64,000 nt of DNA from Acidobacteriota bacterium (GTDB lineage: Bacteria > Acidobacteriota > Terriglobia > Bryobacterales > Bryobacteraceae): positions 1-64,000 of the forward strand of contig JACQZR010000254.1 in assembly GCA_016213775.1 (NCBI GenBank), given 5' to 3'. Shown piece after piece: positions 1-64,000 of this stretch (the stretch's first letter is position 1; the number at the start of each line of letters is the position of its first letter). The position numbers and the translations under genes are program-made. Below the pieces are notes generated by a model, which was not told the origin of the DNA, did no database searches, and saw only the letters and a list, made by a program, of their open reading frames with translations.

Positions 1-109
1 CGCGCGCAATCTCCGAGACCGTCTCGCCGGCGTGGTATCGAGAAATGATCTGGGCCCGGAACACATCGCGGGCCGCCGCGGTCTTGGAATTCCGTAACTG
101 ATCGAGCAT
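1..109 (-). CDS. N-terminus of a helix-turn-helix protein, cut by the window edge
   Basis: The minus strand has an ATG at 109-107 preceded by a strong purine-rich ribosome site (GAGGAGGAG, about 6 nt upstream) and an open frame that runs off the left edge after about 36 residues. The visible peptide begins MLDQLRNSKT and includes RAQIISRYHAGETVSEIAR, which looks like the first helices of a homeodomain-like HTH, as in IS630-type transposases and related regulators. Family assignment is inference from a very short stretch. It lies just downstream of a truncated NB-ARC gene on the same strand, so it could belong to a mobile element that broke that gene. Confidence 0.45.
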   Translation of the reverse strand, partial: MLDQLRNSKTAAARDVFRAQIISRYHAGETVSEIAR

Positions 110-215
110 GTGTTGCTCCTCCTCAAACAAGAAGAGCTTCTTGATGCCGCGAATGACTCGCCATGCAACGAGTCTACCAAAAAACAAATCACACTGGATA
201 TGTTTTAGTGAAACG

Positions 216-1322
216 CTATACTAGGACGCGTTCCGGGGATTCTCCTGTTGCCAAATGCTCCAGTGCGGCAAGCGAATTTGGCAATTCGAGGACTGTCAGA
301 TTGTTGGCGAGAACCGCATCCTCGAATTGCTGCGCGTAAAGGAACTCGATCTCCTCAGCAATGCTGCTGGCCCATGAGGCTACGGCTGCGGTCCGGTGTT
401 CCGTTGAGAGGTCTGTTCCTATCAGGGCCGGATCGAAGCGGAGGTAGTGCGGCTCGACGTACTCGGCCAACCCAACGCCGATGAGGGCGCGGGCGAGTGC
501 CATTACATTTTCCGGTTGGAGGTTCAAGGCTGTGGCGATCGCGTAGATACCTCCACCGCCGTGGAACACGCTCAATGGACGAATCAACTCGCGGGTCCCG
601 GGAGGCAGGCGGCGCAGGGAGAGTTCGGCGCTGGCGAGGAGGGAGTTCTCTCTTTGTCCGGGATGTTTGGCTTCGAGGTCCTTCATGATTTTCAGAAGGT
701 TTTCCGTGGCGTGGCGGACTCCGGCGGCTCCTACTTCGCGCGCGATGAGGACGAGGCTGCGGGCGTGGCAGTCGACGGCGTCCACTAGTTTCTCGATGTC
801 TTCGTCGCGGTCGCTGGACTCTGGCGCTTTGTGGAGAACATTGCCGACGATGCGGATGGCGCTTTGTCGATCGAGGCGACCGATGGAGAGTATGTTTTCG
901 GAGAACGGGGACGGAAGGGCTTCGCGCGTGGTGAAGATGATCTTCGCGGGAAGCTTGCTACAGAGGTCGAGGATTTCGTGGAGGCCGTCAAGATCGAGGA
1001 GCGACTCCATGTTGTCGATGACGAGGAGCGTCGGGTGTTCGCGAAGGGCGCGGTCGAGGAGTTGGCGGCCCAGTTCGTCGTCTGTGCCGGCTTGTGTTGC
1101 GAAGTTGAGTACGAGTTGCGCGCCGAGGGAGAACAGGACTTGCCGGCGTTCGGTGATCTGTTCGACGGAGCAAAATGCCGCGCGATGGAAACGGCGGGTG
1201 GCGACGAGCCAGCGGGCGAGTTCGGCGGCGAACGTGGTGCGGATGCGGAAGCCGTCTTCGCCGGCGATTTCCATGTGGTTGGCGGTTTCAGAGAGTAGTT
1301 GCGCTATTTCACGGTTTTTCAT
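216..1322 (-). CDS. Chimeric NB-ARC/AAA-like ATPase fragment with a PolX-like N-terminus and no P-loop
   Basis: An open frame of about 368 residues from ATG 1322 (a TTG 18 nt earlier is also possible). Residues 1-28 (MKNREIAQLL... ending GEDGFRIR) resemble the start of bacterial family X DNA polymerases, not an ATPase. At residue 29 the frame switches to TTFAAELARWLV, the sequence that normally follows the Walker A GKT of an NB-ARC/STAND ATPase. The remaining ATPase landmarks follow in order: Walker B LLVIDN (99-104), a sensor-like IIFTTRE (128-134), then helical winged-helix-like sequence. The P-loop itself is absent, and the C-terminal repeats expected in this family are also missing, as the frame stops at 216. 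What is seen is an intact frame; that it is a non-functional recombination product is inference. Confidence 0.6.
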   Translation of the reverse strand: MKNREIAQLLSETANHMEIAGEDGFRIRTTFAAELARWLVATRRFHRAAFCSVEQITERRQVLFSLGAQLVLNFATQAGTDDELGRQLLDRALREHPTLLVIDNMESLLDLDGLHEILDLCSKLPAKIIFTTREALPSPFSENILSIGRLDRQSAIRIVGNVLHKAPESSDRDEDIEKLVDAVDCHARSLVLIAREVGAAGVRHATENLLKIMKDLEAKHPGQRENSLLASAELSLRRLPPGTRELIRPLSVFHGGGGIYAIATALNLQPENVMALARALIGVGLAEYVEPHYLRFDPALIGTDLSTEHRTAAVASWASSIAEEIEFLYAQQFEDAVLANNLTVLELPNSLAALEHLATGESPERVLV

Positions 1323-1424
1323 TGGGAGGGTTACTTCCAATTCAGGCTCTCACTACCGGCCTTTGGCGCGGTCGCCCCGATGGATGAAAATGGACTCGCG
1401 GGGGCGGGACTGAGTCCCGCGGTT

Positions 1425-1493
1425 GGCTGGCCTGGAAAGGCCAGCCGCGGCCAGGATTGGCCGCCCCACACGACGGCGGAATGTACAAACTCC
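1425..1493 (+). repeat. Dispersed double-hairpin repeat, copy 1 of 3
   Basis: A roughly 68-bp unit with two inverted repeats: GGCTGGCCT pairing with AGGCCAGCC, then GCGGCCA pairing with TGGCCGC. It is nearly identical to 28933-29000 and, in the opposite orientation, to 45451-45519. A separate compact palindrome (GCGGGACT/AGTCCCGC, 1404-1420) lies directly upstream. The architecture is that of REP-like intergenic elements. The rest of the gap between 1323 and 1502 holds nothing else recognisable. Confidence 0.75.
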
Positions 1494-1502
1494 AGGGCGG
1501 GG

Positions 1503-2126
1503 TTATAGGGGTCGTTGCATCCTCAGCATGGGGCCGCGGTTGAGGAGACTCTGGAAAACGGCGTCTCCGAATTCGGCTATGCGACGGAAGCCCAGGGATT
1601 CGTAGAGCGCTATGGCTGGCTTGTTGCTTGCGAAGACATCGAGGTGGGCGCTTTCGTAGCCCGCCTCGCGCCCCCGTTGCAGGGCTCGTTCGATGAGGGG
1701 GCGGGTCAGGCCGCGGCGGCGATATTGCGGCAGGCAGCCTACGTGTTCGATGGTCCACCCGTTTTCGGGTTCTTCGGGGAAGCAGCACATGATCGGCTCC
1801 AGTTTGGAGTTCAGGATCTCGATTTCGACGTTGCTCCAGCCGACTTCCTTGAGTGACGCTGGAATGAGCTCGTCGGTGAAGGTGCGGTCGAAGCCGGCCG
1901 CGGCTGCCGCGGCGACCCCGTCCACTTCCACGAGATCGAAATGGCGGTGATGAAACCACGATTCGGCTTGCGTAACGGCGAGTTGTGCGAGCACGGATTC
2001 CTGGTGCTCGCGCGAGCCTCCGAGGGAATAGTCGTAACCGCTGGTGGCGGAATCGCCCAACGCGGCAATGTACATGATTGCGCCGAGGGGCGCCGCGTCG
2101 TGTGGTTGAGCAATTCGGTAGTGCAT
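1503..2126 (-). CDS. GNAT family N-acetyltransferase
   Basis: A 207-residue protein with the GNAT acetyl-CoA binding signature LPQYRRRGLTRPLI near residues 131-144, followed by the usual helix, strand and a late SNKPAIALYESLGF segment typical of the family's last helix and strand. It would transfer an acetyl group from acetyl-CoA to an unknown small molecule or protein in the cytoplasm. The N-terminal 100 residues are less conserved and probably set the substrate. It stands alone between repeat copy 1 and a small secreted protein on the same strand. The family is clear; the substrate cannot be inferred. Confidence 0.85.
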   Translation of the reverse strand: MHYRIAQPHDAAPLGAIMYIAALGDSATSGYDYSLGGSREHQESVLAQLAVTQAESWFHHRHFDLVEVDGVAAAAAAGFDRTFTDELIPASLKEVGWSNVEIEILNSKLEPIMCCFPEEPENGWTIEHVGCLPQYRRRGLTRPLIERALQRGREAGYESAHLDVFASNKPAIALYESLGFRRIAEFGDAVFQSLLNRGPMLRMQRPL

Positions 2127-2193
2127 GAATACAAAAGGCGCGTCAGCAGTCGGGCTGCCGCGCGCCTTGTGGATGGAATCTTTCTGATCGGGC

Positions 2194-2499
2194 TTAGTTG
2201 GCCATCTTGACGGAATCGACCACGATGGTTTCGCCGTCCATCTTGCCTTCCACCGTGACCTTGTGGCCGAGGTGGTCCATGATCTTGGGCTTGGAGGCGT
2301 CGGCGATCTTGACGACCTTGTCGCCTACCACGAGAACGGCGCTGGCGCCTTTGCCTTTGACGCAGCCCTGAACGCATTTCATTGATTTGTCAGACCCGTC
2401 CGCGTGCTTGGCGCCGCAGCCGGCATCGGAGATATAGCCCGTCCACGAAGCCGCGAAAGCGGAAACGGCGAACAGGGAAAGCATTACAAATTTCTTCAT
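2194..2499 (-). CDS. Small secreted cysteine-containing protein
   Basis: A 101-residue protein with a clear signal peptide (MKKFVMLSLFAVSAFAA) and a mature part of about 84 residues holding three cysteines (DAGCG, KCVQGC), Lys-rich segments and a C-terminal half rich in beta strands (HKVTVEGKMDGETIVVD). It resembles the small secreted, DUF5818-like proteins that occur in many copies in acidobacterial genomes; their function is unknown. The VTVEG/DGETI pattern suggests an OB-like or small beta-barrel fold. No operon partner: the next gene on this strand is the GNAT, 67 nt downstream. Confidence 0.7.
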   Translation of the reverse strand: MKKFVMLSLFAVSAFAASWTGYISDAGCGAKHADGSDKSMKCVQGCVKGKGASAVLVVGDKVVKIADASKPKIMDHLGHKVTVEGKMDGETIVVDSVKMAN

Positions 2500-2593
2500 G
2501 TCAGCATCCTCTCTTCAACACAACCTGGCATTGTGAGCGCCAGTACACTAGATACGAATATAGGACATTGCGGACCGGCATGCAACCGGATTG

Positions 2594-2646
2594 CCTGGAT
2601 CCCCAGGTGGGCGACCGGGGGGTCGCCTGCGGACCAGGGGGTCCGC
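2594..2646 (+). repeat. Cluster of three short hairpins, REP-like
   Basis: Three inverted repeats follow each other: CCTGG/CCAGG (2594-2598 with 2603-2607), GGCGACC/GGTCGCC (2610-2616 with 2621-2627) and GCGGACC/GGTCCGC (2629-2635 with 2640-2646), each with a loop of about 4 nt. The sequence after the last stem (CCGCCCTACA) also occurs just past the 3' end of the intact TonB receptor gene near 11176. This is the look of a REP/BIME-type intergenic element; it abuts the dead receptor tail at 2655-2832. Confidence 0.6.
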
Positions 2647-2654
2647 CCTACAGC

Positions 2655-2832
2655 GAGAATACGAAGTTCACCCGCGGTTCGGATTTACTTTGAATGGCGA
2701 AGTTCTAGAGGACGGCGATGTCCCAGTTGTTGATGCCGGGTCCGCGCGTGGCGTAGGGGCCGACGGCTCCGATGGTGCCGACGGCGGGCGGACCGAACGC
2801 TTCCGTGCGGAAGTTGCGGCTGAAAGTCGAAC
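2655..2832 (-). pseudogene. Relic of the 3' end of an Oar-like TonB-dependent receptor gene
   Basis: Read on the minus strand this stretch encodes FSRNFRTEAFGPPAVGTIG and later GPGINNWDIAVL, nearly identical to the C-terminal part of the intact receptor at 11186-14611 (the matching DNA is about 11375-11510). In the relic the Lys codon after DIAVL is a TAG stop, and what follows matches only briefly before diverging. No start or upstream body remains. It reaches to within about 26 nt of the Ser/Thr kinase start, so a forward open frame running through it into the kinase is not part of the kinase gene. Confidence 0.85.
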
Positions 2833-2853
2833 TTCCCGATGTATAATCGGGAA
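2833..2853 (+). promoter_or_regulatory. Palindrome containing a TATAAT box before the Ser/Thr kinase gene
   Basis: TTCCCGAT (2833-2840) and ATCGGGAA (2846-2853) form a perfect 8-bp inverted repeat around GTATA. A consensus -10 hexamer TATAAT lies at 2842-2847, 10 nt before the ATG at 2858. No Shine-Dalgarno is visible, so transcription from this -10 would give a leader of only a few bases. The palindrome over the -10 could be an operator. No convincing -35 was found. Confidence 0.45.
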
Positions 2854-2857
2854 ACTC

Positions 2858-5551
2858 ATGACACTCTCTTCCGGGCACCGGCTGGGACCATACGAGATTC
2901 TTGCACCGCTCGGGGAGGGCGGAATGGGCGTAGTGTATCGCGCGCACGATACCGTGTTGGGACGCGCGGTGGCGGTGAAGGTGTTGCCGGAAACGCTGTC
3001 CGGCGACGCGACGTTTCTTGCCCGCTTTGAACGAGAGGCCCGGACGCTGGCTTCGTTGAACCATCCGAACATCGCCACGATTTTCGGCATGGAGCGCGAG
3101 GGGGACATCCGCGCCATCGTGATGGAGCTGGTGGAAGGACCAACTCTGGAAGAACGCCTCCGCACGGGAGCGATGCAGTGGGAAGAAGCCATGCCGGTGG
3201 CGCTGCAACTCACAGAAGCGTTGGAAGCCGCGCATGAAAAGGGGATCGCTCACCGCGATCTGAAACCGGCCAATATCAAAGTGACGGCCGATGGGACGGT
3301 GAAGGTTCTCGATTTCGGATTGGCCAAGGCACTCACCGCCGATGAGCCGTCCACCGATCCGGGCAGCTCTCCGACGCTGGTGGCGGGATCGACGCGGGTG
3401 GGGATGATCCTCGGCACCGCGCCTTACATGAGCCCGGAACAGGCACGCGGCATTTTCATCGACAAGCGCACCGACATCTGGGCCTTCGGGGTCGTGCTGT
3501 ATGAAATGCTCACGGGACAGACGCTGTTTCCCGGCGAGCTCATCTCCGACATTCTGGCGGATGTGCTGCGGAAGGAAATCCGCTTCGATGCGCTGCCAGA
3601 GGCGACGCCGCCACATGTTCGCGCGCTGCTGGTCCGCTGTCTGGAGCGCGACCGCAAGAACCGGTTGCGGGATATTGGCGAAGCACGGATCCTGATTCAG
3701 AATCCGCCTGCCGCTCCTGTGCCGCAGCCGGTGGTGGCGACTTCGGTGCAACGTCCGTTGTTGCCGTGGGCGATTGCCGCGGGGCTGGCATTGATGGCCG
3801 GCGGCGCCAGTTGGATGGCGTGGCGGGGAACCCAGACGGGGGATCATCCGCTGATCCGCCTGAATGCCGAGTTGGCGTCCGGCGTGGAACTTGCCGATCC
3901 GACCAATGTGCGGCACCTGGCGATGGCTCCGGACGGCAAGCGGCTGGCGGTGATGATCCGTGGGAAAGACGGCGTGAGCCGTATGGCCACGCGGCGTATC
4001 GACCAAAGCCAAGTGGTGATTCTGTCCGGCACGGATAATGCGTCCAACCTGTTCTTTTCACCGGACAGCCAGTGGATCGGCTTCTCCGCCGACGGCAAAC
4101 TGAAGAAGATTTCCGTGCAGGGCGGCTCGCCGGTGACGCTCTGTGACGCGCTGCTGGTTCGAGGCGCCAGTTGGGGCGACGACGGCAATATCATTGCGGC
4201 ACTCGGGAGCAGCGTCCCGCTTTCGCGAATCCCCTCGACTGGCGGCACACCAGTGACGATTACCAAGCTCAATCCCGGGGAACGCACGCACCGCCAGCCT
4301 TATGTTTTGCCAGGGTCGCGGGCGGTTCTCTTCATTGCAGACTCCGGCACAGCGGACTACGACAATGCCAACATCGACGCCCTGTCGCTTCCCGGCGGGC
4401 ACAGGAAGACGGTTGTGCGAGGGGGGCATTCTCCGTCTTTTCTCCCTAGCGGCCATCTTCTCTACGCACATGCCGGTACGCTGTTCGTAGCGCCATTCGA
4501 TGAGAAGCGGCTGGAGCTTACGGGCGTAGCCGTGCCGGCGATGGAGGACGCGGGCGGAGTGGCAAACAACAATGCGGACTATGGGTTCTCGAGCGATGGA
4601 ACCTTCGTCTACCTGAGCGGACGGAGGGTGTCTGCCTCGAGGCCGGTTAGCTGGCTGGATAACTCAGGCGCCCCCAGCACGCTGCATCCCGAAGGCATGG
4701 TATACCAGGCGCCGCGATTTTCACCCGACGGCAGACGGCTGGCAGTGGGGGTGACGTCAACCGCAAGCGCATCCATCGACATCTGGGTGAAGGACTTGGT
4801 ACAGGGGACGTTCTCGCGGCTGAGCATGGTAGGAGGATTCAATGTTGCCGCCGTCTGGACCCGGGACGGGAAGCACATATTCTTCCTTTCGCGAGAGGGC
4901 CCCGCTCCGGGATTGTACTGCATCCGGTCAGACGGCTCGGCCGAGGCGCGACGCCTGCTGGAGAATACTCAATTGAGTCCGCAAGATATCACGCCGGATG
5001 GCAAACGGCTGATCGTAATCAACGCCCGCATCCGCGGCGAATCCGCGGGAATTCTCTCACTGCCTTTGGAATGGGATGGCGATCAGGTGAAGGTGGGGAA
5101 ACCTGAAGAATTCCTGCCGAATGGGACCCAGCCGCGGCTTTCCCCGGACGGACGGTGGCTGGCCTACGGCTCGCGGGAAACCGGCAGCTTTGACGTCTAC
5201 GTGCGCCCTTTCCCAGGACCGGGTGGGAAGTGGATGGTGACGCCCGCACATGGCCACCGTCCCGAATGGTCAAAGAACGGACGTGAGTTGTTCTTCCTCG
5301 ATTCCGAGCGCCGTCTCAACGTGTTGGAGTACACCGTTTCGGGCGCTACGTTCCAGGCCGGCAAGTCGAGGGTGTGGGCGGAAGCCCGGCTCGCGAATAT
5401 GGGTGTTGGTGTATATGACGTTGCGCCGGACGGGAAACGCGTAGCGGCGATTCTCTCCGGACGCGAGGACGAGGGCGAAAAGCAGACGCACCTGATGTTC
5501 CTGCTGAACTTTTTTGACGAGTTACGGAGACTGGCGCCGGTGAAGCGGTAG
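2858..5551 (+). CDS. Membrane-anchored Ser/Thr protein kinase with C-terminal PD40/WD40-like propeller
   Basis: The 897-residue protein has a complete Hanks-type kinase domain: glycine loop GEGGMGVVYRAHD (19-31), ATP lysine K41, catalytic HRDLKPAN (132-139, D134), DFG at 152-154, and the APE-equivalent SPEQARG near 192-198. A transmembrane helix follows at about 301-322, then roughly 570 residues of PD40/TolB-like blades (repeated SPDG/TPDG motifs such as MAPDGKRLAV, FSPDSQWIGF, LSPDGRWLAY). The kinase is cytoplasmic and the propeller probably extracytoplasmic, sensing ligands or partners. The start is placed at 2858 because the frame upstream runs through a dead receptor tail. The two-component cassette begins 84 nt downstream on the same strand; a functional link is inference. 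Confidence 0.93.
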   Translation: MTLSSGHRLGPYEILAPLGEGGMGVVYRAHDTVLGRAVAVKVLPETLSGDATFLARFEREARTLASLNHPNIATIFGMEREGDIRAIVMELVEGPTLEERLRTGAMQWEEAMPVALQLTEALEAAHEKGIAHRDLKPANIKVTADGTVKVLDFGLAKALTADEPSTDPGSSPTLVAGSTRVGMILGTAPYMSPEQARGIFIDKRTDIWAFGVVLYEMLTGQTLFPGELISDILADVLRKEIRFDALPEATPPHVRALLVRCLERDRKNRLRDIGEARILIQNPPAAPVPQPVVATSVQRPLLPWAIAAGLALMAGGASWMAWRGTQTGDHPLIRLNAELASGVELADPTNVRHLAMAPDGKRLAVMIRGKDGVSRMATRRIDQSQVVILSGTDNASNLFFSPDSQWIGFSADGKLKKISVQGGSPVTLCDALLVRGASWGDDGNIIAALGSSVPLSRIPSTGGTPVTITKLNPGERTHRQPYVLPGSRAVLFIADSGTADYDNANIDALSLPGGHRKTVVRGGHSPSFLPSGHLLYAHAGTLFVAPFDEKRLELTGVAVPAMEDAGGVANNNADYGFSSDGTFVYLSGRRVSASRPVSWLDNSGAPSTLHPEGMVYQAPRFSPDGRRLAVGVTSTASASIDIWVKDLVQGTFSRLSMVGGFNVAAVWTRDGKHIFFLSREGPAPGLYCIRSDGSAEARRLLENTQLSPQDITPDGKRLIVINARIRGESAGILSLPLEWDGDQVKVGKPEEFLPNGTQPRLSPDGRWLAYGSRETGSFDVYVRPFPGPGGKWMVTPAHGHRPEWSKNGRELFFLDSERRLNVLEYTVSGATFQAGKSRVWAEARLANMGVGVYDVAPDGKRVAAILSGREDEGEKQTHLMFLLNFFDELRRLAPVKR

Positions 5552-5560
5552 GGGCAGCTT

Positions 5561-5599
5561 CTTGACACAGTCTTGACAGGATGTAGACGCAGTCGCGAC
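5561..5599 (+). promoter_or_regulatory. Four 11-bp-phased direct repeats upstream of the sensor kinase gene
   Basis: CTTGAC at 5561 and 5572 are exact copies 11 bp apart; GTAGAC at 5583 and CGCGAC at 5594 continue the phase with 4 of 6 matches each. Head-to-tail repeats at 11-bp spacing are what OmpR/PhoB-type regulators bind. A weak -10-like AGAATG follows at 5611. The likely binder is the response regulator encoded two genes downstream, which would make the operon self-regulating; this is inference. Confidence 0.5.
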
Positions 5600-5635
5600 G
5601 GGGCTGCGCAAGAATGAGGACGGGGTTTTTCCCAA

Positions 5636-7450
5636 ATGCTCCGGCAAGCAGACAGAAGAAAGCTGCCACGCGGCATGCTGTTCGCGTTCGTAGCAGTGGT
5701 GGTTGTGCCGTCGATCATGCTGGTGACGCTGGGGATGCGGCTGCTCGATCAGGATCGTGGATTGGAAGAGCGACGCCGCAGGGAGTTGGCCGAGGGGTCC
5801 ATCGAGCGCGCAGCGGCTCTGATTCAGAAGGACATCGAGATGGCGCAGAAGCGGCTGGCTTCAGGGCTGTCCTGGGCAGGGGCCGATCTCGCGCCGGACG
5901 CAGTGGTACTGAGCAAGGGCGCGGGAGCGCTCCTGTACCTGCCTGTTACTCCGGTACTCCCTGAACCTCCCCGCGAGGCTTTTGCGGAAGCGGATCGGGC
6001 CGAGTTTCAGGCAGGCGACATTGCCAAGGCGCTGGATGCATGCAGGCGTCTGGCAGGTTCGTCTTCCGCGGCGATTCGCGCAGGCGCGTGGCTGCGTATC
6101 GCGCGGCTGCAGCGCAAGGCGGGCCGGTGGGAGGAGGCGCTTGGGGCCTGGCGCGAGATGGCGGGCATCGGCGAGGTGGCCATCGAGGGAGAGCCCGCGG
6201 GCCTGATGGCGCGGCGTGCACGTTGTCGCGCTCTGGAACAGGCGGGCCGCACGGCCGAACTGCAACGGGAAGCCGGCGAGCTACTCACGGAGCTTTACTC
6301 GGCAAGGTGGCCCCTCGACCACGATACCTTTCTGGTGGCGATGCAACAGATACGACGGTGGCTGGGCCGCGATTTCGATGCGCCGGCTGCGAAGCAGGAG
6401 CAAGCCGCCGCGGCCAGCACACTCTGGCCGCAACGCCGGGGACAAGAAGGCAGCCTTTGCCACGGGGCGTACACTCTCATCTGGCAAGGAGAGGCCGCGC
6501 TACTCGCCGGGCCGGGATACCGGGCTTCGCACTGGGAACCCTCGGGAGTGCTGCTGCGTTGTCGGGGAGAGGCGGCTCCGGAGGGACTTGCGCGGCAATT
6601 CACCGGTCTGCCGTGGACAATCACCGCGGAACTGGATTCGCGAGCGCTACCGGAATTCACGGCGCGCCGTGCGGCGGTGTTGGCTGCGATCCCGGCGCTG
6701 CTGATTCTTGTCTGTGCCGTGGCCTACTTCGCCTGGAGAGCCATATCGAGGGAACTCAGCATCGCGCGCCTGCAATCCGACTTTGTCGCTTCGGTATCGC
6801 ACGAGTTCCGTACGCCACTGACGTCGTTGCGCCAGTTCGGCGAGATGCTGACGGAGGTGCCGGAACTGCCGCCGGAAACACGTCTGCAATATTACAAGGC
6901 GCAGAACCGCGCCACCGACCGCCTGAGCCGTCTGGTGGAGACGCTGTTGGATTTCGGCCGGATGGAAGCCGGGCGGCGGCCGTATCAGCTCGAGCCTGTG
7001 GACGCGGCAGCCCTGGTGAGGGAAGTGACGGCCGAATTCTCAGCCGATCCCATCGCGCGAGGATTCGAGATTGAGTGCCGCACACCGGATCGTCCGCTAA
7101 CGGTGGACGCGGACCGGGAGGCGCTGAGCCGCGCGCTGTGGAACCTGCTCCACAATGCGGTGAAGTACTCAGGTGATCGGCGTGATGTGCTGATCGAAGC
7201 TACAGCGACTGGTTCAGGGGTGACGGTTCGCGTGGTGGACCACGGTTTCGGAATTCCACGGCACGAGCAGGCTCGCCTGTTCCAGAAGTTTGAGCGCGGT
7301 GAGACTGTCCGTAAACGCGGGATCGCGGGGACGGGCATCGGACTGGCGATGGTGCGCCACATCGCCGAGGCACATGGAGGGCGAGTGCAGGTGGAGAGCA
7401 CCGAAGGGGAAGGCAGTGTCTTCAGCCTGGTGCTGCCGGGTAGAGGGTAA
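5636..7450 (+). CDS. Transmembrane sensor histidine kinase
   Basis: A 604-residue protein with a first membrane helix at about 15-37, a roughly 300-residue extracytoplasmic or TPR-like helical sensor region, and a second helix near 341-365 (AIPALLILVCAVAYFAW). The transmitter is complete: HisKA motif SVSHEFRTPL with phosphoacceptor H389, N box NLLHNAVKYS, G1 box DHGFGIP and G2 box GTGIGLAM. Autophosphorylation would pass phosphate to the response regulator encoded next, whose ATG lies just past this gene's stop. It is a clear paralogue of the kinase at 22443-24356 with the same sensor architecture. The signal is unknown. Confidence 0.93.
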   Translation: MLRQADRRKLPRGMLFAFVAVVVVPSIMLVTLGMRLLDQDRGLEERRRRELAEGSIERAAALIQKDIEMAQKRLASGLSWAGADLAPDAVVLSKGAGALLYLPVTPVLPEPPREAFAEADRAEFQAGDIAKALDACRRLAGSSSAAIRAGAWLRIARLQRKAGRWEEALGAWREMAGIGEVAIEGEPAGLMARRARCRALEQAGRTAELQREAGELLTELYSARWPLDHDTFLVAMQQIRRWLGRDFDAPAAKQEQAAAASTLWPQRRGQEGSLCHGAYTLIWQGEAALLAGPGYRASHWEPSGVLLRCRGEAAPEGLARQFTGLPWTITAELDSRALPEFTARRAAVLAAIPALLILVCAVAYFAWRAISRELSIARLQSDFVASVSHEFRTPLTSLRQFGEMLTEVPELPPETRLQYYKAQNRATDRLSRLVETLLDFGRMEAGRRPYQLEPVDAAALVREVTAEFSADPIARGFEIECRTPDRPLTVDADREALSRALWNLLHNAVKYSGDRRDVLIEATATGSGVTVRVVDHGFGIPRHEQARLFQKFERGETVRKRGIAGTGIGLAMVRHIAEAHGGRVQVESTEGEGSVFSLVLPGRG

Positions 7451-7451
7451 G

Positions 7452-8138
7452 ATGCCGCGGATACTGATTGTCGAAGACGAGCCGGACGTCGCTTTCGGTC
7501 TCACAGAGGACCTGACTCGGCACGGCTATGAAACAGAGGTTGCAGGCGATGGGGAGCAGGGCGTGCAACAGGGCTGCTCAGGGAGGTTCGACCTGATTCT
7601 GTTGGATGTGATGCTGCCGCGGATCGACGGGTTTGAGGTGTGCCGCGAATTACGGCGACGCCGGATCAACGTCCCCATCATCCTGCTGACGGCGAAGACA
7701 CACGAATCGGAAAAAGTGCTCGGGCTGGAACTTGGGGCGGACGATTACATCACGAAGCCATTCAGTCTGCGCGAGCTGCGTGCGCGCATCAAGGCGCGGC
7801 TGCGCCAGCCCGCGGCGGAGCAGCCGAATGTCGTAAGGTTCGGGGACTGTGTGCTCGACTTTTCTCGGGCCGAGCTGAGCCGCAACCAAAAGCCGATGGA
7901 GCTGACGCCCACCGAGTACCGGCTTTTAAAGGTATTCGTCGAGAACCAGGGACGCGTCTTGACACGGCAGCAGTTGATCGATTCGGTCTGGGACCGGGGA
8001 ACGTTCATTACCGACCGTGTGGTAGACACGCACGTCTGGAGCCTGCGGAAGAAGATCGAGGACAACCCGTCCGAACCACGCTGCCTGCATGCTGTGCGCG
8101 GGATCGGCTACCGCTTCGATCTCTTGACACAACCTTGA
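7452..8138 (+). CDS. OmpR/PhoB-family response regulator
   Basis: A 228-residue two-domain regulator. The receiver domain has the acidic pair E8/D9 (IVEDEPD), phosphoacceptor D52 in LILLDVMLP and the conserved Lys in ITKPF. The C-terminal winged helix has the usual landmarks ELTPTEYRLLKVF and DTHVWSLRKKIE, ending GIGYRF. The gene starts right after the kinase stop, so the two are translationally coupled and almost certainly cognate. It is strongly similar to the regulator at 24362-25036. Candidate targets are the 11-bp repeats at 5561-5599 and 8123-8150. Confidence 0.95.
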   Translation: MPRILIVEDEPDVAFGLTEDLTRHGYETEVAGDGEQGVQQGCSGRFDLILLDVMLPRIDGFEVCRELRRRRINVPIILLTAKTHESEKVLGLELGADDYITKPFSLRELRARIKARLRQPAAEQPNVVRFGDCVLDFSRAELSRNQKPMELTPTEYRLLKVFVENQGRVLTRQQLIDSVWDRGTFITDRVVDTHVWSLRKKIEDNPSEPRCLHAVRGIGYRFDLLTQP

Positions 8139-8150
8139 CTGCGCCTGGAT
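8123..8150 (+). promoter_or_regulatory. Phased CTTGAC repeats upstream of the TPR/PD40 gene
   Basis: CTTGAC occurs at 8123 and 8134, exactly 11 bp apart, with a looser CTGGAT in phase at 8145. It is the same hexamer and spacing as at 5561-5599. The first copy overlaps the last codons of the response regulator gene. This suggests a separate regulated promoter for the propeller gene in addition to read-through. No strong -10 was identified. Confidence 0.45.
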
Positions 8151-8196
8151 TCGATTTGGTTGCTGATGCCGTAAGTTGGTGGCACGAGGTGAAGCG

Positions 8197-10275
8197 ATGA
8201 TGAATTACAGGAAAGCAATTACGGTGGCCGCCATGGCGGTCTGGATGGCGGCGCCGCTGGCCGGACAAAAGCCCGGCGCCGCGCAGACAGCGCTGAAGGC
8301 AGCGATCGACAAGGAAATGGTGGATGGCGATCTCAAGGGCGCGATTGTGCTCTATGAGAAGGCTGTGGCGGAAGCCAAGGGTGACCGCGCAACGGCGGCG
8401 AAGGCACTCATCCGCATGGCCGAATGCCACCACAAACTAGGCGACGCCGAAGCTCGCAGGATCTACGAGCGCGTGCTGCGCGAGTACGCGGATCAGCAGG
8501 AAGCAGCGAAGACCGCAAGGGAGCGACTTGGGCCCAAGGCTTCGGTGCAAAGCGCGAAGGGAGACCGAGTCGTCTGGACGGGTCGTGAAATGTACAGTGA
8601 CGGCAGAGTTTCCGCGGACGGGCGTTGTATCTCCTACACGGACTGGTACGACACAGGGAACTTAATGGTGTACGATTCCGTGACCAACCAGCACCGCGCC
8701 CTCACGGCCAACAAGGACTGGACTACCGGCAACGCGTATACCTCCGTGTTCTCGAGAGACGGAAAACAGTTGGCGTATGGCTGGCGAGGATATGAGCCGC
8801 GCATCAACGAACTCCGCATGATCGACGTGCACGGAACGGCAACGCCGCGGACTATCTTCACGAATGAAAACGTACAGCAGGTGCTTCCCACCGATTGGTC
8901 GTCCGACGGCAAGTGGCTTGCTGTTGTTGTGAAGGGCAAAGACGGAAGCAACCAGATCGGCATCGTGGGAGTTCAAGACGGTTCCTACCGTGGGCTGCGG
9001 TCGGTAGGTTGGCGCGGTCCGGAGAAGATTTTCTTCTCGAAAGACAGCAAGTATCTGGCCTACGACCTCCCCGCCGGAGACGACGTGCTCCAGCGCGATG
9101 TGTTCATCCTTGCGGTCAATGGCAGTCACGAAACGCGTGCAGTCGAGCATTCCGCGCACGACATCGTCATGGGCTGGTCGGCGGATGGGGCACACCTGCT
9201 CTTCGCGAGCGACCGCATGGGCGCGATGGGGCTGTGGGCTGCTCCGGTGACCGAAGGCAAAACCACCGGCGTGCCCATCCTGCTCAAGCCGAATATCGGA
9301 GCAGCCTCAACCCTGGGTCTGACTGCGGCCGGCGCACTCCACGTCATCAAAGACGCAAGTACCAGCAGACTTCAGACGCTTCGTCTGGACTTGGCGAATC
9401 GCAAAATCCTCGGTCCACCTGTGGTGGAGAATTATGTGCTGCCCACCCGTCCGGACTGGACGCGCGACGGTGCCTCCATCGCATACCCGTCGGTGGGCTC
9501 AAACGGGGTCCGCTCGATCATTGTACGCTCATTGGAAACGGGCCAGGCCCGAGAATTGCGTCCAGCGTTGCATTACTTCAATGAGGTGAGGTGGACGCCC
9601 GATGGAAAATCATTCATCGCGTTCGCAAGAGATCTCCGAGGCAAAAGCGGAATCTATCGTATCGATGCCCAGACCGGCACCACTTCATTCATCACGCCGA
9701 GCGAGATTACTCGCCCGCACGTTTCGCCGGATGGAAAGAAGATCTACTACAACGTCAACTTCCATGGAGGCAAGGGCGGTCCCAAGCAAGTCGTCGAACG
9801 CGATCTGGCCTCGGGCGAGGTGAGGGATCTCTATGTTGTGCCCCAGGGCAGCGGACTCGGCAGTCAGGAGCTTTCTCCGGACGGCAGCCACCTGGCGGGT
9901 GTCCTAGCCACCATGTCGGACAAGAGTTCGGCGCTGGTGCTGATTCCAACCGCACGAGGTCCGGCGAGTGTAGTGGCCCGGGCGACCGGCCCCGACTCAT
10001 TTTACGGAAGCGGATTCCTCACCTGGACGCCGGACAGCCGCGCCTTACTGGTCATGAAAGAGATCAAAGATCGTACAGAACTGTGGCTGGTGCCCGTTAC
10101 TGGTGGAACACCTCGAATCGTCGATGTTGGTGACAACGTTCTCCCGACAAAGGGCGGTCCCGGAATGCGCCTGCACCCGAACGGGACGCAACTCGCCTTT
10201 TCCTCTGGTGACTCTGCACGTGAGGTGTGGACGCTCGAGAACTTCCTGCCGGCCCTCAGCGCCAAACACAAATGA
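8197..10275 (+). CDS. Secreted TPR plus PD40/WD40-like propeller protein
   Basis: About 692 residues from ATG 8197 (a second ATG follows immediately); the site GAGG at 8186-8189 supports this start over an upstream TTG. A signal peptide (ITVAAMAVWMAAPLAGQ) precedes a helical region with TPR features (KGAIVLYEKAVAEAKGD, residues ~40-110), then a beta-propeller of TolB/PD40 blades with repeated DG motifs (SADGRCISY, SSDGKWLAV, WTPDGKSFIA, LSPDGSHLAG). Exported to periplasm or cell surface. It follows the kinase and regulator and is paralogous to 25122-27227, which sits in the same position in the second cassette. Likely an output or accessory sensor of the system; its ligand is unknown. Confidence 0.85.
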   Translation: MMNYRKAITVAAMAVWMAAPLAGQKPGAAQTALKAAIDKEMVDGDLKGAIVLYEKAVAEAKGDRATAAKALIRMAECHHKLGDAEARRIYERVLREYADQQEAAKTARERLGPKASVQSAKGDRVVWTGREMYSDGRVSADGRCISYTDWYDTGNLMVYDSVTNQHRALTANKDWTTGNAYTSVFSRDGKQLAYGWRGYEPRINELRMIDVHGTATPRTIFTNENVQQVLPTDWSSDGKWLAVVVKGKDGSNQIGIVGVQDGSYRGLRSVGWRGPEKIFFSKDSKYLAYDLPAGDDVLQRDVFILAVNGSHETRAVEHSAHDIVMGWSADGAHLLFASDRMGAMGLWAAPVTEGKTTGVPILLKPNIGAASTLGLTAAGALHVIKDASTSRLQTLRLDLANRKILGPPVVENYVLPTRPDWTRDGASIAYPSVGSNGVRSIIVRSLETGQARELRPALHYFNEVRWTPDGKSFIAFARDLRGKSGIYRIDAQTGTTSFITPSEITRPHVSPDGKKIYYNVNFHGGKGGPKQVVERDLASGEVRDLYVVPQGSGLGSQELSPDGSHLAGVLATMSDKSSALVLIPTARGPASVVARATGPDSFYGSGFLTWTPDSRALLVMKEIKDRTELWLVPVTGGTPRIVDVGDNVLPTKGGPGMRLHPNGTQLAFSSGDSAREVWTLENFLPALSAKHK

Positions 10276-10425
10276 TCTCTTTGTGGCAGTTAATCCGCCC
10301 ACGGCTGAGAAGATCGGGATGGGGCGGCGGTTGTTATTCGATCCGCCCCCTGTCGCGAGAGGGTACGGTGTCGGGCGCGAGGACGGCACCGGTGAAGCGG
10401 GGCAGAGCGTTTATTGAGCGGTTAG

Positions 10426-10458
10426 CCATACTACCATACCGACAGTATGGTAGTATGG
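10426..10458 (+). promoter_or_regulatory. Perfect 14-bp inverted repeat upstream of vapB, probable operator
   Basis: CCATACTACCATAC (10426-10439) pairs perfectly with GTATGGTAGTATGG (10445-10458) across a 5-nt spacer, ending 4 nt before the antitoxin start. The right arm contains TAGTAT (10451-10456), a possible -10 spaced 6 nt from the GTG. Antitoxins of the VapB type usually repress their own promoter through such palindromes. The preceding 150 bp (10276-10425) shows nothing recognisable. Confidence 0.65.
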
Positions 10459-10462
10459 GTCC

Positions 10463-10720
10463 GTGAAGACGACGGTCGAAATTGCCGACCCTTTGTTCAA
10501 GCAAGCCAAGGCCCTTGCCGCCAGGGAGGGACTCAGCTTCCGGGATCTTGTCGAGGAAGGTTTGCAGGCGGCCGTCGAAGCGAGAACCAAGGCCGTGTCC
10601 AAGCCGTTTCGTCTTCGGGACGGAAGTTTCAAGAAGGGCCACGGGCTTCAGCCTGGTTTGAAGTGGGCAGACCTCACGTCGATGGCCTATGAGGGCGAAG
10701 GCGGCTCTCTCCGTCCATGA
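10463..10720 (+). CDS. vapB: VapB-type antitoxin
   Basis: An 85-residue protein from a GTG start. The N-terminus (MKTTVEIADPLFKQAKALAA, then EGLSFRDLVEEGL) is a typical ribbon-helix-helix DNA-binding motif; the C-terminal part is basic then acidic and would wrap the toxin. It neutralises the PIN toxin encoded next, and the complex should bind the palindrome just upstream. The stop overlaps the toxin ATG by 4 nt, so the pair is translationally coupled. No Shine-Dalgarno is visible; transcription from the -10-like TAGTAT would give a leaderless message. Confidence 0.88.
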   Translation: MKTTVEIADPLFKQAKALAAREGLSFRDLVEEGLQAAVEARTKAVSKPFRLRDGSFKKGHGLQPGLKWADLTSMAYEGEGGSLRP

Positions 10721-11151
10721 TTGCGGTGGACACGAACGTTCTGGTCTACGCGCACCGGCAGGACACACCGTATCACAAGGCAGCCGCGTTGGCGATCAAG
10801 CGCCTGGCCGAAGGGACCGCGCCATGGGGAATCCCCTGGCCCTGTGTACACGAGTTTCTCTCGGTCTCAACCAATCCCAGGATATTCAAGCCACCGAGCC
10901 CGCCGGCGATCGCGATCCAGCAGGTGGAGATCTGGATGGAATCGCCCACCCTGCGAATACTCGGCGAATCGACCGGGTACTGGAACGAGCTGCGGGGGAC
11001 GTTCCTTGCTGGGAAACTTGCCGGCGCGCAGGTACACGACGCCCGCATTCACGCGATTTGCCGTGCGAGCGGCGTGAGCGAGTTGTGGTCAGCGGATAGG
11101 GATTTCTCGCGGATGCGCGGGCTAAAGATCGTCAATTCCTGTCTCGACTGA
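10717..11151 (+). CDS. vapC: PIN-domain ribonuclease toxin, VapC family
   Basis: A 144-residue PIN domain: D5 in AVDTNVLVYAHR, a central acidic position in CVHEFLS, and the C-terminal acidic cluster in QVHDARIHA and SADRDFSRM that completes the Mg-binding site. PIN toxins cut specific RNAs, often tRNA or the rRNA sarcin-ricin loop. Length and motif order match the family, with no sign of inactivation. It overlaps vapB by 4 nt. A second, unrelated PIN pair lies at 33326-33981. Confidence 0.92.
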   Translation: MIAVDTNVLVYAHRQDTPYHKAAALAIKRLAEGTAPWGIPWPCVHEFLSVSTNPRIFKPPSPPAIAIQQVEIWMESPTLRILGESTGYWNELRGTFLAGKLAGAQVHDARIHAICRASGVSELWSADRDFSRMRGLKIVNSCLD

Positions 11152-11185
11152 GACAGACCCTTTCGGCAAGCGGACCCGCCCTACA

Positions 11186-14100
11186 TCAAAAAAAGAAGCG
11201 AAGGGCGAACTGCATCTGCCGGGGGAGCCGGGCGGCGGTGAATTCGCCGAAGCGGGCGTTGACCTGGCGGCCCTGGGCATCGAAGCGGGCGGCGGTATCG
11301 AACGCGCTGAACTGGGTGTGGTTGAAGGCGTTGTAGAGCTCCCAACGGAACTGGAGACGCATGGGTTCGCGAATGGCGAAGTTCTTGAGGACGGCGATGT
11401 CCCAGTTGTTGATGCCGGGCCCGCGCATGACGTAGCGGCCGGCGGTTCCGATGGTGCCGACTGCGGGCGGGCCGAACGCTTCGGTGCGGAAGTTGCGGCT
11501 GAAGGTCCGCTCCGATTTCGGCAGGACCGCGTCACTCAGAAGATTGATGCGAGCACCCTGGGAGGCGCTGCCAGTGATGTCGGTAGCGGCCACGAACGTG
11601 TAGCCGGCATTGACAGGTGCTCCGCTGACGAAACTCGTGATGCCGGAGAGCTGCCAGCCGCCGAACACCTGTTTGGAAACGACGTTGTTCGCGTTTGGCT
11701 TTGGCACGTCGTAAAGGTAGTTGATCTTGGCAACGTGGGTGCGGTCGAAGTCGGAGAGGCCGTAGTTCCAGATGCGGACGGGGACGAGGGCGCTCACTGT
11801 GGTGAGGTCGGTGCTGTTGTAGTCCATTGACTTGGACCAGGTCCAAGAGCCGCCAAGTTGGAGTCCACGGGTGAAGCGGCGGTTGACGGTCAACTGGAGG
11901 GAATGATAGTTGGACGAGGCGGCCCATTCGCGCAGGAGGACATCGTTATACCCAACGATGCTTCGCAGGAAGCTGGCGGGCAGAGGCACACGCGTGTTGG
12001 TGGGGTCGGCGTTCTGCGGAAGGAAATTGGCGCCAAGCGGAATAGGGCTGAGATTGCGCTGCCAGAGCAGGTGACGCCCAAGTGAAGTGACGTAACCTGC
12101 ATCGAGCACGGTGCCCCATCCGATGTTGTGTTGGACGGAGAAGCTGGCGTTCATGACGTTGGGGACCAGCGAGCGGCCATCCACGCCGATGATGTCCTGC
12201 GGGAAGACGAAGCCCGGCGAGGATGTGAGCTCGCGGATGGTGCTGAAGTTGATCTGCGGCGTGCTGACAAGCGGGGGCTGCCCGCCGAGGAGGCGGAGGA
12301 GTTGGAAATCGCCGAGGTTTGTGAACATGCCGAAGCCGCCGCGAACAGCGGTCTTCCCTTTACCGAAGACGTCCCAAGCGAAGCCGATGCGCGGAGCGAA
12401 CTGGAGACCGGGGTTTTGCGTGAGGCCTCGGGGATAAGTGCCATCGACGCCGGTGACGAGTCCGTTGGCGGTGTTTCCCGTGCCGGGCGCGATGGCCCCG
12501 ACGAGAGCTTGCGGATACACCTGACCGGTGACGGGATGAACGCCAACGCGGCGTCCGCTCACGAGAGCCGGGCGGATAAGCTGGACCATTTTGGAGCGAT
12601 CGAAACGGTCGAGAACGAAGCCGGAGACGCGGCCTTGCTCTTCATACTGCGGGACGATGTGAGCGAAGCGCATGCCGAGCTCGATGGTGAGACGGCGGTG
12701 CACTTTCCAACTGTCCTGAGCGAACCATTCGAACGATTTGATGAAGATGCTGATGTCGGGGCGCGAGGTGGCTTCCTGATACTGGTTGAAGACGCCGAAC
12801 ATGGCGTTGGAGAAGGCATAGCCGGTGTCGATCGGGTTGTTGGCGTTGCGGCCGAAATTGATGGTGGCGTTGAAGGCGGAAGGTAGCTGCGCCTGGCGCA
12901 TATTGTGGTTGTAGAAAACACCGGCCTTGACGAGATGAGAGGCGAAATTCTTGGTGATGTTGTTGGTGATGTTGATGGCGTACTGCCGCTGATCGAGCGG
13001 GGTGCGGCCATCCATGTTGAGATTGATCGGCTGGCTGACGCCGCCGAAGCTGACGTTGGGAACGAGATTCAACGGATTGGCGGAGGGATTGATCTGGGGC
13101 GTGACAAAGCCGATGGTGGCGCGCTGGTTGCGTTTCAACTCGCCATCGGGAATGCGCTCGCCTTCGGGACGCTGCGAGTATCCGAAGGTGAATTCATTGA
13201 CGAGCGTTGGCGAGAGGATGAACTGGTTGCGCAGGGAGAGCACGGTGCCCTGTGTCCAGAATGTCTTTCTCATCTGGGCCCAGTTGGCGCCGCCGGTGGG
13301 AATGCCGTAGGGCCCGGTTTGCTCGTCTTTATGGCGGGAGAGACTGAAGGCGAGCTGGCTGTTGGGGTGGAGATGGTAGTCGGCCTTTAAGGTTTCGAGA
13401 CGCTGGGGCGTTTCCACCTGCTCCTGAAACACGTAGTTGTAGCGACGGGCGGAAATGGCGAGGTTAGAGAAGTTGGGAAGCGGGAACATCCCGAAGATGG
13501 CTTTGCCGTTGGGATCGATGCGGCTCGCGGGGATGAGATTGCCGGGCATGGGCTGGAGTGTGGTGGGATCGCGGATGGGAATGGGCGCGCCGTTCAGTTC
13601 GACGGTCTGGGAGAAGTCACCGTTGCGCTCGAGTTGCGTTGGGGTGGTGAGCTGGCCGATGGCGAGGCTGCTGGAACGCGGCCAGAATTCCTGCGACCAG
13701 AAGAAGTAGAGCTTGTCGCGATTCTTATTGAACAGCTTGGGGATGGTGATGGGACCACCGACGTTGTAGGAGTAGGTGTTGAGACGGGTGCGCGGTTTGC
13801 GGAGTCCGGTGACGTTGTTGAAGAACGAATTAGCGTTGTATTGTTCGTGACGCTTGAAGTAGCTGAACATGCCGTGGAGACTGCGGGTACCGCTCTTGGT
13901 GACGAGTTGCACGTTGGCTCCGGACATGCGGCCGTATTCGGCCTGGTAGTTGGTGAGGAGGACCTTGACCTCGGCGACAGCGTCCATGCCAACACTGACT
14001 GTGCCGCCCTGGTTGTTGCCGACGTCGATCATGGTCATGCCGTCGAGGGTGAGGTTGTTGGTGTTGTTGCGCCCACCTTGCACGTTGACAGTGAAGCCGC

Positions 14101-14611
14101 GGTCGATGGAGTCGCGGTCGGCGTTGTCGACGACGCCGGGGAGCAGTTGGAGAAGCGAAGTCACGTTGCGTCCGCGGATGAGGATGTTTTCCACCTGGCT
14201 GGACGTGACGACGCCGGCGCGTTCGGAACTGACGGTTTGCACAGTTGCGCCTTCGGCGGTGACGGTGACGCTTTCACTGGTGCTGCCAACCTGGAGTTGA
14301 ATGTCGCCGGTGGTGAGCGTTTCAGAAGCGGTGAGGTTGAGGTTGCGGCGCTCCACCTGTTTGAAGCCTTCGCGTTTGACGGTGAGGTTGTAAGCGCCGG
14401 GGGCGAGCGAGGGGAACGCGAAGCTGCCGTTTTCAGCAGTAATAGTGCGACGTTCGAATGCCGTTGCCGGTTGTGCGAGAACGACGTCGGCGCGGGAAAC
14501 GGCGAGTCCTGTAGGATCGACGACTGTGCCGACGATGGTACCGGTGACAGATTGGGCGTGCGTGTAGGGAACAAGCAGACTAACGGCAAGAAGAAGCAGC
14601 AGGGTTCTCAT
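11186..14611 (-). CDS. Oar-like TonB-dependent receptor with carboxypeptidase-regulatory domain
   Basis: A 1141-residue outer-membrane protein. It starts with a signal peptide (MRTLLLLLAVSLLVPYTHAQ), then a carboxypeptidase-regulatory beta-sandwich (about 22-105; TGTIVGTVVDPTGLAVSRAD, GAYNLTVKREGFK), a plug-like region (120-230; NLTLDGMTMID) and a long beta-barrel ending in aromatic FALRFFF, as outer-membrane barrels do. Such receptors are greatly expanded in Acidobacteriota and probably import polymers or metal complexes. AAAGGA about 9 nt upstream supports the start. A degraded copy of its 3' end lies at 2655-2832. It follows the minus-strand operon at 14672-19255 by 60 nt and may be co-expressed. 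Confidence 0.92.
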   Translation of the reverse strand: MRTLLLLLAVSLLVPYTHAQSVTGTIVGTVVDPTGLAVSRADVVLAQPATAFERRTITAENGSFAFPSLAPGAYNLTVKREGFKQVERRNLNLTASETLTTGDIQLQVGSTSESVTVTAEGATVQTVSSERAGVVTSSQVENILIRGRNVTSLLQLLPGVVDNADRDSIDRGFTVNVQGGRNNTNNLTLDGMTMIDVGNNQGGTVSVGMDAVAEVKVLLTNYQAEYGRMSGANVQLVTKSGTRSLHGMFSYFKRHEQYNANSFFNNVTGLRKPRTRLNTYSYNVGGPITIPKLFNKNRDKLYFFWSQEFWPRSSSLAIGQLTTPTQLERNGDFSQTVELNGAPIPIRDPTTLQPMPGNLIPASRIDPNGKAIFGMFPLPNFSNLAISARRYNYVFQEQVETPQRLETLKADYHLHPNSQLAFSLSRHKDEQTGPYGIPTGGANWAQMRKTFWTQGTVLSLRNQFILSPTLVNEFTFGYSQRPEGERIPDGELKRNQRATIGFVTPQINPSANPLNLVPNVSFGGVSQPINLNMDGRTPLDQRQYAINITNNITKNFASHLVKAGVFYNHNMRQAQLPSAFNATINFGRNANNPIDTGYAFSNAMFGVFNQYQEATSRPDISIFIKSFEWFAQDSWKVHRRLTIELGMRFAHIVPQYEEQGRVSGFVLDRFDRSKMVQLIRPALVSGRRVGVHPVTGQVYPQALVGAIAPGTGNTANGLVTGVDGTYPRGLTQNPGLQFAPRIGFAWDVFGKGKTAVRGGFGMFTNLGDFQLLRLLGGQPPLVSTPQINFSTIRELTSSPGFVFPQDIIGVDGRSLVPNVMNASFSVQHNIGWGTVLDAGYVTSLGRHLLWQRNLSPIPLGANFLPQNADPTNTRVPLPASFLRSIVGYNDVLLREWAASSNYHSLQLTVNRRFTRGLQLGGSWTWSKSMDYNSTDLTTVSALVPVRIWNYGLSDFDRTHVAKINYLYDVPKPNANNVVSKQVFGGWQLSGITSFVSGAPVNAGYTFVAATDITGSASQGARINLLSDAVLPKSERTFSRNFRTEAFGPPAVGTIGTAGRYVMRGPGINNWDIAVLKNFAIREPMRLQFRWELYNAFNHTQFSAFDTAARFDAQGRQVNARFGEFTAARLPRQMQFALRFFF

Positions 14612-14671
14612 GCGATGGTCCTTTCACTGGAAGCAACTTCGCAAGAGTCTATCACTTCATCGAGGCAGTGA

Positions 14672-15853
14672 TCACTTCGCCGGGGCTGGGGGAATCCAGA
14701 TCCAAAGTATTGCGCCAATCAGACCCAGGCCGGCGGACACTAACAGCGCCGCTTCCCAACCGAACTTCGTCGCGAGGATGGGGGTGAGGGCGGGCGAGAT
14801 GAGGCCGCCAATGTTGCTGCCCATGTTCATGAAGCCGCCGGCTGCGCCGCTGGACGGTCCGGCGAGGTGGGTCATGGTGGCCCAGAATGGACCTTCGACA
14901 CAAAGCACGAGAGCGGTCGCGAAGGCCATGCAGACGGCGGCGAAGTACGCGTTGGGTGCGTAGGCTCCGATGGCTGTGAGGAGGCCGGAGCCTGCGAGTC
15001 CGATGATGGGGACCCAACGGCGGCCGGTGCGCAGGCGGTCGAAGATGAATCCACCGAGTGGGATGGACACGATGGAGAGCAGCCATGGCAGGCTGCCGAA
15101 TAGCGCGCTTCGCAGCAGATCGAAGTGACGGACGTCTACCAGGTAGTAGTAGAACCAGAAGACGAAGATGTAACCGACGTAGCCTTGGAGCGTGTAGCTG
15201 AGAGTGAGCAGATAGAATTCGAGGGTGCGGGGGATGCGGCCGTCTTTGCGTACCGTGGAGGGTTCCACGGGTGGCACGGCGGGGGTTTTCACGAGCAGCC
15301 ATGCGAGGCCGGCGATCAGGGCGGGAATGGTGGATACCCACAGGGCGGCTCGCCAACCCCAGCCGTTCATCACAGGGCCGAGCAGCAAGGGCGCGATGGC
15401 GGAACCGACGCCGATGCCGGCGATGACGGTGCCGTTGGCGCGGCCGCGCTGGGCCAGCGGAACCCAGCGGGAGACGGCGACGCCGGCGGATGGGAAGGTG
15501 GGGGCTTCGAAAACACCGAGGAGGAAACGGGCGATCATGAGGACAGCAACACTGCCGGCGGCTGCTGTGATCCCAAAGACGCAGGCGATCCAGCCGAAGG
15601 CGGCGATGGCAAGAACGCGGGTGGGACCGAAGCGGTCGGCGAGCATGCCACTGGGCACTTGCATCAGGGCATAGCCTGCGAGGAACGCGCTGAAGACGCG
15701 GCCCATGGCTTCCTGCGTGAGTCCGAACTCGGGCATCATCTGCACGACAGCGACGGAGACGTTGGTACGGGCGAGGTAGCTGGCGGTGGCGGTGAGAGTG
15801 AGGAGAGCCACGAGATCCCAGCGGGCGGAGGGCGGTGGGTGGTTGTGGGTCAA
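14672..15853 (-). CDS. MFS transporter, anion:cation symporter-like
   Basis: A 393-residue, 12-helix permease. The N-terminal segment TNVSVAVVQMMPEFGLTQ and the loop GYALMQVPSGMLADRFG are hallmarks of the ACS family (sugar acid and organic anion symporters); the second half has the equivalent GGFIFDRLRTGRR loop. It would move an acidic sugar or carboxylate with a cation across the inner membrane. The start lies 10 nt from the end of the GNAT gene, and the two share an operon with a sugar-phosphate isomerase-like protein, which fits uptake of a sugar-like substrate. The exact substrate is unknown. Confidence 0.9.
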   Translation of the reverse strand: MTHNHPPPSARWDLVALLTLTATASYLARTNVSVAVVQMMPEFGLTQEAMGRVFSAFLAGYALMQVPSGMLADRFGPTRVLAIAAFGWIACVFGITAAAGSVAVLMIARFLLGVFEAPTFPSAGVAVSRWVPLAQRGRANGTVIAGIGVGSAIAPLLLGPVMNGWGWRAALWVSTIPALIAGLAWLLVKTPAVPPVEPSTVRKDGRIPRTLEFYLLTLSYTLQGYVGYIFVFWFYYYLVDVRHFDLLRSALFGSLPWLLSIVSIPLGGFIFDRLRTGRRWVPIIGLAGSGLLTAIGAYAPNAYFAAVCMAFATALVLCVEGPFWATMTHLAGPSSGAAGGFMNMGSNIGGLISPALTPILATKFGWEAALLVSAGLGLIGAILWIWIPPAPAK

Positions 15854-15863
15854 GGGAATAGTC

Positions 15864-16313
15864 CTACAGGCGCTTGTGCATGAGGATTTCAGAGGCGCCG
15901 GGGATTACATAGTCCTTCAGGACACCTACAGCAGTGTAGCCGTGGCGTTCGTAGAGGACGCGGGCGCGCTCGTTGAAGGATGACACACAGAGGAAGAAAT
16001 GTTTGACGCCGGGGAATTGCATTTCGGCGGCGTCGAGCAGGGCGGCGCCGATTCCCTTCCCTCGCCAACCGGGCGCGACGGCGATTGAGGCGATGTATGG
16101 AGAGCCCATTGCGCCGGTGGGATGGATCAGGATGAAGCCGCAGCGTTCCTTGTTCTGCCGTGCGACGAGGACGAGATGTTCGGGACGCCTGACGCGTGCC
16201 AGGCACTGTTCGTAGCTGCGGAGAAGCGTGATCCACGGGTCGGTGGACGCCATGGTACGTGCACACCATTCGGCGTCTGTGTCGTGGGCCGGACCGATGG
16301 TGAGATCCGTCAT
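15864..16313 (-). CDS. GNAT family N-acetyltransferase
   Basis: A 149-residue single-domain acetyltransferase. The acetyl-CoA loop is seen as SIAVAPGWRGKGIGAALLDA (about 76-95), followed by FLCVSSFNERARVLYERHGY, the typical final helix and strand. Its ATG overlaps the stop of the upstream isomerase-like gene by 4 nt, so the two are translationally coupled. It may modify a product of that pathway, or be a resistance or detoxification enzyme; the sequence does not say which. Confidence 0.88.
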   Translation of the reverse strand: MTDLTIGPAHDTDAEWCARTMASTDPWITLLRSYEQCLARVRRPEHLVLVARQNKERCGFILIHPTGAMGSPYIASIAVAPGWRGKGIGAALLDAAEMQFPGVKHFFLCVSSFNERARVLYERHGYTAVGVLKDYVIPGASEILMHKRL

Positions 16314-17227
16314 GCGATCAATCGAATCATCTCATCCATGCACTGACGGGACATCTTGTAGTTTTCCGGGCCGTGGCCGTGATGGGTTTCGAGACCGAAC
16401 AGTCCTTTGTAGCCGTCGGCGTCGAGAGCGCGGAAGATCGCGCCCCAATCCATTTTGTTTTTGCCGAACAGGCCTTCGGCTTTGATCTGAACGTTTTGGA
16501 TGCGGGCTTTCGGCAGCTTGGCGTAGCCGGTGGGGAAGACGTCCTTCTCATAGATGAATGAGTTCTGGGGATCCCAGTTGATGGCGATGGCGGGGTGGGT
16601 GAGTTGGGCCAGCAGGTCGCGGATCTCTTCGCTGGTGGCGATGTTGGTGGAGAACTCGGTTTCCACCAGGAGCTGACAGCCTTCCGCTTTCGCCACATCG
16701 GCCATACCGCCGAGGAGCTCGACGAGACGGGGGTAAAGCTTGCGAGGTTCGGCGACGCGCCAGAAGGTAAATGTGCGGAGCTTGGTGCAGCCAAAGGTCT
16801 GCGAAGCGGCGATGGCCCGTTTGAGCCGATCGTTGCGGTCGCGGTACATGCCTTCGGAGGTGAGTCCCTGGCGGGCGTAGAGTTTGTCGTACCAGTCTTC
16901 GCGGCGGACGGCGACAGTGCCCGGGAGATCGTATTTGAGAAGGGCGCTGTTGAAGAAGGAGACACCGATGCCCGCGTTCCTGAGCTTCGCGGCGATAGGC
17001 TTCAACTCCGCCACCGTCATGGAATCGAGCATCGCCGCGGCACCGTTCTGTTCCACGGCACGCAGTTCCAGCCATTTCAATTTGTAGTCGCGTGCGAAGG
17101 CGATCCATTGATCGGGACCGGGGCCGGCTTCGTCGGCAAGAATGGTCAGGCGGTCGCGTTGGAGTTTGGCAAAGAGGCGCGCGGCCGGGGACACGGCAAG
17201 CGCGGCGAGGAGATGTCGTCTGTTCAC
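16310..17227 (-). CDS. Sugar phosphate isomerase/epimerase-like TIM-barrel protein
   Basis: A 305-residue protein of the xylose isomerase-like TIM barrel (AP endonuclease family 2) superfamily. It begins with a twin-arginine-like leader (MNRRHLLAALAVSPAARLFA), suggesting export or an ancestral Tat signal. Metal-ligand-type residues occur at expected strand ends: VETEFST (Glu), INWDPQNS (Asp), NVQIKAE and LETHHGHG (Glu/His) near the C-terminus. Family members interconvert keto- and aldo-sugars or inositol derivatives. It begins 6 nt after the TPR gene and overlaps the GNAT gene by 4 nt. Fold and metal site are clear, substrate is not. Confidence 0.85.
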   Translation of the reverse strand: MNRRHLLAALAVSPAARLFAKLQRDRLTILADEAGPGPDQWIAFARDYKLKWLELRAVEQNGAAAMLDSMTVAELKPIAAKLRNAGIGVSFFNSALLKYDLPGTVAVRREDWYDKLYARQGLTSEGMYRDRNDRLKRAIAASQTFGCTKLRTFTFWRVAEPRKLYPRLVELLGGMADVAKAEGCQLLVETEFSTNIATSEEIRDLLAQLTHPAIAINWDPQNSFIYEKDVFPTGYAKLPKARIQNVQIKAEGLFGKNKMDWGAIFRALDADGYKGLFGLETHHGHGPENYKMSRQCMDEMIRLIA

Positions 17228-17233
17228 CCGCGC

Positions 17234-19255
17234 CTACTTCTTGTTGGTGTCGCGGGCGAGCCTGGCTTTTGCGCTGTCGAGCTTCTTCTGGATCTTGGCG
17301 ACTTCGTTGGTGTCCTGTTCGCTCGCAGGAGTGTTTTGCCATTCCTGGAGCGAGCGCTGCCAGTGAGTGGCGGCTTCCTTGATCTTGCCTTGTTTGGCGA
17401 AGACATCACCGAGGTGGTCGTGCACGGTGGGATCCTTGGAGGTGCGCTCGATCGCCTTCTTGAGATTGTCCTCGGCTTCATTGAGACGGTTAAGGCGGAA
17501 CAGGACCCAGCCGAGGCTGTCGAGATAGGCTCCGTTGTTAGGGTCGAGGTTGATGGCGCGCTGGATCAGGTCGTGCGCTTCCGAGAGGCGGACGTTGCGA
17601 TCCGCAAGCATGTAGCCGAGGTAATTGAGTGCACCGGCGCTCTTCGGGTTGGAAGTGATGACCTTTCGGAACTCGGTCTCGGCAAGGTCGAACTTCTTCA
17701 TCTTTTCGTACATGGCGCCGCGCATGAAGTAGACAGCTTCCTTCTCTTCCTTGTCGTCGGAGAGCTTCTCGGCTTCTTCCAACACCTTGGTCATTTCGGG
17801 GTAGTTCTTGGTGCGTTCGTAGATCTGGGCGAGGGTCATGTACGACTCGCGATCCTTCTCCTTGAAAAGTTCGCGAGCGATGGTTTCAGCTTCAGAGGCT
17901 TTGCCGGCGTCGGCGGCGATGAAGGCGTACATCGACTGGACGGCGCGATCCTTGGGGAACTTGTCGCGGGCAGCCTTGGCTTCCTCAAACGCTTTGGGAA
18001 TATCACGTGCAGCGCGGTAGGTCTCAATGACATGGACAGCGGCGCGTGGGCCATTCTCTTCGTCGAGCTGCTGCATTTGACGGAACGTCTCCACCGATGC
18101 GGAGAACTGTTCGGCGGAGCGTTGGAGGAAACCGAGCCGCTCGAGCAGGATCACGCGGTTGGCTTTTTCGCCGGGATGGTAGTTCTTCTTGGCGGTGGTG
18201 GAGAGGATCTTCTTCAGCGCGTCGATAGCTTCGGGGGTTTTGCCTTCGGTTTCGAGCAGGCTGACGTCGTTGTATTGCGCCTCGATGCTGCCTGGATCGG
18301 CTTCGACTGCTTTTGCGCCGGCCTCGCGCGCCTTGTCGAATTTGCGCTGCTGGCGGTAGATCTGCGAGATACGGAGCCAGGCGGTGGAGTCCTTGGGCTC
18401 CTCGCTGGTGATCTGATGGAAGAGGTCGAGCGCTTCGTCGAATTTCTCGCTGAGGAGGAGATTCTGTGCGAGGCCGCGTTTCACTTCCACGTTTCCGGGC
18501 TGCATCTCGAGAGCTTTGCGGAGCGTGGCGGCGGCGTTGGTGTAGTCGCGCAACTGTTCATAGGCCGCGGCGAGAGCGGCGAGCGTGCGCACGGAGGGGT
18601 TCTTATCGGTGGCCTTCTTGAGGAGGTTGGCGGCGCCCTTGGTATCACCGAGATCGGCATAGACCATGGCAAGGCCGGTGAGCCCTTCTTCGTTAGCCGG
18701 GTCATTCTCGAGGGCCTTCTTGTAGGCGCGTTCGGCTTCCGGCGAATTCTGCGCCACCTTGTGCAAACGGCCAAGCATGAGCCATGAGCCAGTATCCTTT
18801 GGCTCCAACTCAACAATCTTTGAGAACTGCTCAGTGGCTTTCTTGAGCATCTCCTCATTGATGGAGTTGGTTTGGGAGTTGCCGATCATACGCGTGTAGA
18901 TGCGGCCGAGAACGCGGCGCAGGTTGGCATCCTTCGGGTTGTTCTTGAGACCCTCCTCCGCTTCGAGGACGGCGTCGCGGATTTTGCCGGCCTGGATGTA
19001 GAGTTCGGCAAGTTCCTCAGTAAGGAAGCCTGCGCTGGGATCAGCCTTCATCGCGGCACGATAGTGCTCGATCGCCTTGTTAAAGAACTCGCCGCGATTA
19101 TTGTAGGCGGCAGCCAGTTCGGCGTACAGGTGCCCCATGGCGAAGTTGTAATAGGCCCCGGCTTTGTCGCCTTTCTTGTCGGCAGGGGCATCCTGCGGGT
19201 AAGCGGGCAACACCAGTGCGAGGGTCAGAATCGAACGCAAGGCGATGTTCTTCAT
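17234..19255 (-). CDS. Secreted tetratricopeptide-repeat protein
   Basis: About 673 residues from ATG 19255, preferred over an upstream TTG because it opens directly into a signal peptide (MKNIALRSILTLALVLPAYPQ). The rest is an almost continuous array of TPR units, seen in repeating patterns such as KAIEHYRAAMKADPSAG, AERAYKKALENDPANEE, AAATLRKALEMQPGNVE and LIQRAINLDPNNGAYLDSLG. TPR solenoids mediate protein-protein contacts, here in the periplasm or outer envelope. It is the first gene of a minus-strand operon with the isomerase-like protein, GNAT and MFS transporter. Function beyond scaffolding cannot be assigned. Confidence 0.88.
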   Translation of the reverse strand: MKNIALRSILTLALVLPAYPQDAPADKKGDKAGAYYNFAMGHLYAELAAAYNNRGEFFNKAIEHYRAAMKADPSAGFLTEELAELYIQAGKIRDAVLEAEEGLKNNPKDANLRRVLGRIYTRMIGNSQTNSINEEMLKKATEQFSKIVELEPKDTGSWLMLGRLHKVAQNSPEAERAYKKALENDPANEEGLTGLAMVYADLGDTKGAANLLKKATDKNPSVRTLAALAAAYEQLRDYTNAAATLRKALEMQPGNVEVKRGLAQNLLLSEKFDEALDLFHQITSEEPKDSTAWLRISQIYRQQRKFDKAREAGAKAVEADPGSIEAQYNDVSLLETEGKTPEAIDALKKILSTTAKKNYHPGEKANRVILLERLGFLQRSAEQFSASVETFRQMQQLDEENGPRAAVHVIETYRAARDIPKAFEEAKAARDKFPKDRAVQSMYAFIAADAGKASEAETIARELFKEKDRESYMTLAQIYERTKNYPEMTKVLEEAEKLSDDKEEKEAVYFMRGAMYEKMKKFDLAETEFRKVITSNPKSAGALNYLGYMLADRNVRLSEAHDLIQRAINLDPNNGAYLDSLGWVLFRLNRLNEAEDNLKKAIERTSKDPTVHDHLGDVFAKQGKIKEAATHWQRSLQEWQNTPASEQDTNEVAKIQKKLDSAKARLARDTNKK

Positions 19256-19514
19256 GAGCGTTGAGCTTCCATTCAAGGCCGGAGGCGCAGTGGGCCTACA
19301 CCAGTCCCAGCCAGTTGTGGCAATCCTTCAGTTTGAGTATAGCGCCGCCGGAGGCTTGGCGTTTTGCACCACATTAATAGGCGCGTCCGTGCGGGACTAC
19401 GTGGCACGGAATACACGCTATCCAGTAGGACGAACCGGAATAGAGTCCGGGTACGTCGGAATGTAGAGACAGGCCCCCGAGGATGGGCCGATGAGACCGG
19501 TAAGGAGAAGAACC

Positions 19515-19841
19515 ATGTCAGTTCGCGATTTCGAGGCGAGGATTGCGGCAGGGGACAGGGCACGGCGGGATGGGGAGTTTTCGGCGGCGGAGGCGGCGTA
19601 CCGGGAAGCCCTACGGATGGCGGAGGAAGATGCGGGCGCGCGCGATGGAGAGTTTGAGCGCAAGCATCTGGCGATGGCGGAGGTGCTGTGCAAGCTGGGG
19701 AGGCTGTATCAGTCGATGGGACGGGGCTTGGAATCGACGTTGTCGTTCCGGAAGTGTCTGCGGATATTTTCGAGTGTCTCCGGAGATGAGTATTTCCAGC
19801 TCGCTGTGGCGCGCGACCGCCGGGCGGTACCGCAGAGTTAG
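19515..19841 (+). CDS. Small TPR-like cytoplasmic protein
   Basis: A 108-residue soluble protein starting at ATG 19515, 8 nt after an AGGAGAAG ribosome site. It has no signal peptide or membrane helix. Helical sequence such as AEAAYREALRMAEEDAG and LCKLGRLYQSMGRGLEST follows the TPR pattern (paired helices with small residues at fixed positions), for about two repeats. It is divergent from the large TPR gene at 17234-19255. The 250-bp divergent region 19256-19514 has a TATACT near 19340 on the minus strand but no clear -35. Confidence 0.6.
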   Translation: MSVRDFEARIAAGDRARRDGEFSAAEAAYREALRMAEEDAGARDGEFERKHLAMAEVLCKLGRLYQSMGRGLESTLSFRKCLRIFSSVSGDEYFQLAVARDRRAVPQS

Positions 19842-19849
19842 TCCCTCGC

Positions 19850-19855
19850 TATACT
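19850..19855 (+). promoter_or_regulatory. -10-like TATACT six bases before the S9 peptidase start
   Basis: TATACT ends 6 nt before the ATG at 19862, and there is no Shine-Dalgarno between them. Transcription would begin at or next to the start codon, giving a leaderless mRNA. The same geometry occurs at 29171, 39896 and 10463. No good -35 is visible at 16-18 bp. Confidence 0.45.
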
Positions 19856-19861
19856 GGCGGC

Positions 19862-21940
19862 ATGTTGTTCTCTCGTGCCCTTGTGGCAGTTCTCACCCTT
19901 TCCACATTTGCAATTGCGAAAGACCCGATCACGCATGAACGGCTTTGGATGATGAAGCGTGTTTCCAATCCGGTGGTGTCGCCGGATGGGAAATGGGTGG
20001 TATTCACCATGACCGAGCCTTCGTATGAAGAGTCGGGACAGAGTTCGGATTTATGGATTGTGCCGGCGGACGGATCGGCGAAGGCGAAGAAGCTGACGTC
20101 GTCGAAGGGGGCGGAGTCGGGAGCGGCGTGGAGCCGGGACTCGCGCCGGATCGCGTTTGGGGCCAAGCGCGAGGGCGACGACGCGGCGCAGATTTACGTG
20201 ATGGACGTAGTGGGTGGGGGCGAGGCGCAACGGGTGACTTCGTTGTCCACGGGAGTTTCAGGACCGGTGTGGAGTCCGGATGGGAAGTCGATTGCGTTCC
20301 TCAGCAACGTGTATCCGGGGGCGAGGACTGACGAGGACAACAAGAAGATCGCGGCCGAGCGGAAGGCGCGCAAGTACAAGGCGCGGGTTTACGATTCTTT
20401 CCCGATCCGGGCGTGGGACCACTGGCGCGACGATTTGCAGGTACACCTGTTTGTGCAGGCTGTGGGGAACGGGAAGGCGCGCGATTTGCTCGCCGGGACG
20501 CAACTGGTTTCGCAAAAGGGGTTCGCCGGGGCGGGCACAAGCGGGGGCGGCGAGGAGCTGCAGCCGGCGTGGACTCCGGATGGAACGGCGCTGGTGTTTG
20601 TGGCGTCGGTGGATCGGAACAAGTCGGCCTATGCGGATACGTCGCTGCACTTGTATCAGGTGTCGGTGGCGGGTGGAGAGCCGCGGGTGATCACGCAGGG
20701 ACACAGCAGTTATGCAAAGCCGGCGTTCCGTCCGGATGGGAAGGCGTTGTATGCGCTGCGCGAGCCGCTGAACACGGAAGTGCACAACAACTCGCGGCTG
20801 GCGATGATGGCGTGGCCCGCGGGAGGCGCGGCGAAGGATGTCACCACCGGGTTGGATTTTTCGGTGAACTCGTTTGCGTTTTCTTCAGACAGCCGGGCGG
20901 TGTACTTCACGGCGGAAGATCAGGGGTTGGAGAAGTTATACGCGCTGCCGGCGCAAGGCGGCAAACCGGTGGTTGCGGCGAACTCGACGAGCGGGGTTTA
21001 TGGAAGCATCCAGTCGCCCGCGGGCGCGGTGAAGCCGCTTCTTACAGGGTTGTGGAGCAGCGCGGTGAATCCGGCGGAGGTGGTGCGGATCGATCCGGAG
21101 GCCCGCAGCCACAAGTTTCTGACGGAGGTGAATACGTCGAACGCGGCGGCGATTGACTGGCAGCCGCTGAAGCATTTCTGGTTCACTTCGGCCAAGGGGC
21201 GGAAGATCCACAACATGATCGCGCTGCCTGCGAATTTCGATCCGAACAGGAAGTATCCATTGCTCGTGCTGATGCACGGCGGACCGCATTCGATGTGGCG
21301 CGATGAGATCACGCTGCGGTGGAATTACCATTTATTGGCGGCACGCGAGTATGTGGTGTTATTGACGAATTATACGGGATCGACGGGATTTGGGGAGAAA
21401 TTCGCGCAGGTAATGAAGGGGGACCCATTCCAGACGCCGGCCGAGGAGATTAATCAGGCGGCGGATGAGGCGATCAAGCAGTTCTCCTATGTTGACGGGT
21501 CGCGGCAGTGCGCGGCCGGGGCAAGTTATGGGGGACATCTGGCGAACTGGCTGGAGGCGACGACGACGCGCTACAAATGCCTGATCAGCCACGCGGGACT
21601 GATCAACATGGAGTCGCAGTGGGGGACAAGCGACGGGATTTATCATCGCGAGGTAATGGCGGGAGGGCCGCCATGGGAGCAGTCGTCGGTGTGGCGGGAG
21701 CAGAATCCGATCCGGCGGGCGAAGAATTTCAAGACGCCGATGATGCTGACAGTGGGGGAAAACGATTACCGCGTTCCGCTGAATCAGACGCTGGAGAATT
21801 GGAGCGTGCTGCAGCGCATGCAGGTGCCGTCGAAGCTGATCGTGTTTCCGGATGCGAACCACTGGATTCTGAAACCGGAAGACAGCCGGTTCTTCTATCA
21901 GGAAGTGGGACGCTGGTTGGGGCAGTATTTGAAGAACTGA
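19862..21940 (+). CDS. Secreted S9-family serine peptidase (acylaminoacyl/dipeptidyl peptidase type)
   Basis: A 692-residue protein with a signal peptide (MLFSRALVAVLTLSTFAIA), an N-terminal beta-propeller (~25-420; VSPDGKWVVF, WSPDGKSIAF, FRPDGKALYAL) and a C-terminal alpha/beta-hydrolase domain. The catalytic triad is readable: S555 in GASYGGH, D635 in GENDYRV and H667 in DANHW, with the oxyanion-side HGGPHS upstream. Such enzymes release dipeptides or acyl-amino acids from short peptides in the periplasm. A truncated copy of the last ~75 bp of this gene sits at 28818-28895. It is likely expressed from a leaderless promoter. Confidence 0.93.
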   Translation: MLFSRALVAVLTLSTFAIAKDPITHERLWMMKRVSNPVVSPDGKWVVFTMTEPSYEESGQSSDLWIVPADGSAKAKKLTSSKGAESGAAWSRDSRRIAFGAKREGDDAAQIYVMDVVGGGEAQRVTSLSTGVSGPVWSPDGKSIAFLSNVYPGARTDEDNKKIAAERKARKYKARVYDSFPIRAWDHWRDDLQVHLFVQAVGNGKARDLLAGTQLVSQKGFAGAGTSGGGEELQPAWTPDGTALVFVASVDRNKSAYADTSLHLYQVSVAGGEPRVITQGHSSYAKPAFRPDGKALYALREPLNTEVHNNSRLAMMAWPAGGAAKDVTTGLDFSVNSFAFSSDSRAVYFTAEDQGLEKLYALPAQGGKPVVAANSTSGVYGSIQSPAGAVKPLLTGLWSSAVNPAEVVRIDPEARSHKFLTEVNTSNAAAIDWQPLKHFWFTSAKGRKIHNMIALPANFDPNRKYPLLVLMHGGPHSMWRDEITLRWNYHLLAAREYVVLLTNYTGSTGFGEKFAQVMKGDPFQTPAEEINQAADEAIKQFSYVDGSRQCAAGASYGGHLANWLEATTTRYKCLISHAGLINMESQWGTSDGIYHREVMAGGPPWEQSSVWREQNPIRRAKNFKTPMMLTVGENDYRVPLNQTLENWSVLQRMQVPSKLIVFPDANHWILKPEDSRFFYQEVGRWLGQYLKN

Positions 21941-22388
21941 ATTTAGAGCCGGTCATCCGTCATGGGGTGAAAGTGCGACCGATGAATCCCTGGCGACTGG
22001 GTGTGTTGGCTGGCTCGCTCGCCCGCGAGGTTTGAAAATGCGCGTGAGTCCGGGGAACGAAGAACGGACCTAATGGCCACGGATGAACCGCTCAACTGGG
22101 GTGACCCCGAGGCATGAAAATGGAGTACGTGACAGGGTCGAATGCAGAGCCGGCTTGGGGCGTGGCTGGTTTCGCGCAAAGACGCCAGTGAAGACGCCAA
22201 GACGCAAAGAAGACGGTTTTGAGTTCAGAGCGTTGTGAGCCTTCTAAAGGGACAGCCCGTACGGGCGGCCGAGCATGTTGGGGTACTTCGAAGGGATCGG
22301 ATGCGACGACTCTGTAGTCGAATGCGTTTCTGACGAAGCCGGCGTAGATGCCTGGTGAATTCACGAACAAGGCGCCGCTTTGCAGAAC
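21941..22388 (+). other. Intergenic stretch with a palindrome, short repeats and a possible relic
   Basis: No convincing gene. It holds several AAGACGC-type short repeats (22178-22215) and a 12-bp palindrome GCCCGTACGGGC (22255-22266). On the minus strand, 22290-22370 would encode NSPGIYAGFVRNAFDYRVV, which looks protein-like and may be the remnant of an unidentified gene; no start, ribosome site or continuation supports it. The right end leads into the phased repeats before the second sensor kinase. Confidence 0.4.
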
Positions 22389-22416
22389 CTTGACAAATCA
22401 TTAAACCGTCCTTGAC
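22389..22416 (+). promoter_or_regulatory. 11-bp-phased CTTGAC repeats upstream of the second sensor kinase gene
   Basis: CTTGAC occurs at 22389 and again at 22411, exactly two 11-bp periods apart, with a degenerate ATTAAA in phase at 22400. This is the same hexamer as in the first cassette at 5561 and 8123. A -10-like TATGCT lies at 22432-22437, 5 nt before the ATG. Binding by the OmpR-type regulator encoded downstream is inferred from spacing. Confidence 0.45.
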
Positions 22417-22442
22417 CTGGATACGAGAGAATATGCTGAAGC

Positions 22443-24356
22443 ATGTTGTACGGACAGCCTGAGTCTCGACGGCTCCTGGTCTTGTTTGCAGCCACCACAC
22501 TGGTGCCCACAATCGGCCTCGGTGTGCTTGGCTGGCGAATGATGGAACAGGACCTGGCTTTAGCAAGCCAACGGGCCGCCGAACGGCGCGACCATGCGGC
22601 CGATCTGGCGGCGGCGGCGCTGAGCCGTACTCTCGCGGATCTCGAACGGGAAGTTCGCGGAACAGGCAGCGGGGTGAACAAGGACGTGGTTCGGATCGTT
22701 TTCGAAGCGCAAGGCATCGTCGAGCGAGGAGGAGCCGCACTTCCGTACTACCCGGCGACGCGGCCAGTTCCTGAACTCCCGCCTGATTTGTTCTCAGCCG
22801 CGGACAACCTGGAATTCCGGAGCGGAGACTCGCGGGCCGCGATTCCAATCCTTGAGGAGCTATCCAAGCGCAAAGATCCCGCAATTCGGGCGGCCGCCCT
22901 GGTTCGCCTGGCTCGAAACTACCGAAAGACCGGCGAGTGGAAGAAGGCGGTCGATGCATTCCATGCGTTGGCTCGTCTTGAAGAGATCTCGGTGAATGGA
23001 CTACCGGCAGGTTTGGTCGCGCGCCAAGGCGCCGGTCTGCTGCTGGAGTCAACAGGGCGCAAAGAAGAACTGCGCCGCGAAGCGGCTGCGCTTTACAGTG
23101 AGCTGTGCAACAGCCGCTGGCTCCTCACTCGCACGTCCTATGAATTCGCGGTGGAACAAGCCCGCCGTTGGCTCGGTGAGGACTCATCCAACTCCGAATC
23201 TCCGGACCGGCTGGCGCTCGCTGAAGCAGCCGAGTCCATTTGGAAGGAATGGCGGCAAGGTGTCCCAAGCCCGCACACCGCGCAGCGAACAGTTCGGGTG
23301 CGGCAGCAATCCATACTGGCATTGTCACACCGTGCACAGGAACGAATGACGGTTTTGCTGGTCAGCCCACAATTTCTCCAGTCGCTAAAGGAACTCGTCG
23401 CCCTTCGCCAGGCTCACGGAATGGATTTCGCTCTCACCGATGCGGAGGGGCGCGTGGTCTTCGGAAATCCGCAGGTACCGATTGCCCTCCAATCGGTCCG
23501 GACGGCGTCCGCCACGCGGTTGCCGTGGACTCTCCATGTCATCAGCGCGGCGAGTACCGAGCCGACCGTGCGAAGTACGATGCTTCTTGCCGGCCTGGCG
23601 TTCATGGCGGTGCTAATCCTCGGCGGCGGCTATTTCGTCCACCGCGCCGTATCCCACGAAGTAGCTCTGGCGAAATTGCAAACGGATTTTGTGGCCGCCG
23701 TCTCGCACGAATTCCGCACCCCACTCACAACCATGCGGCAGCTCTCGGAGATGCTGGTACACGACCGTGTCTCCAGTGACGACCGCCGCCGCCAATTCTA
23801 TGAAGTGCTCCTCAGAGAAAGCGACCGCCTCCATCGTTTCGTCGATAGCCTGTTGAATTTCGGACGTATGGAAGCGGGCAGAATGTCCTACCGCTTCGAG
23901 CCGCTTGATCCCGCGGCCCTCGTTCGCGATGTCGTCGGAGAGTTCCGGCAGGAGGCTTCGAAGAACGGATACGTCGTAGAACTAGCGGAGAGCAGCGCAC
24001 TGCCAACCATTCCCGCCGACCGTGAATCGCTTTCGCGCGTGCTGTGGAACCTGCTCGACAACGCAGTGAAGTATTCGCCCGAATGCCACACGGTCTGGGT
24101 GGAGATGGAAGGCGCTGGAAAGCGGGTCATGGTGCGTGTGCGGGACCGCGGCATCGGCATTCCCGCTTCCGAGCAAAAGCAGATCTTCGGCAAGTTCGTC
24201 CGCGGTGCCGCATCGAAATCGGCTGCTATTCACGGCAGCGGCGTGGGTCTCGCGATGGCACGTCAAATCGTAAGAGCTCATAAGGGAGAAATTGCCGTCG
24301 AGAGCAAAGTCGGCGAAGGAAGCGTCTTTACCGTCCTTCTGCCGGTTGCGGAGTGA
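22443..24356 (+). CDS. Transmembrane sensor histidine kinase, paralogue of 5636-7450
   Basis: A 637-residue kinase. The first membrane helix (RLLVLFAATTLVPTIGLGVLGW, split here by no more than one segment) is near 9-30. A long helical extracytoplasmic region with a TPR-like KTGEWKKAVDAFHALARLEE segment follows, and a second helix near 380-402. Transmitter motifs are complete: SHEFRTPLT with phosphoacceptor H422, NLLDNAVKYS, DRGIGIP and GSGVGLAMA. Gene order and sensor layout match the first cassette. The response regulator start overlaps or abuts this gene's stop. The signal is unknown. Confidence 0.92.
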   Translation: MLYGQPESRRLLVLFAATTLVPTIGLGVLGWRMMEQDLALASQRAAERRDHAADLAAAALSRTLADLEREVRGTGSGVNKDVVRIVFEAQGIVERGGAALPYYPATRPVPELPPDLFSAADNLEFRSGDSRAAIPILEELSKRKDPAIRAAALVRLARNYRKTGEWKKAVDAFHALARLEEISVNGLPAGLVARQGAGLLLESTGRKEELRREAAALYSELCNSRWLLTRTSYEFAVEQARRWLGEDSSNSESPDRLALAEAAESIWKEWRQGVPSPHTAQRTVRVRQQSILALSHRAQERMTVLLVSPQFLQSLKELVALRQAHGMDFALTDAEGRVVFGNPQVPIALQSVRTASATRLPWTLHVISAASTEPTVRSTMLLAGLAFMAVLILGGGYFVHRAVSHEVALAKLQTDFVAAVSHEFRTPLTTMRQLSEMLVHDRVSSDDRRRQFYEVLLRESDRLHRFVDSLLNFGRMEAGRMSYRFEPLDPAALVRDVVGEFRQEASKNGYVVELAESSALPTIPADRESLSRVLWNLLDNAVKYSPECHTVWVEMEGAGKRVMVRVRDRGIGIPASEQKQIFGKFVRGAASKSAAIHGSGVGLAMARQIVRAHKGEIAVESKVGEGSVFTVLLPVAE

Positions 24357-24361
24357 TGCCT

Positions 24362-25036
24362 ATGAAAAAGATTCTCGTTGTCGAAGACGACCCTGGTATT
24401 GCACTCGGCCTGGAAGAGGACCTGACGCTCGAAGGTTATGAAGTGGAAGTCGCTTCGAACGGCGAGTTGGCTCTACGCCGTGCCCGCGAGAAGACGTTTG
24501 ATTTAATTCTGCTCGACGTCATGCTGCCGGGCAAGGATGGCTTTCAGATTTGCCGCGAGCTGCGCCTGGGTGGTGCGAGCACTCCCATTATTCTGCTGAC
24601 CGCACGCACGCAGGAAGCTGAAAAAGTGCTCGGACTTCAGTTGGGCGCGGACGATTATGTGACGAAGCCTTTCAGCCCGCTCGAGTTGCGAGCACGCATT
24701 CAGGCGGTGCTGCGGCGTTCGGCTGCCGCGCCTGCTTCCGAGGTGTTTCGTTTTGGCGATATGGAAGTGGACTTCGCGCGATGTGAGTTGCGCCGCGGCG
24801 AAACGAAAGTGGAGATTACTCCTGTCGAATTCCGGCTGCTTTCGACGTTCATTGAGAGCCGCGGGCGCGTCTTGAGCCGCCAGTACCTCCTCGATCACCT
24901 TTGGGCCGACGCAAACTGTGTCGATCGCGTCGTCGACACACATGTGTCCAACCTGCGGAAGAAGATCGAAACGGATCCCAGCCAGCCCCGTCACCTGGTG
25001 AGCGTGCGCGGAATGGGATACCGCTTCGACGGGTGA
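24362..25036 (+). CDS. OmpR/PhoB-family response regulator, paralogue of 7452-8138
   Basis: A 224-residue regulator. I chose ATG 24362 because GGAG (24350-24353) sits 8 nt upstream; ATG 24356 is an alternative. The receiver has E8/D9/D10, phosphoacceptor D52 in LILLDVMLP and Lys in VTKPF. The DNA-binding winged helix shows ITPVEFRLLSTF and DTHVSNLRKKIE, ending GMGYRF. It is coupled to the upstream kinase. Similarity to 7452-8138 extends over the full length. Candidate targets are the phased repeats at 22389-22416 and 25050-25077. Confidence 0.94.
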   Translation: MKKILVVEDDPGIALGLEEDLTLEGYEVEVASNGELALRRAREKTFDLILLDVMLPGKDGFQICRELRLGGASTPIILLTARTQEAEKVLGLQLGADDYVTKPFSPLELRARIQAVLRRSAAAPASEVFRFGDMEVDFARCELRRGETKVEITPVEFRLLSTFIESRGRVLSRQYLLDHLWADANCVDRVVDTHVSNLRKKIETDPSQPRHLVSVRGMGYRFDG

Positions 25037-25049
25037 TTCTTATGACGAT

Positions 25050-25077
25050 CTTTGCGAACTCTTTGCAATCCCTTTCT
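25050..25077 (+). promoter_or_regulatory. Three 11-bp-phased CTTTGC repeats upstream of the second TPR/PD40 gene
   Basis: CTTTGC at 25050 and 25061, and CTTTCT at 25072, lie exactly 11 bp apart. The hexamer differs from the CTTGAC of the other three sites but the phasing is the same. It lies between the response regulator and the propeller gene, the same place as 8123-8150 in the first cassette. Confidence 0.45.
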
Positions 25078-25121
25078 CAAAGCTGCAAGTTCGTCCTCCA
25101 GACTGTCATCAGGAGGCAGTT

Positions 25122-27227
25122 ATGAACAAACCCAAAGTCTTCGCGGCGCTTCTGGCCACTCTGCTGAGTGCGCCCGTGCACGCACAGAAAAGCAGTCCGG
25201 CTGAGATACTCCTGGAATCCGCCCGCCAGAAAGAGACGCTGGAAGGCGACTTGAGAGGAGCCATCCGGCAGTACGAAGAGATTGTCAAAAGATTCACCGC
25301 CGATCGTGCCACTGTTGCCAAAGCGCTCGTCCGAATGGCTGAGGCACATCAAAAGCTGGGCGACGCCGAAGCACAGAAGATCTTTGAGCGCGTGGTTCGG
25401 GATTATGCAGATCAGAAAGAACCGGTAGATCAGGCCCGCGTACGGCTGGCGCTGCTCAGCCCGAGAGTCACTCCAGCCGGTGTCGTGAATCGCGTGGCTT
25501 GGACTGTGGCTGATGGCGGGTGGATCGAGGGCAAGATCTCTCCGGACGGGCGTTACATCCCCTATGTGCACTATAGGGAGGGTGGAAACCTGTTCTTGCG
25601 TGACCAGGTCAGCGGCACGGACAGACAGCTTACGAACACGGGCAACGACGCGCGAGAGAGAGCTCAGGGTGTGGAATATCAGTGTGCGCACGAATATGCC
25701 TTTTCTCGCGACGGAAAGCAACTCGTCTATTCCTGGGATATTGGCGGTCCCGGGCGCATTGAACTCCGTGTCGTCAACTTGCAGGGTTCGGGCCTTCCTG
25801 CTTTTCGCCGCTTATTTGATCACCAAGAAGTGAGTTGGATCATGCCGCACGATTGGTCTCCGGACGGGAAGTGGATTGCGGTCCAAGTCCAGCGAAAGGA
25901 CAACACCGCCCAGATTGGCTTGGTCTCCGCGGAGAATGGGTCCTTGAAGGTCTTGAAGTCCATCGACTGGCGCGGGCCAACCGCTATGTATTTCTCTCCC
26001 GACGGCCAATACCTTGCTTACGATCTGCCTGCTGGGGAGACGGTGTTGCAGCGCGACATTCTCGTGTTGGCTGTGGATGGGAGCCGCGAAATTCCTGCCG
26101 AGGTGCATCCGAGCGATGACTTATTCCTCGGTTGGGCTCCGGATGGAAAACGTCTGCTTTTCGCCAGTGATCGTGGCGGATCGATGGATCTTTGGGCACG
26201 TCCGTTCTCCGACGGCAAACCACAAGGACAGCCGGAACTGTTGAAGCGCGACATTGGCCGTTTCGACAGCATGGGCATTACTTCCTCTGGCAGTCTTCAT
26301 TACGCGGTTGCCCCACCTTTGCGTGGCTTCGACATCAGGACCGCCGAATTCGATTTCGGTAACGGCGATTTCGTGTCTCCGCCCGTTCAGGCCGTGTCTA
26401 CGTACGTGGGGAACAATTCTAATTCGCATTGGGCCCCCGACGGAAAGCACTTTGCGTGGGTGTCTCGGCGTGGATCGCGTGCGGCGCCGTATTTCGTGAT
26501 TGGAATTCGTTCCACCCAAACCGGCCAGGTCAGGGAACTCCTGCTGCCTCCCAACTTCTATGTACAGGGATCCCTCTCGTGGGGCCATGATGGAAATTCG
26601 TTCCTCATCGGCGGTTCTGACAAAGGCCGGAGTGGTGTTTTTCGGGTCGAACGCGAATCCGGGCGCACTTCATTGGTCGTCGGTACTCAACAAAGGGGAG
26701 CCGCCGCCATCGAATCACCCGACGGAGGCACACTCTACTATGTCTCACGGGGTTCTGATTCGCAGGAGGTCATCGTAAAACGTGCTCTTGCCTCGGGAGA
26801 AGAGACGGTCTTGCTAAAAGGACTCTACGGTCTGCGCGGCCTCTCTCGGGATGGTCGCTACCTTGCCGTTGTAGAGACGACCCGCTCACGGATCCCACAA
26901 GCGGTACTCCTTGTGCCAACCAATGGGAAACCACCGCGGGAACTCTCTCGAGTCAATGAGCCGCAAAGAACGATATTCCTCACCTGGATGCCGGACCAAC
27001 AATCCATTCTCATCGGAAAACAGGTCGCCGAAGGAAAGTTCGAAAAGTGGCGGATACCAATTGATGGTGGCCAACCGGAACCTTTCGAAACAAAGGCCCC
27101 GCTTCCTGGCAGCTTTTTGCTCCACCCTGACGGACGTCAAATCCTGTTCCAGGTACCCATGCCATCAAAACGTCCCGAAGTCTGGGTGCTGGAGAATTTC
27201 CTGCCCAGCCTCTCCGCGAGTAAATGA
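25122..27227 (+). CDS. Secreted TPR plus PD40/WD40-like propeller protein, paralogue of 8197-10275
   Basis: A 701-residue protein whose ATG is preceded by AGGAGG at good spacing. It has a signal peptide (FAALLATLLSAPVHAQ), a TPR-like helical segment (EGDLRGAIRQYEEIVKRF, residues ~38-110) and a long propeller with repeated DG blades (SPDGRYIPY, SPDGKWIAV, SPDGQYLAY, APDGKHFAW). Over most of its length it can be aligned with 8197-10275, including the segment DLPAGETVLQRDILVLAVDGS. Exported, probably periplasmic or surface-bound. Its stop overlaps the start of the peroxidase gene by 4 nt, so those two are coupled. Confidence 0.86.
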   Translation: MNKPKVFAALLATLLSAPVHAQKSSPAEILLESARQKETLEGDLRGAIRQYEEIVKRFTADRATVAKALVRMAEAHQKLGDAEAQKIFERVVRDYADQKEPVDQARVRLALLSPRVTPAGVVNRVAWTVADGGWIEGKISPDGRYIPYVHYREGGNLFLRDQVSGTDRQLTNTGNDARERAQGVEYQCAHEYAFSRDGKQLVYSWDIGGPGRIELRVVNLQGSGLPAFRRLFDHQEVSWIMPHDWSPDGKWIAVQVQRKDNTAQIGLVSAENGSLKVLKSIDWRGPTAMYFSPDGQYLAYDLPAGETVLQRDILVLAVDGSREIPAEVHPSDDLFLGWAPDGKRLLFASDRGGSMDLWARPFSDGKPQGQPELLKRDIGRFDSMGITSSGSLHYAVAPPLRGFDIRTAEFDFGNGDFVSPPVQAVSTYVGNNSNSHWAPDGKHFAWVSRRGSRAAPYFVIGIRSTQTGQVRELLLPPNFYVQGSLSWGHDGNSFLIGGSDKGRSGVFRVERESGRTSLVVGTQQRGAAAIESPDGGTLYYVSRGSDSQEVIVKRALASGEETVLLKGLYGLRGLSRDGRYLAVVETTRSRIPQAVLLVPTNGKPPRELSRVNEPQRTIFLTWMPDQQSILIGKQVAEGKFEKWRIPIDGGQPEPFETKAPLPGSFLLHPDGRQILFQVPMPSKRPEVWVLENFLPSLSASK

Positions 27228-28081
27228 TGCTCCTGCTGGCTGCAATCACGATTCCTCTGGGGCTGGACCTCTACCTCCCAGCCCCGGAGGACAATCCGCT
27301 CACAACCGAAAAAATCGCTCTCGGGCGGCAGTTGTTCTTCGACCGCCGCCTCTCGCGCGACCAGTCAGTTTCTTGCGCCTTCTGTCATGATCCAGAGCGC
27401 GCTTTCTCAGAACCAAAGCCGGTATCCATCGGTGTGTTGGGCCGTCGTGGCCGCCGGAACGCACCGGCTTTGATCAATCGCGGCTACGGCCGGCGATTCT
27501 TCTGGGATGGGCGTGTTCCCACGCTGGAAGAACAAGTCCTGAAGCCCATCGAGGATCCGAACGAGATGGATCTCCCACTTCAGCAAGCAGCCACTCGTGT
27601 GAATCTGCCGGTGCGAGACCTCTCTCATGCGCTGGCTAGTTTCGTCCGCTCTATTCTTTCGGGCGACGCTCCTTATGACCGCTATCTGAACGGCGATCGC
27701 GCCATACTCACCGCGGTGCAACAAGCCGGATTGCAGCTCTTCCGCGGCAAGGCGAACTGCAATTCCTGTCACGTTGGTCCGAACCTCACCGACGAGAGTC
27801 TGCACAACACCGGCATCGCCTGGCTCAATGGAAAGCTCGCGGACGACGGCGCAGGCAATGGGAGGTTCAAGACACCGACGCTTCGTGAAGTTGCCCGCAC
27901 GGCGCCGTACATGCACGATGGCAGTTTACAGACCTTAGAAGAAGTTGTCGAGTATTACGATCGAGGCGGGAACCAGAACCCGCACCTCGATGCAGAACTA
28001 CGGCCATTGCACCTCACTTCCGAGGAGAAGGCTTCACTCATAGAGTTCTTACGATCACTCAATGGCAGTCTAGCCCGATAG
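27224..28081 (+). CDS. Di-haem cytochrome c peroxidase, MauG/CcpA-like
   Basis: A 285-residue protein with a short hydrophobic leader and two c-type haem sites: CAFCH (C51, C54, H55) and CNSCH (C179, C182, H183). Surrounding motifs (ALGRQLFFDRRLSRD, SVSCAFCHDPERAF, KTPTLREVARTAPYMHDG) are typical of bacterial di-haem peroxidases, which reduce H2O2 with electrons from small cytochromes, or oxidise protein residues as MauG does. Periplasmic. The ATG overlaps the stop of the propeller gene, tying it to the second two-component cassette; a role in oxidative signalling is inference. The first cassette has no equivalent. Confidence 0.92.
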   Translation: MMLLLAAITIPLGLDLYLPAPEDNPLTTEKIALGRQLFFDRRLSRDQSVSCAFCHDPERAFSEPKPVSIGVLGRRGRRNAPALINRGYGRRFFWDGRVPTLEEQVLKPIEDPNEMDLPLQQAATRVNLPVRDLSHALASFVRSILSGDAPYDRYLNGDRAILTAVQQAGLQLFRGKANCNSCHVGPNLTDESLHNTGIAWLNGKLADDGAGNGRFKTPTLREVARTAPYMHDGSLQTLEEVVEYYDRGGNQNPHLDAELRPLHLTSEEKASLIEFLRSLNGSLAR

Positions 28082-28201
28082 CGCCAAAGGATTCAGATGA
28101 GTTGCGCGAGGGAGGGCGAGTCCTGCCAGGGTCGAAACCGCATTCGCTGCCAATAACACGTGGCCACCTGGAGAGACCAGAATCATCGAGTGTCGCATCA
28201 T
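28070..28201 (-). CDS. Candidate small hydrophobic peptide gene
   Basis: A 43-codon frame on the minus strand beginning ATGATG at 28201 after an excellent Shine-Dalgarno (GAGGAGG, about 3-4 nt upstream of the first ATG and 6 of the second). The peptide has a hydrophobic core (MILVSPGGHVLLAANAVST, then LAGLALP) long enough for one membrane helix. A promoter-like pair lies upstream (see 28236-28263). The 3' end overlaps the convergent peroxidase gene by 12 nt. No family recognised; the case rests on promoter, ribosome site and composition. Confidence 0.4.
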   Translation of the reverse strand: MMRHSMILVSPGGHVLLAANAVSTLAGLALPRATHLNPLALSG

Positions 28202-28235
28202 TGCCTCCTCGGTCCTTACCATCCTGAATGGCGTG

Positions 28236-28263
28236 GGTATAGTTATGGGCGGCCGATCTTCAA
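28236..28263 (-). promoter_or_regulatory. Candidate promoter for the small hydrophobic peptide gene
   Basis: On the minus strand TTGAAG (28263-28258) and TATACC (28241-28236) are separated by 16 bp, close to a housekeeping sigma-factor promoter. It points at the small frame starting 35 nt downstream, which has its own strong ribosome site. Confidence 0.4.
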
Positions 28264-28817
28264 GAACGCTTGCACCTCGCGCAACCCCATGACTGTCCGC
28301 GGATTGCGCCGATAGTTCGATATAGACGGAATCAACGGTCGCTCAACGTGGCCGCCGCGGCTACAGCAGCGCAGGAATCGGGTGATCTGGTCTGCGGAGC
28401 AAGATCCATCCAGTCCGGTTCAGAAAGTTCAGAACGTCATATCTCAGGATGCAACGTAGACTGGTCTATGCATCTGGCAGGGATTCGAGTACTTCCTGGA
28501 AGAAAGCCCGACTTCGGCTACTACACTTCGATCGTTCAGCATAGGCGGCAGTGGACGCGTCCCGTTCCCCGTCACGCAACGCTTGAATGCAAACAATCAA
28601 AGTCGTTCCAAATATGCTCGTAAAGAGCCTGACGCATCAGCTATCGAGTTCCAGATGTTCTTCCGCTGTTGCACTCTTTATTCGCGTTTCGATCAAGGAC
28701 GAGCGGAACGGCCAAGCGCATCGCGAGGACACCCGGTGGGTTCCATCGCAACTTCTCGGGGAAGGCACCGGCAGCGGATGTGGGCGCCCTCGGCTGATTG
28801 TGTTCGCAGACGCGAAG
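28264..28817 (+). other. About 550 bp without a recognisable gene
   Basis: Neither strand shows a frame with a ribosome site or known motif. An open frame from 28270 to 28623 has scrambled composition and no family features. The block ends where a copied fragment of the S9 peptidase gene begins at 28818. Confidence 0.4.
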
Positions 28818-28895
28818 GGATTCTGAAACCGGAAGACAGCCAGCCGGTTCTTCTATCAGGAAGTGGGACGCTGGTTGGGGCAGCACTTGAAGAAG
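28818..28895 (+). pseudogene. Copied fragment of the S9 peptidase gene 3' end
   Basis: About 75 bp nearly identical to the last codons of the peptidase at 19862-21940 (match to about 21863-21935), in the same orientation. A 4-bp duplication (AGCC) inside GACAGCC shifts the frame, and the final bases diverge. Nothing upstream resembles the rest of the gene, so it is a small partial copy. Dispersed repeat copy 2 begins about 40 bp downstream. Confidence 0.85.
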
Positions 28896-28932
28896 TAACG
28901 CTTCGCTTATCCCCCGGCAGAGCCGTGGGGAA

Positions 28933-29000
28933 GGCTGGCCTGAAAGGCCAGCCGCGGCCAGGATTGGCCGCCCCACACGACGGCGAAATGTCCAAACTCC
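28933..29000 (+). repeat. Dispersed double-hairpin repeat, copy 2 of 3
   Basis: Same orientation as 1425-1493 and nearly identical in both stems and in the trailing CACACGACGGCG segment. It lies between the S9 fragment and the short-chain dehydrogenase promoter. Confidence 0.75.
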
Positions 29001-29136
29001 AGACCCCGACTCGGTGGAGTTCCTTGCGAGTGGCTCCGCCCAACGCCTGCACCACCATCCCACGAATCACGGTGACGAGATGAGGGGCGAGGAAGAGCTT
29101 CTTCTTATCGCCGAAAGCAGGAGGAGCGCACGGTCG

Positions 29137-29164
29137 TTGACGCCGGTCGCGAAGCCGCTATCAT
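29137..29164 (+). promoter_or_regulatory. Promoter of the short-chain dehydrogenase gene, probably leaderless
   Basis: TTGACG (29137-29142) and TATCAT (29159-29164) are separated by 16 bp, a good match to the housekeeping promoter consensus. The -10 ends 6 nt before the ATG at 29171, which places the expected transcription start on the start codon itself. There is no Shine-Dalgarno. Confidence 0.65.
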
Positions 29165-29170
29165 GTACCA

Positions 29171-29932
29171 ATGAGTACAGAACACAAACCCGCAAAACCA
29201 CTCCTGGGGAAGGTTACCCTGGTCACTGGCGGATCACGCGGCATCGGCGCCGCCATTGCGAACCGGCTAGCCGGCGACGGCGCAACGGTCGCTATCACGT
29301 ACAAGTCTTCCCCTGGACGGGCTGAGGAAGTGGTTCGGGCGATTGAGTCCACTGGTGTACGCGGTTTGGCGATTGAGGCGGATGCCGCGGATGCGAAGGC
29401 GGTGCGCGCATCGGTGGAGCGGGTGGTGCGCGAACTGGGCGGGATCGACATTCTCGTGAACAACGCAGGTGTAGCGGCGATGGCCTCCATCGAGAGTTTT
29501 TCGATGGAGGATTTCGAACGTCTGATCGCGGTGAATATTACAGGGCTGTTTGTGGCGACTCAGGAGGCTGTGCGTCATATGCGCGCGGGTGGGAGAATCA
29601 TACACATCGGCAGTTGTAATAGTGAAAGGGTTCCTTTTTCGGGTGGTTCGGTATATGCACTCACTAAGGGTGCGGTAGCGGCATTTACCAAGGCCCTGGC
29701 ACGCGACCTGGGACCGCGAGCGATTACCGTGAATAATGTGCAGCCTGGGCCTGTAGACACGGAGATGAATCCCGCGGCGGGTCCATTCGCGGAAATGGCG
29801 AAGCAGCATATCGCATTACAGCGATACGGGAAGTCGGACGAAGTCGCCAGCCTTGTCAGTTACCTTGCCGGCCCTGAGGCGACGTTTGTCACCGGGGCGA
29901 GTCTGCTTGTGGATGGAGGATACAGCGCCTGA
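29171..29932 (+). CDS. Short-chain dehydrogenase/reductase (classical SDR, FabG-like)
   Basis: A 253-residue classical SDR. The Rossmann glycine motif TGGSRGIG (about 18-25), the structural NNAG, and the catalytic Ser148, Tyr162 and Lys166 (YALTK) are all present, and the C-terminus has the usual FVTGASLLVDGGYS. It would reduce a carbonyl or oxidise an alcohol with NAD(P)H in the cytoplasm. Substrate cannot be told: FabG-like enzymes and sugar or alcohol dehydrogenases share these features. No operon partner: its own promoter lies immediately upstream and a 480-bp gap follows. Confidence 0.93.
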   Translation: MSTEHKPAKPLLGKVTLVTGGSRGIGAAIANRLAGDGATVAITYKSSPGRAEEVVRAIESTGVRGLAIEADAADAKAVRASVERVVRELGGIDILVNNAGVAAMASIESFSMEDFERLIAVNITGLFVATQEAVRHMRAGGRIIHIGSCNSERVPFSGGSVYALTKGAVAAFTKALARDLGPRAITVNNVQPGPVDTEMNPAAGPFAEMAKQHIALQRYGKSDEVASLVSYLAGPEATFVTGASLLVDGGYSA

Positions 29933-30413
29933 AACTGGAACGCTTGCTAACGATACGGACGCCGGCGACCACGCCACCCGGCGGTCAAACGGCGGATCTA
30001 CTTGCAGTATCAGGGGATAGCGGTGAGGAATCGGTCAACGATGGCTCCCCCTGCACGAGCGCCGATTGATATTATAAATCCTGTTTTTTCACACTCTTGG
30101 GCAGGTACGTAGACCCACGAGAACGTTGTGCTACAAGAAATGGAAGGTTCTTCGTTGCCGACGGCGACAGGCCGGAAAATGCCGAATTTTCAGAGGGTTG
30201 GAAGCGTCAAACAGGTGCTATACTGCTGCTGGCTCGGGGAAACGCCCGATTCACGCCGTTGTAACCCTATGTACCGCATATAGATATTTTTCTTGACGGG
30301 GCACCATATATTGGGGGAACATGACAGAGCGCGGGAAGTCGTCGTTCTTCCCACATCGGCCAATTCGCTAAACCGATATTTTCAAACAGACAAGCACAGA
30401 AGGATTTAATGCA
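29933..30413 (+). other. 480-bp upstream region of the ribonucleotide reductase gene
   Basis: No gene. It contains a TATACT (30219-30224) that could be a -10, with a weak TTGGAA 15 bp upstream, AT-rich stretches near 30070 and 30280, and two NrdR-like boxes (30271-30316). No cobalamin-riboswitch B12 box was seen although the downstream enzyme should need adenosylcobalamin. Confidence 0.5.
30271..30316 (+). promoter_or_regulatory. Candidate tandem NrdR boxes
   Basis: The core CCATATATTG (30304-30313) matches the NrdR consensus CWATATATWG at 9 of 10 positions, with supporting flanks. A weaker CCGCATATAG (30274-30283) matches 7 of 10, with its core starting 30 bp earlier, near the three-helical-turn spacing usual for paired NrdR boxes. 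They lie about 100-140 nt before the reductase start. Binding by NrdR is inference from known consensus. Confidence 0.45.
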
Positions 30414-33242
30414 ATGGGCCAGCTCAGCGTCGATCTCAGTGTCCGGATGAAGGAGTTGAAGCGGTCGTTACCGACTTCACAGCGTACGGGCGTTGCTTTT
30501 CCCCGATACTTCACGTCCCGCCTGGAAGCGGGTCGTACTCCCTATGATGAACTCCAGTGGGAGCTGCGAAACGCCACCATTGGCAATGACAAGGGATCTG
30601 TCATTTTCGAACAGCGCGATGTTGAGGTACCCGCTGACTGGTCACAGACGGCAACCAACATCGTCGCCAGTAAGTATTTTCATGGGCGTGCCGGATCCCC
30701 GGACCGGGAACGCAGTGTCCGCCAGTTAGTTCGCCGGGTTGTTGACACGATAGCCGAGTGGGGGCGTTCCGGCCGTTACTTCCGGTCGAATGAAGACGCG
30801 GACAATTTCCGGGATGAGTTAGCGCATTTGATGCTGACGCAGAAAGCCTGTTTTAACTCGCCGGTCTGGTTCAACGTAGGGGTGAAGGAACAGCGCGGGT
30901 ACGGCTGGTATTACGACGAGCCGAGCGATACCATCAAAAAGCTGGCGCCGGGTGAGACGCGGCCGCAATGTTCGGCGTGCTTTATCAATGCCGTTGGCGA
31001 TTCGCTGGAGTCCATTCTGGACTTGGCGAAGACGGAAGGGATGTTGTTCAAGTGGGGCTCAGGGACGGGGACCAACCTGTCGCAGTTGCGCGAGGAAGAC
31101 GCGATTCTTTCCGGTGGCGGACGGGCATCGGGTCCGTTGAGCTTCATGAAGGGCTTTGATGCGTTTGCCGGCGTGATCAAGAGCGGCGGCAAGACACGGC
31201 GCGCGGCGAAGATGGTGATCCTGAATTCCGATCACCCCGACATCGAGAAGTTCATCTGGTGCAAGGCGAAGGAAGAGAAGAAGGCGCACACGCTGATCGA
31301 CGCGGGCTACGACAGTTCGCTCGACGGTGATGCCTACTCGTCGATCTTTTTCCAGAATGCGAACAACAGTGTGCGCGCCACCGATGAGTTCATGCATGCG
31401 GTGGTGGAGGATCGCGACTGGTGGTCGAAGTCGCGCATTGACGGGCGTCCGGTGAAGCGCTACCGCGCTCGTGATCTGATGCGGCAGATCGCTGATGCGA
31501 CGCACCAGTGCGGCGATCCGGGGATGCAGTTCGACACGACGGTCAACCGGTGGCACACATCGAAGGCGACGGCGCGGATCAATGCATCGAATCCATGCTC
31601 GGAATACATGTTCCTGGACGATTCGGCGTGCAACCTGGCATCGTTGAACCTGATGAAATTCCTGTCGCCGGGCGGCGATTTCGACGTGGAAGCGTTCCGC
31701 CACGCGGTGGACACGGTGATTCTGGCGCAGGAAATCCTGGTGGATTCGGCGAGCTATCCGACGGAGAAAATCGGACGCAATTCGCACGACTATCGTCCGC
31801 TGGGTTTGGGCTACGCCAATCTCGGGGCGATGTTGATGAGCCTGGGGCTGCCCTACGATGGCGATTCGGGCCGCGACTATGCGGGTGCGATCACGGCCAT
31901 CATGTGCGGCCAGGCCTATCTGACGAGCGCGCGTGTTGCCGAGGCGACGGGTCCGTGTCCGGGTTATGCGGTGAACGAAGAATCGTTCCTGGAAGTGGTT
32001 CGCATGCACCGCGATTCGGTGACGCGCATTGACTCGCGGCGTGTTCCGCCGGCGATGTTTGAAGCGGCGAAGCATGTGTGGCAGAGCGCGTACGAGAAGG
32101 GCCGCGAGGTTGGTTTCCGGAATGCGCAAACCACGGTGATCGCGCCGACCGGCACCATCGGTTTCATGATGGATTGCGATACGACGGGCATTGAACCGGA
32201 CCTGGCGCTGGTGAAGTACAAGAAGCTTGTCGGCGGCGGCGTGATCAAGATCGTGAACAACACGGTTCCGCAGGCGCTGATCCGCCTGGGGTACAACACC
32301 GAGCAGGTGGACCGGATTGTCAGCCACATCGATGCAACGGGCACGATCGAGGGCGCGGCCGATCTGAAGCCGGAGCATCTACCGGTGTTTGATTGCAGCT
32401 TCCGCCCGCAGAACGGCAATCGCTTCATTCATCACATGGGCCATGTGAAGATGATGGCCGCGACGCAGCCGTTCATTTCGGGTGCGATTTCGAAGACGAT
32501 CAACATGCCGGAAGAGTCCACGGTGGAAGACATCATGGACGCTTACATTGAGAGCTGGCGGCTGGGGTTGAAGGCGGTGGCGATTTACCGCGACAACTCC
32601 AAGCGCGTGCAGCCGCTGAGTTCCGGTACCGGCAAGGGCGCCAAGGCCGCCAATGGTGCGCCCATGGCTGCTCCGCCACAAGTCACAGAGAAGATAGTGT
32701 ACCGGCCGATCCGGCGGAAGCTGCCTGACGAACGGCAGTCGATCACACACAAGTTTTCCATCGGCGGGCATGAGGGCTACATCACCGTGGGCCTGTATGA
32801 AGACGGGATGCCGGGCGAGTTGTTCATCACGATGGCGAAGGAAGGGTCGACGATTTCCGGTCTGATGGACAGCTTCGCCACCGCGATCAGCTATGCGCTG
32901 CAGTATGGTGTGCCGTTGAAGTTCTTTGTCGATAAGTTCAGCCATGTGCGGTTTGAGCCGAGCGGCTGGACGGGCAACCCGACGGTGCCCTACGCGAAGT
33001 CGATCATGGATTACATTTTCCGCTGGCTGGCGGCGAAGTTTTTGCCGCCGGAAGCGGCTGCGCCGGCTGAGGCCGGCGAAACCTCGAAATTACGTCCTAC
33101 TGAACCGGAACCGCAGCAGACCCTGCCCTTCGGCCCATCGATGGAAGATGCGCCGTTGTGCTCGGAATGCGGCGGGCTGATGACTCGCAACGGGTCTTGC
33201 TATAAATGCGAGAACTGCGGCGGGACGAGCGGGTGTTCGTAG
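30414..33242 (+). CDS. nrdJ: Class II (adenosylcobalamin-dependent) ribonucleotide reductase
   Basis: A 942-residue enzyme that makes deoxyribonucleotides using a cobalamin-generated thiyl radical. Cysteines sit where expected: C186 (with C189) in RPQCSACF, the radical-site C395 in NPCSEYMF and C406 in SACNLASL forming the reducible pair; PTGTIGFMMDCDTTGIEP is the typical beta-hairpin region. The C-terminus ends in a cysteine-rich zinc-ribbon/redox tail (CSECGG, CYKCENCGG). AAGGA lies about 8-10 nt before the ATG. A probable terminator follows. A damaged copy of the last ~200 bp is at 34059-34253. Confidence 0.96.
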   Translation: MGQLSVDLSVRMKELKRSLPTSQRTGVAFPRYFTSRLEAGRTPYDELQWELRNATIGNDKGSVIFEQRDVEVPADWSQTATNIVASKYFHGRAGSPDRERSVRQLVRRVVDTIAEWGRSGRYFRSNEDADNFRDELAHLMLTQKACFNSPVWFNVGVKEQRGYGWYYDEPSDTIKKLAPGETRPQCSACFINAVGDSLESILDLAKTEGMLFKWGSGTGTNLSQLREEDAILSGGGRASGPLSFMKGFDAFAGVIKSGGKTRRAAKMVILNSDHPDIEKFIWCKAKEEKKAHTLIDAGYDSSLDGDAYSSIFFQNANNSVRATDEFMHAVVEDRDWWSKSRIDGRPVKRYRARDLMRQIADATHQCGDPGMQFDTTVNRWHTSKATARINASNPCSEYMFLDDSACNLASLNLMKFLSPGGDFDVEAFRHAVDTVILAQEILVDSASYPTEKIGRNSHDYRPLGLGYANLGAMLMSLGLPYDGDSGRDYAGAITAIMCGQAYLTSARVAEATGPCPGYAVNEESFLEVVRMHRDSVTRIDSRRVPPAMFEAAKHVWQSAYEKGREVGFRNAQTTVIAPTGTIGFMMDCDTTGIEPDLALVKYKKLVGGGVIKIVNNTVPQALIRLGYNTEQVDRIVSHIDATGTIEGAADLKPEHLPVFDCSFRPQNGNRFIHHMGHVKMMAATQPFISGAISKTINMPEESTVEDIMDAYIESWRLGLKAVAIYRDNSKRVQPLSSGTGKGAKAANGAPMAAPPQVTEKIVYRPIRRKLPDERQSITHKFSIGGHEGYITVGLYEDGMPGELFITMAKEGSTISGLMDSFATAISYALQYGVPLKFFVDKFSHVRFEPSGWTGNPTVPYAKSIMDYIFRWLAAKFLPPEAAAPAEAGETSKLRPTEPEPQQTLPFGPSMEDAPLCSECGGLMTRNGSCYKCENCGGTSGCS

Positions 33243-33292
33243 GGCGAAACCAGTTCCTCCCCCAACTCCACAAAGTCTGACTGGAATGCGTC

Positions 33293-33316
33293 ATGCCGGG
33301 TCGAAAGGCCCGGCAT
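33293..33316 (+). terminator. Intrinsic terminator after nrdJ
   Basis: ATGCCGGG (33293-33300) pairs perfectly with CCCGGCAT (33309-33316) across an 8-nt loop, followed by TTCGTCTTCTT. It lies about 50 nt past the reductase stop and just before the end of the convergent VapC gene. Confidence 0.7.
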
Positions 33317-33325
33317 TTCGTCTTC

Positions 33326-33715
33326 TTACGCAACCGGCATAACGCTGGCGCGAACGAAATCCTCGCCCTTGAAAAGGAGCGGCTGCCCGGAAAGCCGCGA
33401 GAAGCCGAGAGCGCAGCAGTCGCAGAAATTCAAACTCGCCGGATGATTCCCTATCCCAAAGGCGCGCCACACTCGCATCGCTTCCTCCACCAATGCCGGG
33501 GTCATGGGAACCACATCAATCTGGGCGCGGTGGAGAAGAAGGTCGAGCTCACGCCCACCAGCAGGTCCTTTACGGGCCTCAGCAACGATGGAGGACTCCA
33601 AGGCATTTACGGCGGAGAGCAGCTTCGGCCCCGGCGAGTCGAGGGCGGCAATGAAGAAATCGCGATCAGGCTCCCGGAAGAGGATTGCCATCAAGGCGGA
33701 AGTGTCGATGACCAT
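33326..33715 (-). CDS. vapC: PIN-domain ribonuclease toxin, VapC family
   Basis: A 129-residue PIN domain with D4 in MVIDTSALMAILFREP, the acidic position in LESSIVAEAR, and the second acidic cluster near NFCDCCALGFSR. The C-terminus (LLFKGEDFVRASV) carries the usual last Asp. Acts as an Mg-dependent RNase when freed from its antitoxin. It lies 11 nt after vapB on the same strand and belongs to a different PIN subgroup from the one at 10717-11151. The pair sits between nrdJ and a broken duplicate of the nrdJ end. Confidence 0.92.
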   Translation of the reverse strand: MVIDTSALMAILFREPDRDFFIAALDSPGPKLLSAVNALESSIVAEARKGPAGGRELDLLLHRAQIDVVPMTPALVEEAMRVWRAFGIGNHPASLNFCDCCALGFSRLSGQPLLFKGEDFVRASVMPVA

Positions 33716-33726
33716 GGTGACACGCC

Positions 33727-33981
33727 TCAGTTCGGAAGCCCGTGCTCATCAAAACCAATAATCTCCTCCGGACTACGCGTATCAATGTCAGGAAGGGCTG
33801 CACAACGATCGCTGATGGCACGTAGGTCTTCGGCAAGACCGCTCACGCGGCGACGGCCAGTTTCGCGCTCCACCTGCTCGCGAAGGGCTTTCAGAACGGC
33901 ATCGGTTAAGGTCAGGCCGGTCAAGCTGGCCAGTTTGCGGGCAAGCAGGTCGGCCTCTGGGTTTTTGATGCTTAGAGCCAT
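33727..33981 (-). CDS. vapB: VapB-type antitoxin
   Basis: About 84 residues from ATG 33981, chosen because the family motif begins [18 protein letters not shown] and the upstream operator ends at this point. The ribbon-helix-helix segment is followed by [18 protein letters not shown], typical of VapB partners of this PIN subgroup (often called Rv0623-like). It should bind the toxin with its C-terminal tail and repress the operon at 33983-34010. AAAGG lies about 12 nt before the ATG. Confidence 0.88.
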
Positions 33982-33982
33982 A

Positions 33983-34010
33983 TAGAATCTACCTTTATTT
34001 CTAGATTCTA
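33983..34010 (-). promoter_or_regulatory. Inverted repeat operator upstream of the second vapB
   Basis: TAGAATCTA (33983-33991) and TAGATTCTA (34002-34010) are perfect 9-bp reverse complements with a 10-nt spacer, starting 2 nt upstream of the ATG. Each arm is itself nearly palindromic. The position suits autorepression by the VapBC complex. Confidence 0.6.
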
Positions 34011-34058
34011 CCACTGTTCCTCACCTGCAGACGAATTAAGGATTGCGCCGGGCCACCT

Positions 34059-34253
34059 GACGGTGCTTACGCGAAGTCGATCATGGATTACATTCTCCGC
34101 CGGCTGGCGGGGAAGTTCCAGCCACCGCGAGGCTGGCGAAACCACGAAATGGCGTCCTACTGAACCGGAACCGCAGCAGAGCCTGCCCTTCGACCCATCG
34201 ATGGAAGATGCGCCGTTGTGCCCGGAATGCGGCGGCCCGATGACCCGTGGCCT
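34059..34253 (+). pseudogene. Truncated, damaged copy of the nrdJ 3' end
   Basis: Closely follows 32981-33190 of nrdJ in the same orientation, including GCGAAGTCGATCATGGATTA and the segment encoding a CPECGG-like zinc-ribbon start. Small deletions break the frame near 34067 and in the Ala/Pro-rich linker, and the sequence diverges after CCGTGGC, before the last cysteines. No start codon or upstream body exists. The VapBC operon lies exactly between the real 3' end and this copy. Confidence 0.9.
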
Positions 34254-34353
34254 GCGGTGGCCCTCGCGAACGAAAATTATTTGAAGGGAGCGGCCGGACG
34301 CAATTGTCGGCATTCTGACCAGCAATTGCCGCAATTCGCAACGACAACGAACT

Positions 34354-34554
34354 ATGTACTACGGGATTGGGAATCCGCGCACCGCGACATATGTCTCAAA
34401 CTGGTGTCTGGGCACGATACTCAGTGCGGTCGGTCGATATCAGGAGGCCAGGGAATGGCTGGATCGTTCGCGTCAGGCGCGTGAGTGGAGTATGATTTGG
34501 GCCGATCGGGAGCCGTTGTGGGCATGGTGCCTGGATTTCCGTAAGGCAGTTTGA
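34354..34554 (+). pseudogene. Possible remnant of a TPR protein
   Basis: A 66-codon frame with a TPR-like stretch (LGTILSAVGRYQEAREWLDRS) preceded by no convincing ribosome site and no upstream continuation. It could be the C-terminal end of a lost TPR or kinase-TPR gene. The rest of 34254-34575 shows nothing recognisable. Weak support; it could be chance. Confidence 0.3.
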
Positions 34555-34575
34555 CGGTGGCCATGACGTATGGAA

Positions 34576-35724
34576 CTACTGCCCCCGACGAACCGTAATC
34601 CCCAAATCCGTGAGGATCTTCTGGAACGCCGCTTCACCGCCCACCTCCCGCGCCGACGCCGCTTCATTCCGCAGCACCCGCCGCGCCTGACGCCGCTCCA
34701 TCGTATCCATCGGCCCATCCGACTTCTTTTTCAACGAAGCCAACTTCTCGCGCAGTTCCGGTAGCGCCTGCTGGCGCCGGTCCACATCCGTCAACGCACG
34801 CCGCAGCGTCCCGATCTCCGTCAACAATCTTGCTTCTCCATCCAGATCAGCCTTATCCTTCTTCATCTGATCCTTCACCGGTTTCTGCGCCCGGCAAATC
34901 GACGCCCGGGCGGCAAAGCTCGCCACATCCTTCATCCCCTGAAAATCCGCCACCAACGCCTCCATCGCCCGGCAGTGGGCAAGCTCATTGCGTTCGGCCG
35001 CCGCCGCCGACACGCGCCTTGCAAACAGCGTCTCGACGACCAGCGTGTCCTTCGCCCGGACGCCCGACTTCATCGCATGCAACTCCAGCCACTCCACTGC
35101 CTCCATGGCAAGCTCAGCCGGTAACCAGGTGTGGCCACCATCGAAAATGGCGACATGATGCGTGGATGCCAGCGACGCGTCCAGTTGCCGCATCTCCAGG
35201 TAATTGAAATCCTCGGTCCCCGCTGTTCCAAACACCAGAAACGGGACTGTCTTCCGCGGCTTGCTATCGGGCCATCCCGCGCTCGACGCAATCACTCCCG
35301 CGATCTGCCCGTTCGAGCTGAGCGCCACCATCATCGCCACTCGCGCGCCGCCCGACATCCCGGCGGCGTACACACGCCGCGCGTCCACCGCAAACCTCGT
35401 GCCGGCATCGGCCGTCATAGCGCGCAGGGCCGCAACGCTCGACTCCATCGATCCGTTGCGCGAATTGTTCGATCCCATGACGATGTAGCCGTATTTCTCC
35501 GCCGCGGCCTGATACCGCTCCACCGGCATACGCCCGCGCGCTGCCGGATCAAACGCGAGTATCAGATTGGCTGGTTTATCGGGATTGTAATTGGTAGGAA
35601 GATACAGCGCATAGGATTGCTGCGGATCGGCCTGGCACTTCACCCCGTCCACAATCTGCCCCTTCGGCAAATCCTGCGCAGCAAGCCCAACGGCGAAAAC
35701 CAGCATCGACCACATGCGAATCAC
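34576..35724 (-). CDS. Secreted alpha/beta-hydrolase (esterase/PHB depolymerase-like)
   Basis: A 382-residue protein with a signal peptide (MLVFAVGLAAQ) and an alpha/beta-hydrolase domain: nucleophile S124 in AAGMSGGARVA, a plausible acid D172 in GTEDFNY, and H198 in FDGGHTW. The lid and spacing resemble extracellular esterases that act on polyesters or feruloyl esters. Residues 215-382 form a separate Lys/Glu-rich helical region (coiled-coil-like, LRRALTDVDRRQQALPELRE) not usual in the family. Its ATG overlaps the stop of the membrane protein gene by 4 nt, so they form an operon. Confidence 0.82.
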   Translation of the reverse strand: MIRMWSMLVFAVGLAAQDLPKGQIVDGVKCQADPQQSYALYLPTNYNPDKPANLILAFDPAARGRMPVERYQAAAEKYGYIVMGSNNSRNGSMESSVAALRAMTADAGTRFAVDARRVYAAGMSGGARVAMMVALSSNGQIAGVIASSAGWPDSKPRKTVPFLVFGTAGTEDFNYLEMRQLDASLASTHHVAIFDGGHTWLPAELAMEAVEWLELHAMKSGVRAKDTLVVETLFARRVSAAAAERNELAHCRAMEALVADFQGMKDVASFAARASICRAQKPVKDQMKKDKADLDGEARLLTEIGTLRRALTDVDRRQQALPELREKLASLKKKSDGPMDTMERRQARRVLRNEAASAREVGGEAAFQKILTDLGITVRRGQ

Positions 35725-36761
35725 CTGCTATCCTTCACCCGCCACAAGAATCCGTCCAGCACATAATGCGCGGCCTGTGGCACGGCCAGCAGCGGAACGC
35801 CGATCGCGAGCGTGGCATCCTCTAGCTGCGGCAGCGAGCTCAGCCACCTAAAGAACTGCGTGTGATCGCGCCACACCAGCACGTCCCAAAACGCCTCCTC
35901 CACATATGCCAACGACAACAGCAGCCCCATGTACAGTGGAATCATCCGAGTCCGGAACCAGAACGCCGGCGCGGTCCGCACCCGCTCGGCGCGCTTGCGC
36001 TGGTAGATCCACACCAGTGCCATGTAAGGCACACCGTGCGCCACAACATTGGTGACGGTGAAGGCCAGATCCCCGTTGCATAAAACGATCCCCACGTACC
36101 AGGACAACGCCGTCCCGGCGAGGATAAGATGCTTGGGAATATTCAGGAACCGGGTGCGGTGGAATTGCCTGGCTTCCTTATACACATACGCGGCAAGCGC
36201 CGCTGCATACACCGCGCCGGCGACAGTGGAAAGCCACGGCGCGGCGAGCGAGCCGAAGTCCTTCTCAATGAACCAATGGAATGCCCGCGGGTGCGTGTGC
36301 CAGTAAATCAGCGGATACAGGGTGGCCATGTAGATGGCCGCAGCGTCCAGCCGCCGATGCCAGCCGTCCGCCTCTTCATAGCGGGAGTACAGCCGCAGGA
36401 ATCCGTACTGTTGGCGAACAAAGTGGAACACCGCAAGATAGGCCAGTACGCGCCAGAACACCAGCGAACCGGCGCTATACAACATGACGCCGGCGGCCCA
36501 GCACGCCAGCGGAATCAGTACCAGCAGCGACGCGTACTTCTTCCGCGCGGCTTCATCCAGATAGGTCCGGTAGATGGTGGAGTACACATGCGCCACATCC
36601 ACGCCAACCACCAGCGCCAGCCATATCCAAGGCGGCGCTTTCGATTCCGCCATCTCCCGCGGCAGCAGCAGCACCAGCAGCGTTACCACAAACGCCGGGG
36701 CCAGCAACAGCGGGCCATCAGCAGCAGCCGAATACAGCCAGGGTTGTCCACTTTGCTTCAT
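35721..36761 (-). CDS. Polytopic membrane protein with conserved-looking histidines, function unknown
   Basis: A 346-residue integral membrane protein with about 8-9 hydrophobic segments. Histidines lie at membrane boundaries: DVAHVYSTIYRTYLD, FHFVRQQYGF, YWHTHPRAFHWF, NVVAHGVPYMALVW, HYVLDGFLWR. The layout recalls di-iron or haem-binding membrane oxidoreductases, but no canonical HXXHH boxes are seen, so this is only a hint. It starts an operon with the secreted hydrolase. The divergent intradiol dioxygenase starts 94 bp away; that gap holds a TATCAT-type box near 36813. Confidence 0.65.
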   Translation of the reverse strand: MKQSGQPWLYSAAADGPLLLAPAFVVTLLVLLLPREMAESKAPPWIWLALVVGVDVAHVYSTIYRTYLDEAARKKYASLLVLIPLACWAAGVMLYSAGSLVFWRVLAYLAVFHFVRQQYGFLRLYSRYEEADGWHRRLDAAAIYMATLYPLIYWHTHPRAFHWFIEKDFGSLAAPWLSTVAGAVYAAALAAYVYKEARQFHRTRFLNIPKHLILAGTALSWYVGIVLCNGDLAFTVTNVVAHGVPYMALVWIYQRKRAERVRTAPAFWFRTRMIPLYMGLLLSLAYVEEAFWDVLVWRDHTQFFRWLSSLPQLEDATLAIGVPLLAVPQAAHYVLDGFLWRVKDSR

Positions 36762-36855
36762 GCGCGATTGAGCCTAGGCCATTTTCTCATGGAGCAAACC
36801 GGACATCGGTGTATCATAGACGAAAGACCAACACGTCCACCGAGAGGATCATGCT

Positions 36856-37491
36856 ATGACTCGTCGCCACCCGTCACGCCGCGAAATGCTCGAGAACTGC
36901 ATCGTCAGAGGATCACTTCTCGCAGCCGCGCCTCTGTCCGCCAATCAACTGCTCGCCGCCTGGGAAGAAGGCGAGCGCACCGCAAAGAAACCCACGCCCT
37001 CTGAAGTGCTCGGACCCTTCTTCAAGAAGAACGCGCCCGCCAACAAGATCCTCCGCCAGCCCGGCGATCCCGGCTTCCCTCTTCGCGTGTCAGGCAAGGT
37101 CTACAACACGCGCGGAGAGGCTGTACCCGGCGCAATCGTCGAAATGTGGCAGGCCGATCACGAAGGACGCTACGACGTTCAAGGCTACCGCTACCGCACC
37201 AAGCTCACGGTCGATGCTGGCAAGGAATACGCCGTCGAAACCGTCATGCCGGGCCATTACTCCGACCGTCCCGCTCAGCACATCCACTACCTGATCACAG
37301 CGCCAGGCCACAAGAACCTCGTCACGCAGTGCTACTTCGCCACCGATCCCTGGTTTGACGGCGATCCCGACAAGAACTACCGCAAACGCAACCTCGTGGA
37401 AAACCGCGAGCTTGTGCGCACCGTAACGCTGTACGAACAAGGTACGCCGCGCGCCGCCATCAACTTCGACATCGTCCTGGAGCGCGCCTGA
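36856..37491 (+). CDS. Tat-exported intradiol ring-cleavage dioxygenase-like protein
   Basis: A 211-residue protein with a twin-arginine-like leader (SRREMLENCIVRGSLLAAAP), then the intradiol dioxygenase beta-sandwich. Iron ligands match the family: Y106 in GRYDVQGY, Y135 in PGHYSDRPAQ and H142/H144 in AQHIHY. The loop between the second Tyr and first His is shorter than in protocatechuate 3,4-dioxygenase. Such enzymes split catechol-type rings with Fe(III) and O2; an exported member might attack plant or humic aromatics. AGAGGATC precedes the ATG. It heads a run of tightly packed plus-strand genes. Confidence 0.86.
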   Translation: MTRRHPSRREMLENCIVRGSLLAAAPLSANQLLAAWEEGERTAKKPTPSEVLGPFFKKNAPANKILRQPGDPGFPLRVSGKVYNTRGEAVPGAIVEMWQADHEGRYDVQGYRYRTKLTVDAGKEYAVETVMPGHYSDRPAQHIHYLITAPGHKNLVTQCYFATDPWFDGDPDKNYRKRNLVENRELVRTVTLYEQGTPRAAINFDIVLERA

Positions 37492-38441
37492 TGCGAGCGC
37501 TGCTACTGCTCACTACCGCCGCGTTGATGGCGCAGGATCGCACCATCACCTCTGAAGCCGACGTCGTCGCCATCGCCTTTTCCAAAGACGGCTCCACTGT
37601 TGCCGGCCAGTGCACCGACAACAAACTCCGCCTCTGGGACGCGCGCACCGGAGCCCCGAAGAAGACCATCGAGTGGAGAAAGGACGAACGCCTCGCCGCC
37701 CTCCCCTCCGGCACCGGACTCGTCGCCATCTCGCGCACCGATGGCAGCATCGAATTCCGCGACCTGGAAACCGGCCAGCAGGCCCGGCAATACGCGGCCG
37801 TCCAACGCCGCGGACGCCGCATCGCGGCCTCGCCCGACGGATCAGCCATCGCTGGCAGCACCCGGCTGGATGGCAACTCGCGCGATGAAGTGATGCGCAT
37901 GTGGGACGCTACAGGCAAAGAGCGCTTCTCCGTACCCTCCGGCACCGGCGGCACCTCCGCCATGGCACTCTCCCCCGACGGCATGACCCTCGCCGCCGGC
38001 AGCTACGACACCAACATTCGCGTCTGGAACGCCCGTAACGGCGAACTGCGGTCGCGCATTCAAGATCAGCTCGTCTCGATGTTCGCTATGGACTTCACCC
38101 CAGACGGCAGGTTCCTCGTCGCCGCGGGCGTGGAGCGCACAGTCTACTTCTACGACACCCGCAATTGGAGAGTTGCTCGCAAGTTCACCGGCCAGCCCGA
38201 GATGATTTCCTCGCTCGCAATATCCGCTGATGGCAAACTCCTCGCCACTGGAGGCTTCAGTGAATTCACCCAGGAGAACCCGGTCAAGATCCTGCTGCGC
38301 GATCTCGGCTCGGGCAACATCGTGCGAACACTCGACGCGCCGCGCATCGTCGGAAGTCTCGCCTTTTCCCCGGATAGCAAATGGCTCGCCGCCGCCCACG
38401 GCCGGAAGGCAATACAAGTGTGGGCCGCCGGAGCAAAATAG
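37491..38441 (+). CDS. WD40 repeat beta-propeller protein
   Basis: A 316-residue protein with a short leader (MRALLLLTTAALMAQ) and about seven WD40-type repeats (VVAIAFSKDGSTVAG, KLRLWDARTGAPK, MALSPDGMTLAAG, NIRVWNARNGE, LAISADGKLLATG, LAFSPDSKWLAA). Likely exported and used as a protein-binding platform. The ATG shares one base with the stop of the dioxygenase gene, so the two are translationally coupled and probably act together; no enzymatic residues are seen. Confidence 0.85.
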   Translation: MRALLLLTTAALMAQDRTITSEADVVAIAFSKDGSTVAGQCTDNKLRLWDARTGAPKKTIEWRKDERLAALPSGTGLVAISRTDGSIEFRDLETGQQARQYAAVQRRGRRIAASPDGSAIAGSTRLDGNSRDEVMRMWDATGKERFSVPSGTGGTSAMALSPDGMTLAAGSYDTNIRVWNARNGELRSRIQDQLVSMFAMDFTPDGRFLVAAGVERTVYFYDTRNWRVARKFTGQPEMISSLAISADGKLLATGGFSEFTQENPVKILLRDLGSGNIVRTLDAPRIVGSLAFSPDSKWLAAAHGRKAIQVWAAGAK

Positions 38442-38445
38442 AAGT

Positions 38446-39276
38446 ATGGGTTTTGACGGCGCTCGCGTGCTTTCGCTCGAAAGCCGACGGGCTAATGAAA
38501 TGGCCACACTCATCCGCAATCAAGGCGGGGTCCCCATCGTTGCGCCTTCCATGCGCGAGGCAACTCTCGAACAAAACGAGGAGCTCTATACATTCGCCCG
38601 GCGATTCTTCAGCGGCGAATTCGACATGCTCATCCTCCTCACCGGTGTAGGCTTCCGCGCCATGAGAGCCAAAATCCTCGAGCGGCATAGCGAAGCGGAG
38701 TTGATGGACGCGCTGCGCCGCGTGAAGCTCGTCGCGCGTGGCCCAAAGCCCACCGCCGCACTGCGCGAAATCGGACTCGCCCCCGCCATCATCGCCCCCG
38801 AACCCAACACCTGGCGAGAAGTGCTCGCCGCCACCTCCACATGCACGGAACGCCACATCGCCGTGCAGGAGTACGGCCGCATCAACCACGAATTGCTCGA
38901 TGGCCTACGTGCCCGCGGGGCAGAAGTTACCCCGGTGCCCGTCTATCAATGGATGCTCCCGGAAGACACGCAACCGCTCCGCGCCGCGGCCCGTTCCCTC
39001 GCAGCCGGCGAAGTAGACATCGCCCTTTTCACCACCTCCATCCAGGTGACCCATCTGTTGCAGATGGCCGCCGCCGAAAGCGTGGAGCCGGCACTGCGCG
39101 CGGCGTTGCGGTCGAGCACCGTGGTTTCCTCCATTGGGCCTACCTGCACCACGGCGCTGGAGGAAGACGGCATTCCCGTCGACTTCGCTCCCTCCCATCC
39201 CAAGATGGGCTTTCTCGTAAAGGAGACCGCCGACCGCTGCGGCGATCTGCTCGCCTCCAAGCGGCGGAGCCCATGA
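38446..39276 (+). CDS. hemD: Uroporphyrinogen-III synthase
   Basis: A 276-residue two-lobed protein of the HemD family: SLESRRANEMATLI at the first lobe, ILLTGVGFRAM, KPTAALREIGL, and the signature-like IALFTTSIQVTHLLQMA in the second lobe. It closes and inverts ring D of hydroxymethylbilane to give uroporphyrinogen III for haem, sirohaem and cobalamin. The start at 38446 is 4 nt after the WD40 stop. No other haem gene is nearby; the next gene, overlapping by 4 nt, is a small ATP-synthase accessory protein. HemD sequences diverge strongly, hence the slightly reduced confidence. Confidence 0.82.
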   Translation: MGFDGARVLSLESRRANEMATLIRNQGGVPIVAPSMREATLEQNEELYTFARRFFSGEFDMLILLTGVGFRAMRAKILERHSEAELMDALRRVKLVARGPKPTAALREIGLAPAIIAPEPNTWREVLAATSTCTERHIAVQEYGRINHELLDGLRARGAEVTPVPVYQWMLPEDTQPLRAAARSLAAGEVDIALFTTSIQVTHLLQMAAAESVEPALRAALRSSTVVSSIGPTCTTALEEDGIPVDFAPSHPKMGFLVKETADRCGDLLASKRRSP

Positions 39277-39497
39277 AGGACAACCCCTACAAACAGGTCG
39301 GCCGCGTCATGGGGCTGGCCACTATGCTTCCGGTGAGCGGCTTTGTCGGCTACCTCATGGGCTACTATCTCGACAAGTGGTTCGAAACACATTTCCTCTA
39401 CATTGTCTTTTTGATCCTCGGCATCGCCAGCGGAATTGTCTCGCTGATCCGCGATCTCTCCTCTGAGGATCCCTCGCAGCGGCGCCGTGGCCAGTAG
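39273..39497 (+). CDS. AtpZ/AtpI-like small membrane protein
   Basis: A 74-residue protein with two membrane helices (ATMLPVSGFVGYLMGYYLDK and FLYIVFLILGIASGIVSLI) and the arrangement VGRVMGLATML...GYYLDKWF typical of the AtpZ family, which accompanies AtpI near F-type ATP synthase operons and is thought to help assembly of the c-ring or Mg uptake. The ATG overlaps hemD by 4 nt and the next gene overlaps its end, so it is embedded in an operon. The main ATP synthase genes are not in this window. Confidence 0.78.
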   Translation: MKDNPYKQVGRVMGLATMLPVSGFVGYLMGYYLDKWFETHFLYIVFLILGIASGIVSLIRDLSSEDPSQRRRGQ

Positions 39498-39882
39498 CTT
39501 CTCTTTCGAATCCGCGGCGCGCCGAATGAAGCGGTTCCTCTGGGTGCTCGCGGCCACCGGTTCCGTCGCGCTCGGCATCGCCAACGGCCTCTCGTGGGGA
39601 ATCAGTTTCGCCACCGGAGCGCTCCTGGCCATCGCCAGTTTTCAGTACACCCACCGCTTTGTAAACTCCATCGGATCGGAGCCCGCCGCAAAGCCCACCA
39701 ACACAAAAGCCGTTCTCGTAGGTCTGCGCTATCTCTTCCTCGCCGGACTGCTCTACCTGCTCGCCAGCACCGCCGGACTCAACGTGCCGGCAGCGCTGCT
39801 TGGCCTGCTCACCCCCGCCGCCGCTGCTCTGATCGAAATGCTTTATCAACTCGGTACGTTGCGAAAACGAGGCAACCAGTAG
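39487..39882 (+). CDS. atpI: ATP synthase subunit I-like membrane protein
   Basis: A 131-residue protein from GTG 39487, overlapping the previous gene by 11 nt. Four hydrophobic helices (LWVLAATGSVALGIANGL, ISFATGALLAIASFQY, ALVGLRYLFLAGLLYLLA, LNVPAALLGLLTPAAAALIE) match the ATP synthase I chain (AtpI). With the preceding AtpZ-like protein it forms the usual pair that assists assembly of the F0 rotor. In most bacteria this pair precedes atpB; here a Uma2 gene follows instead. Confidence 0.72.
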   Translation: MASSFSFESAARRMKRFLWVLAATGSVALGIANGLSWGISFATGALLAIASFQYTHRFVNSIGSEPAAKPTNTKAVLVGLRYLFLAGLLYLLASTAGLNVPAALLGLLTPAAAALIEMLYQLGTLRKRGNQ

Positions 39883-39883
39883 C

Positions 39884-39889
39884 TACAAT
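39884..39889 (+). promoter_or_regulatory. -10-like TACAAT six bases before the Uma2 start
   Basis: TACAAT ends 6 nt before the ATG at 39896 with no Shine-Dalgarno between. A weak TTGCGA lies 19 bp upstream. The geometry matches the other suspected leaderless starts in the window. Confidence 0.4.
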
Positions 39890-39895
39890 CAAAGC

Positions 39896-40423
39896 ATGGC
39901 CACAACTCTGGTGAGTGTCGACGAATACCTGCACACCAGCTACGATCCCGATTGCGATTTCGTGGATGGCGTCGCGGAGGAACGGAACGTGGGAGAACTC
40001 GATCATTCTCATCTGCAAGGAGAACTGGGCTTCTGGATCAAACTGCATCTCCGCACGCTGGGAATCAACGCCTTCCCTGAATTGCGCGTGCGCGTCACCG
40101 AGACACGATTCCGCGTCCCTGATGTCACTCTTCTTCGCGGAAAGCGGCCCGCAACCGGCGTACTGGAGCAAGTGCCGCTCGCCGTAATCGAGATCCTCTC
40201 GCCGGACGATCGCATCGGACGCGTGCAGGCGAGGATGGACGATTACATGGCGCGCGGCGTTCCTCACTGCTGGCTAATCGACCCGGACACCCGCCGCGCC
40301 TGGGAATACACCCGCGGTAATACCCTCGAAATATTCGACCTCGTACTCCGCTGCTCCGACCCAGCCTTCGAGATCCCGCTCCGTGAGATCTTTCAGGCCA
40401 TCGACGAGCAGACCGAAGCCTGA
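39896..40423 (+). CDS. Uma2-family PD-(D/E)XK nuclease-like protein
   Basis: A 175-residue protein of the Uma2 family. The active-site pattern is visible: PDVTLL (D76), a hydrophobic strand ending VIEILSPDD (E99) and a downstream RMDDYMARGVPHCWLIDP helix-strand. The N-terminal GELDHSHLQGELGF segment is also typical. The family has a restriction-endonuclease-like fold with unclear biological role, often many copies per genome in cyanobacteria and acidobacteria. It lies 13 nt after atpI but may have its own leaderless promoter. Confidence 0.88.
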   Translation: MATTLVSVDEYLHTSYDPDCDFVDGVAEERNVGELDHSHLQGELGFWIKLHLRTLGINAFPELRVRVTETRFRVPDVTLLRGKRPATGVLEQVPLAVIEILSPDDRIGRVQARMDDYMARGVPHCWLIDPDTRRAWEYTRGNTLEIFDLVLRCSDPAFEIPLREIFQAIDEQTEA

Positions 40424-40426
40424 CCC

Positions 40427-43400
40427 CTAATCCGCGCGCAGCGTCACCTGCGGATCCAGTCCGCATGCCCTACGCACCGGCCCCGCAGCCGCCAACAACA
40501 TCGCCGCCACTACCACCGCGGCGGTCAGTCCATACGCCGCCAGATCGTAGATGTCCACGCTCCACTCCACACGCGACATGGCGTATTGCAACACACCCAA
40601 CGCCAACGTAAGACCCGCGGCCAGGCCCAGCGCCGCGCTCCTGGCCGAATACGACAGTACGAACCTCGCAATCTGTACTCGCGACGCTCCAATCGCCATG
40701 CGAATCCCGATCTCTTTGGTCCGCTGACTCACCAAATACGCCATCACCGCGTACACACCAGTGATAGTCAGCAGCAGCGCCACCACTCCCAGCAACGTCG
40801 ACAACCACGATGCCGCCTGCTGCGGATAGGTGTCCCAATCGACGGTCTCCTGCATCCCCACCACGCGTGCTCCATGGGCCGCACCCGGAGCCTGCGCCAG
40901 CGCCGCTTCCAAACGGCTCGCGGTCAGCTCCTGCGGTGGCTTGCCGCGCACCGCAAACACAGTCCCCGTGCGAATGCCGGTGGCAAAGTACACCACTGGC
41001 CGGGGCCCGCCGTCGCGAGCCTTCAACACCACATCGCGCACGACGCCAATCACCCGCGCCTCGCGGAATCGCGGCATGCGAAACGCCTCGCGCTGCGCCT
41101 GCTGCAACGCGATGGTCCGTCCGATCGGATCCACTCCACCGAAAGCCTTCCGTGCCGCCAGTTCGCTCAACACAGCCACCGGCGCTTGCGATTCCGCTTC
41201 TACTTCGCTGAATACACGCCCCTGCACCAGCGGAATGCGTAGCATGCGAAAGAACTCCGCCGAACAACTCGTATAGTGTGCATCCAGCAGCGGCGTCCCC
41301 GTAGCCGACACCTGGATCGGATCAAGGTCGATCAACGGCCGCGTCATCACCGCGAGTGAATCCACCCACGGCTCGCGCACCAGAATCGCATGCAGCGCTC
41401 GCGCATCGGCTTCACTTTGATTCGCGGCTGCGAACACACCACTGGCCTGATAACCGCGGTCCACCGACAACGCCTTCGACGATCCGCGCAGCAGCACCGT
41501 GGCAATCGCCAGCAACATCACACACAACGACACCTGGCCCACCAGCAACAGGTTGCGAACCCCGGGAGTCCGCATCGCACCGAGTTCGCCGCGCATCGCC
41601 ACCGACAGAGCCACCCGCGTGGCCTGCAAAGCCGGTCCCAACGCAAAGAGCATCGTGGTAAGCGCGGCCACCAGCAGCATATACAGGAACACATGCCAGT
41701 CAATGTGCAACTCCGGCATACGCATGCGAAACAGCAGCGTCGGCGGTGCGGTACTGAACAACAGCCGAAGAAACGCTCGCAGGGACACTACCGCCACGGC
41801 CAGTCCCGCCAGTCCGGCAAACGCCGACAGTACAAAGCCCTCCAGCATCAGTTGCCGCACGATCCTTCCTCGGCCCGCGCCCATCGCCATCCGCGCTCCC
41901 AACTCGCGCTGCCTCGCCACTGCCCGCGCGAGCATTATGTTCGCGGCGTTAGCGCACGGGATCAACATCGTCAGCCCGAAACCCACCAGCAGCGGTAGTG
42001 AATACTGAAGCGCGGTCCATGTGATGGGAATGTCGAGCGACTCGGCCTGCGCGCGATGGATACGGTCATAGCGCTCGCGTCCGCTCGTGATGCGCCGCGC
42101 ATGCGTTGTGGCCAGCGCGGCTGCCTGCGTCTCGGCAACCCCATCCGCGAGCCTTCCCACAATGCCGTAGACGGGATAATGTGGCAGCGACGGATGCCGG
42201 TTCCACACCTCAATCGGGACCCAGAAATCGACGCTCACCAACGGCACCATTCCAGGTGGCACGATGGCGACGGTACCGGCGTTTACTCCCGCAAACTCCG
42301 GGGGCGCCACACCCACCACCTCAACCGGCACACCGCCGGCCAGCACCGTGCGTCCGATGATGCCCGGATCAGCCCCATAGCGGCTGCGCCAGGCGCTGTC
42401 ACTCAACACCATCACCAGCGACTGTTCTCGGGGCTGCAAGGGGCGGCCCAGCGCCGCGCCCACCCCCAGCATCGAAAAGTAGTTGCCGCTCACCATCGCC
42501 AGATGCGCGGCGCGCCCGTCCAAACCGGTGCCCTCCATGCTGCTCGCCGCCACTTCCGCAAAGCCCGGCGTCTTCTCCGCGAACAACTGGTATTCGCGCC
42601 ATGTCAAATGCAGCGGCGTCCTGGTCTGCGTCTGGAATCCGATGGACACCAGACTGCCTGGATCGCGCACCACCAGCGGACGCAGCAGAAACGCATTAAA
42701 AACCGTGAAGAACGCGGCATTCAGTCCGAGCCCCAACGCCAGCGTGAGGACGATCGACAGCGCAAAGCCCGGCTGACGGAGCATCAGCCGCATGGCAAAT
42801 CGCAGATCTCCCGGAATCGCCGCAGCCCAACTCCACAACCGGCTCCATCGCGTCTCGCCCTCGTCCAGAGGCCGAACCACCGGCTCTTCTTCACCGCCGC
42901 GTAGATAGCGCGACCATTCCTCGGCGAACTGCTCCTGTGCGAGGACGGTGCCCTCCGAGGACAATCCGAACGAATCGACATCGGATGGCGGCGCTTCTTC
43001 AAACACCAGCCCCTGCCGGCCCCACGTCTTCATCCGCGCACGCCGCAGCACCATCCACAACGCCGTCTCCAACCCCAGCATCACCAGAAACGACGCCGGA
43101 TTCGTCGCCGACCAATACAGCAGATACGCCAGGGGAAACAACGCCGGCAACAGCAGCAACAACATCGCCGCGCTCACCAATGGAGGCCGTTTGCCCGGCA
43201 GATAGGAACACGCAAACGGCAGCTTGCGCCAGTGGCGAAACAGATACTCGAACGCGCTCGCGCCGGACAGCAGCGCCATCACCGACCAAGCCAGGGCCAC
43301 CAGCGGACCGCCGATCCACGCTACAAGAACGGTGCCCAGCAGCACCGCCGGCACCACGCCGCACCACACGACAAACCGTTCGACAGCCCGCAGCCAGCTC

Positions 43401-44551
43401 GCACGCCCTTCCCGTTCCGTGATCTGGAACATCCACACGGCGGGCAACTCCGCCGGGATCGCGAACAACTGCCGCAACCCCAGCAAGGTGAACAAGAGAA
43501 TCCCCAGCGGCCCCGACGTGAACACCGTGCGCTCCAACTCGCGCATGGTAGAGGGCTGCATCTGCAGGTCCACCACCATCTTTCCCATCCAGGCCATCGC
43601 AAATCCCACATACAGCAGCAACGCCAGACGCTGCACGCGGCTCCTCTGCAGCGTCTTCCACAGAAACGCAAAGATGGCCTGCTCGCGCGGGTCTCGCACC
43701 AACCGGTCCAGCATCCACTGCAACAGGTCAAGTCTCCGCGGCGGCGCGGTACTTCGCGATTCCAACAACACCCGCGCATACCGCCGGTAGCTGACGACAT
43801 ACACCAGCGCCGCCGCCAACGGCGCACTGAAAGCCACAGCGGCGAGCGTCGAATCCGCTGTCGCCACCAAACTCGACAAACCGTGGCCCTTCCACGCGGC
43901 ATAGGAGAACCCACCGATGGAGCCGGCAAACAACGCGGCCTGCATCACAGTCATTGCGCGGTCAAAGGCGCGCGCCGGCAGGATCTGCAGCAGCACTCCT
44001 TGCAGCGTGAGCAATCCAAAGAACACCGCCGCGCACGCCGCGCCCATCACCAGCAACGCATGACCGAGCGCAACGCCCGTCGCCACGCTGAGCACCACGC
44101 TCGCCGGAACGACCACGCCGGCGAGCAGCGCCAGAAACACGATCCCCAGCGTGGTGAACTTCGCTGCAAACAGATCGGCCCCGCTCACTGGCATTCCCGC
44201 CAGCGCCAGCGTGTCCTTCAACGAAGGAAACAACGATTGCCAGAGCATCGCCACCAGCAGCATCGCCAGACACAACACCATCGACGTGATGGCCGCCAGG
44301 TCATTCGTTGCCTCTGCCGCCATCCGCGCATGCAGGTTCAACTGCGCCAGTTGTCCGTACTTGTAGATGAGCAGCGCGGCAAGCAGCATCCAACTCGACG
44401 CCAGCATTGCCGCCACGCCGGAAACCACCCGCGTCCAATCGCCCACTACCGGAAGCAGCCCGCTCTCAAACATCCCGGGCAGAAAGTGCCGCACCAGCTC
44501 CAGCCGCGTGCCGTGTGTCTCCCTCCACCACTGCTCGATCCGTTCCCGCAT
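40427..44551 (-). CDS. Giant ADOP-type permease fused to an N-terminal ABC-2-like membrane domain
   Basis: About 1374 residues from ATG 44551 (GAGGTGAG lies upstream); an in-frame start 45 nt earlier lies inside the ATPase gene. The C-terminal ~770 residues match ADOP/MacB-FtsX permeases: a first helix (GFALSIVLTLALGLGLNAAFFTV), a periplasmic MacB-like core (about 640-870), an FtsX module (NIMLARAVARQRELGARMAMG), and a second core and FtsX (QRTKEIGIRMAIGASRVQI). The first ~560 residues are a separate polytopic domain with many helices resembling ABC-2 exporters, not part of normal ADOP proteins (about 800 residues). It lies 5 nt after an ABC ATPase gene that probably powers it. Confidence 0.87.
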   Translation of the reverse strand: MRERIEQWWRETHGTRLELVRHFLPGMFESGLLPVVGDWTRVVSGVAAMLASSWMLLAALLIYKYGQLAQLNLHARMAAEATNDLAAITSMVLCLAMLLVAMLWQSLFPSLKDTLALAGMPVSGADLFAAKFTTLGIVFLALLAGVVVPASVVLSVATGVALGHALLVMGAACAAVFFGLLTLQGVLLQILPARAFDRAMTVMQAALFAGSIGGFSYAAWKGHGLSSLVATADSTLAAVAFSAPLAAALVYVVSYRRYARVLLESRSTAPPRRLDLLQWMLDRLVRDPREQAIFAFLWKTLQRSRVQRLALLLYVGFAMAWMGKMVVDLQMQPSTMRELERTVFTSGPLGILLFTLLGLRQLFAIPAELPAVWMFQITEREGRASWLRAVERFVVWCGVVPAVLLGTVLVAWIGGPLVALAWSVMALLSGASAFEYLFRHWRKLPFACSYLPGKRPPLVSAAMLLLLLPALFPLAYLLYWSATNPASFLVMLGLETALWMVLRRARMKTWGRQGLVFEEAPPSDVDSFGLSSEGTVLAQEQFAEEWSRYLRGGEEEPVVRPLDEGETRWSRLWSWAAAIPGDLRFAMRLMLRQPGFALSIVLTLALGLGLNAAFFTVFNAFLLRPLVVRDPGSLVSIGFQTQTRTPLHLTWREYQLFAEKTPGFAEVAASSMEGTGLDGRAAHLAMVSGNYFSMLGVGAALGRPLQPREQSLVMVLSDSAWRSRYGADPGIIGRTVLAGGVPVEVVGVAPPEFAGVNAGTVAIVPPGMVPLVSVDFWVPIEVWNRHPSLPHYPVYGIVGRLADGVAETQAAALATTHARRITSGRERYDRIHRAQAESLDIPITWTALQYSLPLLVGFGLTMLIPCANAANIMLARAVARQRELGARMAMGAGRGRIVRQLMLEGFVLSAFAGLAGLAVAVVSLRAFLRLLFSTAPPTLLFRMRMPELHIDWHVFLYMLLVAALTTMLFALGPALQATRVALSVAMRGELGAMRTPGVRNLLLVGQVSLCVMLLAIATVLLRGSSKALSVDRGYQASGVFAAANQSEADARALHAILVREPWVDSLAVMTRPLIDLDPIQVSATGTPLLDAHYTSCSAEFFRMLRIPLVQGRVFSEVEAESQAPVAVLSELAARKAFGGVDPIGRTIALQQAQREAFRMPRFREARVIGVVRDVVLKARDGGPRPVVYFATGIRTGTVFAVRGKPPQELTASRLEAALAQAPGAAHGARVVGMQETVDWDTYPQQAASWLSTLLGVVALLLTITGVYAVMAYLVSQRTKEIGIRMAIGASRVQIARFVLSYSARSAALGLAAGLTLALGVLQYAMSRVEWSVDIYDLAAYGLTAAVVVAAMLLAAAGPVRRACGLDPQVTLRAD

Positions 44552-44556
44552 GGCAC

Positions 44557-45321
44557 TCACCTCGCCACGGTTTCGAGAATCCGCTGCGCCACGCAACCCG
44601 GATCCTCGGCCTCAGTCAACTGCGCAAACACCGCCTCCAGCGAAGCCTTCGATTGCAGCGCACGCAGGTTCTCCACCGAATCGTGCGCCACCACTTGCCC
44701 ACGGCGCAGGATCAGCACCGTACTCGCGACTTTCTCCACCACTTCTAATACGTGCGAGCTATACAGCACCATCTTGTTGCGCACGGCGAGCGCACCCAAC
44801 AGACTGCGCAGCACCATCGTGGTATTCACATCCAGACCGGAGAACGGTTCATCGAGAATCAGCAGATCCGGATCATGCAGCAGCGCCGCCGACAGCAGCA
44901 CCTTCTGCCGCATACCCTTTGAATATGACGAGAGGAGCGAATGCCGGTCCTCCCAAAGTCCAAACAGCCGCAGCAACTCATCCAGCTTCGGCTCCAGCAC
45001 ATTCGATCGCATGCCGCGCAGGCGCCCCGCCAGTTGCAGGTACTCGCGTCCGGTGAGATGCGTGTAGAGATGCGCCTCCTCGGCGACATACCCAATGCGC
45101 CGCTGATACGCTTTCATATCGCGCACCACGTTCTCCCCATCGAGCAGAATCTCTCCGGCCGATGGTTCAATCAGCCCGATGAGCATCTTGACAGTGGTGC
45201 TTTTGCCGGCGCCATTGGCGCCGAGATAGCCGAGCGTCTCGCCCGGCCGGATGGTGAAGCTAACGCCGTCCACAACGGGGACGCCGTGATAGCGCTTGGT
45301 CAGTCCGCGTACTTCAAGCAT
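44557..45321 (-). CDS. ABC transporter ATP-binding protein
   Basis: A 254-residue ATPase with Walker A GANGAGKST (about 34-42), Q-loop region GYVAEEAHLYTHLTG, signature SYSKGMRQKV, Walker B LLILDEPFSGLD and a switch His in LYSSHVLEVVEKVAS. Subgroup features resemble the ABC-2/CcmA-like exporters. It is transcribed with the giant permease, whose ATG lies 5 nt past this stop, so the two form one transporter. The cargo is unknown; lipids, peptides or drugs are possible. Confidence 0.93.
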   Translation of the reverse strand: MLEVRGLTKRYHGVPVVDGVSFTIRPGETLGYLGANGAGKSTTVKMLIGLIEPSAGEILLDGENVVRDMKAYQRRIGYVAEEAHLYTHLTGREYLQLAGRLRGMRSNVLEPKLDELLRLFGLWEDRHSLLSSYSKGMRQKVLLSAALLHDPDLLILDEPFSGLDVNTTMVLRSLLGALAVRNKMVLYSSHVLEVVEKVASTVLILRRGQVVAHDSVENLRALQSKASLEAVFAQLTEAEDPGCVAQRILETVAR

Positions 45322-45385
45322 GGCCTATGACCAAGGTAGGGCAAGCGGACTGCCAAAAGGGGACAGCCACAAAAACGCGATTTCG

Positions 45386-45403
45386 CGGACAGCGGACTGT
45401 CCG
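45386..45403 (+). repeat. Short hairpin in the region between the ABC and TPR genes
   Basis: CGGACAG (45386-45392) pairs with CTGTCCG (45397-45403) around CGGA; a CGCGA/TCGCG palindrome lies just before it (45376-45387). The sequence context (TAGGGCAAGCGGACTGCC at 45337 onward) resembles the REP-like run after the TonB receptor near 11166. It could also terminate transcription of the TPR gene's neighbour. Confidence 0.45.
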
Positions 45404-45450
45404 GTCCTGGGACGAGTCGTCTGGAATCGGGATCTGAGTGGGAGTCTCGT

Positions 45451-45519
45451 GGAGTTTCAACATTCCGCCGTCGTGTGGGGCGGCCAATCCTGGCCGCGGC
45501 TGGCCTTTCCAGGCCAGCC
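45451..45519 (-). repeat. Dispersed double-hairpin repeat, copy 3 of 3
   Basis: The reverse complement of 1425-1493 and 28933-29000, with both stems intact. The remainder of the 260-bp gap (45322-45581) shows no gene. Confidence 0.75.
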
Positions 45520-45581
45520 TGTCTCGACACTCCTGTCGAGACCTTGCCACCTACACTGCTCTCGGCTGTGAGAAGGTCCGT

Positions 45582-47225
45582 TTAGCGGCCGTCGGCAGCG
45601 GGTCCGCTGCCCGATTGGCGCCGCTCCACTTCCTTCAACCCCGCGGTAGCTTTCGCGCTTGACGGATACTGCGCCAGCGCCTTGCGGAACGCATTCGCCG
45701 CCGCATCCAGATTGCCGGCCTCGAGAGCAATCCTGCCGATGGCCTCCTCCACGGGACGGGGATAGTACGGTGGCTCGCTGTAAATGAGCCCCCGCTCCCG
45801 CTCAGCCACCTTCTCCAAATTAGCGATCACCGCCGCCGGTTTCTTCTTTTTGGCGGTCATCCGAATCTGCGCGATCAGCTCGCGGCGCGCCACACGCAGC
45901 TCCGCGGGCACCGCCTGCTTCACCTTGTCCTGATACAAATCGAAAGCCTCATCCATGGCGTTCAAGGCCTGCCGGGCAGCCTTGGCATCGCCCTTGGCAA
46001 CATACGCCAGCCCCAAGGCCCATTGCCGCCACGCCGTCTCACGCGGCTTCTCATAGACGGGCAGCGTGGCGCCATCCATGATCTGGTCCCAGCGCTCGTT
46101 CTGCACCAGCGTCCGCAGCAGTGCGAACCAACCCTGGCGGTACGCGGTACGGTTGTTGTCGAGCATGGCCTTCTCCCGCGGGTTCTCCCCAAGCTCCAAC
46201 AAATGCCGCGACCGCGCAATGGCCTCATCGACCTGCGCCTGGAAGCTGTGTGAAGTCACCAGGAAATGCACGTTGTGGCCATGATGACCGGTGGAGTACA
46301 ACGAATCCGCCTTGATCCATTTCAACTCGTTCTCCGCGGCATCAGAGAACGACTTCACCGCATCCTGCCACCGCCCCGTCTGCGCATAAATATGACCCGG
46401 CATGTGCAACGCATGCGGAATATTCGGCGCCAGCTCGGCATATCGTTTGCAGCTCTCCCAGGCATCCTGCGCGAATGTCGAACCCTCCCATCCGTGAATA
46501 ATGTAGTGATGCACGCCCGGATGATTGGGGAACTTCCGCGCCAGATCACGCAGCCGCGCGACAGCCTCTTCCGAACCCTGCCGCGGCTTCTTGGCGGGGG
46601 TCTCAAAGCCGCGCATCAGGTGCAGCGCGAGGTAGCTCTCGGCCTCCACCTCTTGCGGGTACTTCACCACGATCGCACGGAGCCCATCGAGATAGGCATT
46701 ATCCGGATTGGCGGCCTTCGGATCGCGCCGCGCCGCAATGGCGGCGATGTACATCTTCTCCAGATCAGTGGCCTTGCCCACGACCTCGGACAATTCGCGC
46801 GCTTTGCGGACAGCCTCCTCGACACGCGGGTCAATCTTGCCGCCGCCCAGCCCGTATCCTTCCAGTTGGAAACGCGGACGGAAGTCGCCCATCGCCACCA
46901 TCGCCACGCCCCACCACGGCATGGGAGCCTGCGGATCGAGCGCGGCGGCATGCAGGAACGAACGTTCGGCCTCCACGGCCCAGAACGAATGCATCTGCGC
47001 AACACCTTGGAGGAAAAACTTCTGGGCCTCGGCGCTCGACGTTGTAATCGGGAAATTGATATGCTCAGTCCCCTGCCCTTCGAGCAATCGCGCGGGCAGC
47101 GAGGGTGCGTTGCGGCTTGCCGGCGGCGTACACACATCCGGGGCCTTGACGGCGATCTGCGCTTCGGCCTGCGCCGCGACAGCCGCACCCAGCGCGGCAC
47201 TCAGAATCAACTCGCGTATCTTCAT
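45582..47225 (-). CDS. Secreted TPR-like protein with several histidine clusters
   Basis: A 547-residue protein with a signal peptide (ELILSAALGAAVAAQAEAQ) and helical repeats of TPR type (SAEAQKFFLQGVAQMHSFW, ESYLALHLMRG, DAAANAFRKALAQYPSS). Histidine-rich motifs recur: NHPGVHHYIIHGWE, ALHMPGHIYAQTGRW, STGHHGHNVHFLVTSH, all in the central repeats. That suggests metal or haem binding, or a conserved interaction surface. A widespread but uncharacterised acidobacterial and bacteroidetal family by appearance. It starts about 420 bp from the divergent cellulose operon. Confidence 0.75.
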   Translation of the reverse strand: MKIRELILSAALGAAVAAQAEAQIAVKAPDVCTPPASRNAPSLPARLLEGQGTEHINFPITTSSAEAQKFFLQGVAQMHSFWAVEAERSFLHAAALDPQAPMPWWGVAMVAMGDFRPRFQLEGYGLGGGKIDPRVEEAVRKARELSEVVGKATDLEKMYIAAIAARRDPKAANPDNAYLDGLRAIVVKYPQEVEAESYLALHLMRGFETPAKKPRQGSEEAVARLRDLARKFPNHPGVHHYIIHGWEGSTFAQDAWESCKRYAELAPNIPHALHMPGHIYAQTGRWQDAVKSFSDAAENELKWIKADSLYSTGHHGHNVHFLVTSHSFQAQVDEAIARSRHLLELGENPREKAMLDNNRTAYRQGWFALLRTLVQNERWDQIMDGATLPVYEKPRETAWRQWALGLAYVAKGDAKAARQALNAMDEAFDLYQDKVKQAVPAELRVARRELIAQIRMTAKKKKPAAVIANLEKVAERERGLIYSEPPYYPRPVEEAIGRIALEAGNLDAAANAFRKALAQYPSSAKATAGLKEVERRQSGSGPAADGR

Positions 47226-47265
47226 CGGTTCCCTCTTTCTGCATCTCGTTTTCGATCATCTGCCA

Positions 47266-47500
47266 TCACACTCGATCAGCCCAATCGTGGAAGCTCTCCT
47301 CAGAGCCCGTGAGAAAGCGCCAGCTTTCGCCGACGCGCCAGATCTCAGCATATCGCGAAAGCACCTCGACGCTTTGGTAGTGCGGGTCGAGTGTCGCAGA
47401 CAGCGAACCAGATCGGTTCCCATCGCCCGCCTTCGAACCGCCCGCTGCAACGCGGCAAGGGTCGCGGCTCCGCGCATTTTGGCGTAAGCTCCGCTCCGCC
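47266..47500 (-). pseudogene. Frameshifted remnant of a SCO1/SenC-like protein
   Basis: On the minus strand one frame reads KMRGAATLAALQRAV (near 47480-47435) and, after a frameshift, another reads SATLDPHYQSVEVLSRYA and WRFLTGSEES (to about 47275). Together they follow the SCO1 pattern (a CP..M..L..LQ segment, TLDP..D....L..YA, W.FLTG), a family of copper-delivery and redox proteins for cytochrome oxidase. No intact start, no copper CXXXC, and the reading frame is broken. The rest of 47226-47588 shows no gene. Confidence 0.5.
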
Positions 47501-47588
47501 CAGAAGCGCGCCGCGGGGACTCTGATAGTGTCAGGGCGCACCAGTATTCCTAGTACGTACAAAGGCGAGCTTTGGTCCAACATTCCTA

Positions 47589-47618
47589 TTGACCAGATCC
47601 GCGTCGCCCACTTATTCT
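47589..47618 (+). promoter_or_regulatory. Candidate promoter of the cellulose operon
   Basis: TTGACC (47589-47594) and TATTCT (47613-47618; or TTATTC at 47612) are separated by 17-18 bp, 29-30 nt before the bcsQ ATG. No c-di-GMP riboswitch was seen in the leader. Confidence 0.5.
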
Positions 47619-47646
47619 GATCAAAGATAACAATCTGGGAAACTAT

Positions 47647-48627
47647 ATGGCTGACGACCTGGGACACGTGTGCTCGAAATTTGGGATTGACCGTGCGATG
47701 TACCGGTCGTTTCCCCTCACACTGCAAGGGCAGCCCGCACATACACCTCAATCCCGCACGCCGGAGACTCCGGCTGTACCCAAATATCCGTTCACCGGAG
47801 CGGCACATTCTTCCGGCCGAAGTTCACCTGTTGTCGAACAGCCACTCCACTCAACGGAGAATAACCAGACCCGGTCATCGGTGTTAGGTACATTGTTGGC
47901 GACCGGCGAGAATCTCAGACGAACGGAAATCACAACACCGCGAACGATTAGCGTGATCGGCGCGGCTGGCGGAGTTGGGGCCACCACGATCGCTGCCAGC
48001 TTGGCCCGTCTGGCATCGCGGCGGGGCCGCCGGGTCCTGCTCTTAGATCATGCCGCCGAGAGTTTTCTCCCCCTGTATCTGGCCGGCGCCCGGAGTTTGA
48101 TGTCCTACTCGGGCTGCTGGTCCTTCCTCCCGCATTCCGACTCGCGGCAGGCGGTAATTTCAGTAATTGCCTGCGGCGGAGCGGACGATGCCAATGAGAG
48201 ATGCCCGTGGCAGCGCGCGCGCGGACTGTCGGGCATGGCTGATGAGATTATCATCGATGCCGCTTCTCATTGTCTAAGTGAAAGCCTGATCACCTCGATT
48301 CACGACACAGCCTGCCTTTTCATCTTAGTTCCGGATATGCGATGCGCACTCCAGGTTCGCAATATTGAGAAGAAATTCTCAGAGAATCCAACCGGGTGCT
48401 TGCCAGTCTACTTAATAAACAACTTTGATCCGACAATTCCGCTCCATCACGAAGTGCAAAATTCGATAGCAGCCTTTGTGGGTAGGCGGCTCATACCCTT
48501 TACCATCCGTTGTTCGCAGGAAATCCCGCAAGCACTGGCCCAAGGTCTCACTGTCGTGGACTATGCGCCGGACAGCGATGCAGCTCATGACTTAGCGCGT
48601 ATTCCTGACTGGTTTCAGCAGATGTAG
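47647..48627 (+). CDS. bcsQ: BcsQ-like ParA-family protein with a deviant P-loop
   Basis: A 326-residue protein. Residues 1-95 are a poorly conserved, Pro/Ser-rich leader; from about 98 it has a ParA/MinD-like fold starting SVIGAAGGVGATTIAASLA. The Walker A lysine (GKT) is replaced (GGVGATT), as it also is in E. coli BcsQ/YhjQ (GGVGTTT), which supports the BcsQ assignment. BcsQ positions or activates the cellulose synthase at the cell pole and inner membrane. It is the first gene of the operon, 54 nt before bcsAB. Confidence 0.78.
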   Translation: MADDLGHVCSKFGIDRAMYRSFPLTLQGQPAHTPQSRTPETPAVPKYPFTGAAHSSGRSSPVVEQPLHSTENNQTRSSVLGTLLATGENLRRTEITTPRTISVIGAAGGVGATTIAASLARLASRRGRRVLLLDHAAESFLPLYLAGARSLMSYSGCWSFLPHSDSRQAVISVIACGGADDANERCPWQRARGLSGMADEIIIDAASHCLSESLITSIHDTACLFILVPDMRCALQVRNIEKKFSENPTGCLPVYLINNFDPTIPLHHEVQNSIAAFVGRRLIPFTIRCSQEIPQALAQGLTVVDYAPDSDAAHDLARIPDWFQQM

Positions 48628-48681
48628 GGCAAGGGAATAATTACAGTAAACAGCCACGTTCGCGCCAGTAGGAGCAGGTTC

Positions 48682-51600
48682 ATGTATCAGGAGCAGATTG
48701 CAGAAGGGTTGAATGGTGCCTCTGCACGTCCGACACCCACACGTCCAAGATTACCCGGTGTTCGCATCGCTTGCGCCTTCGCTATGGTGCTCGCCCTCGC
48801 GATGATGGCGACCGTACCCCTCGATTGGAAGGATCAGGCTGTTCTCGGAGGATCGCTCTTCGCCATTGCCATTTTCATCGACCGCCGATTTAGCGGCGAA
48901 CGGGCCTCTCTGATCCTCATGGTGATCTCGCTATTCTGCGCCGGGCGTTACTTCTGGTGGCGCATCTCAGAAACCACACACTACTTCATCGCCAACGGCT
49001 CGCAAACTCCCGCGATCGACATTTTTTTCGTCGTGCTGCTGATCGGCGCGGAAGCCTATGCGGTCGTTATCCTGGTCCTCGGCTATTTCCAAAATGCCAG
49101 GCCGCTGCGCCGCCTGCCGATGCCCCTTCCGAGTGACCCGGAACTTTGGCCGGGCGTCGACGTTCTTATCCCCACTTACAACGAGCCCATTGAAGTGGTC
49201 CGGGCCACGATGCTCGCGGCCATGAACATTGATTGGCCGCGCGACCGGCTGAATGTCTATGTGCTCGACGATGGCAAGCGCGTCGAGGTTCATCGACTTG
49301 CTCAGGAGGCGGGATGCGGATACATAGCGCGACTCGACAATGTCGGCGCCAAGGCAGGCAACATCAACCATGCGCTCGGAAAAACGCACGGCGAATACGT
49401 TGCTGTGTTCGATTCCGATCACATCCCCACGCGCTCCTTCCTGCAATTCACCATGGGTTGGTTCCTCAAGGACGTGCGTCTTGCGATGGTTCAAACGCCG
49501 CACCACTTCTACTCCCCCGATCCCTTCGAGAGAAACCTCGGCACGTTTCGCAAGGTTCCGAACGAAGGTGAACTCTTTTATGGCACGCTCCAGGACGGCA
49601 ACGATTTCTGGAACGCTCTGATCTTCTGCGGCTCGTGCGCAGTGCTGCGGCGAAGCGCCTTGGACGAGGTCGGCGGCATCGCCACCGAAACCGTCACGGA
49701 AGATTCGCACACGTCATTACGGCTACTTCGCGCTGGATGGAACACTGCCTATATCAACATCCCGCAGGCCGCGGGACTGGCTACCGCGAATGTGTCCGAC
49801 CATATCGGACAGCGCATTCGCTGGGCCCGCGGGATGGTCCAGATTCTCCGCACGGAAAACCCGCTGTTCGGTCGTGGACTTACCTGGCCGCAGCGCCTCT
49901 GCTACCTCAACGGCACCATTCACTTTCTCCACGCCACGCCGCGCCTGATCTTCTTAACCGCGCCATTGGTGTATCTGCTGCTTGGCCGATCGAACGTGTA
50001 CGGCTACTCGTGGGCCATTCTGTCGTACGTGCTTCCGCACATGTTGATGGCGACGCTCACGAATTCGAGAGCCCATGGGAGGTTCCGTCATTCGTTCTGG
50101 AATGAGATTTACGAGACTCTCCTCGCGCCGTACATTCTGGCTCCAACGCTACTCGCTCTGATCAATCCGCGCTGGGGCAAGTTCAACGTCACCTCGAAGC
50201 GAACGGTTGTCACGAAGAAATACTTCGACCTCCGCATAGCCGCGCCCTTTCTTGTTCTCATGGCTCTGAATATCGCGGGCCTGGTCACGGCAGTCACTCA
50301 AGTGCTTTCCCGGATTGACGACAACGGAACCGTCCTCGTCAATATGACCTGGGCCCTTTTCAACACGTTGATTGTTGGCGCTACACTCGCTGTGCCATGG
50401 GAGTTGCGCCAGCTTCGCTCGGCAACGCGAATCCAGCTTCGCATGCGCGTCCGCTTGCGAAAACGCAGCGGCGTGGAAGTACCGGGATCCACTCTGAACA
50501 TCTCGAACGGCGGCGCAGCCCTTCAACTGGACATGCCCGCGGACCTCAGTCCCGACGATAGCGCTGAACTGATCGTCAACCTCGGCGAGGATGAATACGT
50601 ACTGCCCGTCACGGTACGCCGCTCGCAAGGACTGCTGGTAGCACTGCACTTCGAGTTCTCGACTCTGGCAGAACACGAGGCGCTCACCAGAATCGTGTTC
50701 GGCAGAGCCGATGCGTGGCTCAGTTGGACCGCGGGCCGCCAGGAGGACCGTCTGATCCGCAGTTTCGGCCGCGTCGCAGCGACGTCGCTTCGCGGAATTG
50801 CTCTGATCCCGAAAGGACTGTTCTCCGGTCCGGAGAGCAGCAGCCTCCCCGCAGCGGCGCATGAAACGAAAAGTGCTGCCGCCAATGCCGGCGCGGCCCA
50901 GTCCGCCGGTGTCAGAAACGCAGTAACCGCTTTGCTCGCCTGCGCACTGCTTGGCGGTTCCTTACGGGCGGATGAACCGTTTGCCGAATCGCGTGACTGG
51001 CTCGAACTGGGGCAGCGCCGCGCGATCACGTTTCAGTCCGGTGAAGGGCGAGTGAACCTGACCTTCACGATGCCGATGACGAAACTCGTCACCAACGCGG
51101 CACTCGTTCTTAATTACAAAAGCTCCGGCGGTTTTCCCGATAGCGCGGTCCTCAACATTTTGCTCAACGGTGTCGCTCTCACGCCGGTTCCCGCGCGTCA
51201 GAAGGGCGGCGATGCGAATACGCTTCAGAAAGCGGAAGTCACGTTGCCCCCGGACCTGGTAGTGAGTGACAACACGATTACCCTGCATTTCTCCGGATCG
51301 TGTCCGGGCGGCTGCAAAGAGGGTGGACGATGGCTGCAAATCGACCCCACGACGCAAGTCCGGCTATCCGGAACCATGCTTCCGCTGCCGAACAACCTGC
51401 GCGCACTGCCGGCGCCTTTCGTCGACACCTCGCTGCACCGCCTCGCGCGCATCACCATGGTGTTCGCCGAAAAGCCGACGAATGAAACACTCCAGGCCGC
51501 CGGCGTCGTCGCCTCGTGGTTTGGCGTCATTGCCGACGATCGCGGCACCCAGTTCGCCGTGCGAGCAGGCGGTGTTCGCAAGGGCGACGAAATCGTGTTC

Positions 51601-53034
51601 GCCACCCGTGATTCCGAAGTCATTCGCTCGCTCGGGCTGAAAGACATTGAGGGCCCACAGATCGCCATGCGGACCAATCCGCTCGATCCATTCGGCAAAC
51701 TACTGGTCATCACAGGGCGTAATGGCGCGGACCTCCTGCTCGCGGCACAAGCCCTGGCGACGCAGAGTTACGCTAAGGACGGTGATCGCGCCGAACTGGG
51801 GAACGCGCGGCTTCCGCGCCCATCTTCTCCCTACGATGCTCCCCGCTGGTTGAATCCACAGCGCGCCAATGGCCTGGGAGATTCCATCAGTCCCGAACAG
51901 TTGCGGTGGTTTGGAGCGGGGGCAGTCAACCTTTACTTCCGCCTGCCGCCCGACCTTGCATTCGGGCAGCGCTCGACTGTTCCTCTACGCCTGGGCTTTC
52001 GCACTGCAGCCACCTCCGAACAGAAAGGGGAGCTGCGCGTTTCGCTGAACGGGATCCGGGTCAGTTCCACCCGCATCTCAATCCGCGAAGGCACTTCTGT
52101 CCAACACCAGGCCGTCTATCTCCCGGTTCAAGTCCTCTACCCAAGCAATACACTGACTCTCGAATTCGTGCTCAACAGCATCAAGGATAGCCCGACGGAC
52201 CGTTATCCGGAAATCACCGTTCTTCCTAATTCATCGATTGATCTCCATGATATCCCACGGTTTGTCGAGCTACCGCGCCTGGATTTGTTTACGCAGGCAG
52301 GATTCCCTTTCACCAGGCTGGCCGATCTTTCAGGCACCGCTGTCCTGCTTCCTGATGAGCCGACGCCGGATGAGATTGCCTGCTATCTCGGCCTAATGGG
52401 GCGATTCGGTGCGCAAACGGGGTATCCAGGCCTGCGAGTCACGGTCGTTGCCGCCAGTCAGTCGCAGCAGGCGGCGAGCAAGGATCTGCTTATTATCGGG
52501 ACGGCGCGCGACCAGCCGCTGTTTGCCCGATGGTCGGACATGCTTCCCGTGCGCGTCGAGAGTCAGTTCCGCGCCCGCAAACCATCGGGCTGGCGCACCA
52601 TGGTGGACCTTCCGTTTGCTCCGATCGCGCGCGAATTCCGCAGGCTGAGCGAAACGCTTTTTGAAGGCGCCTCGCCTGAAGGTTTGCTCCAGGGCCTGAT
52701 CTCGCCGCTGGACAGCAGCCGCAATGCCGTGGTTCTCGCCACGGGTGAGCAGAGCAGCTTCGAATACCTGATGCAGACGCTTGGCAACGCCACATCGAAA
52801 GACATTCACGGAAGCGTCAGCTTACTTACCAACAGTCGATTCCAATCGTTCGAGTTATCGGAAAAGAGCAACTATATCGGCGAACTAAGTTGGCTCGAAA
52901 CGTTCTATACATGGATTGGACGTAATTTCTATTTGATCATTCTAGCGGTAATTGGTTGCGCCCTTCCATTGACTCGGTGGTTCTCAAAATGGGCTGATCA
53001 ACATGCGGCGTGGAGGCTCCAAGGAAGCCGGTGA
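48682..53034 (+). CDS. bcsA: Fused cellulose synthase, BcsA catalytic subunit plus BcsB
   Basis: A 1450-residue fusion. BcsA part: family 2 glycosyltransferase motifs DDG (D196/D197), DSD (D244-D246), TED (339-341) and QRIRW (377-381), membrane helices on both sides, and a C-terminal PilZ domain with RSATR (579-583) and NISNGG (606-611), the c-di-GMP-binding residues. From about 750 a new signal-like helix (LLACALLGGSLRA) starts a BcsB part, with carbohydrate-binding jelly-roll and flavodoxin-like regions and a membrane anchor near 1410-1440 (FYLIILAVIGCALPLTRWF). It polymerises UDP-glucose and threads cellulose through the inner membrane. The fusion resembles AcsAB of Komagataeibacter. Confidence 0.95.
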   Translation: MYQEQIAEGLNGASARPTPTRPRLPGVRIACAFAMVLALAMMATVPLDWKDQAVLGGSLFAIAIFIDRRFSGERASLILMVISLFCAGRYFWWRISETTHYFIANGSQTPAIDIFFVVLLIGAEAYAVVILVLGYFQNARPLRRLPMPLPSDPELWPGVDVLIPTYNEPIEVVRATMLAAMNIDWPRDRLNVYVLDDGKRVEVHRLAQEAGCGYIARLDNVGAKAGNINHALGKTHGEYVAVFDSDHIPTRSFLQFTMGWFLKDVRLAMVQTPHHFYSPDPFERNLGTFRKVPNEGELFYGTLQDGNDFWNALIFCGSCAVLRRSALDEVGGIATETVTEDSHTSLRLLRAGWNTAYINIPQAAGLATANVSDHIGQRIRWARGMVQILRTENPLFGRGLTWPQRLCYLNGTIHFLHATPRLIFLTAPLVYLLLGRSNVYGYSWAILSYVLPHMLMATLTNSRAHGRFRHSFWNEIYETLLAPYILAPTLLALINPRWGKFNVTSKRTVVTKKYFDLRIAAPFLVLMALNIAGLVTAVTQVLSRIDDNGTVLVNMTWALFNTLIVGATLAVPWELRQLRSATRIQLRMRVRLRKRSGVEVPGSTLNISNGGAALQLDMPADLSPDDSAELIVNLGEDEYVLPVTVRRSQGLLVALHFEFSTLAEHEALTRIVFGRADAWLSWTAGRQEDRLIRSFGRVAATSLRGIALIPKGLFSGPESSSLPAAAHETKSAAANAGAAQSAGVRNAVTALLACALLGGSLRADEPFAESRDWLELGQRRAITFQSGEGRVNLTFTMPMTKLVTNAALVLNYKSSGGFPDSAVLNILLNGVALTPVPARQKGGDANTLQKAEVTLPPDLVVSDNTITLHFSGSCPGGCKEGGRWLQIDPTTQVRLSGTMLPLPNNLRALPAPFVDTSLHRLARITMVFAEKPTNETLQAAGVVASWFGVIADDRGTQFAVRAGGVRKGDEIVFATRDSEVIRSLGLKDIEGPQIAMRTNPLDPFGKLLVITGRNGADLLLAAQALATQSYAKDGDRAELGNARLPRPSSPYDAPRWLNPQRANGLGDSISPEQLRWFGAGAVNLYFRLPPDLAFGQRSTVPLRLGFRTAATSEQKGELRVSLNGIRVSSTRISIREGTSVQHQAVYLPVQVLYPSNTLTLEFVLNSIKDSPTDRYPEITVLPNSSIDLHDIPRFVELPRLDLFTQAGFPFTRLADLSGTAVLLPDEPTPDEIACYLGLMGRFGAQTGYPGLRVTVVAASQSQQAASKDLLIIGTARDQPLFARWSDMLPVRVESQFRARKPSGWRTMVDLPFAPIAREFRRLSETLFEGASPEGLLQGLISPLDSSRNAVVLATGEQSSFEYLMQTLGNATSKDIHGSVSLLTNSRFQSFELSEKSNYIGELSWLETFYTWIGRNFYLIILAVIGCALPLTRWFSKWADQHAAWRLQGSR

Positions 53035-54193
53035 AGTGTTGACGATTTACCAAACAGTGATCCGCTGGGACTGGTCACTGAGGATGGTTATGATGGCTGC
53101 GATCGCTGCTCTCCAACTCGGCGCAACCGAGAGCTGGGATCTCTGGGAGAGGTATGCCACGCGGTTTATGAGCGGCGGCGGGCGAGTCATCGATCCGGGC
53201 ATCAGGAACGGGACGACATCAGAGGGGCAAGCCTACGCGATGTTCTTCGCCCTCGTGGCCAACGACCGCAAGCGTTTCGCGCAACTACTGGACTGGACGG
53301 AAAAGAACCTCGCAGGTGGAGATCTGGGGTCACATCTCCCTTCATGGAGCTGGGGGGAATCGGCGGGCGGACGGTGGGGCGTTCTGGACGACAACTCGGC
53401 TTCCGATGCCGATCTGTGGATGGCCTACTCCCTTCTCGAAGCCGGGAGGCACTGGAACGAGGCGCGTTTCTCCGCTCTTGGACGGCGGCTGGCCGGCCGG
53501 ATCGCGAGTTCCGAAGTGGAGCACCTGCCGCATCTCGGGACCGTGCTCCTCCCCGGGTATCGTGATTTCAAAACCGGTGATCGGATTTTCTTCAACGTCA
53601 GTTACCTGCCTGTCCAGGTGTTGAGCGGGATCGCGGCGCATTGTCCCACCGGCCCGTGGAGAAATCTTGCCGGAAATGTGCCGCGACTCGTGAAGGCGAG
53701 TTCTCCGCGAGCGCTCGCCCTGGACTGGTCATGTTACCGGAGTGGGCCAGGATTCGTCATCGAAGCGCCTGACGGAAAAAAAGCCGTCGCCAGCTACGAT
53801 GCGATCCGCGTCTATCTCTGGGCGGGAATGCTTCCGAAGGAAGTTCCTGTCCAAGCGGAACTGTTGCGTTCACTTTCCGGAATGGCCCGGATCGTGGCAC
53901 ACCGGAGCATACCGCCGGCGATTGTGGATTCCGATGGTGTTATCCGGAACGAACACAGCAGTATTGGATTTTCCGCTGCGTTGATCCCTTTCTTCGCCGC
54001 CAGGGGAGAAGATCATCTCGCGGCACGGCAGCAACATCGAGTAAACGCGGCCTTTAATCGCGCCACGGGCCTCTATGGCGCCACGCCCGCTTACTACGAC
54101 CACAACTTGATCCTGTTCTCGAACGGCTGGTTGGAAAAAAGGTACCGGTTTGATTCGGATGGCGGTCTGAGGATACGAAGGAATACAGAATGA
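53003..54193 (+). CDS. bcsZ: Periplasmic endo-beta-1,4-glucanase of the cellulose operon (GH8)
   Basis: About 396 residues from ATG 53003, overlapping bcsAB by 32 nt; GTG 53036, 9 nt after AAGGAAG and right past the bcsAB stop, may be the true start. A signal-anchor (MVMMAAIAALQLGATES) precedes a GH8 domain: catalytic E74 in TTSEGQAYAM and the Asp in NSASDADLWM (D135/D137), with the usual NVSYLPVQVL and DWSCY later. BcsZ trims nascent cellulose in the periplasm and affects its crystallinity and export. The stop overlaps the bcsC start by 4 nt. Confidence 0.93.
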   Translation: MRRGGSKEAGEVLTIYQTVIRWDWSLRMVMMAAIAALQLGATESWDLWERYATRFMSGGGRVIDPGIRNGTTSEGQAYAMFFALVANDRKRFAQLLDWTEKNLAGGDLGSHLPSWSWGESAGGRWGVLDDNSASDADLWMAYSLLEAGRHWNEARFSALGRRLAGRIASSEVEHLPHLGTVLLPGYRDFKTGDRIFFNVSYLPVQVLSGIAAHCPTGPWRNLAGNVPRLVKASSPRALALDWSCYRSGPGFVIEAPDGKKAVASYDAIRVYLWAGMLPKEVPVQAELLRSLSGMARIVAHRSIPPAIVDSDGVIRNEHSSIGFSAALIPFFAARGEDHLAARQQHRVNAAFNRATGLYGATPAYYDHNLILFSNGWLEKRYRFDSDGGLRIRRNTE

Positions 54194-57100
54194 GGGATGA
54201 CATGAGTAGAATCGTTGTTCGTAGTTTGTTGGTACTCGCCCTGAGCACTGTTCTTGCAGTCGCGCAAAACGCCAGTGAAGCACTGGTCAGCAAAGCTCGC
54301 GCGCTCGAAGGCCGGGGCCGCCCCGACCTGGCGGCACAAACCTGGCAGCAGGTCCTGCTGGCCGATCCGAGCCACCAGGAAGGCCTCGCCTCATTGGCCC
54401 GCTTCGCCAAACAAAGCGGACGCACGCAGGAAAGCCAGGCATATCTGGACCGCCTCCGCAAAGTGAATCCGAATCATCCCGCGCTGCAACAGGTGCAGGC
54501 AATGCCTGTGCTTGTGCAGCAACAGGCCCGCCTCAGGGAAGCCGCGCGACTGGTCGCCAATCAGCAGTTCGATCAGGCGATGCAGATCTACCGCCAGGTA
54601 TTCGGCGATGCCCCCCCGCCGGGCGCCATGGCCATTGCCTATTACGAAACCGAAGCGGCTGTCCCCGGCGGCTGGGAAAGCGCCACGGCGGGCCTCCAGA
54701 AATTCATGAACCTATATCCTGCCGTCGACGATTACAAGCTTGTTCTCGGCAAGTTGTGGACTTATCGCCCAGCCACTCGCGTTGCCGGCATGCGCTTGCT
54801 GGAATCCATTAAGGGCGGGGAAGATCAATTGAACAAAGCGAAGCAGGCTTGGCGCCAGGCGCTGATTTGGGAAGCAGGAAACCCGCAGGTCCTCGCTTCT
54901 GCCCGCGCCTATACGAGCCGTTATCCCGACCCTGAACTGAGCAAGATGTTTGAAGGGGTGAATGCTGCGCAGCACACTTCTGCCCCTTCGGGCCCTGTCC
55001 GCAGCACGCTGGACAATCTCGGCTACAACGAATTGAAGGCGAACAGAGTCAAGGACGCCGAAACGCTTTTTGAAAACAGCTTGAAGCAGAATCCCAAAAA
55101 CGCAGATGCACTCGCCGGTCTTGGTTTCGTTCGCATGAAACAGGAGAATTTCTCCGAGGCAGCTACGTTGTTTGAAGCCGCGGCAAAAGAATCGCCCAAG
55201 GACAAAGATATTGCCGGCGCTCTGGAAACAGCCCGCTTCTGGTCAGCCATGAATGACGCATCGAAAGCATTCGCGGCCGATCAGTTGCAAGAGGCCGTTG
55301 AGTTTTATCGCAAAGCTCTCGCAGTCCGTCCCTCCAATCCCGAAGGTTTGCACGGACTCGGGGGAGCTTTGATGAAAAAGGGGGACGCCACCGCTGCCGC
55401 GACGGTATTTGAGAAACTCACCGGGCAACAGCCGCAAAACGAAGAGGCGTGGTTTGGACTGCTGAATGCCCGCTACCGCGGTGTGGGACCGGATTCCGCG
55501 CTGGCTGCCATCCCGCAGCTTCCGGGGACAGTCCGGCTCGGCCTGTCGAAGAACATCCAGTATCTGGCGATGATGTCTTTCGCTTCCAGCGACGCGGGCA
55601 AGCAGGAGGATTCCAGGCGCTATTTGCATCAGGCCATCGAACTCTCCAACGCCAAGGGGCTTGTGCTCTCAATCCCGCTCCAGCTTCAGTTCGCCGGTCT
55701 CTATTTGCGGCACGGATACGCCTCGGAAGCAGCGACTCTGTTCCAGAAGGTTGTCGATAGCGAACCGCGCAATGTGGACGCCTGGGAAGGTCTGCTCACG
55801 TCGCTCATCCAGACTCACCAGCAAGGCCGCGCGGCCAGATCGCTCGAACATATGCCGTCGAAAGTGTACGAAGCCGCGGTGACGCGTCCCGGGGCGCTGC
55901 GTTCACTGGCGGCGATTTCCGAGTCGATGGGACAGCTAGAGGATGCGGAAAAGTACCTCGAGAAGTCGATTCGCATCGACACGAAAGTCGACGACGCCTC
56001 CAACATCGCGGCTCGCCTTCAGCTCGCGCATCTGTGGCTCGCCCAACGCCGCGATCAGCAGGCTGAAACTCTGCTCCGCGGAATCACCGCGTCACATCCC
56101 GATAATCCCGACGTCTGGAAAGCGCTGATAGCCGCGCTGCACAAGCAAAGCCGCGACGAGGTTGCCATTGCTGAGGCGGGCCGCCTGCCGCGCTCAGTGT
56201 CCGCCGCACTGGTGGATGATCCGGACTACGTCGGCCTCATGGCATCTGTGCTCAATGCGGTGGGGCGGTACGACGAAGCGCTCCGCCTGGTTCGCCGCGC
56301 GTCCGCCCTGATGAAGCAGCAGAACCGCACGATTCCCGCCGATCTCGAAATTCAGCTTGGCTGGCTGCTGTTGAGCACCAATGGCGACGAACGCGAACTG
56401 TACGCCCTCTTCACGGGTGTCGGTGCCCGTACCGATCTTACGCAGGTTCAACAAGAGAGTGTGTCTGAGCTTTGGTCGAGTTGGATCTTGCGCCGCGCCA
56501 ACGCCGCATCCAAGTCCGGTGATACGGCGCGCGCACTCGCCATTCTCGAAGCCGGTGTCAAACTGCTGCCCCGCGACGCGGCGATTCGCTCCAGTTATGC
56601 GGGTGTCCTTCTCACGGCGGGTGAAGCCGTGAAGGCGCTCAGTGTCTATAAATCGTGGGGCCTCACTGGGGCCGGATCAGCCGATTTCACCGGAGCCATT
56701 GGAGCCGCGCTCGGCGCAAGCGATTGGAACCTCGCCACCACCTGGCTTCGCACGGCGTTAAACCGCTGGCCCACCAATGCAGAGATGCTAAACCTCGCCG
56801 GCAAGCTCTCGGCAGCGAAGGGTGATTACAAAGCCGCGCAGAAATACTGGACTGCGGCGCTGGCGGCTACCCCCGTTCCAGCGGAAGTGCCACAAGTGCG
56901 CGCCATGACCGCGTTGAAGCCCGTTGATAACCGGCCCGCCAATGAGGTGATTGGGGAGCTGCTTCTCGGTGGAACAGCGCCTCTCCAAGCGCAGCCGCCG
57001 GCTCAAATGCCCGCGCCTGTTATTCCGCGATCGAACGGCCTCCCCTCACCTGTTATTCCCGATAAGGGCGCAACGGCACCGCGTGCGTTCGTACAGCCGG

Positions 57101-58527
57101 AGATCAAGTCCGCTCCCCAAGATCAGCGAATCATTACCGCAGTGAAGCGCGATTGGCAGAGCACGGCTGCTCCCGTTCGTCAGGAATCGCGGCTCACAGC
57201 GGAATTGATCCCCGCCGCGACCTCTTTACCCAGGCCCGGCGTCCCCGGGCTTAGCGACGTTCCCCCGCAGCCCCGAGCTTCGCTCCCCCAGGTCGCCTCC
57301 CGCGAACCCGTGCCTGTGCTCCCCGCCATCGCACCTGGTTATGTCGAACCCGTCCAGCCGTCTGAGGGAACTTCGCTTCGCGGCGAGATCCAGGAACGTC
57401 TCAACGCCATTGAGTCCCGCAACTCGTCCTACTTTGGATCCGGCGGCACTATTCGCGCCAGAAGCGGGGAGCAAGGTTTCGATCGAATGATCCTCGAAGA
57501 GGCAAACTTCGAGGCAAGCGCCGTCATCGCCGGCGGCCTCCGCCTCACCGCTGTCGCTCATCCCACCTATCTCGAGTCCGGCAAGCCCGACGGCGAGAGT
57601 GACAAACGGTTCGGCCTTGCCCCCAAAGGCGCTCTCTTTGATACACAATCGACCAGCGGCGTCGGCGGTGAACTCCAACTCTCAACTCGCACTTTCGGGC
57701 TCCGTGCCGGTTCGACGCCACGGAACTTCCTCGTTAGCAACTTCGTCGGCGGCATCCGCTTCCGTCCGGGGAATGGACCGATCACGCTGCTTGCGGAACG
57801 CGAAGTTTTGCGCGATTCGATGCTCGCCTTCTCCGGAGCCCGTGACCCCGTCACCAACCGCGTTTGGGGCGGTGTCGTTGCCAACACGCTCTCCATCCTC
57901 GGCAACTGGGGCGGCGAGAAATCGGGCTTCTACACGAGCTTCGGATTCCAAACCATCAGTGGACGCCAGGTGCAGTCCAATACTCGCATCGATGGAAACC
58001 TCGGCATGTATTGGAAAGTCCTGGAGACACCGCAAGGCAAGTTGACCGCCGGCTTCAATCTCACGGGCCTCCACTATGAGAAGAACCTTCGTTACTTCAC
58101 TCTGGGGCACGGCGGATACTTCAGCCCGCAGCAGTATATCCTCGCCAACGTGCCGATTCAATGGCGCGGCGTTTACGGGCAGAAAATTCAATACCTGTTG
58201 AACGGCAGCTTCGGCGCACAGCACTTCCAGGAAGAATCTTCTCCTTACTTCCCGACACTGCCCGCCGTCCAGGGCCGCAATGGCCCGTACTACGCCAAAC
58301 AGTCATCCTCCGGCGCCAACTACAGCATTGATATCCAGACAGCCATTCCGATTACCCCGGTCTGGCATCTCGGTATTTTCGCCAATGTGAACAATACGCG
58401 AAATTACAATTCGGCTGCCGCCGGCGTGTTCATCCGTTACAGCATCCGGCAGCGTCCCCTATTACAGAATTTCTCCATCCCGTCAATTCCGGATTGGCGT
58501 GGATCAGAGCCGTTCCGGGTTTATTAG
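54190..58527 (+). CDS. bcsC: BcsC-like TPR and outer-membrane porin for cellulose export
   Basis: A 1445-residue protein with a signal peptide (VVRSLLVLALSTVLAVAQ), about 15-20 TPR units over residues 30-900 (LAAQTWQQVLLADPSHQEG, AVEFYRKALAVRPSNPEG), a Pro-rich linker (about 930-1050) and a C-terminal BcsC beta-barrel (about 1060-1445) ending in aromatic residues near FRVY. The TPR solenoid spans the periplasm and binds cellulose or BcsZ; the barrel is the exit pore. The ATG at 54190 is inside the bcsZ stop; ATG 54202 is an alternative. Length is within the BcsC range. Confidence 0.92.
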   Translation: MRDDMSRIVVRSLLVLALSTVLAVAQNASEALVSKARALEGRGRPDLAAQTWQQVLLADPSHQEGLASLARFAKQSGRTQESQAYLDRLRKVNPNHPALQQVQAMPVLVQQQARLREAARLVANQQFDQAMQIYRQVFGDAPPPGAMAIAYYETEAAVPGGWESATAGLQKFMNLYPAVDDYKLVLGKLWTYRPATRVAGMRLLESIKGGEDQLNKAKQAWRQALIWEAGNPQVLASARAYTSRYPDPELSKMFEGVNAAQHTSAPSGPVRSTLDNLGYNELKANRVKDAETLFENSLKQNPKNADALAGLGFVRMKQENFSEAATLFEAAAKESPKDKDIAGALETARFWSAMNDASKAFAADQLQEAVEFYRKALAVRPSNPEGLHGLGGALMKKGDATAAATVFEKLTGQQPQNEEAWFGLLNARYRGVGPDSALAAIPQLPGTVRLGLSKNIQYLAMMSFASSDAGKQEDSRRYLHQAIELSNAKGLVLSIPLQLQFAGLYLRHGYASEAATLFQKVVDSEPRNVDAWEGLLTSLIQTHQQGRAARSLEHMPSKVYEAAVTRPGALRSLAAISESMGQLEDAEKYLEKSIRIDTKVDDASNIAARLQLAHLWLAQRRDQQAETLLRGITASHPDNPDVWKALIAALHKQSRDEVAIAEAGRLPRSVSAALVDDPDYVGLMASVLNAVGRYDEALRLVRRASALMKQQNRTIPADLEIQLGWLLLSTNGDERELYALFTGVGARTDLTQVQQESVSELWSSWILRRANAASKSGDTARALAILEAGVKLLPRDAAIRSSYAGVLLTAGEAVKALSVYKSWGLTGAGSADFTGAIGAALGASDWNLATTWLRTALNRWPTNAEMLNLAGKLSAAKGDYKAAQKYWTAALAATPVPAEVPQVRAMTALKPVDNRPANEVIGELLLGGTAPLQAQPPAQMPAPVIPRSNGLPSPVIPDKGATAPRAFVQPEIKSAPQDQRIITAVKRDWQSTAAPVRQESRLTAELIPAATSLPRPGVPGLSDVPPQPRASLPQVASREPVPVLPAIAPGYVEPVQPSEGTSLRGEIQERLNAIESRNSSYFGSGGTIRARSGEQGFDRMILEEANFEASAVIAGGLRLTAVAHPTYLESGKPDGESDKRFGLAPKGALFDTQSTSGVGGELQLSTRTFGLRAGSTPRNFLVSNFVGGIRFRPGNGPITLLAEREVLRDSMLAFSGARDPVTNRVWGGVVANTLSILGNWGGEKSGFYTSFGFQTISGRQVQSNTRIDGNLGMYWKVLETPQGKLTAGFNLTGLHYEKNLRYFTLGHGGYFSPQQYILANVPIQWRGVYGQKIQYLLNGSFGAQHFQEESSPYFPTLPAVQGRNGPYYAKQSSSGANYSIDIQTAIPITPVWHLGIFANVNNTRNYNSAAAGVFIRYSIRQRPLLQNFSIPSIPDWRGSEPFRVY

Positions 58528-58533
58528 GTAAAG

Positions 58534-58554
58534 GGAGTCAGGAGTCAGAAGTCA
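58534..58554 (+). repeat. Heptanucleotide tandem repeat before the TIGR03437-type gene
   Basis: GGAGTCA occurs at 58534 and 58541, then GAAGTCA at 58548, three 7-bp units in a row, ending 2 nt before the ATG at 58557. The first two contain GGAG and could act as ribosome sites at different distances. Short heptamer repeats of this form are known in cyanobacterial intergenic DNA. Confidence 0.65.
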
Positions 58555-58556
58555 GA

Positions 58557-60692
58557 ATGCGACAGTCTGTGGTGTTTCGCGCGCATCCATCTACGACGCT
58601 TTTTCTAACTGGCGTCCTGCTCTGTGCGCCCGTTTTCGCGCAATCTCCAATGACTTGCCGGCGCGTTGACACGCCTGCAAATGCCATCCGGGCAGAAGGG
58701 TTGGCCGAGCTGCTGAGCGATCTGGTAATCGCGTGCACGGGAGGCTCCCCTTCCCCCAAAGGAGGGAAGCTGCCACAATACCAGATTCTAGTGACGTCCA
58801 ACACTCCCCTGACCCTCAAGATCGCTCCTCCGCCGAAGCCGTCGGCCACCCCAGTCATTGACGGTCCACTCGAACCGGTTAGCTCCGTGAGTGATGCGCT
58901 GGCGATTGTCGATGATCCGCCGGCTACCGATCAGCGGCCTTGTGTGCCGGTCGCGCCCGCTGACTTCTGCTCTGCCACCGGCGCCACCGATGACGCCAAT
59001 GTCTTCCAGGGCACGCGATTACAGGACAACCTCATCCTCTTCAACAAGATTCCCATCGATGCCCCCGGCGAAGGGAGAACGCGCATCCTCCGCGTCACGA
59101 ATCTGCGCGCCTCCGCCTCGAAAATTCCGAAAAAACCGGACCCGGATCAGGTGGTCCTCACTGCACAGATCTTCGACAGCGCCGGCCGGCAGCTTTCCCT
59201 GGAGAATCCCACTCAGGTTGCCGGCGTCGCCCGGCCCGGCATCATTGCTTCTCTCCACACCAGCATCGGGGCCGAAGTTACCCCGTTATCTCCGGCGCTC
59301 ACCGCGACACCGGCCCTGCTGCCCCAGAACAATCCCGGAAGTACACAGGCTTTCCTGGTGCGTTTCACCGAGGGTTTTCCTTCCGCGTTCAAACGCCGGA
59401 ATCTCGGCACCACCGCTTCGTATCCAGGGTATGTGGTGACTCAGGCGGACCCCGGCGGACCGGCCAATACCGAGTCGGGCTTCTACAACGCCTCTTTCCC
59501 CTCAGACAAAGGCCTGGACTCCGCCGGGTTGGCTGACTCCGGCACGCGTCTGAAAGCCGTTCTCTCCCAGGTTCCCGGGAATGTGCACGTCTGGGTAAGT
59601 GCCCGTGACGTCGAGACCGGCACAACTAATTACGCCACCGCCATTCCGCGGGCACTTCTGACTTACGCGGGGGATCAAGGCAACGGACCATTCAGTCAAA
59701 ACCACCCGGCGCACGGCGATTTCGCTCTGGTCTACCCCGATAACAATTCACTAACTCTGGTGTGGGAAGTCATGGCCTCCAACTCCGAACTGCTGGAAAG
59801 CATCGCTTTTGAGATTCGCATTTTCTCGCCCAACGGCGTGGCGCAGCTTGGCACCAGTTACATCAAGATGGGGCTCGCGCCTGTAAGTTCCGGCGACACT
59901 CAGTCTCCGCACCCGAGTTTTCTCGAAAGCCCAGAAGAACCTATTCCGGGATTTCGCATTGTCTCGACTTTGAGTGCACTTCCCGTGACCGCGGTTTCAG
60001 CGGCAAGTCTATCCGGAAACTCCGTCGCGCCCGATTCGGAAGTAAGTCTGTTGGGCAAAGAGCTGTCGATTATCAGGGATAACTCCGGCGCAGCCCCTGT
60101 GACTTCGATCGGGGACGTCAAAGTCGATGTGATCGATAACGCGGGAATCCGCCGCACTGCCTCACTATTTTCGGTTTCGCCCAACAAAATCAACCTTCTT
60201 CTCAACCCCGAAACAGCGGCGGGACAGGCCGCGATCGTCGTCCGCAACGGAACTCGCGACGTTGCTACCGGAACGGTTCGGGTCAGTGCAGTGGCTCCCG
60301 GATTGTATTCCGCAGCCGGTGATGGACGGGGTTTCGCATTGGGGAAAGTGATCTCAGTCACAGAAAGCGGTACGCAGAGCGCGGATCTGGCTCGTCTCGA
60401 CCCGCTGCAAGAACAATGGCAGGCTGTACCCGTTGAACTGGTCGCGGGCGCGGCGACGTTCCTCCGGCTCTACGGAAGCGGCATTCGCGGCAGAAGCAGC
60501 CTCGACGCCGTCACCCTCCGAATCGGCAGCCAGTCCATCCCGGTCACTCTCGCAGGTCCGGAAGGCCGCCCGGGACGCGATCAGGTGGAGGCGGGTCCGC
60601 TACCTCTCACTCTGGCTGGCAAGGGCGAACTCCCTGTCACCCTCGTTGTTGATGGCAAAACCTCGAACTCGCTGACGGTATTACTGAAGTGA
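58557..60692 (+). CDS. Secreted surface protein with Solibacter-type C-terminal domain (TIGR03437-like)
   Basis: About 711 residues from ATG 58557, chosen over an upstream frame extension because a signal peptide (STTLFLTGVLLCAPVFAQ) follows. The middle contains beta-rich segments without a named family. The C-terminal ~230 residues carry the Solibacter uncharacterised C-terminal domain pattern: SVSPNKINLLLNPETAAGQ, VAPGLYSAAGDGRG, FLRLYGSGIRGRSSLDAVTL, and a close VVDGKTSNSLTVLLK. Presumably a cell-surface or extracellular protein. It starts 29 nt after bcsC and overlaps the cellulase gene, so it belongs to the cellulose operon. Confidence 0.8.
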   Translation: MRQSVVFRAHPSTTLFLTGVLLCAPVFAQSPMTCRRVDTPANAIRAEGLAELLSDLVIACTGGSPSPKGGKLPQYQILVTSNTPLTLKIAPPPKPSATPVIDGPLEPVSSVSDALAIVDDPPATDQRPCVPVAPADFCSATGATDDANVFQGTRLQDNLILFNKIPIDAPGEGRTRILRVTNLRASASKIPKKPDPDQVVLTAQIFDSAGRQLSLENPTQVAGVARPGIIASLHTSIGAEVTPLSPALTATPALLPQNNPGSTQAFLVRFTEGFPSAFKRRNLGTTASYPGYVVTQADPGGPANTESGFYNASFPSDKGLDSAGLADSGTRLKAVLSQVPGNVHVWVSARDVETGTTNYATAIPRALLTYAGDQGNGPFSQNHPAHGDFALVYPDNNSLTLVWEVMASNSELLESIAFEIRIFSPNGVAQLGTSYIKMGLAPVSSGDTQSPHPSFLESPEEPIPGFRIVSTLSALPVTAVSAASLSGNSVAPDSEVSLLGKELSIIRDNSGAAPVTSIGDVKVDVIDNAGIRRTASLFSVSPNKINLLLNPETAAGQAAIVVRNGTRDVATGTVRVSAVAPGLYSAAGDGRGFALGKVISVTESGTQSADLARLDPLQEQWQAVPVELVAGAATFLRLYGSGIRGRSSLDAVTLRIGSQSIPVTLAGPEGRPGRDQVEAGPLPLTLAGKGELPVTLVVDGKTSNSLTVLLK

Positions 60693-63565
60693 TTGCGTTA
60701 CTGATTCTCTGTGCGCCGGCATTCGCCCAGACCTCGAGCCAGTTCAATTATGCCGAGGCTCTGCAGAAATCGCTCTTTTTCTATGAAGCGCAACGATCCG
60801 GCAAGCTTCCCCGCGAAAACCGGGTAAGCTGGCGTGCCGATTCCGGCCTCAAGGATGGCGCCGATCAGAATGAAGATCTAACCGGCGGCTGGTACGATGC
60901 CGGCGATCACGTCAAATTCGGGTTTCCGATGGCCTCCTCGGCGACCTTGCTTGCCTGGAGCGCTTTCGAATACCGCGCCGGATTTCGCGACAGCCGTCAG
61001 ATGCCGCATCTTGTCTCGAATCTCCGCTGGATTGCCGATTACTTCATGAAAGCCAGCGCCACGCCAGAACAGTTGTGGGTACAGGTCGGCGATGGCAATG
61101 CCGACCATTCGTTTTGGGGCGCGGCGGAGGTCCTCCAGATGGCGCGGCCGTCGTTTAAGGTCAGCGCCTCCTGTCCCGGATCCGACGTTGCCGCCGAAAC
61201 CGCGGCCGCCCTCGCTGCCTCCTCTCTCGTCTTCCGCATGGAAGGCGAGACGTCGTACGCGCAGAAACTTGTTGATCGCGCCGAATCAATTTATTCCTTC
61301 GCCGACAGATACCGCGGCAAATACTCGGACTGTGTGACTGCCGCGCGCGCATTCTATGCTTCCAACAACGGTTTCATCGACGAACTGGCATGGGGAGCAG
61401 CGTGGCTCTTCCGTGCCACCAACAATCCGGACTATCTTGCCAAAGCAGTTAAATACTACGAGCAGCTTCCACTGGAACCCGGAACACAGGTGAGATCATT
61501 TAGCTGGACCCACAACTGGGACGATAAGAGCTACGGGACCTACGTCCTGCTGACTCTGCTCACCGACTCGCAGGATTACCGTCCGGATATCGAGCGCTGG
61601 CTGGACTACTGGACCACGGGCTATCAGGGCCGGCGGATTCGCTACACGCCCGGCGGACTCGGCTGGCTCGATCAGTGGGGTTCCCTCCGCTACGCCGCCA
61701 ATACCGCATTGCTCGCCATGCTTTACTCCGATTGGCTGCGCCTGAAGAACCTCGATTCCGAGCGCGCGAATCGCTACCGCTCGTTTGCCGAACGTCAGAT
61801 CAACTATATGCTTGGGGATAACCCGCGCAGCGCCAGCTACGTGATCGGTTTCGGCAAGCAGCCGCCACGCAATCCGCATCACCGCACGGCGCACGGCTCC
61901 TGGGCTGACGATATCAATGTTCCCAAGGATTCCGTACATACACTGTACGGCGCGCTCGTTGGGGGGCCCGACGCATCCGACAGCTACACCGACTCCCGTA
62001 CCGACTACGTGAAGAACGAAGTTGCTACCGATTACAACGCTGCCTTCACCGGCGCCCTGGCCGCGATGTATCAGCGCTATGGCGGTACGCCCCTAGTTGA
62101 TTTTCCTCCGGTCGAAACACCCACGCGCGATGAACTCTTCGTCGAAGCCTCCGTGAATTCGCGCGGCTCAAATTACATTGAAATCGCCGCTTATGCCGGG
62201 AACCAGACAGCTTGGCCCGCTCGCGTCATCGACAATGTGACGCTCCGCTACTTCTTCGATCTCCCCTCCGGCGACCCGGGCGACATCTCTCTGTCGACCG
62301 CGTTCAACCAGTGCTCCCAGCCGGCGCCTCCTCAACTCTGGACCGGACCGACATACTACATCGAGATCAGTTGCGGTTCGATATTTCCCGGCGGCCAGCA
62401 AGCCTATCGCAAACTGACACAGTTCCGGCTCACCAGCCGCAGTTCTCGCTCGCCGGACAGTGATTGGTCCTTTGCCGGGCTTACGTTTCCGGCCAACGGA
62501 CTCGTGCGCACGCGCAACATAACTCTCTATGAAAATCAGCGGCTCGTCTGGGGTCAGGAGCCGCCGGGTGGTGTCCCGCAACCGCTTCGGTTCCTATCGC
62601 CAACCGACCTGCCTGGGGCCGCTGTGGGCGAGCGCTATCAACTGGGGTTGTTGGCTTCCGGTGGAACGCTGCCCTATACGAACTGGGAGGTCACGAATAA
62701 ATCCCTGCCCGACGGCTTGACGCTCGATGCGGCTACGGGCCTGGTCGCCGGCATCCCCAGATCCTCAGGAACTTTCAGCTTTTCTATCCGCGTCACTGAC
62801 AGCACGCGGACGACGGCGGAGAAGCAGTTCAATCTCACGGTCGTCCCGCCCGGGCCGCTAACCATCTCGACACGCTCTCTGCGTCCCGCCTACATCGGCG
62901 CTTTCTACTCTGCTGATCTCGATGCGAGTGGCGGTATTCGGCCTTACCGATGGGCTGTCGTCGCCGGCGCCCTGCCCGAGGGGTTTTCCCTGTCAGGCAA
63001 CACCATCACCGGGACCAGCCAGACCGCGGGAGATTTCGAGTTCACCATCGAACTCACTGACTCCGGCGGGTCATCTTCACAGCGGGCGTTCGTTCTATCG
63101 GTCACTGTGCCCGACGCGACCCAGGGACTCAAGATTCTATACCGCACTGGTTTCACCGATGCCACAACCAATCAGTCGGGAGTGCAGTTCAAGATCGTCA
63201 ACCTGGGAACAACTCCCGTTCCGCTCGCCGAACTGAAGGTGCGCTACTACTTCAGCCTGCCGAATGCGAAATCGTTTAACCTATGGTGTGATTACTCCAC
63301 GATCGGATGTGCCGGCATCGCCGGGCGGTTTGTAGATACCGGAGGCGGCAGTTATTACCTCGAATTGACCTTCAGCAGCGAGAACGCCGTTGCGCCCGGT
63401 GGGGACGGCGGCGAAGTCCAGTTGCGATTCGCGCAGGATGACTGGTCCAGTTTTGACCAGAGCGATGACTACTCGTTCGACGCCTCTAAACGAACTTACA
63501 CTGAGTGGGACCATATGACGATTTACCGCAATGGCCTTCCTGTCTGGGGGGTCCCACCCGCGTAA
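60689..63565 (+). CDS. Secreted GH9 cellulase with carbohydrate-binding and Ig-like domains
   Basis: A 958-residue enzyme from a GTG overlapping the previous stop. After a signal peptide (LLILCAPAFAQ), a GH9 domain runs to about 470: DAGD (D70, D73) holds the base and its partner, the His in NPHHRTAHGS is conserved, and E444 in KNEVATDYN is the acid. A CBM3-like module follows (about 480-630), then two Ig-like repeats (ASGGTLPYTNWEVTNKSLPD; ASGGIRPYRWAVVAGALPEG) and a second CBM3-like module (about 820-958). It hydrolyses beta-1,4-glucan outside the cell. Its place in the cellulose synthesis operon is unusual. Confidence 0.94.
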   Translation: MIALLILCAPAFAQTSSQFNYAEALQKSLFFYEAQRSGKLPRENRVSWRADSGLKDGADQNEDLTGGWYDAGDHVKFGFPMASSATLLAWSAFEYRAGFRDSRQMPHLVSNLRWIADYFMKASATPEQLWVQVGDGNADHSFWGAAEVLQMARPSFKVSASCPGSDVAAETAAALAASSLVFRMEGETSYAQKLVDRAESIYSFADRYRGKYSDCVTAARAFYASNNGFIDELAWGAAWLFRATNNPDYLAKAVKYYEQLPLEPGTQVRSFSWTHNWDDKSYGTYVLLTLLTDSQDYRPDIERWLDYWTTGYQGRRIRYTPGGLGWLDQWGSLRYAANTALLAMLYSDWLRLKNLDSERANRYRSFAERQINYMLGDNPRSASYVIGFGKQPPRNPHHRTAHGSWADDINVPKDSVHTLYGALVGGPDASDSYTDSRTDYVKNEVATDYNAAFTGALAAMYQRYGGTPLVDFPPVETPTRDELFVEASVNSRGSNYIEIAAYAGNQTAWPARVIDNVTLRYFFDLPSGDPGDISLSTAFNQCSQPAPPQLWTGPTYYIEISCGSIFPGGQQAYRKLTQFRLTSRSSRSPDSDWSFAGLTFPANGLVRTRNITLYENQRLVWGQEPPGGVPQPLRFLSPTDLPGAAVGERYQLGLLASGGTLPYTNWEVTNKSLPDGLTLDAATGLVAGIPRSSGTFSFSIRVTDSTRTTAEKQFNLTVVPPGPLTISTRSLRPAYIGAFYSADLDASGGIRPYRWAVVAGALPEGFSLSGNTITGTSQTAGDFEFTIELTDSGGSSSQRAFVLSVTVPDATQGLKILYRTGFTDATTNQSGVQFKIVNLGTTPVPLAELKVRYYFSLPNAKSFNLWCDYSTIGCAGIAGRFVDTGGGSYYLELTFSSENAVAPGGDGGEVQLRFAQDDWSSFDQSDDYSFDASKRTYTEWDHMTIYRNGLPVWGVPPA

Positions 63566-63573
63566 TTTCCCGT

Positions 63574-64000
63574 TTACTGGCAGACTGCGCCGTTTACCGT
63601 GAATGTAGCCGGAGCCGTATTGGTCCCACTGTAGGCGCCCTGGAATCCCAGCGACACCGATCCCCCGGCGGGCACCTGCCCGTTGTACGACACGTTTTTC
63701 ACCGTTACTGCCTGTCCGGCCTGACTCACGACGCCGTTCCAGAGGCTCGTGATCTTCTGATTCCCGCCAAATGTCCACGCCAGTGTCCAGCCATTCCATG
63801 CCGAGCCGCTCTTGTTGGTCACAGTCAAGTTCGTGACGAATCCGCTGCCCCAATTGCTGCTGATCGAGTACAGGACACTGCATGTGCCCGACGGAGTCGG
63901 CGGAGGAGGTGGCGGCGGAGGTGGTGGAGGAGGTGGTGGCGGTGGCTGTACCCCACTGCCTCCGGAACACGCGACGCCGTTCAACGTGAACGACGCGGGC
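63574..64000 (-). CDS. C-terminal part of a protein with tandem cellulose-binding modules (CBM2-like)
   Basis: The minus strand carries an open frame to the window edge. Reading inward: PASFTLNGVAC, the end of a CBM2-like domain; a linker of about 16 consecutive prolines (63908-63955); then a complete CBM2-like module (CSVLYSISSNWGSGF, WNGWTLAWTF, LWNG, ATFTVNGAVCQ) with conserved Trp and the terminal Cys pair. The two domain ends (APASFTLNGVAC and APATFTVNGAVC) are near copies, so CBM2 is duplicated. A catalytic domain probably lies beyond the window. It converges on the GH9 gene with 8 nt between them. Confidence 0.85.
   Translation of the reverse strand, partial: PASFTLNGVACSGGSGVQPPPPPPPPPPPPPPPPTPSGTCSVLYSISSNWGSGFVTNLTVTNKSGSAWNGWTLAWTFGGNQKITSLWNGVVSQAGQAVTVKNVSYNGQVPAGGSVSLGFQGAYSGTNTAPATFTVNGAVCQ

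Follow-up and report, generated by a model that had tools for sequence, protein, structure and literature searches.

The need of cellulose-making machines for a cellulase is an old question that has been studied with the GH8 enzyme BcsZ and with plant GH9 enzymes. The locus described here raises it anew, as a single operon unites a GH8 enzyme, a GH9 enzyme of the crystalline-cellulose type and an Ig-like protein: does it make cellulose and also edit what it has made? The window, i.e. the whole stretch of 64,000 nucleotides that was analysed, had been read in the initial annotation as carrying a bcs operon coupled to a GH9 enzyme with binding modules via a TIGR03437 protein. The contig runs past the window edge, on to position 73054. 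Genomes used for comparison are given as G-numbers, G000 being the genome of the window.

Table 1. Features of the cellulose synthase locus and its 3' neighbour
Feature	Position	Strand	Evidence
Promoter-like site TTGACC-18-TATTCT	47589..47618	+	9/12 consensus match, 28 nt 5' of bcsQ; weak
bcsQ, MinD/ParA-like ATPase of the Bcs system	47647..48627	+	CBP_BcsQ (Pfam) 48.7 bits, cut-off 21.3
Fused bcsAB	48682..53034	+	catalytic part with PilZ, residues 29-707; BcsB, residues 775-1352
bcsZ, GH8 endoglucanase	53003..54193	+	NF008305 435.5 bits, cut-off 299
bcsC, TPR and outer-membrane barrel	54190..58527	+	BCSC_C E 2.6e-85, TPRs
TIGR03437 protein	58557..60692	+	Sec-type leader (by eye), two N-terminal Ig-like sandwiches, TIGR03437 part
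N-terminal two Ig-like sandwiches	about 58647-59966	+	
TIGR03437 part	59994-60680	+	read as two IPT-like folds
GH9 cellulase, processive-endoglucanase type	60689..63565	+	GH9, CBM3c, two He_PIG, CBM3
GH9 catalytic domain	60749-62059	+	GH9 profile E 1e-150
CBM3c of GH9 enzyme	about 62114-62563	+	CBM_3 match
Two He_PIG spacers of GH9 enzyme	about 62603-63103	+	He_PIG matches
Terminal CBM3 of GH9 enzyme	about 63125-63559	+	CBM_3 match
GH5 cellulase with two CBM2, 3' end (one CBM2)	63574..64000, on to contig 65562	-	CBM_2 E 4.4e-32

All six genes of the operon, bcsQ, fused bcsAB, bcsZ, bcsC, the TIGR03437 gene and the GH9 gene, are located on the plus strand (Table 1). Gaps of 54 nt and 29 nt were found at the bcsQ/bcsAB and bcsC/TIGR03437 junctions, and overlaps of 32 nt at bcsAB/bcsZ, 4 nt at bcsZ/bcsC and 4 nt (GTGA) at TIGR03437/GH9. 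The tight packing described in the initial annotation (overlaps, or gaps no wider than 54 nt) was thereby confirmed, the overlaps now being measured at 4-32 nt. An alternative TTG start of the TIGR03437 gene at 58494 would overlap bcsC. The arrangement is more than chance, given its recurrence elsewhere. Family matches for all six proteins, together with orthologs in other genomes, ruled out an ORF-calling artefact.

Transcription signals were scanned between 47000 and 64000, and the site at 47589 was the only promoter-like site on the plus strand. Terminator-like sites on this strand fell within bcsQ, bcsC and the GH9 gene; the scan showed none at the bcsC/58557 junction, where a terminator had been named as speaking against the coupling, or at the 60692/60689 junction. 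Since the counts of terminator-like and promoter-like sites were both below those of shuffled sequences (3 vs 4.6, 8 vs 15.0), the scan is weak evidence either way. An Rfam search of 45000-64000 gave no match.

Judged by family membership, the locus is a cellulose synthase operon of the Bcs kind in which BcsA and BcsB are fused. The BcsA part scored 813.9 bits with the CelA/BcsA profile (cut-off 699.1) and 41 bits with PilZ (cut-off 22.5), and was aligned to solved BcsA (7lby, E 2.5e-211) with the motifs TED and QRIRW identical; the BcsB part matched at E 1e-141, and no other BcsB match was found in the genome. In BcsZ, the E of TTSEGQ and the D of YDAIR, presumably the catalytic residues of GH8 BcsZ, align with solved GH8 enzymes and are kept in all nine operon BcsZ proteins. 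BcsQ reached 98.7 bits with the NCBIfam equivalog TIGR03371, below the cut-off of 157.85, its Pfam score (Table 1) being above the Pfam cut-off, and BcsC reached 287 bits with BCSC_C (cut-off 23.5) and 276.8 bits with the longer NCBIfam equivalog (cut-off 858). From the family roles of BcsAB, its product would be cellulose and its activity dependent on c-di-GMP.

The GH9-CBM3c unit was aligned in one piece (residues 18-625) to T. fusca E4 (1js4; E 7e-233). A scaffoldin CBM3 was matched by the terminal CBM3 (E 2e-31). In its domain order (GH9-CBM3c-spacers-CBM3) the enzyme is of the Cel9A/Cel9I type, and it would act processively on crystalline cellulose. The enzyme has DAGD at residue 70 and EVATDYN at residue 444; DAGD and the Glu, which we take to be the catalytic residues of GH9, are identical in the 1js4 alignment and intact in all four operon GH9s. 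The leader of the window's enzyme (MIALLILCAPAFAQ) has no basic start, unlike the leaders of its relatives. Of the 237 family genomes, 5 yielded an enzyme of this type when the best three candidates were scored per genome, and in a phylum sample of 396 with the best two scored, the own genome alone did; copies beyond these could be missed. Four of the five in the family are located directly 3' of a TIGR03437 gene, at bcs loci. A general abundance of GH9 as the cause of its presence near bcs was ruled out, the other GH9s of relatives being distant types (E 2e-92 or weaker vs about 1e-150 for those of the operons). Three of the other GH9 loci were inspected, L002 (window's genome), L005 (G026) and L237 (G323), and no bcs gene was present within 1.5 kb on each side.

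A third cellulase gene at the locus, coding for a GH5 enzyme and located mostly past the window edge, is convergent to the GH9 gene at a distance of 8 nt. Its closest solved relative is A. cellulolyticus E1 (E 1.8e-157). The GH5-CBM2 gene adjoins the operon in three of the four genomes with the GH9 order.

The TIGR03437 profile scored about 77.3 bits in the window protein (curated cut-off 29.05) and matched five of six orthologs, the window protein counted, at E <=0.01. Four Ig-like sandwiches are predicted from the AlphaFold model (pLDDT 82), and the N-terminal part gave weak fold matches when compared with antigen I/II-type surface adhesins and their tandem C-terminal Ig-like domains: SpaP (Z 8.8, rmsd 6.2, 271 residues) and PrgB (Z 8.5, rmsd 4.5, 260 residues). 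The protein had no match to PDB sequences at E 1, Pfam found none on six orthologs at E 0.1, and a BFVD fold search gave nothing convincing; a search of the open-access literature for TIGR03437 returned no paper. Because 56 of the 61 genomes searched, the own included, have a match to some part of the protein, the domain alone says nothing on cellulose. Numerous relatives share the N-terminal part and carry another C-terminal part. Among 77 named loci, the nine closest relatives (E 8e-92 or better) all adjoin bcsC, eight being placed by adjacency and L161 by a BCSC_C match on its contig; the next match is much weaker (E 2e-51), and the other 68 show no bcsAB in the flank examined. Distances between the TIGR03437 proteins track those between BcsAB proteins (r 0.90, permutation p 0.0085, 7 taxa). 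By these comparisons the protein forms a distinct orthologous group, found beside bcsC alone and co-diverging with BcsAB.

BCSC_C was detected in 16 of 237 family genomes, and 14 were kept after the weak matches in G485 (3e-8) and G532 (6e-6) had been dropped. The TIGR03437 protein directly follows bcsC in eight of these 14 (own included) and is absent there in six; it also follows bcsC in G044, of a neighbouring family. GH9 comes next in G000, G001, G386 and G506, with the 4-nt overlap in G000 and G386, and does not follow in five of the nine operons with the TIGR03437 protein (G026, G044, G411, G468 and G466, the call in G466 being limited by a contig that stops 395 nt after the TIGR03437 gene). 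The order, whose absence from every relative the initial annotation had named as evidence against itself, is thus shared, and an order private to the window's genome was ruled out by this recurrence. The coupling of bcs genes with GH9 via the TIGR03437 protein is supported by the shared order, by the 4-nt overlaps and by the co-divergence with BcsAB. Joining of contigs was inferred for G468, in which bcsC is split over two, and for G506, in which one contig carries bcsC and the start of the TIGR03437 gene and another the end of this gene and GH9. In a second screen, 61 of 399 genomes matched; 11 weak matches were dropped, and 44 strong genomes belonged to family f11. Of this family 37 loci were read, 36 of them with a next gene and one ending right after bcsC, and neither the TIGR03437 protein nor this GH9 was found in the stretches read.

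The cellulase content of the operons varies. The window has both GH8 and GH9; G001, with displaced bcsZ, has GH9 in the operon and GH8 neither there nor in the genome (GH8 absence was checked in seven genomes, a set outside which G466 and G468 lie). G411, G466 and G468, all of one genus, have no bcsZ at the operon position and no GH9 match in the genome, a result limited by the completeness of G466 (75%) and G468 (83%); a cellulase in the operon is therefore not always needed. The TIGR03437 protein is kept in all four of these bcsZ-less operons. The state of bcsZ was left out for G436 and G499, whose contigs start there.

Families f1 and f3 contributed 13 operons to a BcsAB tree, and f11 another 13, G436 and G499 having no bcsAB on their contigs. 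G001 was placed apart from G000, G386 and G506, with 98/98 support for its group, and G000 BcsAB is nearer to those of G386 and G506, which belong to other genera, than to the one in its congener G001. The first 640 residues of the G001 GH9 are 62.8-65.3% identical to the GH9s of the three other operons, and G001 BcsAB is 46.6-47.7% identical to theirs. The GH9 tree does not separate two joinings from one old joining with losses.

These results can also be read without remodelling of self-made cellulose. It is possible, though less likely than not, that the GH9 and GH5 enzymes forage on plant cellulose, with the cell's own cellulose matrix retaining the CBM enzymes near the cell and the released sugar serving as food. 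Their closest solved relatives, E4 of T. fusca for GH9 and E1 of A. cellulolyticus for GH5, are cellulases that degrade plant cellulose; the GH5 gene is convergent to the operon and outside its transcript in G000 and G386, and the G001 GH9 was seemingly gained apart from the synthase, as its identity values exceed those of BcsAB. On the other hand, the 4-nt overlaps tie GH9 to the bcs strand in G000 and G386, so that GH9 synthesis would go with cellulose making and not with cellulose finding, and four of the five family enzymes of this type are found at bcs loci.

An arrangement without function is less probable. That GH9 arrived behind bcs by horizontal transfer and merely hitch-hikes is suggested by its patchy distribution and by the closeness of G000 BcsAB to other genera; as the same GH9 type apparently joined twice at the same spot (G001 vs G000/G386/G506) and all operon copies have intact catalytic motifs, this is very improbable. 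The TIGR03437 protein, for its part, is unlikely to be an ordinary secreted member of a large family, placed by descent and having no role in cellulose formation. The widespread part-matches, the many relatives with another C-terminal part and its absence from six of 14 family operons are consistent with such a member, but not the distinct orthologous group beside bcsC or its retention in operons without bcsZ.

The reading of the known Bcs system as extended at its 3' end in some Bryobacterales by an exported, lineage-specific matrix or surface protein and by enzymes editing self-made cellulose is given about an even chance. Operon packing, the recurrent order, co-divergence with BcsAB, GH9 without GH8 in G001 and the adjoining GH5-CBM2 gene speak for it; the patchy occurrence of GH9, operons with neither bcsZ nor GH9, the six family operons without the TIGR03437 protein, the wide spread of its domain, the weak fold matches, the atypical GH9 leader and the plant-cellulose role of such GH9 and GH5 types elsewhere speak against it. 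By their family roles, BcsAB would make the chain under c-di-GMP control, BcsQ would help to position the complex, BcsZ would trim in the periplasm and BcsC would export the cellulose. The TIGR03437 protein would be exported by Sec and serve in the matrix or at the surface, its four Ig-like sandwiches forming a rod that keeps emerging cellulose, or enzymes on cellulose, at the cell. The GH9 enzyme, probably also located outside the cell, would bind crystalline cellulose via its last CBM3, and its GH9-CBM3c unit would cut processively and thereby edit or release self-made cellulose, together with the adjacent GH5-CBM2 enzyme. Binding partners and substrate are inferred, with self-made cellulose, remodelled or recycled, as the presumed main GH9 target. 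This soil bacterium may thus both produce a cellulose coat and trim it. A further-reaching version appears doubtful, in which a Bryobacterales cellulose secretion system has gained the TIGR03437 protein as a new, exported subunit docking cellulose and enzymes at the surface, and GH9 is a part of synthesis that can replace GH8 BcsZ (as in G001) as an independent bacterial counterpart of KORRIGAN. Comparing natural variants without operon GH8 (G001), GH9 (G026, G044) or both (G411) allows these roles to be told apart. In the TIGR03437 protein, a phylum of importance in soil offers a candidate for a new accessory factor of cellulose secretion.

No report of GH9 in a bacterial bcs operon was found in the open-access literature, judged on titles and the starts of abstracts. 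KORRIGAN is a membrane-bound plant enzyme without CBM3, and Cel9A/E4 and Cel9I belong to plant-cellulose degradation. Unlike the genes of the latter two, the GH9 gene of the window ends a cellulose synthesis operon, and its product has He_PIG spacers where T. fusca E4 has FN3. As in the window's enzyme, GH9 is followed by CBM3c and a further cellulose-binding module in Cel9A/E4 of T. fusca (1js4) and in Cel9I of C. thermocellum (PMC4579020).

The acidobacterial bcs locus is described in passages of PMC9693552 as bcsQ-bcsAB-bcsZ-bcsC, with fused bcsAB and a GH8 bcsZ between bcsAB and bcsC as in the window; the words GH9, TIGR03437 and CBM are absent from its main text. According to the same passages, Acidisarcina polymorpha has a GH5_1 cellulase in place of bcsZ, paralleling the G001 operon with GH9 and without bcsZ and the GH5 gene adjoining the window's operon. 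The major operon of Komagataeibacter hansenii, in passages of PMC10106347, carries cmcAx, ccpAx and bglxA, with CmcAx described as extracellular. It resembles the window's operon in having accessory glycosidases beyond the synthase and differs in their kind, one being a carboxymethyl cellulase and the other a beta-glucosidase (the main text mentions none of GH9, CBM3 and TIGR03437). The statement of the initial annotation that BcsZ alone is the usual cellulase of such operons therefore holds as a fair contrast but is not absolute, given bglxA in Komagataeibacter and GH5 for bcsZ in an acidobacterium. In the clostridial ccsZABHI operon, CcsZ is a GH5_25, non-GH8 endoglucanase; this system differs in being Gram-positive with most subunits unrelated to Bcs (passages of PMC7710045, whose main text lacks the word GH9). 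A gene list in part of PMC7074687 includes bcsC, with GH93 and not GH9. By analogy alone, the plant enzyme KORRIGAN, a GH9 within the plant cellulose synthase complex (passages of PMC5407803), is like the window's enzyme in being a GH9 endoglucanase tied to cellulose synthesis.

The coordinates of the bcs operon and of the gene that faces it are compiled in the table. From bcsQ to the GH9 gene, the successive junctions comprise a 54-nt gap, a 32-nt overlap, a 4-nt overlap, a 29-nt gap and a 4-nt overlap, in agreement with the tight same-strand spacing described in the initial annotation. The bcsC/58557 and 60692/60689 junctions had been named in the initial annotation for a check of co-transcription; nothing terminator-like was found at either, in a weak scan that detected fewer sites than in shuffled sequence. 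Terminator-like sites on the + strand were located within the bcsQ, bcsC and GH9 genes. A promoter-like site at 47589, the previously assigned left edge, was not above chance expectation.

Genes of the bcs operon and the convergent GH5 gene
Gene	Position	Strand	Assignment
bcsQ	47647-48627	+	passes Pfam cut-off, below stricter NCBIfam equivalog cut-off
bcsAB (fused)	48682-53034	+	clear family match
bcsZ	53003-54193	+	clear family match
bcsC	54190-58527	+	clear family match
TIGR03437 protein gene	58557-60692	+	clear family match (TIGR03437)
GH9 cellulase gene	60689-63565	+	clear family match
GH5 cellulase gene, two CBM2	stop end at 63574, continuing beyond the window	-	domain matches

BCSC_C matches were obtained in 16 of the 237 genomes of the family (own genome included) and were strong in 14. 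An ortholog of the TIGR03437 protein is encoded directly 3' of bcsC in eight of the 14 (the window's own genome G000, G001, G026, G386, G411, G466, G468 and G506) and likewise in G044 of a neighbouring family; this part of the claimed gene order recurs in relatives. The protein is absent from this position in six (G323, G434, G435 and G436 of one genus, G496 and G499), and it was not found in the examined stretch of 37 loci of f11, another family (37 of the 44 strong f11 loci covered). In a scan of named genomes, its nine nearest relatives (E <=8e-92) all adjoin bcsC, as read directly for eight and from a BCSC_C match on the contig for locus L161. The tenth drops to E 2e-51, and bcsAB was not seen in the examined flank of any of the other 68 relatives. 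The records JAFLBB010000011.1, JAEUQF010000180.1 (Bryobacterales MAG-244) and JAIQFJ010000128.1 presumably correspond to G386, G001 and G506. Across seven taxa, among them G506 with its fragment, distances between TIGR03437 proteins track those between BcsAB proteins (r 0.90, permutation p 0.0085). In the BcsAB tree, the operons of G323, G434, G435 and G496, which lack the protein, form one clade (100/100) that sits among operons containing it with weak support (81/76). The distribution fits a long-standing component of the operon in Bryobacterales that was lost once, or an early gain.

Other arrangements were seen downstream of bcsC. The genus to which G411 and G468 belong (L084 13194-15835, L153 2753-5394) has, after the TIGR03437 gene, a 581-aa ORF, identified as DUF885 in L084, the one scanned, and then a 299-aa ORF. 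Many f11 loci (e.g. L087 11290-15359) contain one or two ORFs of ~670 aa after bcsC; both were scanned in L087 and are DUF3857/transglutaminase-like, possibly another companion of cellulose secretion. The f11 genome G420 has a second BcsC-like frame downstream of its bcs operon (L103 14600-17635). The tail of a bcsC gene is present on a 3169-base contig filed as a Phycisphaerae MAG (L165, JAFGJQ010000018.1), together with a TIGR03437 ortholog that is mostly complete but truncated where the contig stops; either mis-binning or inter-phylum transfer would account for this.

No sequence match to the TIGR03437 protein was found in Pfam or PDB. Its AlphaFold model is nearly all-beta (overall pLDDT 82, N-terminal part 86). 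The N-terminal part is modelled as two sandwiches with adhesin Ig-like domains as top fold matches (SpaP, Z 8.8, rmsd 6.2, 271 residues; PrgB, Z 8.5, rmsd 4.5, 260 residues), a likeness that may reflect simply a common arrangement. The TIGR03437 part resembles IPT domains of plexin (Z 8.8, rmsd 2.3, 82 residues) and EBF1 (Z 8.0, rmsd 2.3, 83 residues), and a portion of a mixed-linkage-glucan binding protein from Bacteroides (Z 7.6, rmsd 5.5, 153 residues). Four cysteine columns are conserved in the N-terminal part, which suggests disulphides and hence export. Very large relatives of this part are found at L178, L191, L192 and L204, in tandem with large proteins weakly matching the GH9 query; those scanned in L192 and L178 contain He_PIG, in L192 also TIG and BACON, and no GH9 domain. 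This is a different surface-protein locus.

The GH9 gene directly follows the TIGR03437 gene in four genomes, with 4-nt overlaps in G000 and G386 and spacings of 11 nt in G506, where it was read from a second contig beginning within the TIGR03437 gene, and 178 nt in G001. With few best candidates scored per genome, GH9 of this type was detected in 5/237 family genomes, the fifth being G500 (short contig, no bcs gene seen on it), and in a phylum sample in the own genome only (1/396). On the BcsAB tree G000, G386 and G506 form one clade (100/100) and G001 stands apart (98/98), and its GH9 is 62.8-65.3% identical to the other three (first 640 residues) and its BcsAB only 46.6-47.7%; GH9 therefore probably joined the operon at least twice, or was transferred. 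The GH9 tree did not resolve the placement of G001. Unlike its counterparts in G386, G506 and G001, the leader of the window GH9, read from a GTG start (60689-60730, MIALLILCAPAFAQ), begins without a basic residue; the true start or the export efficiency is uncertain.

Where bcsZ is present in the operons, the catalytic residues of its product are retained (9/9 BcsZ proteins). In G001 (98% complete), bcsAB and bcsC are 16 nt apart and no GH8 was found genome-wide; in G411 the two genes overlap by 4 nt and neither GH8 nor GH9 was found. Thus, no cellulase other than GH9 was seen in the G001 operon, and G411 shows that a bcs operon can exist without either enzyme. The G411 congeners G466 and G468 likewise have no bcsZ between bcsAB and bcsC and no GH9 match. 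A further GH8 loss from the usual place was observed in G139 of f11 (L092 1214-11037), where bcsAB overlaps bcsC.

The contig extends past the window, to 73054, and the GH5 and GH9 stops are 8 nt apart. The convergent pair is found in G000 and G386, with GH5 proteins 71% identical. In G506, a GH5 gene encoding one CBM2 and fn3 lies on the same strand 231 nt past GH9; G001 has a gene other than GH5-CBM2 at this place, and its GH9 itself has an extra C-terminal CBM2. Among solved structures, the GH5 enzyme of the own genome is closest to endocellulase E1 of A. cellulolyticus (E 1.8e-157). P0006, the window GH9, aligns over residues 18-625 with T. fusca E4 (GH9 + CBM3c, E 7e-233) with identical DAGD and NEVATDYN motifs, and its last CBM3 matches a scaffoldin CBM3 (E 2e-31). 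The nature of these relatives and the convergent orientation of GH5 speak for plant-cellulose foraging from a self-made cellulose matrix; this use of the enzymes is considered less likely than the account that follows, and the gene overlaps joining GH9 to the bcs strand argue against it. Most likely, some Bryobacterales possess an ordinary Bcs machine with an added exported Ig-like rod and, subsequently, crystalline-cellulose-active enzymes. The rod, encoded beside the outer-membrane channel gene, would have been added first and might hold cellulose or enzymes at the cell surface; GH9, added later, could edit or release cellulose.

Accessory glycosidases of bcs loci are already known, BcsZ among them; others are BglxA in Komagataeibacter (PMC10106347), the GH5 enzyme CcsZ in Clostridioides (PMC7710045) and a GH5_1 replacing bcsZ in Acidisarcina (PMC9693552), and GH9 endoglucanases take part in plant cellulose synthesis (PMC5407803). 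The open-access papers searched yielded no report of a bacterial bcs operon that contains a GH9 with CBM3, nor of this bcsC-linked TIGR03437 protein. The module set of the window GH9 is the same as that of C. thermocellum Cel9I (GH9-CBM3c-CBM3b), the activity of which depends on CBM3c (PMC4579020).
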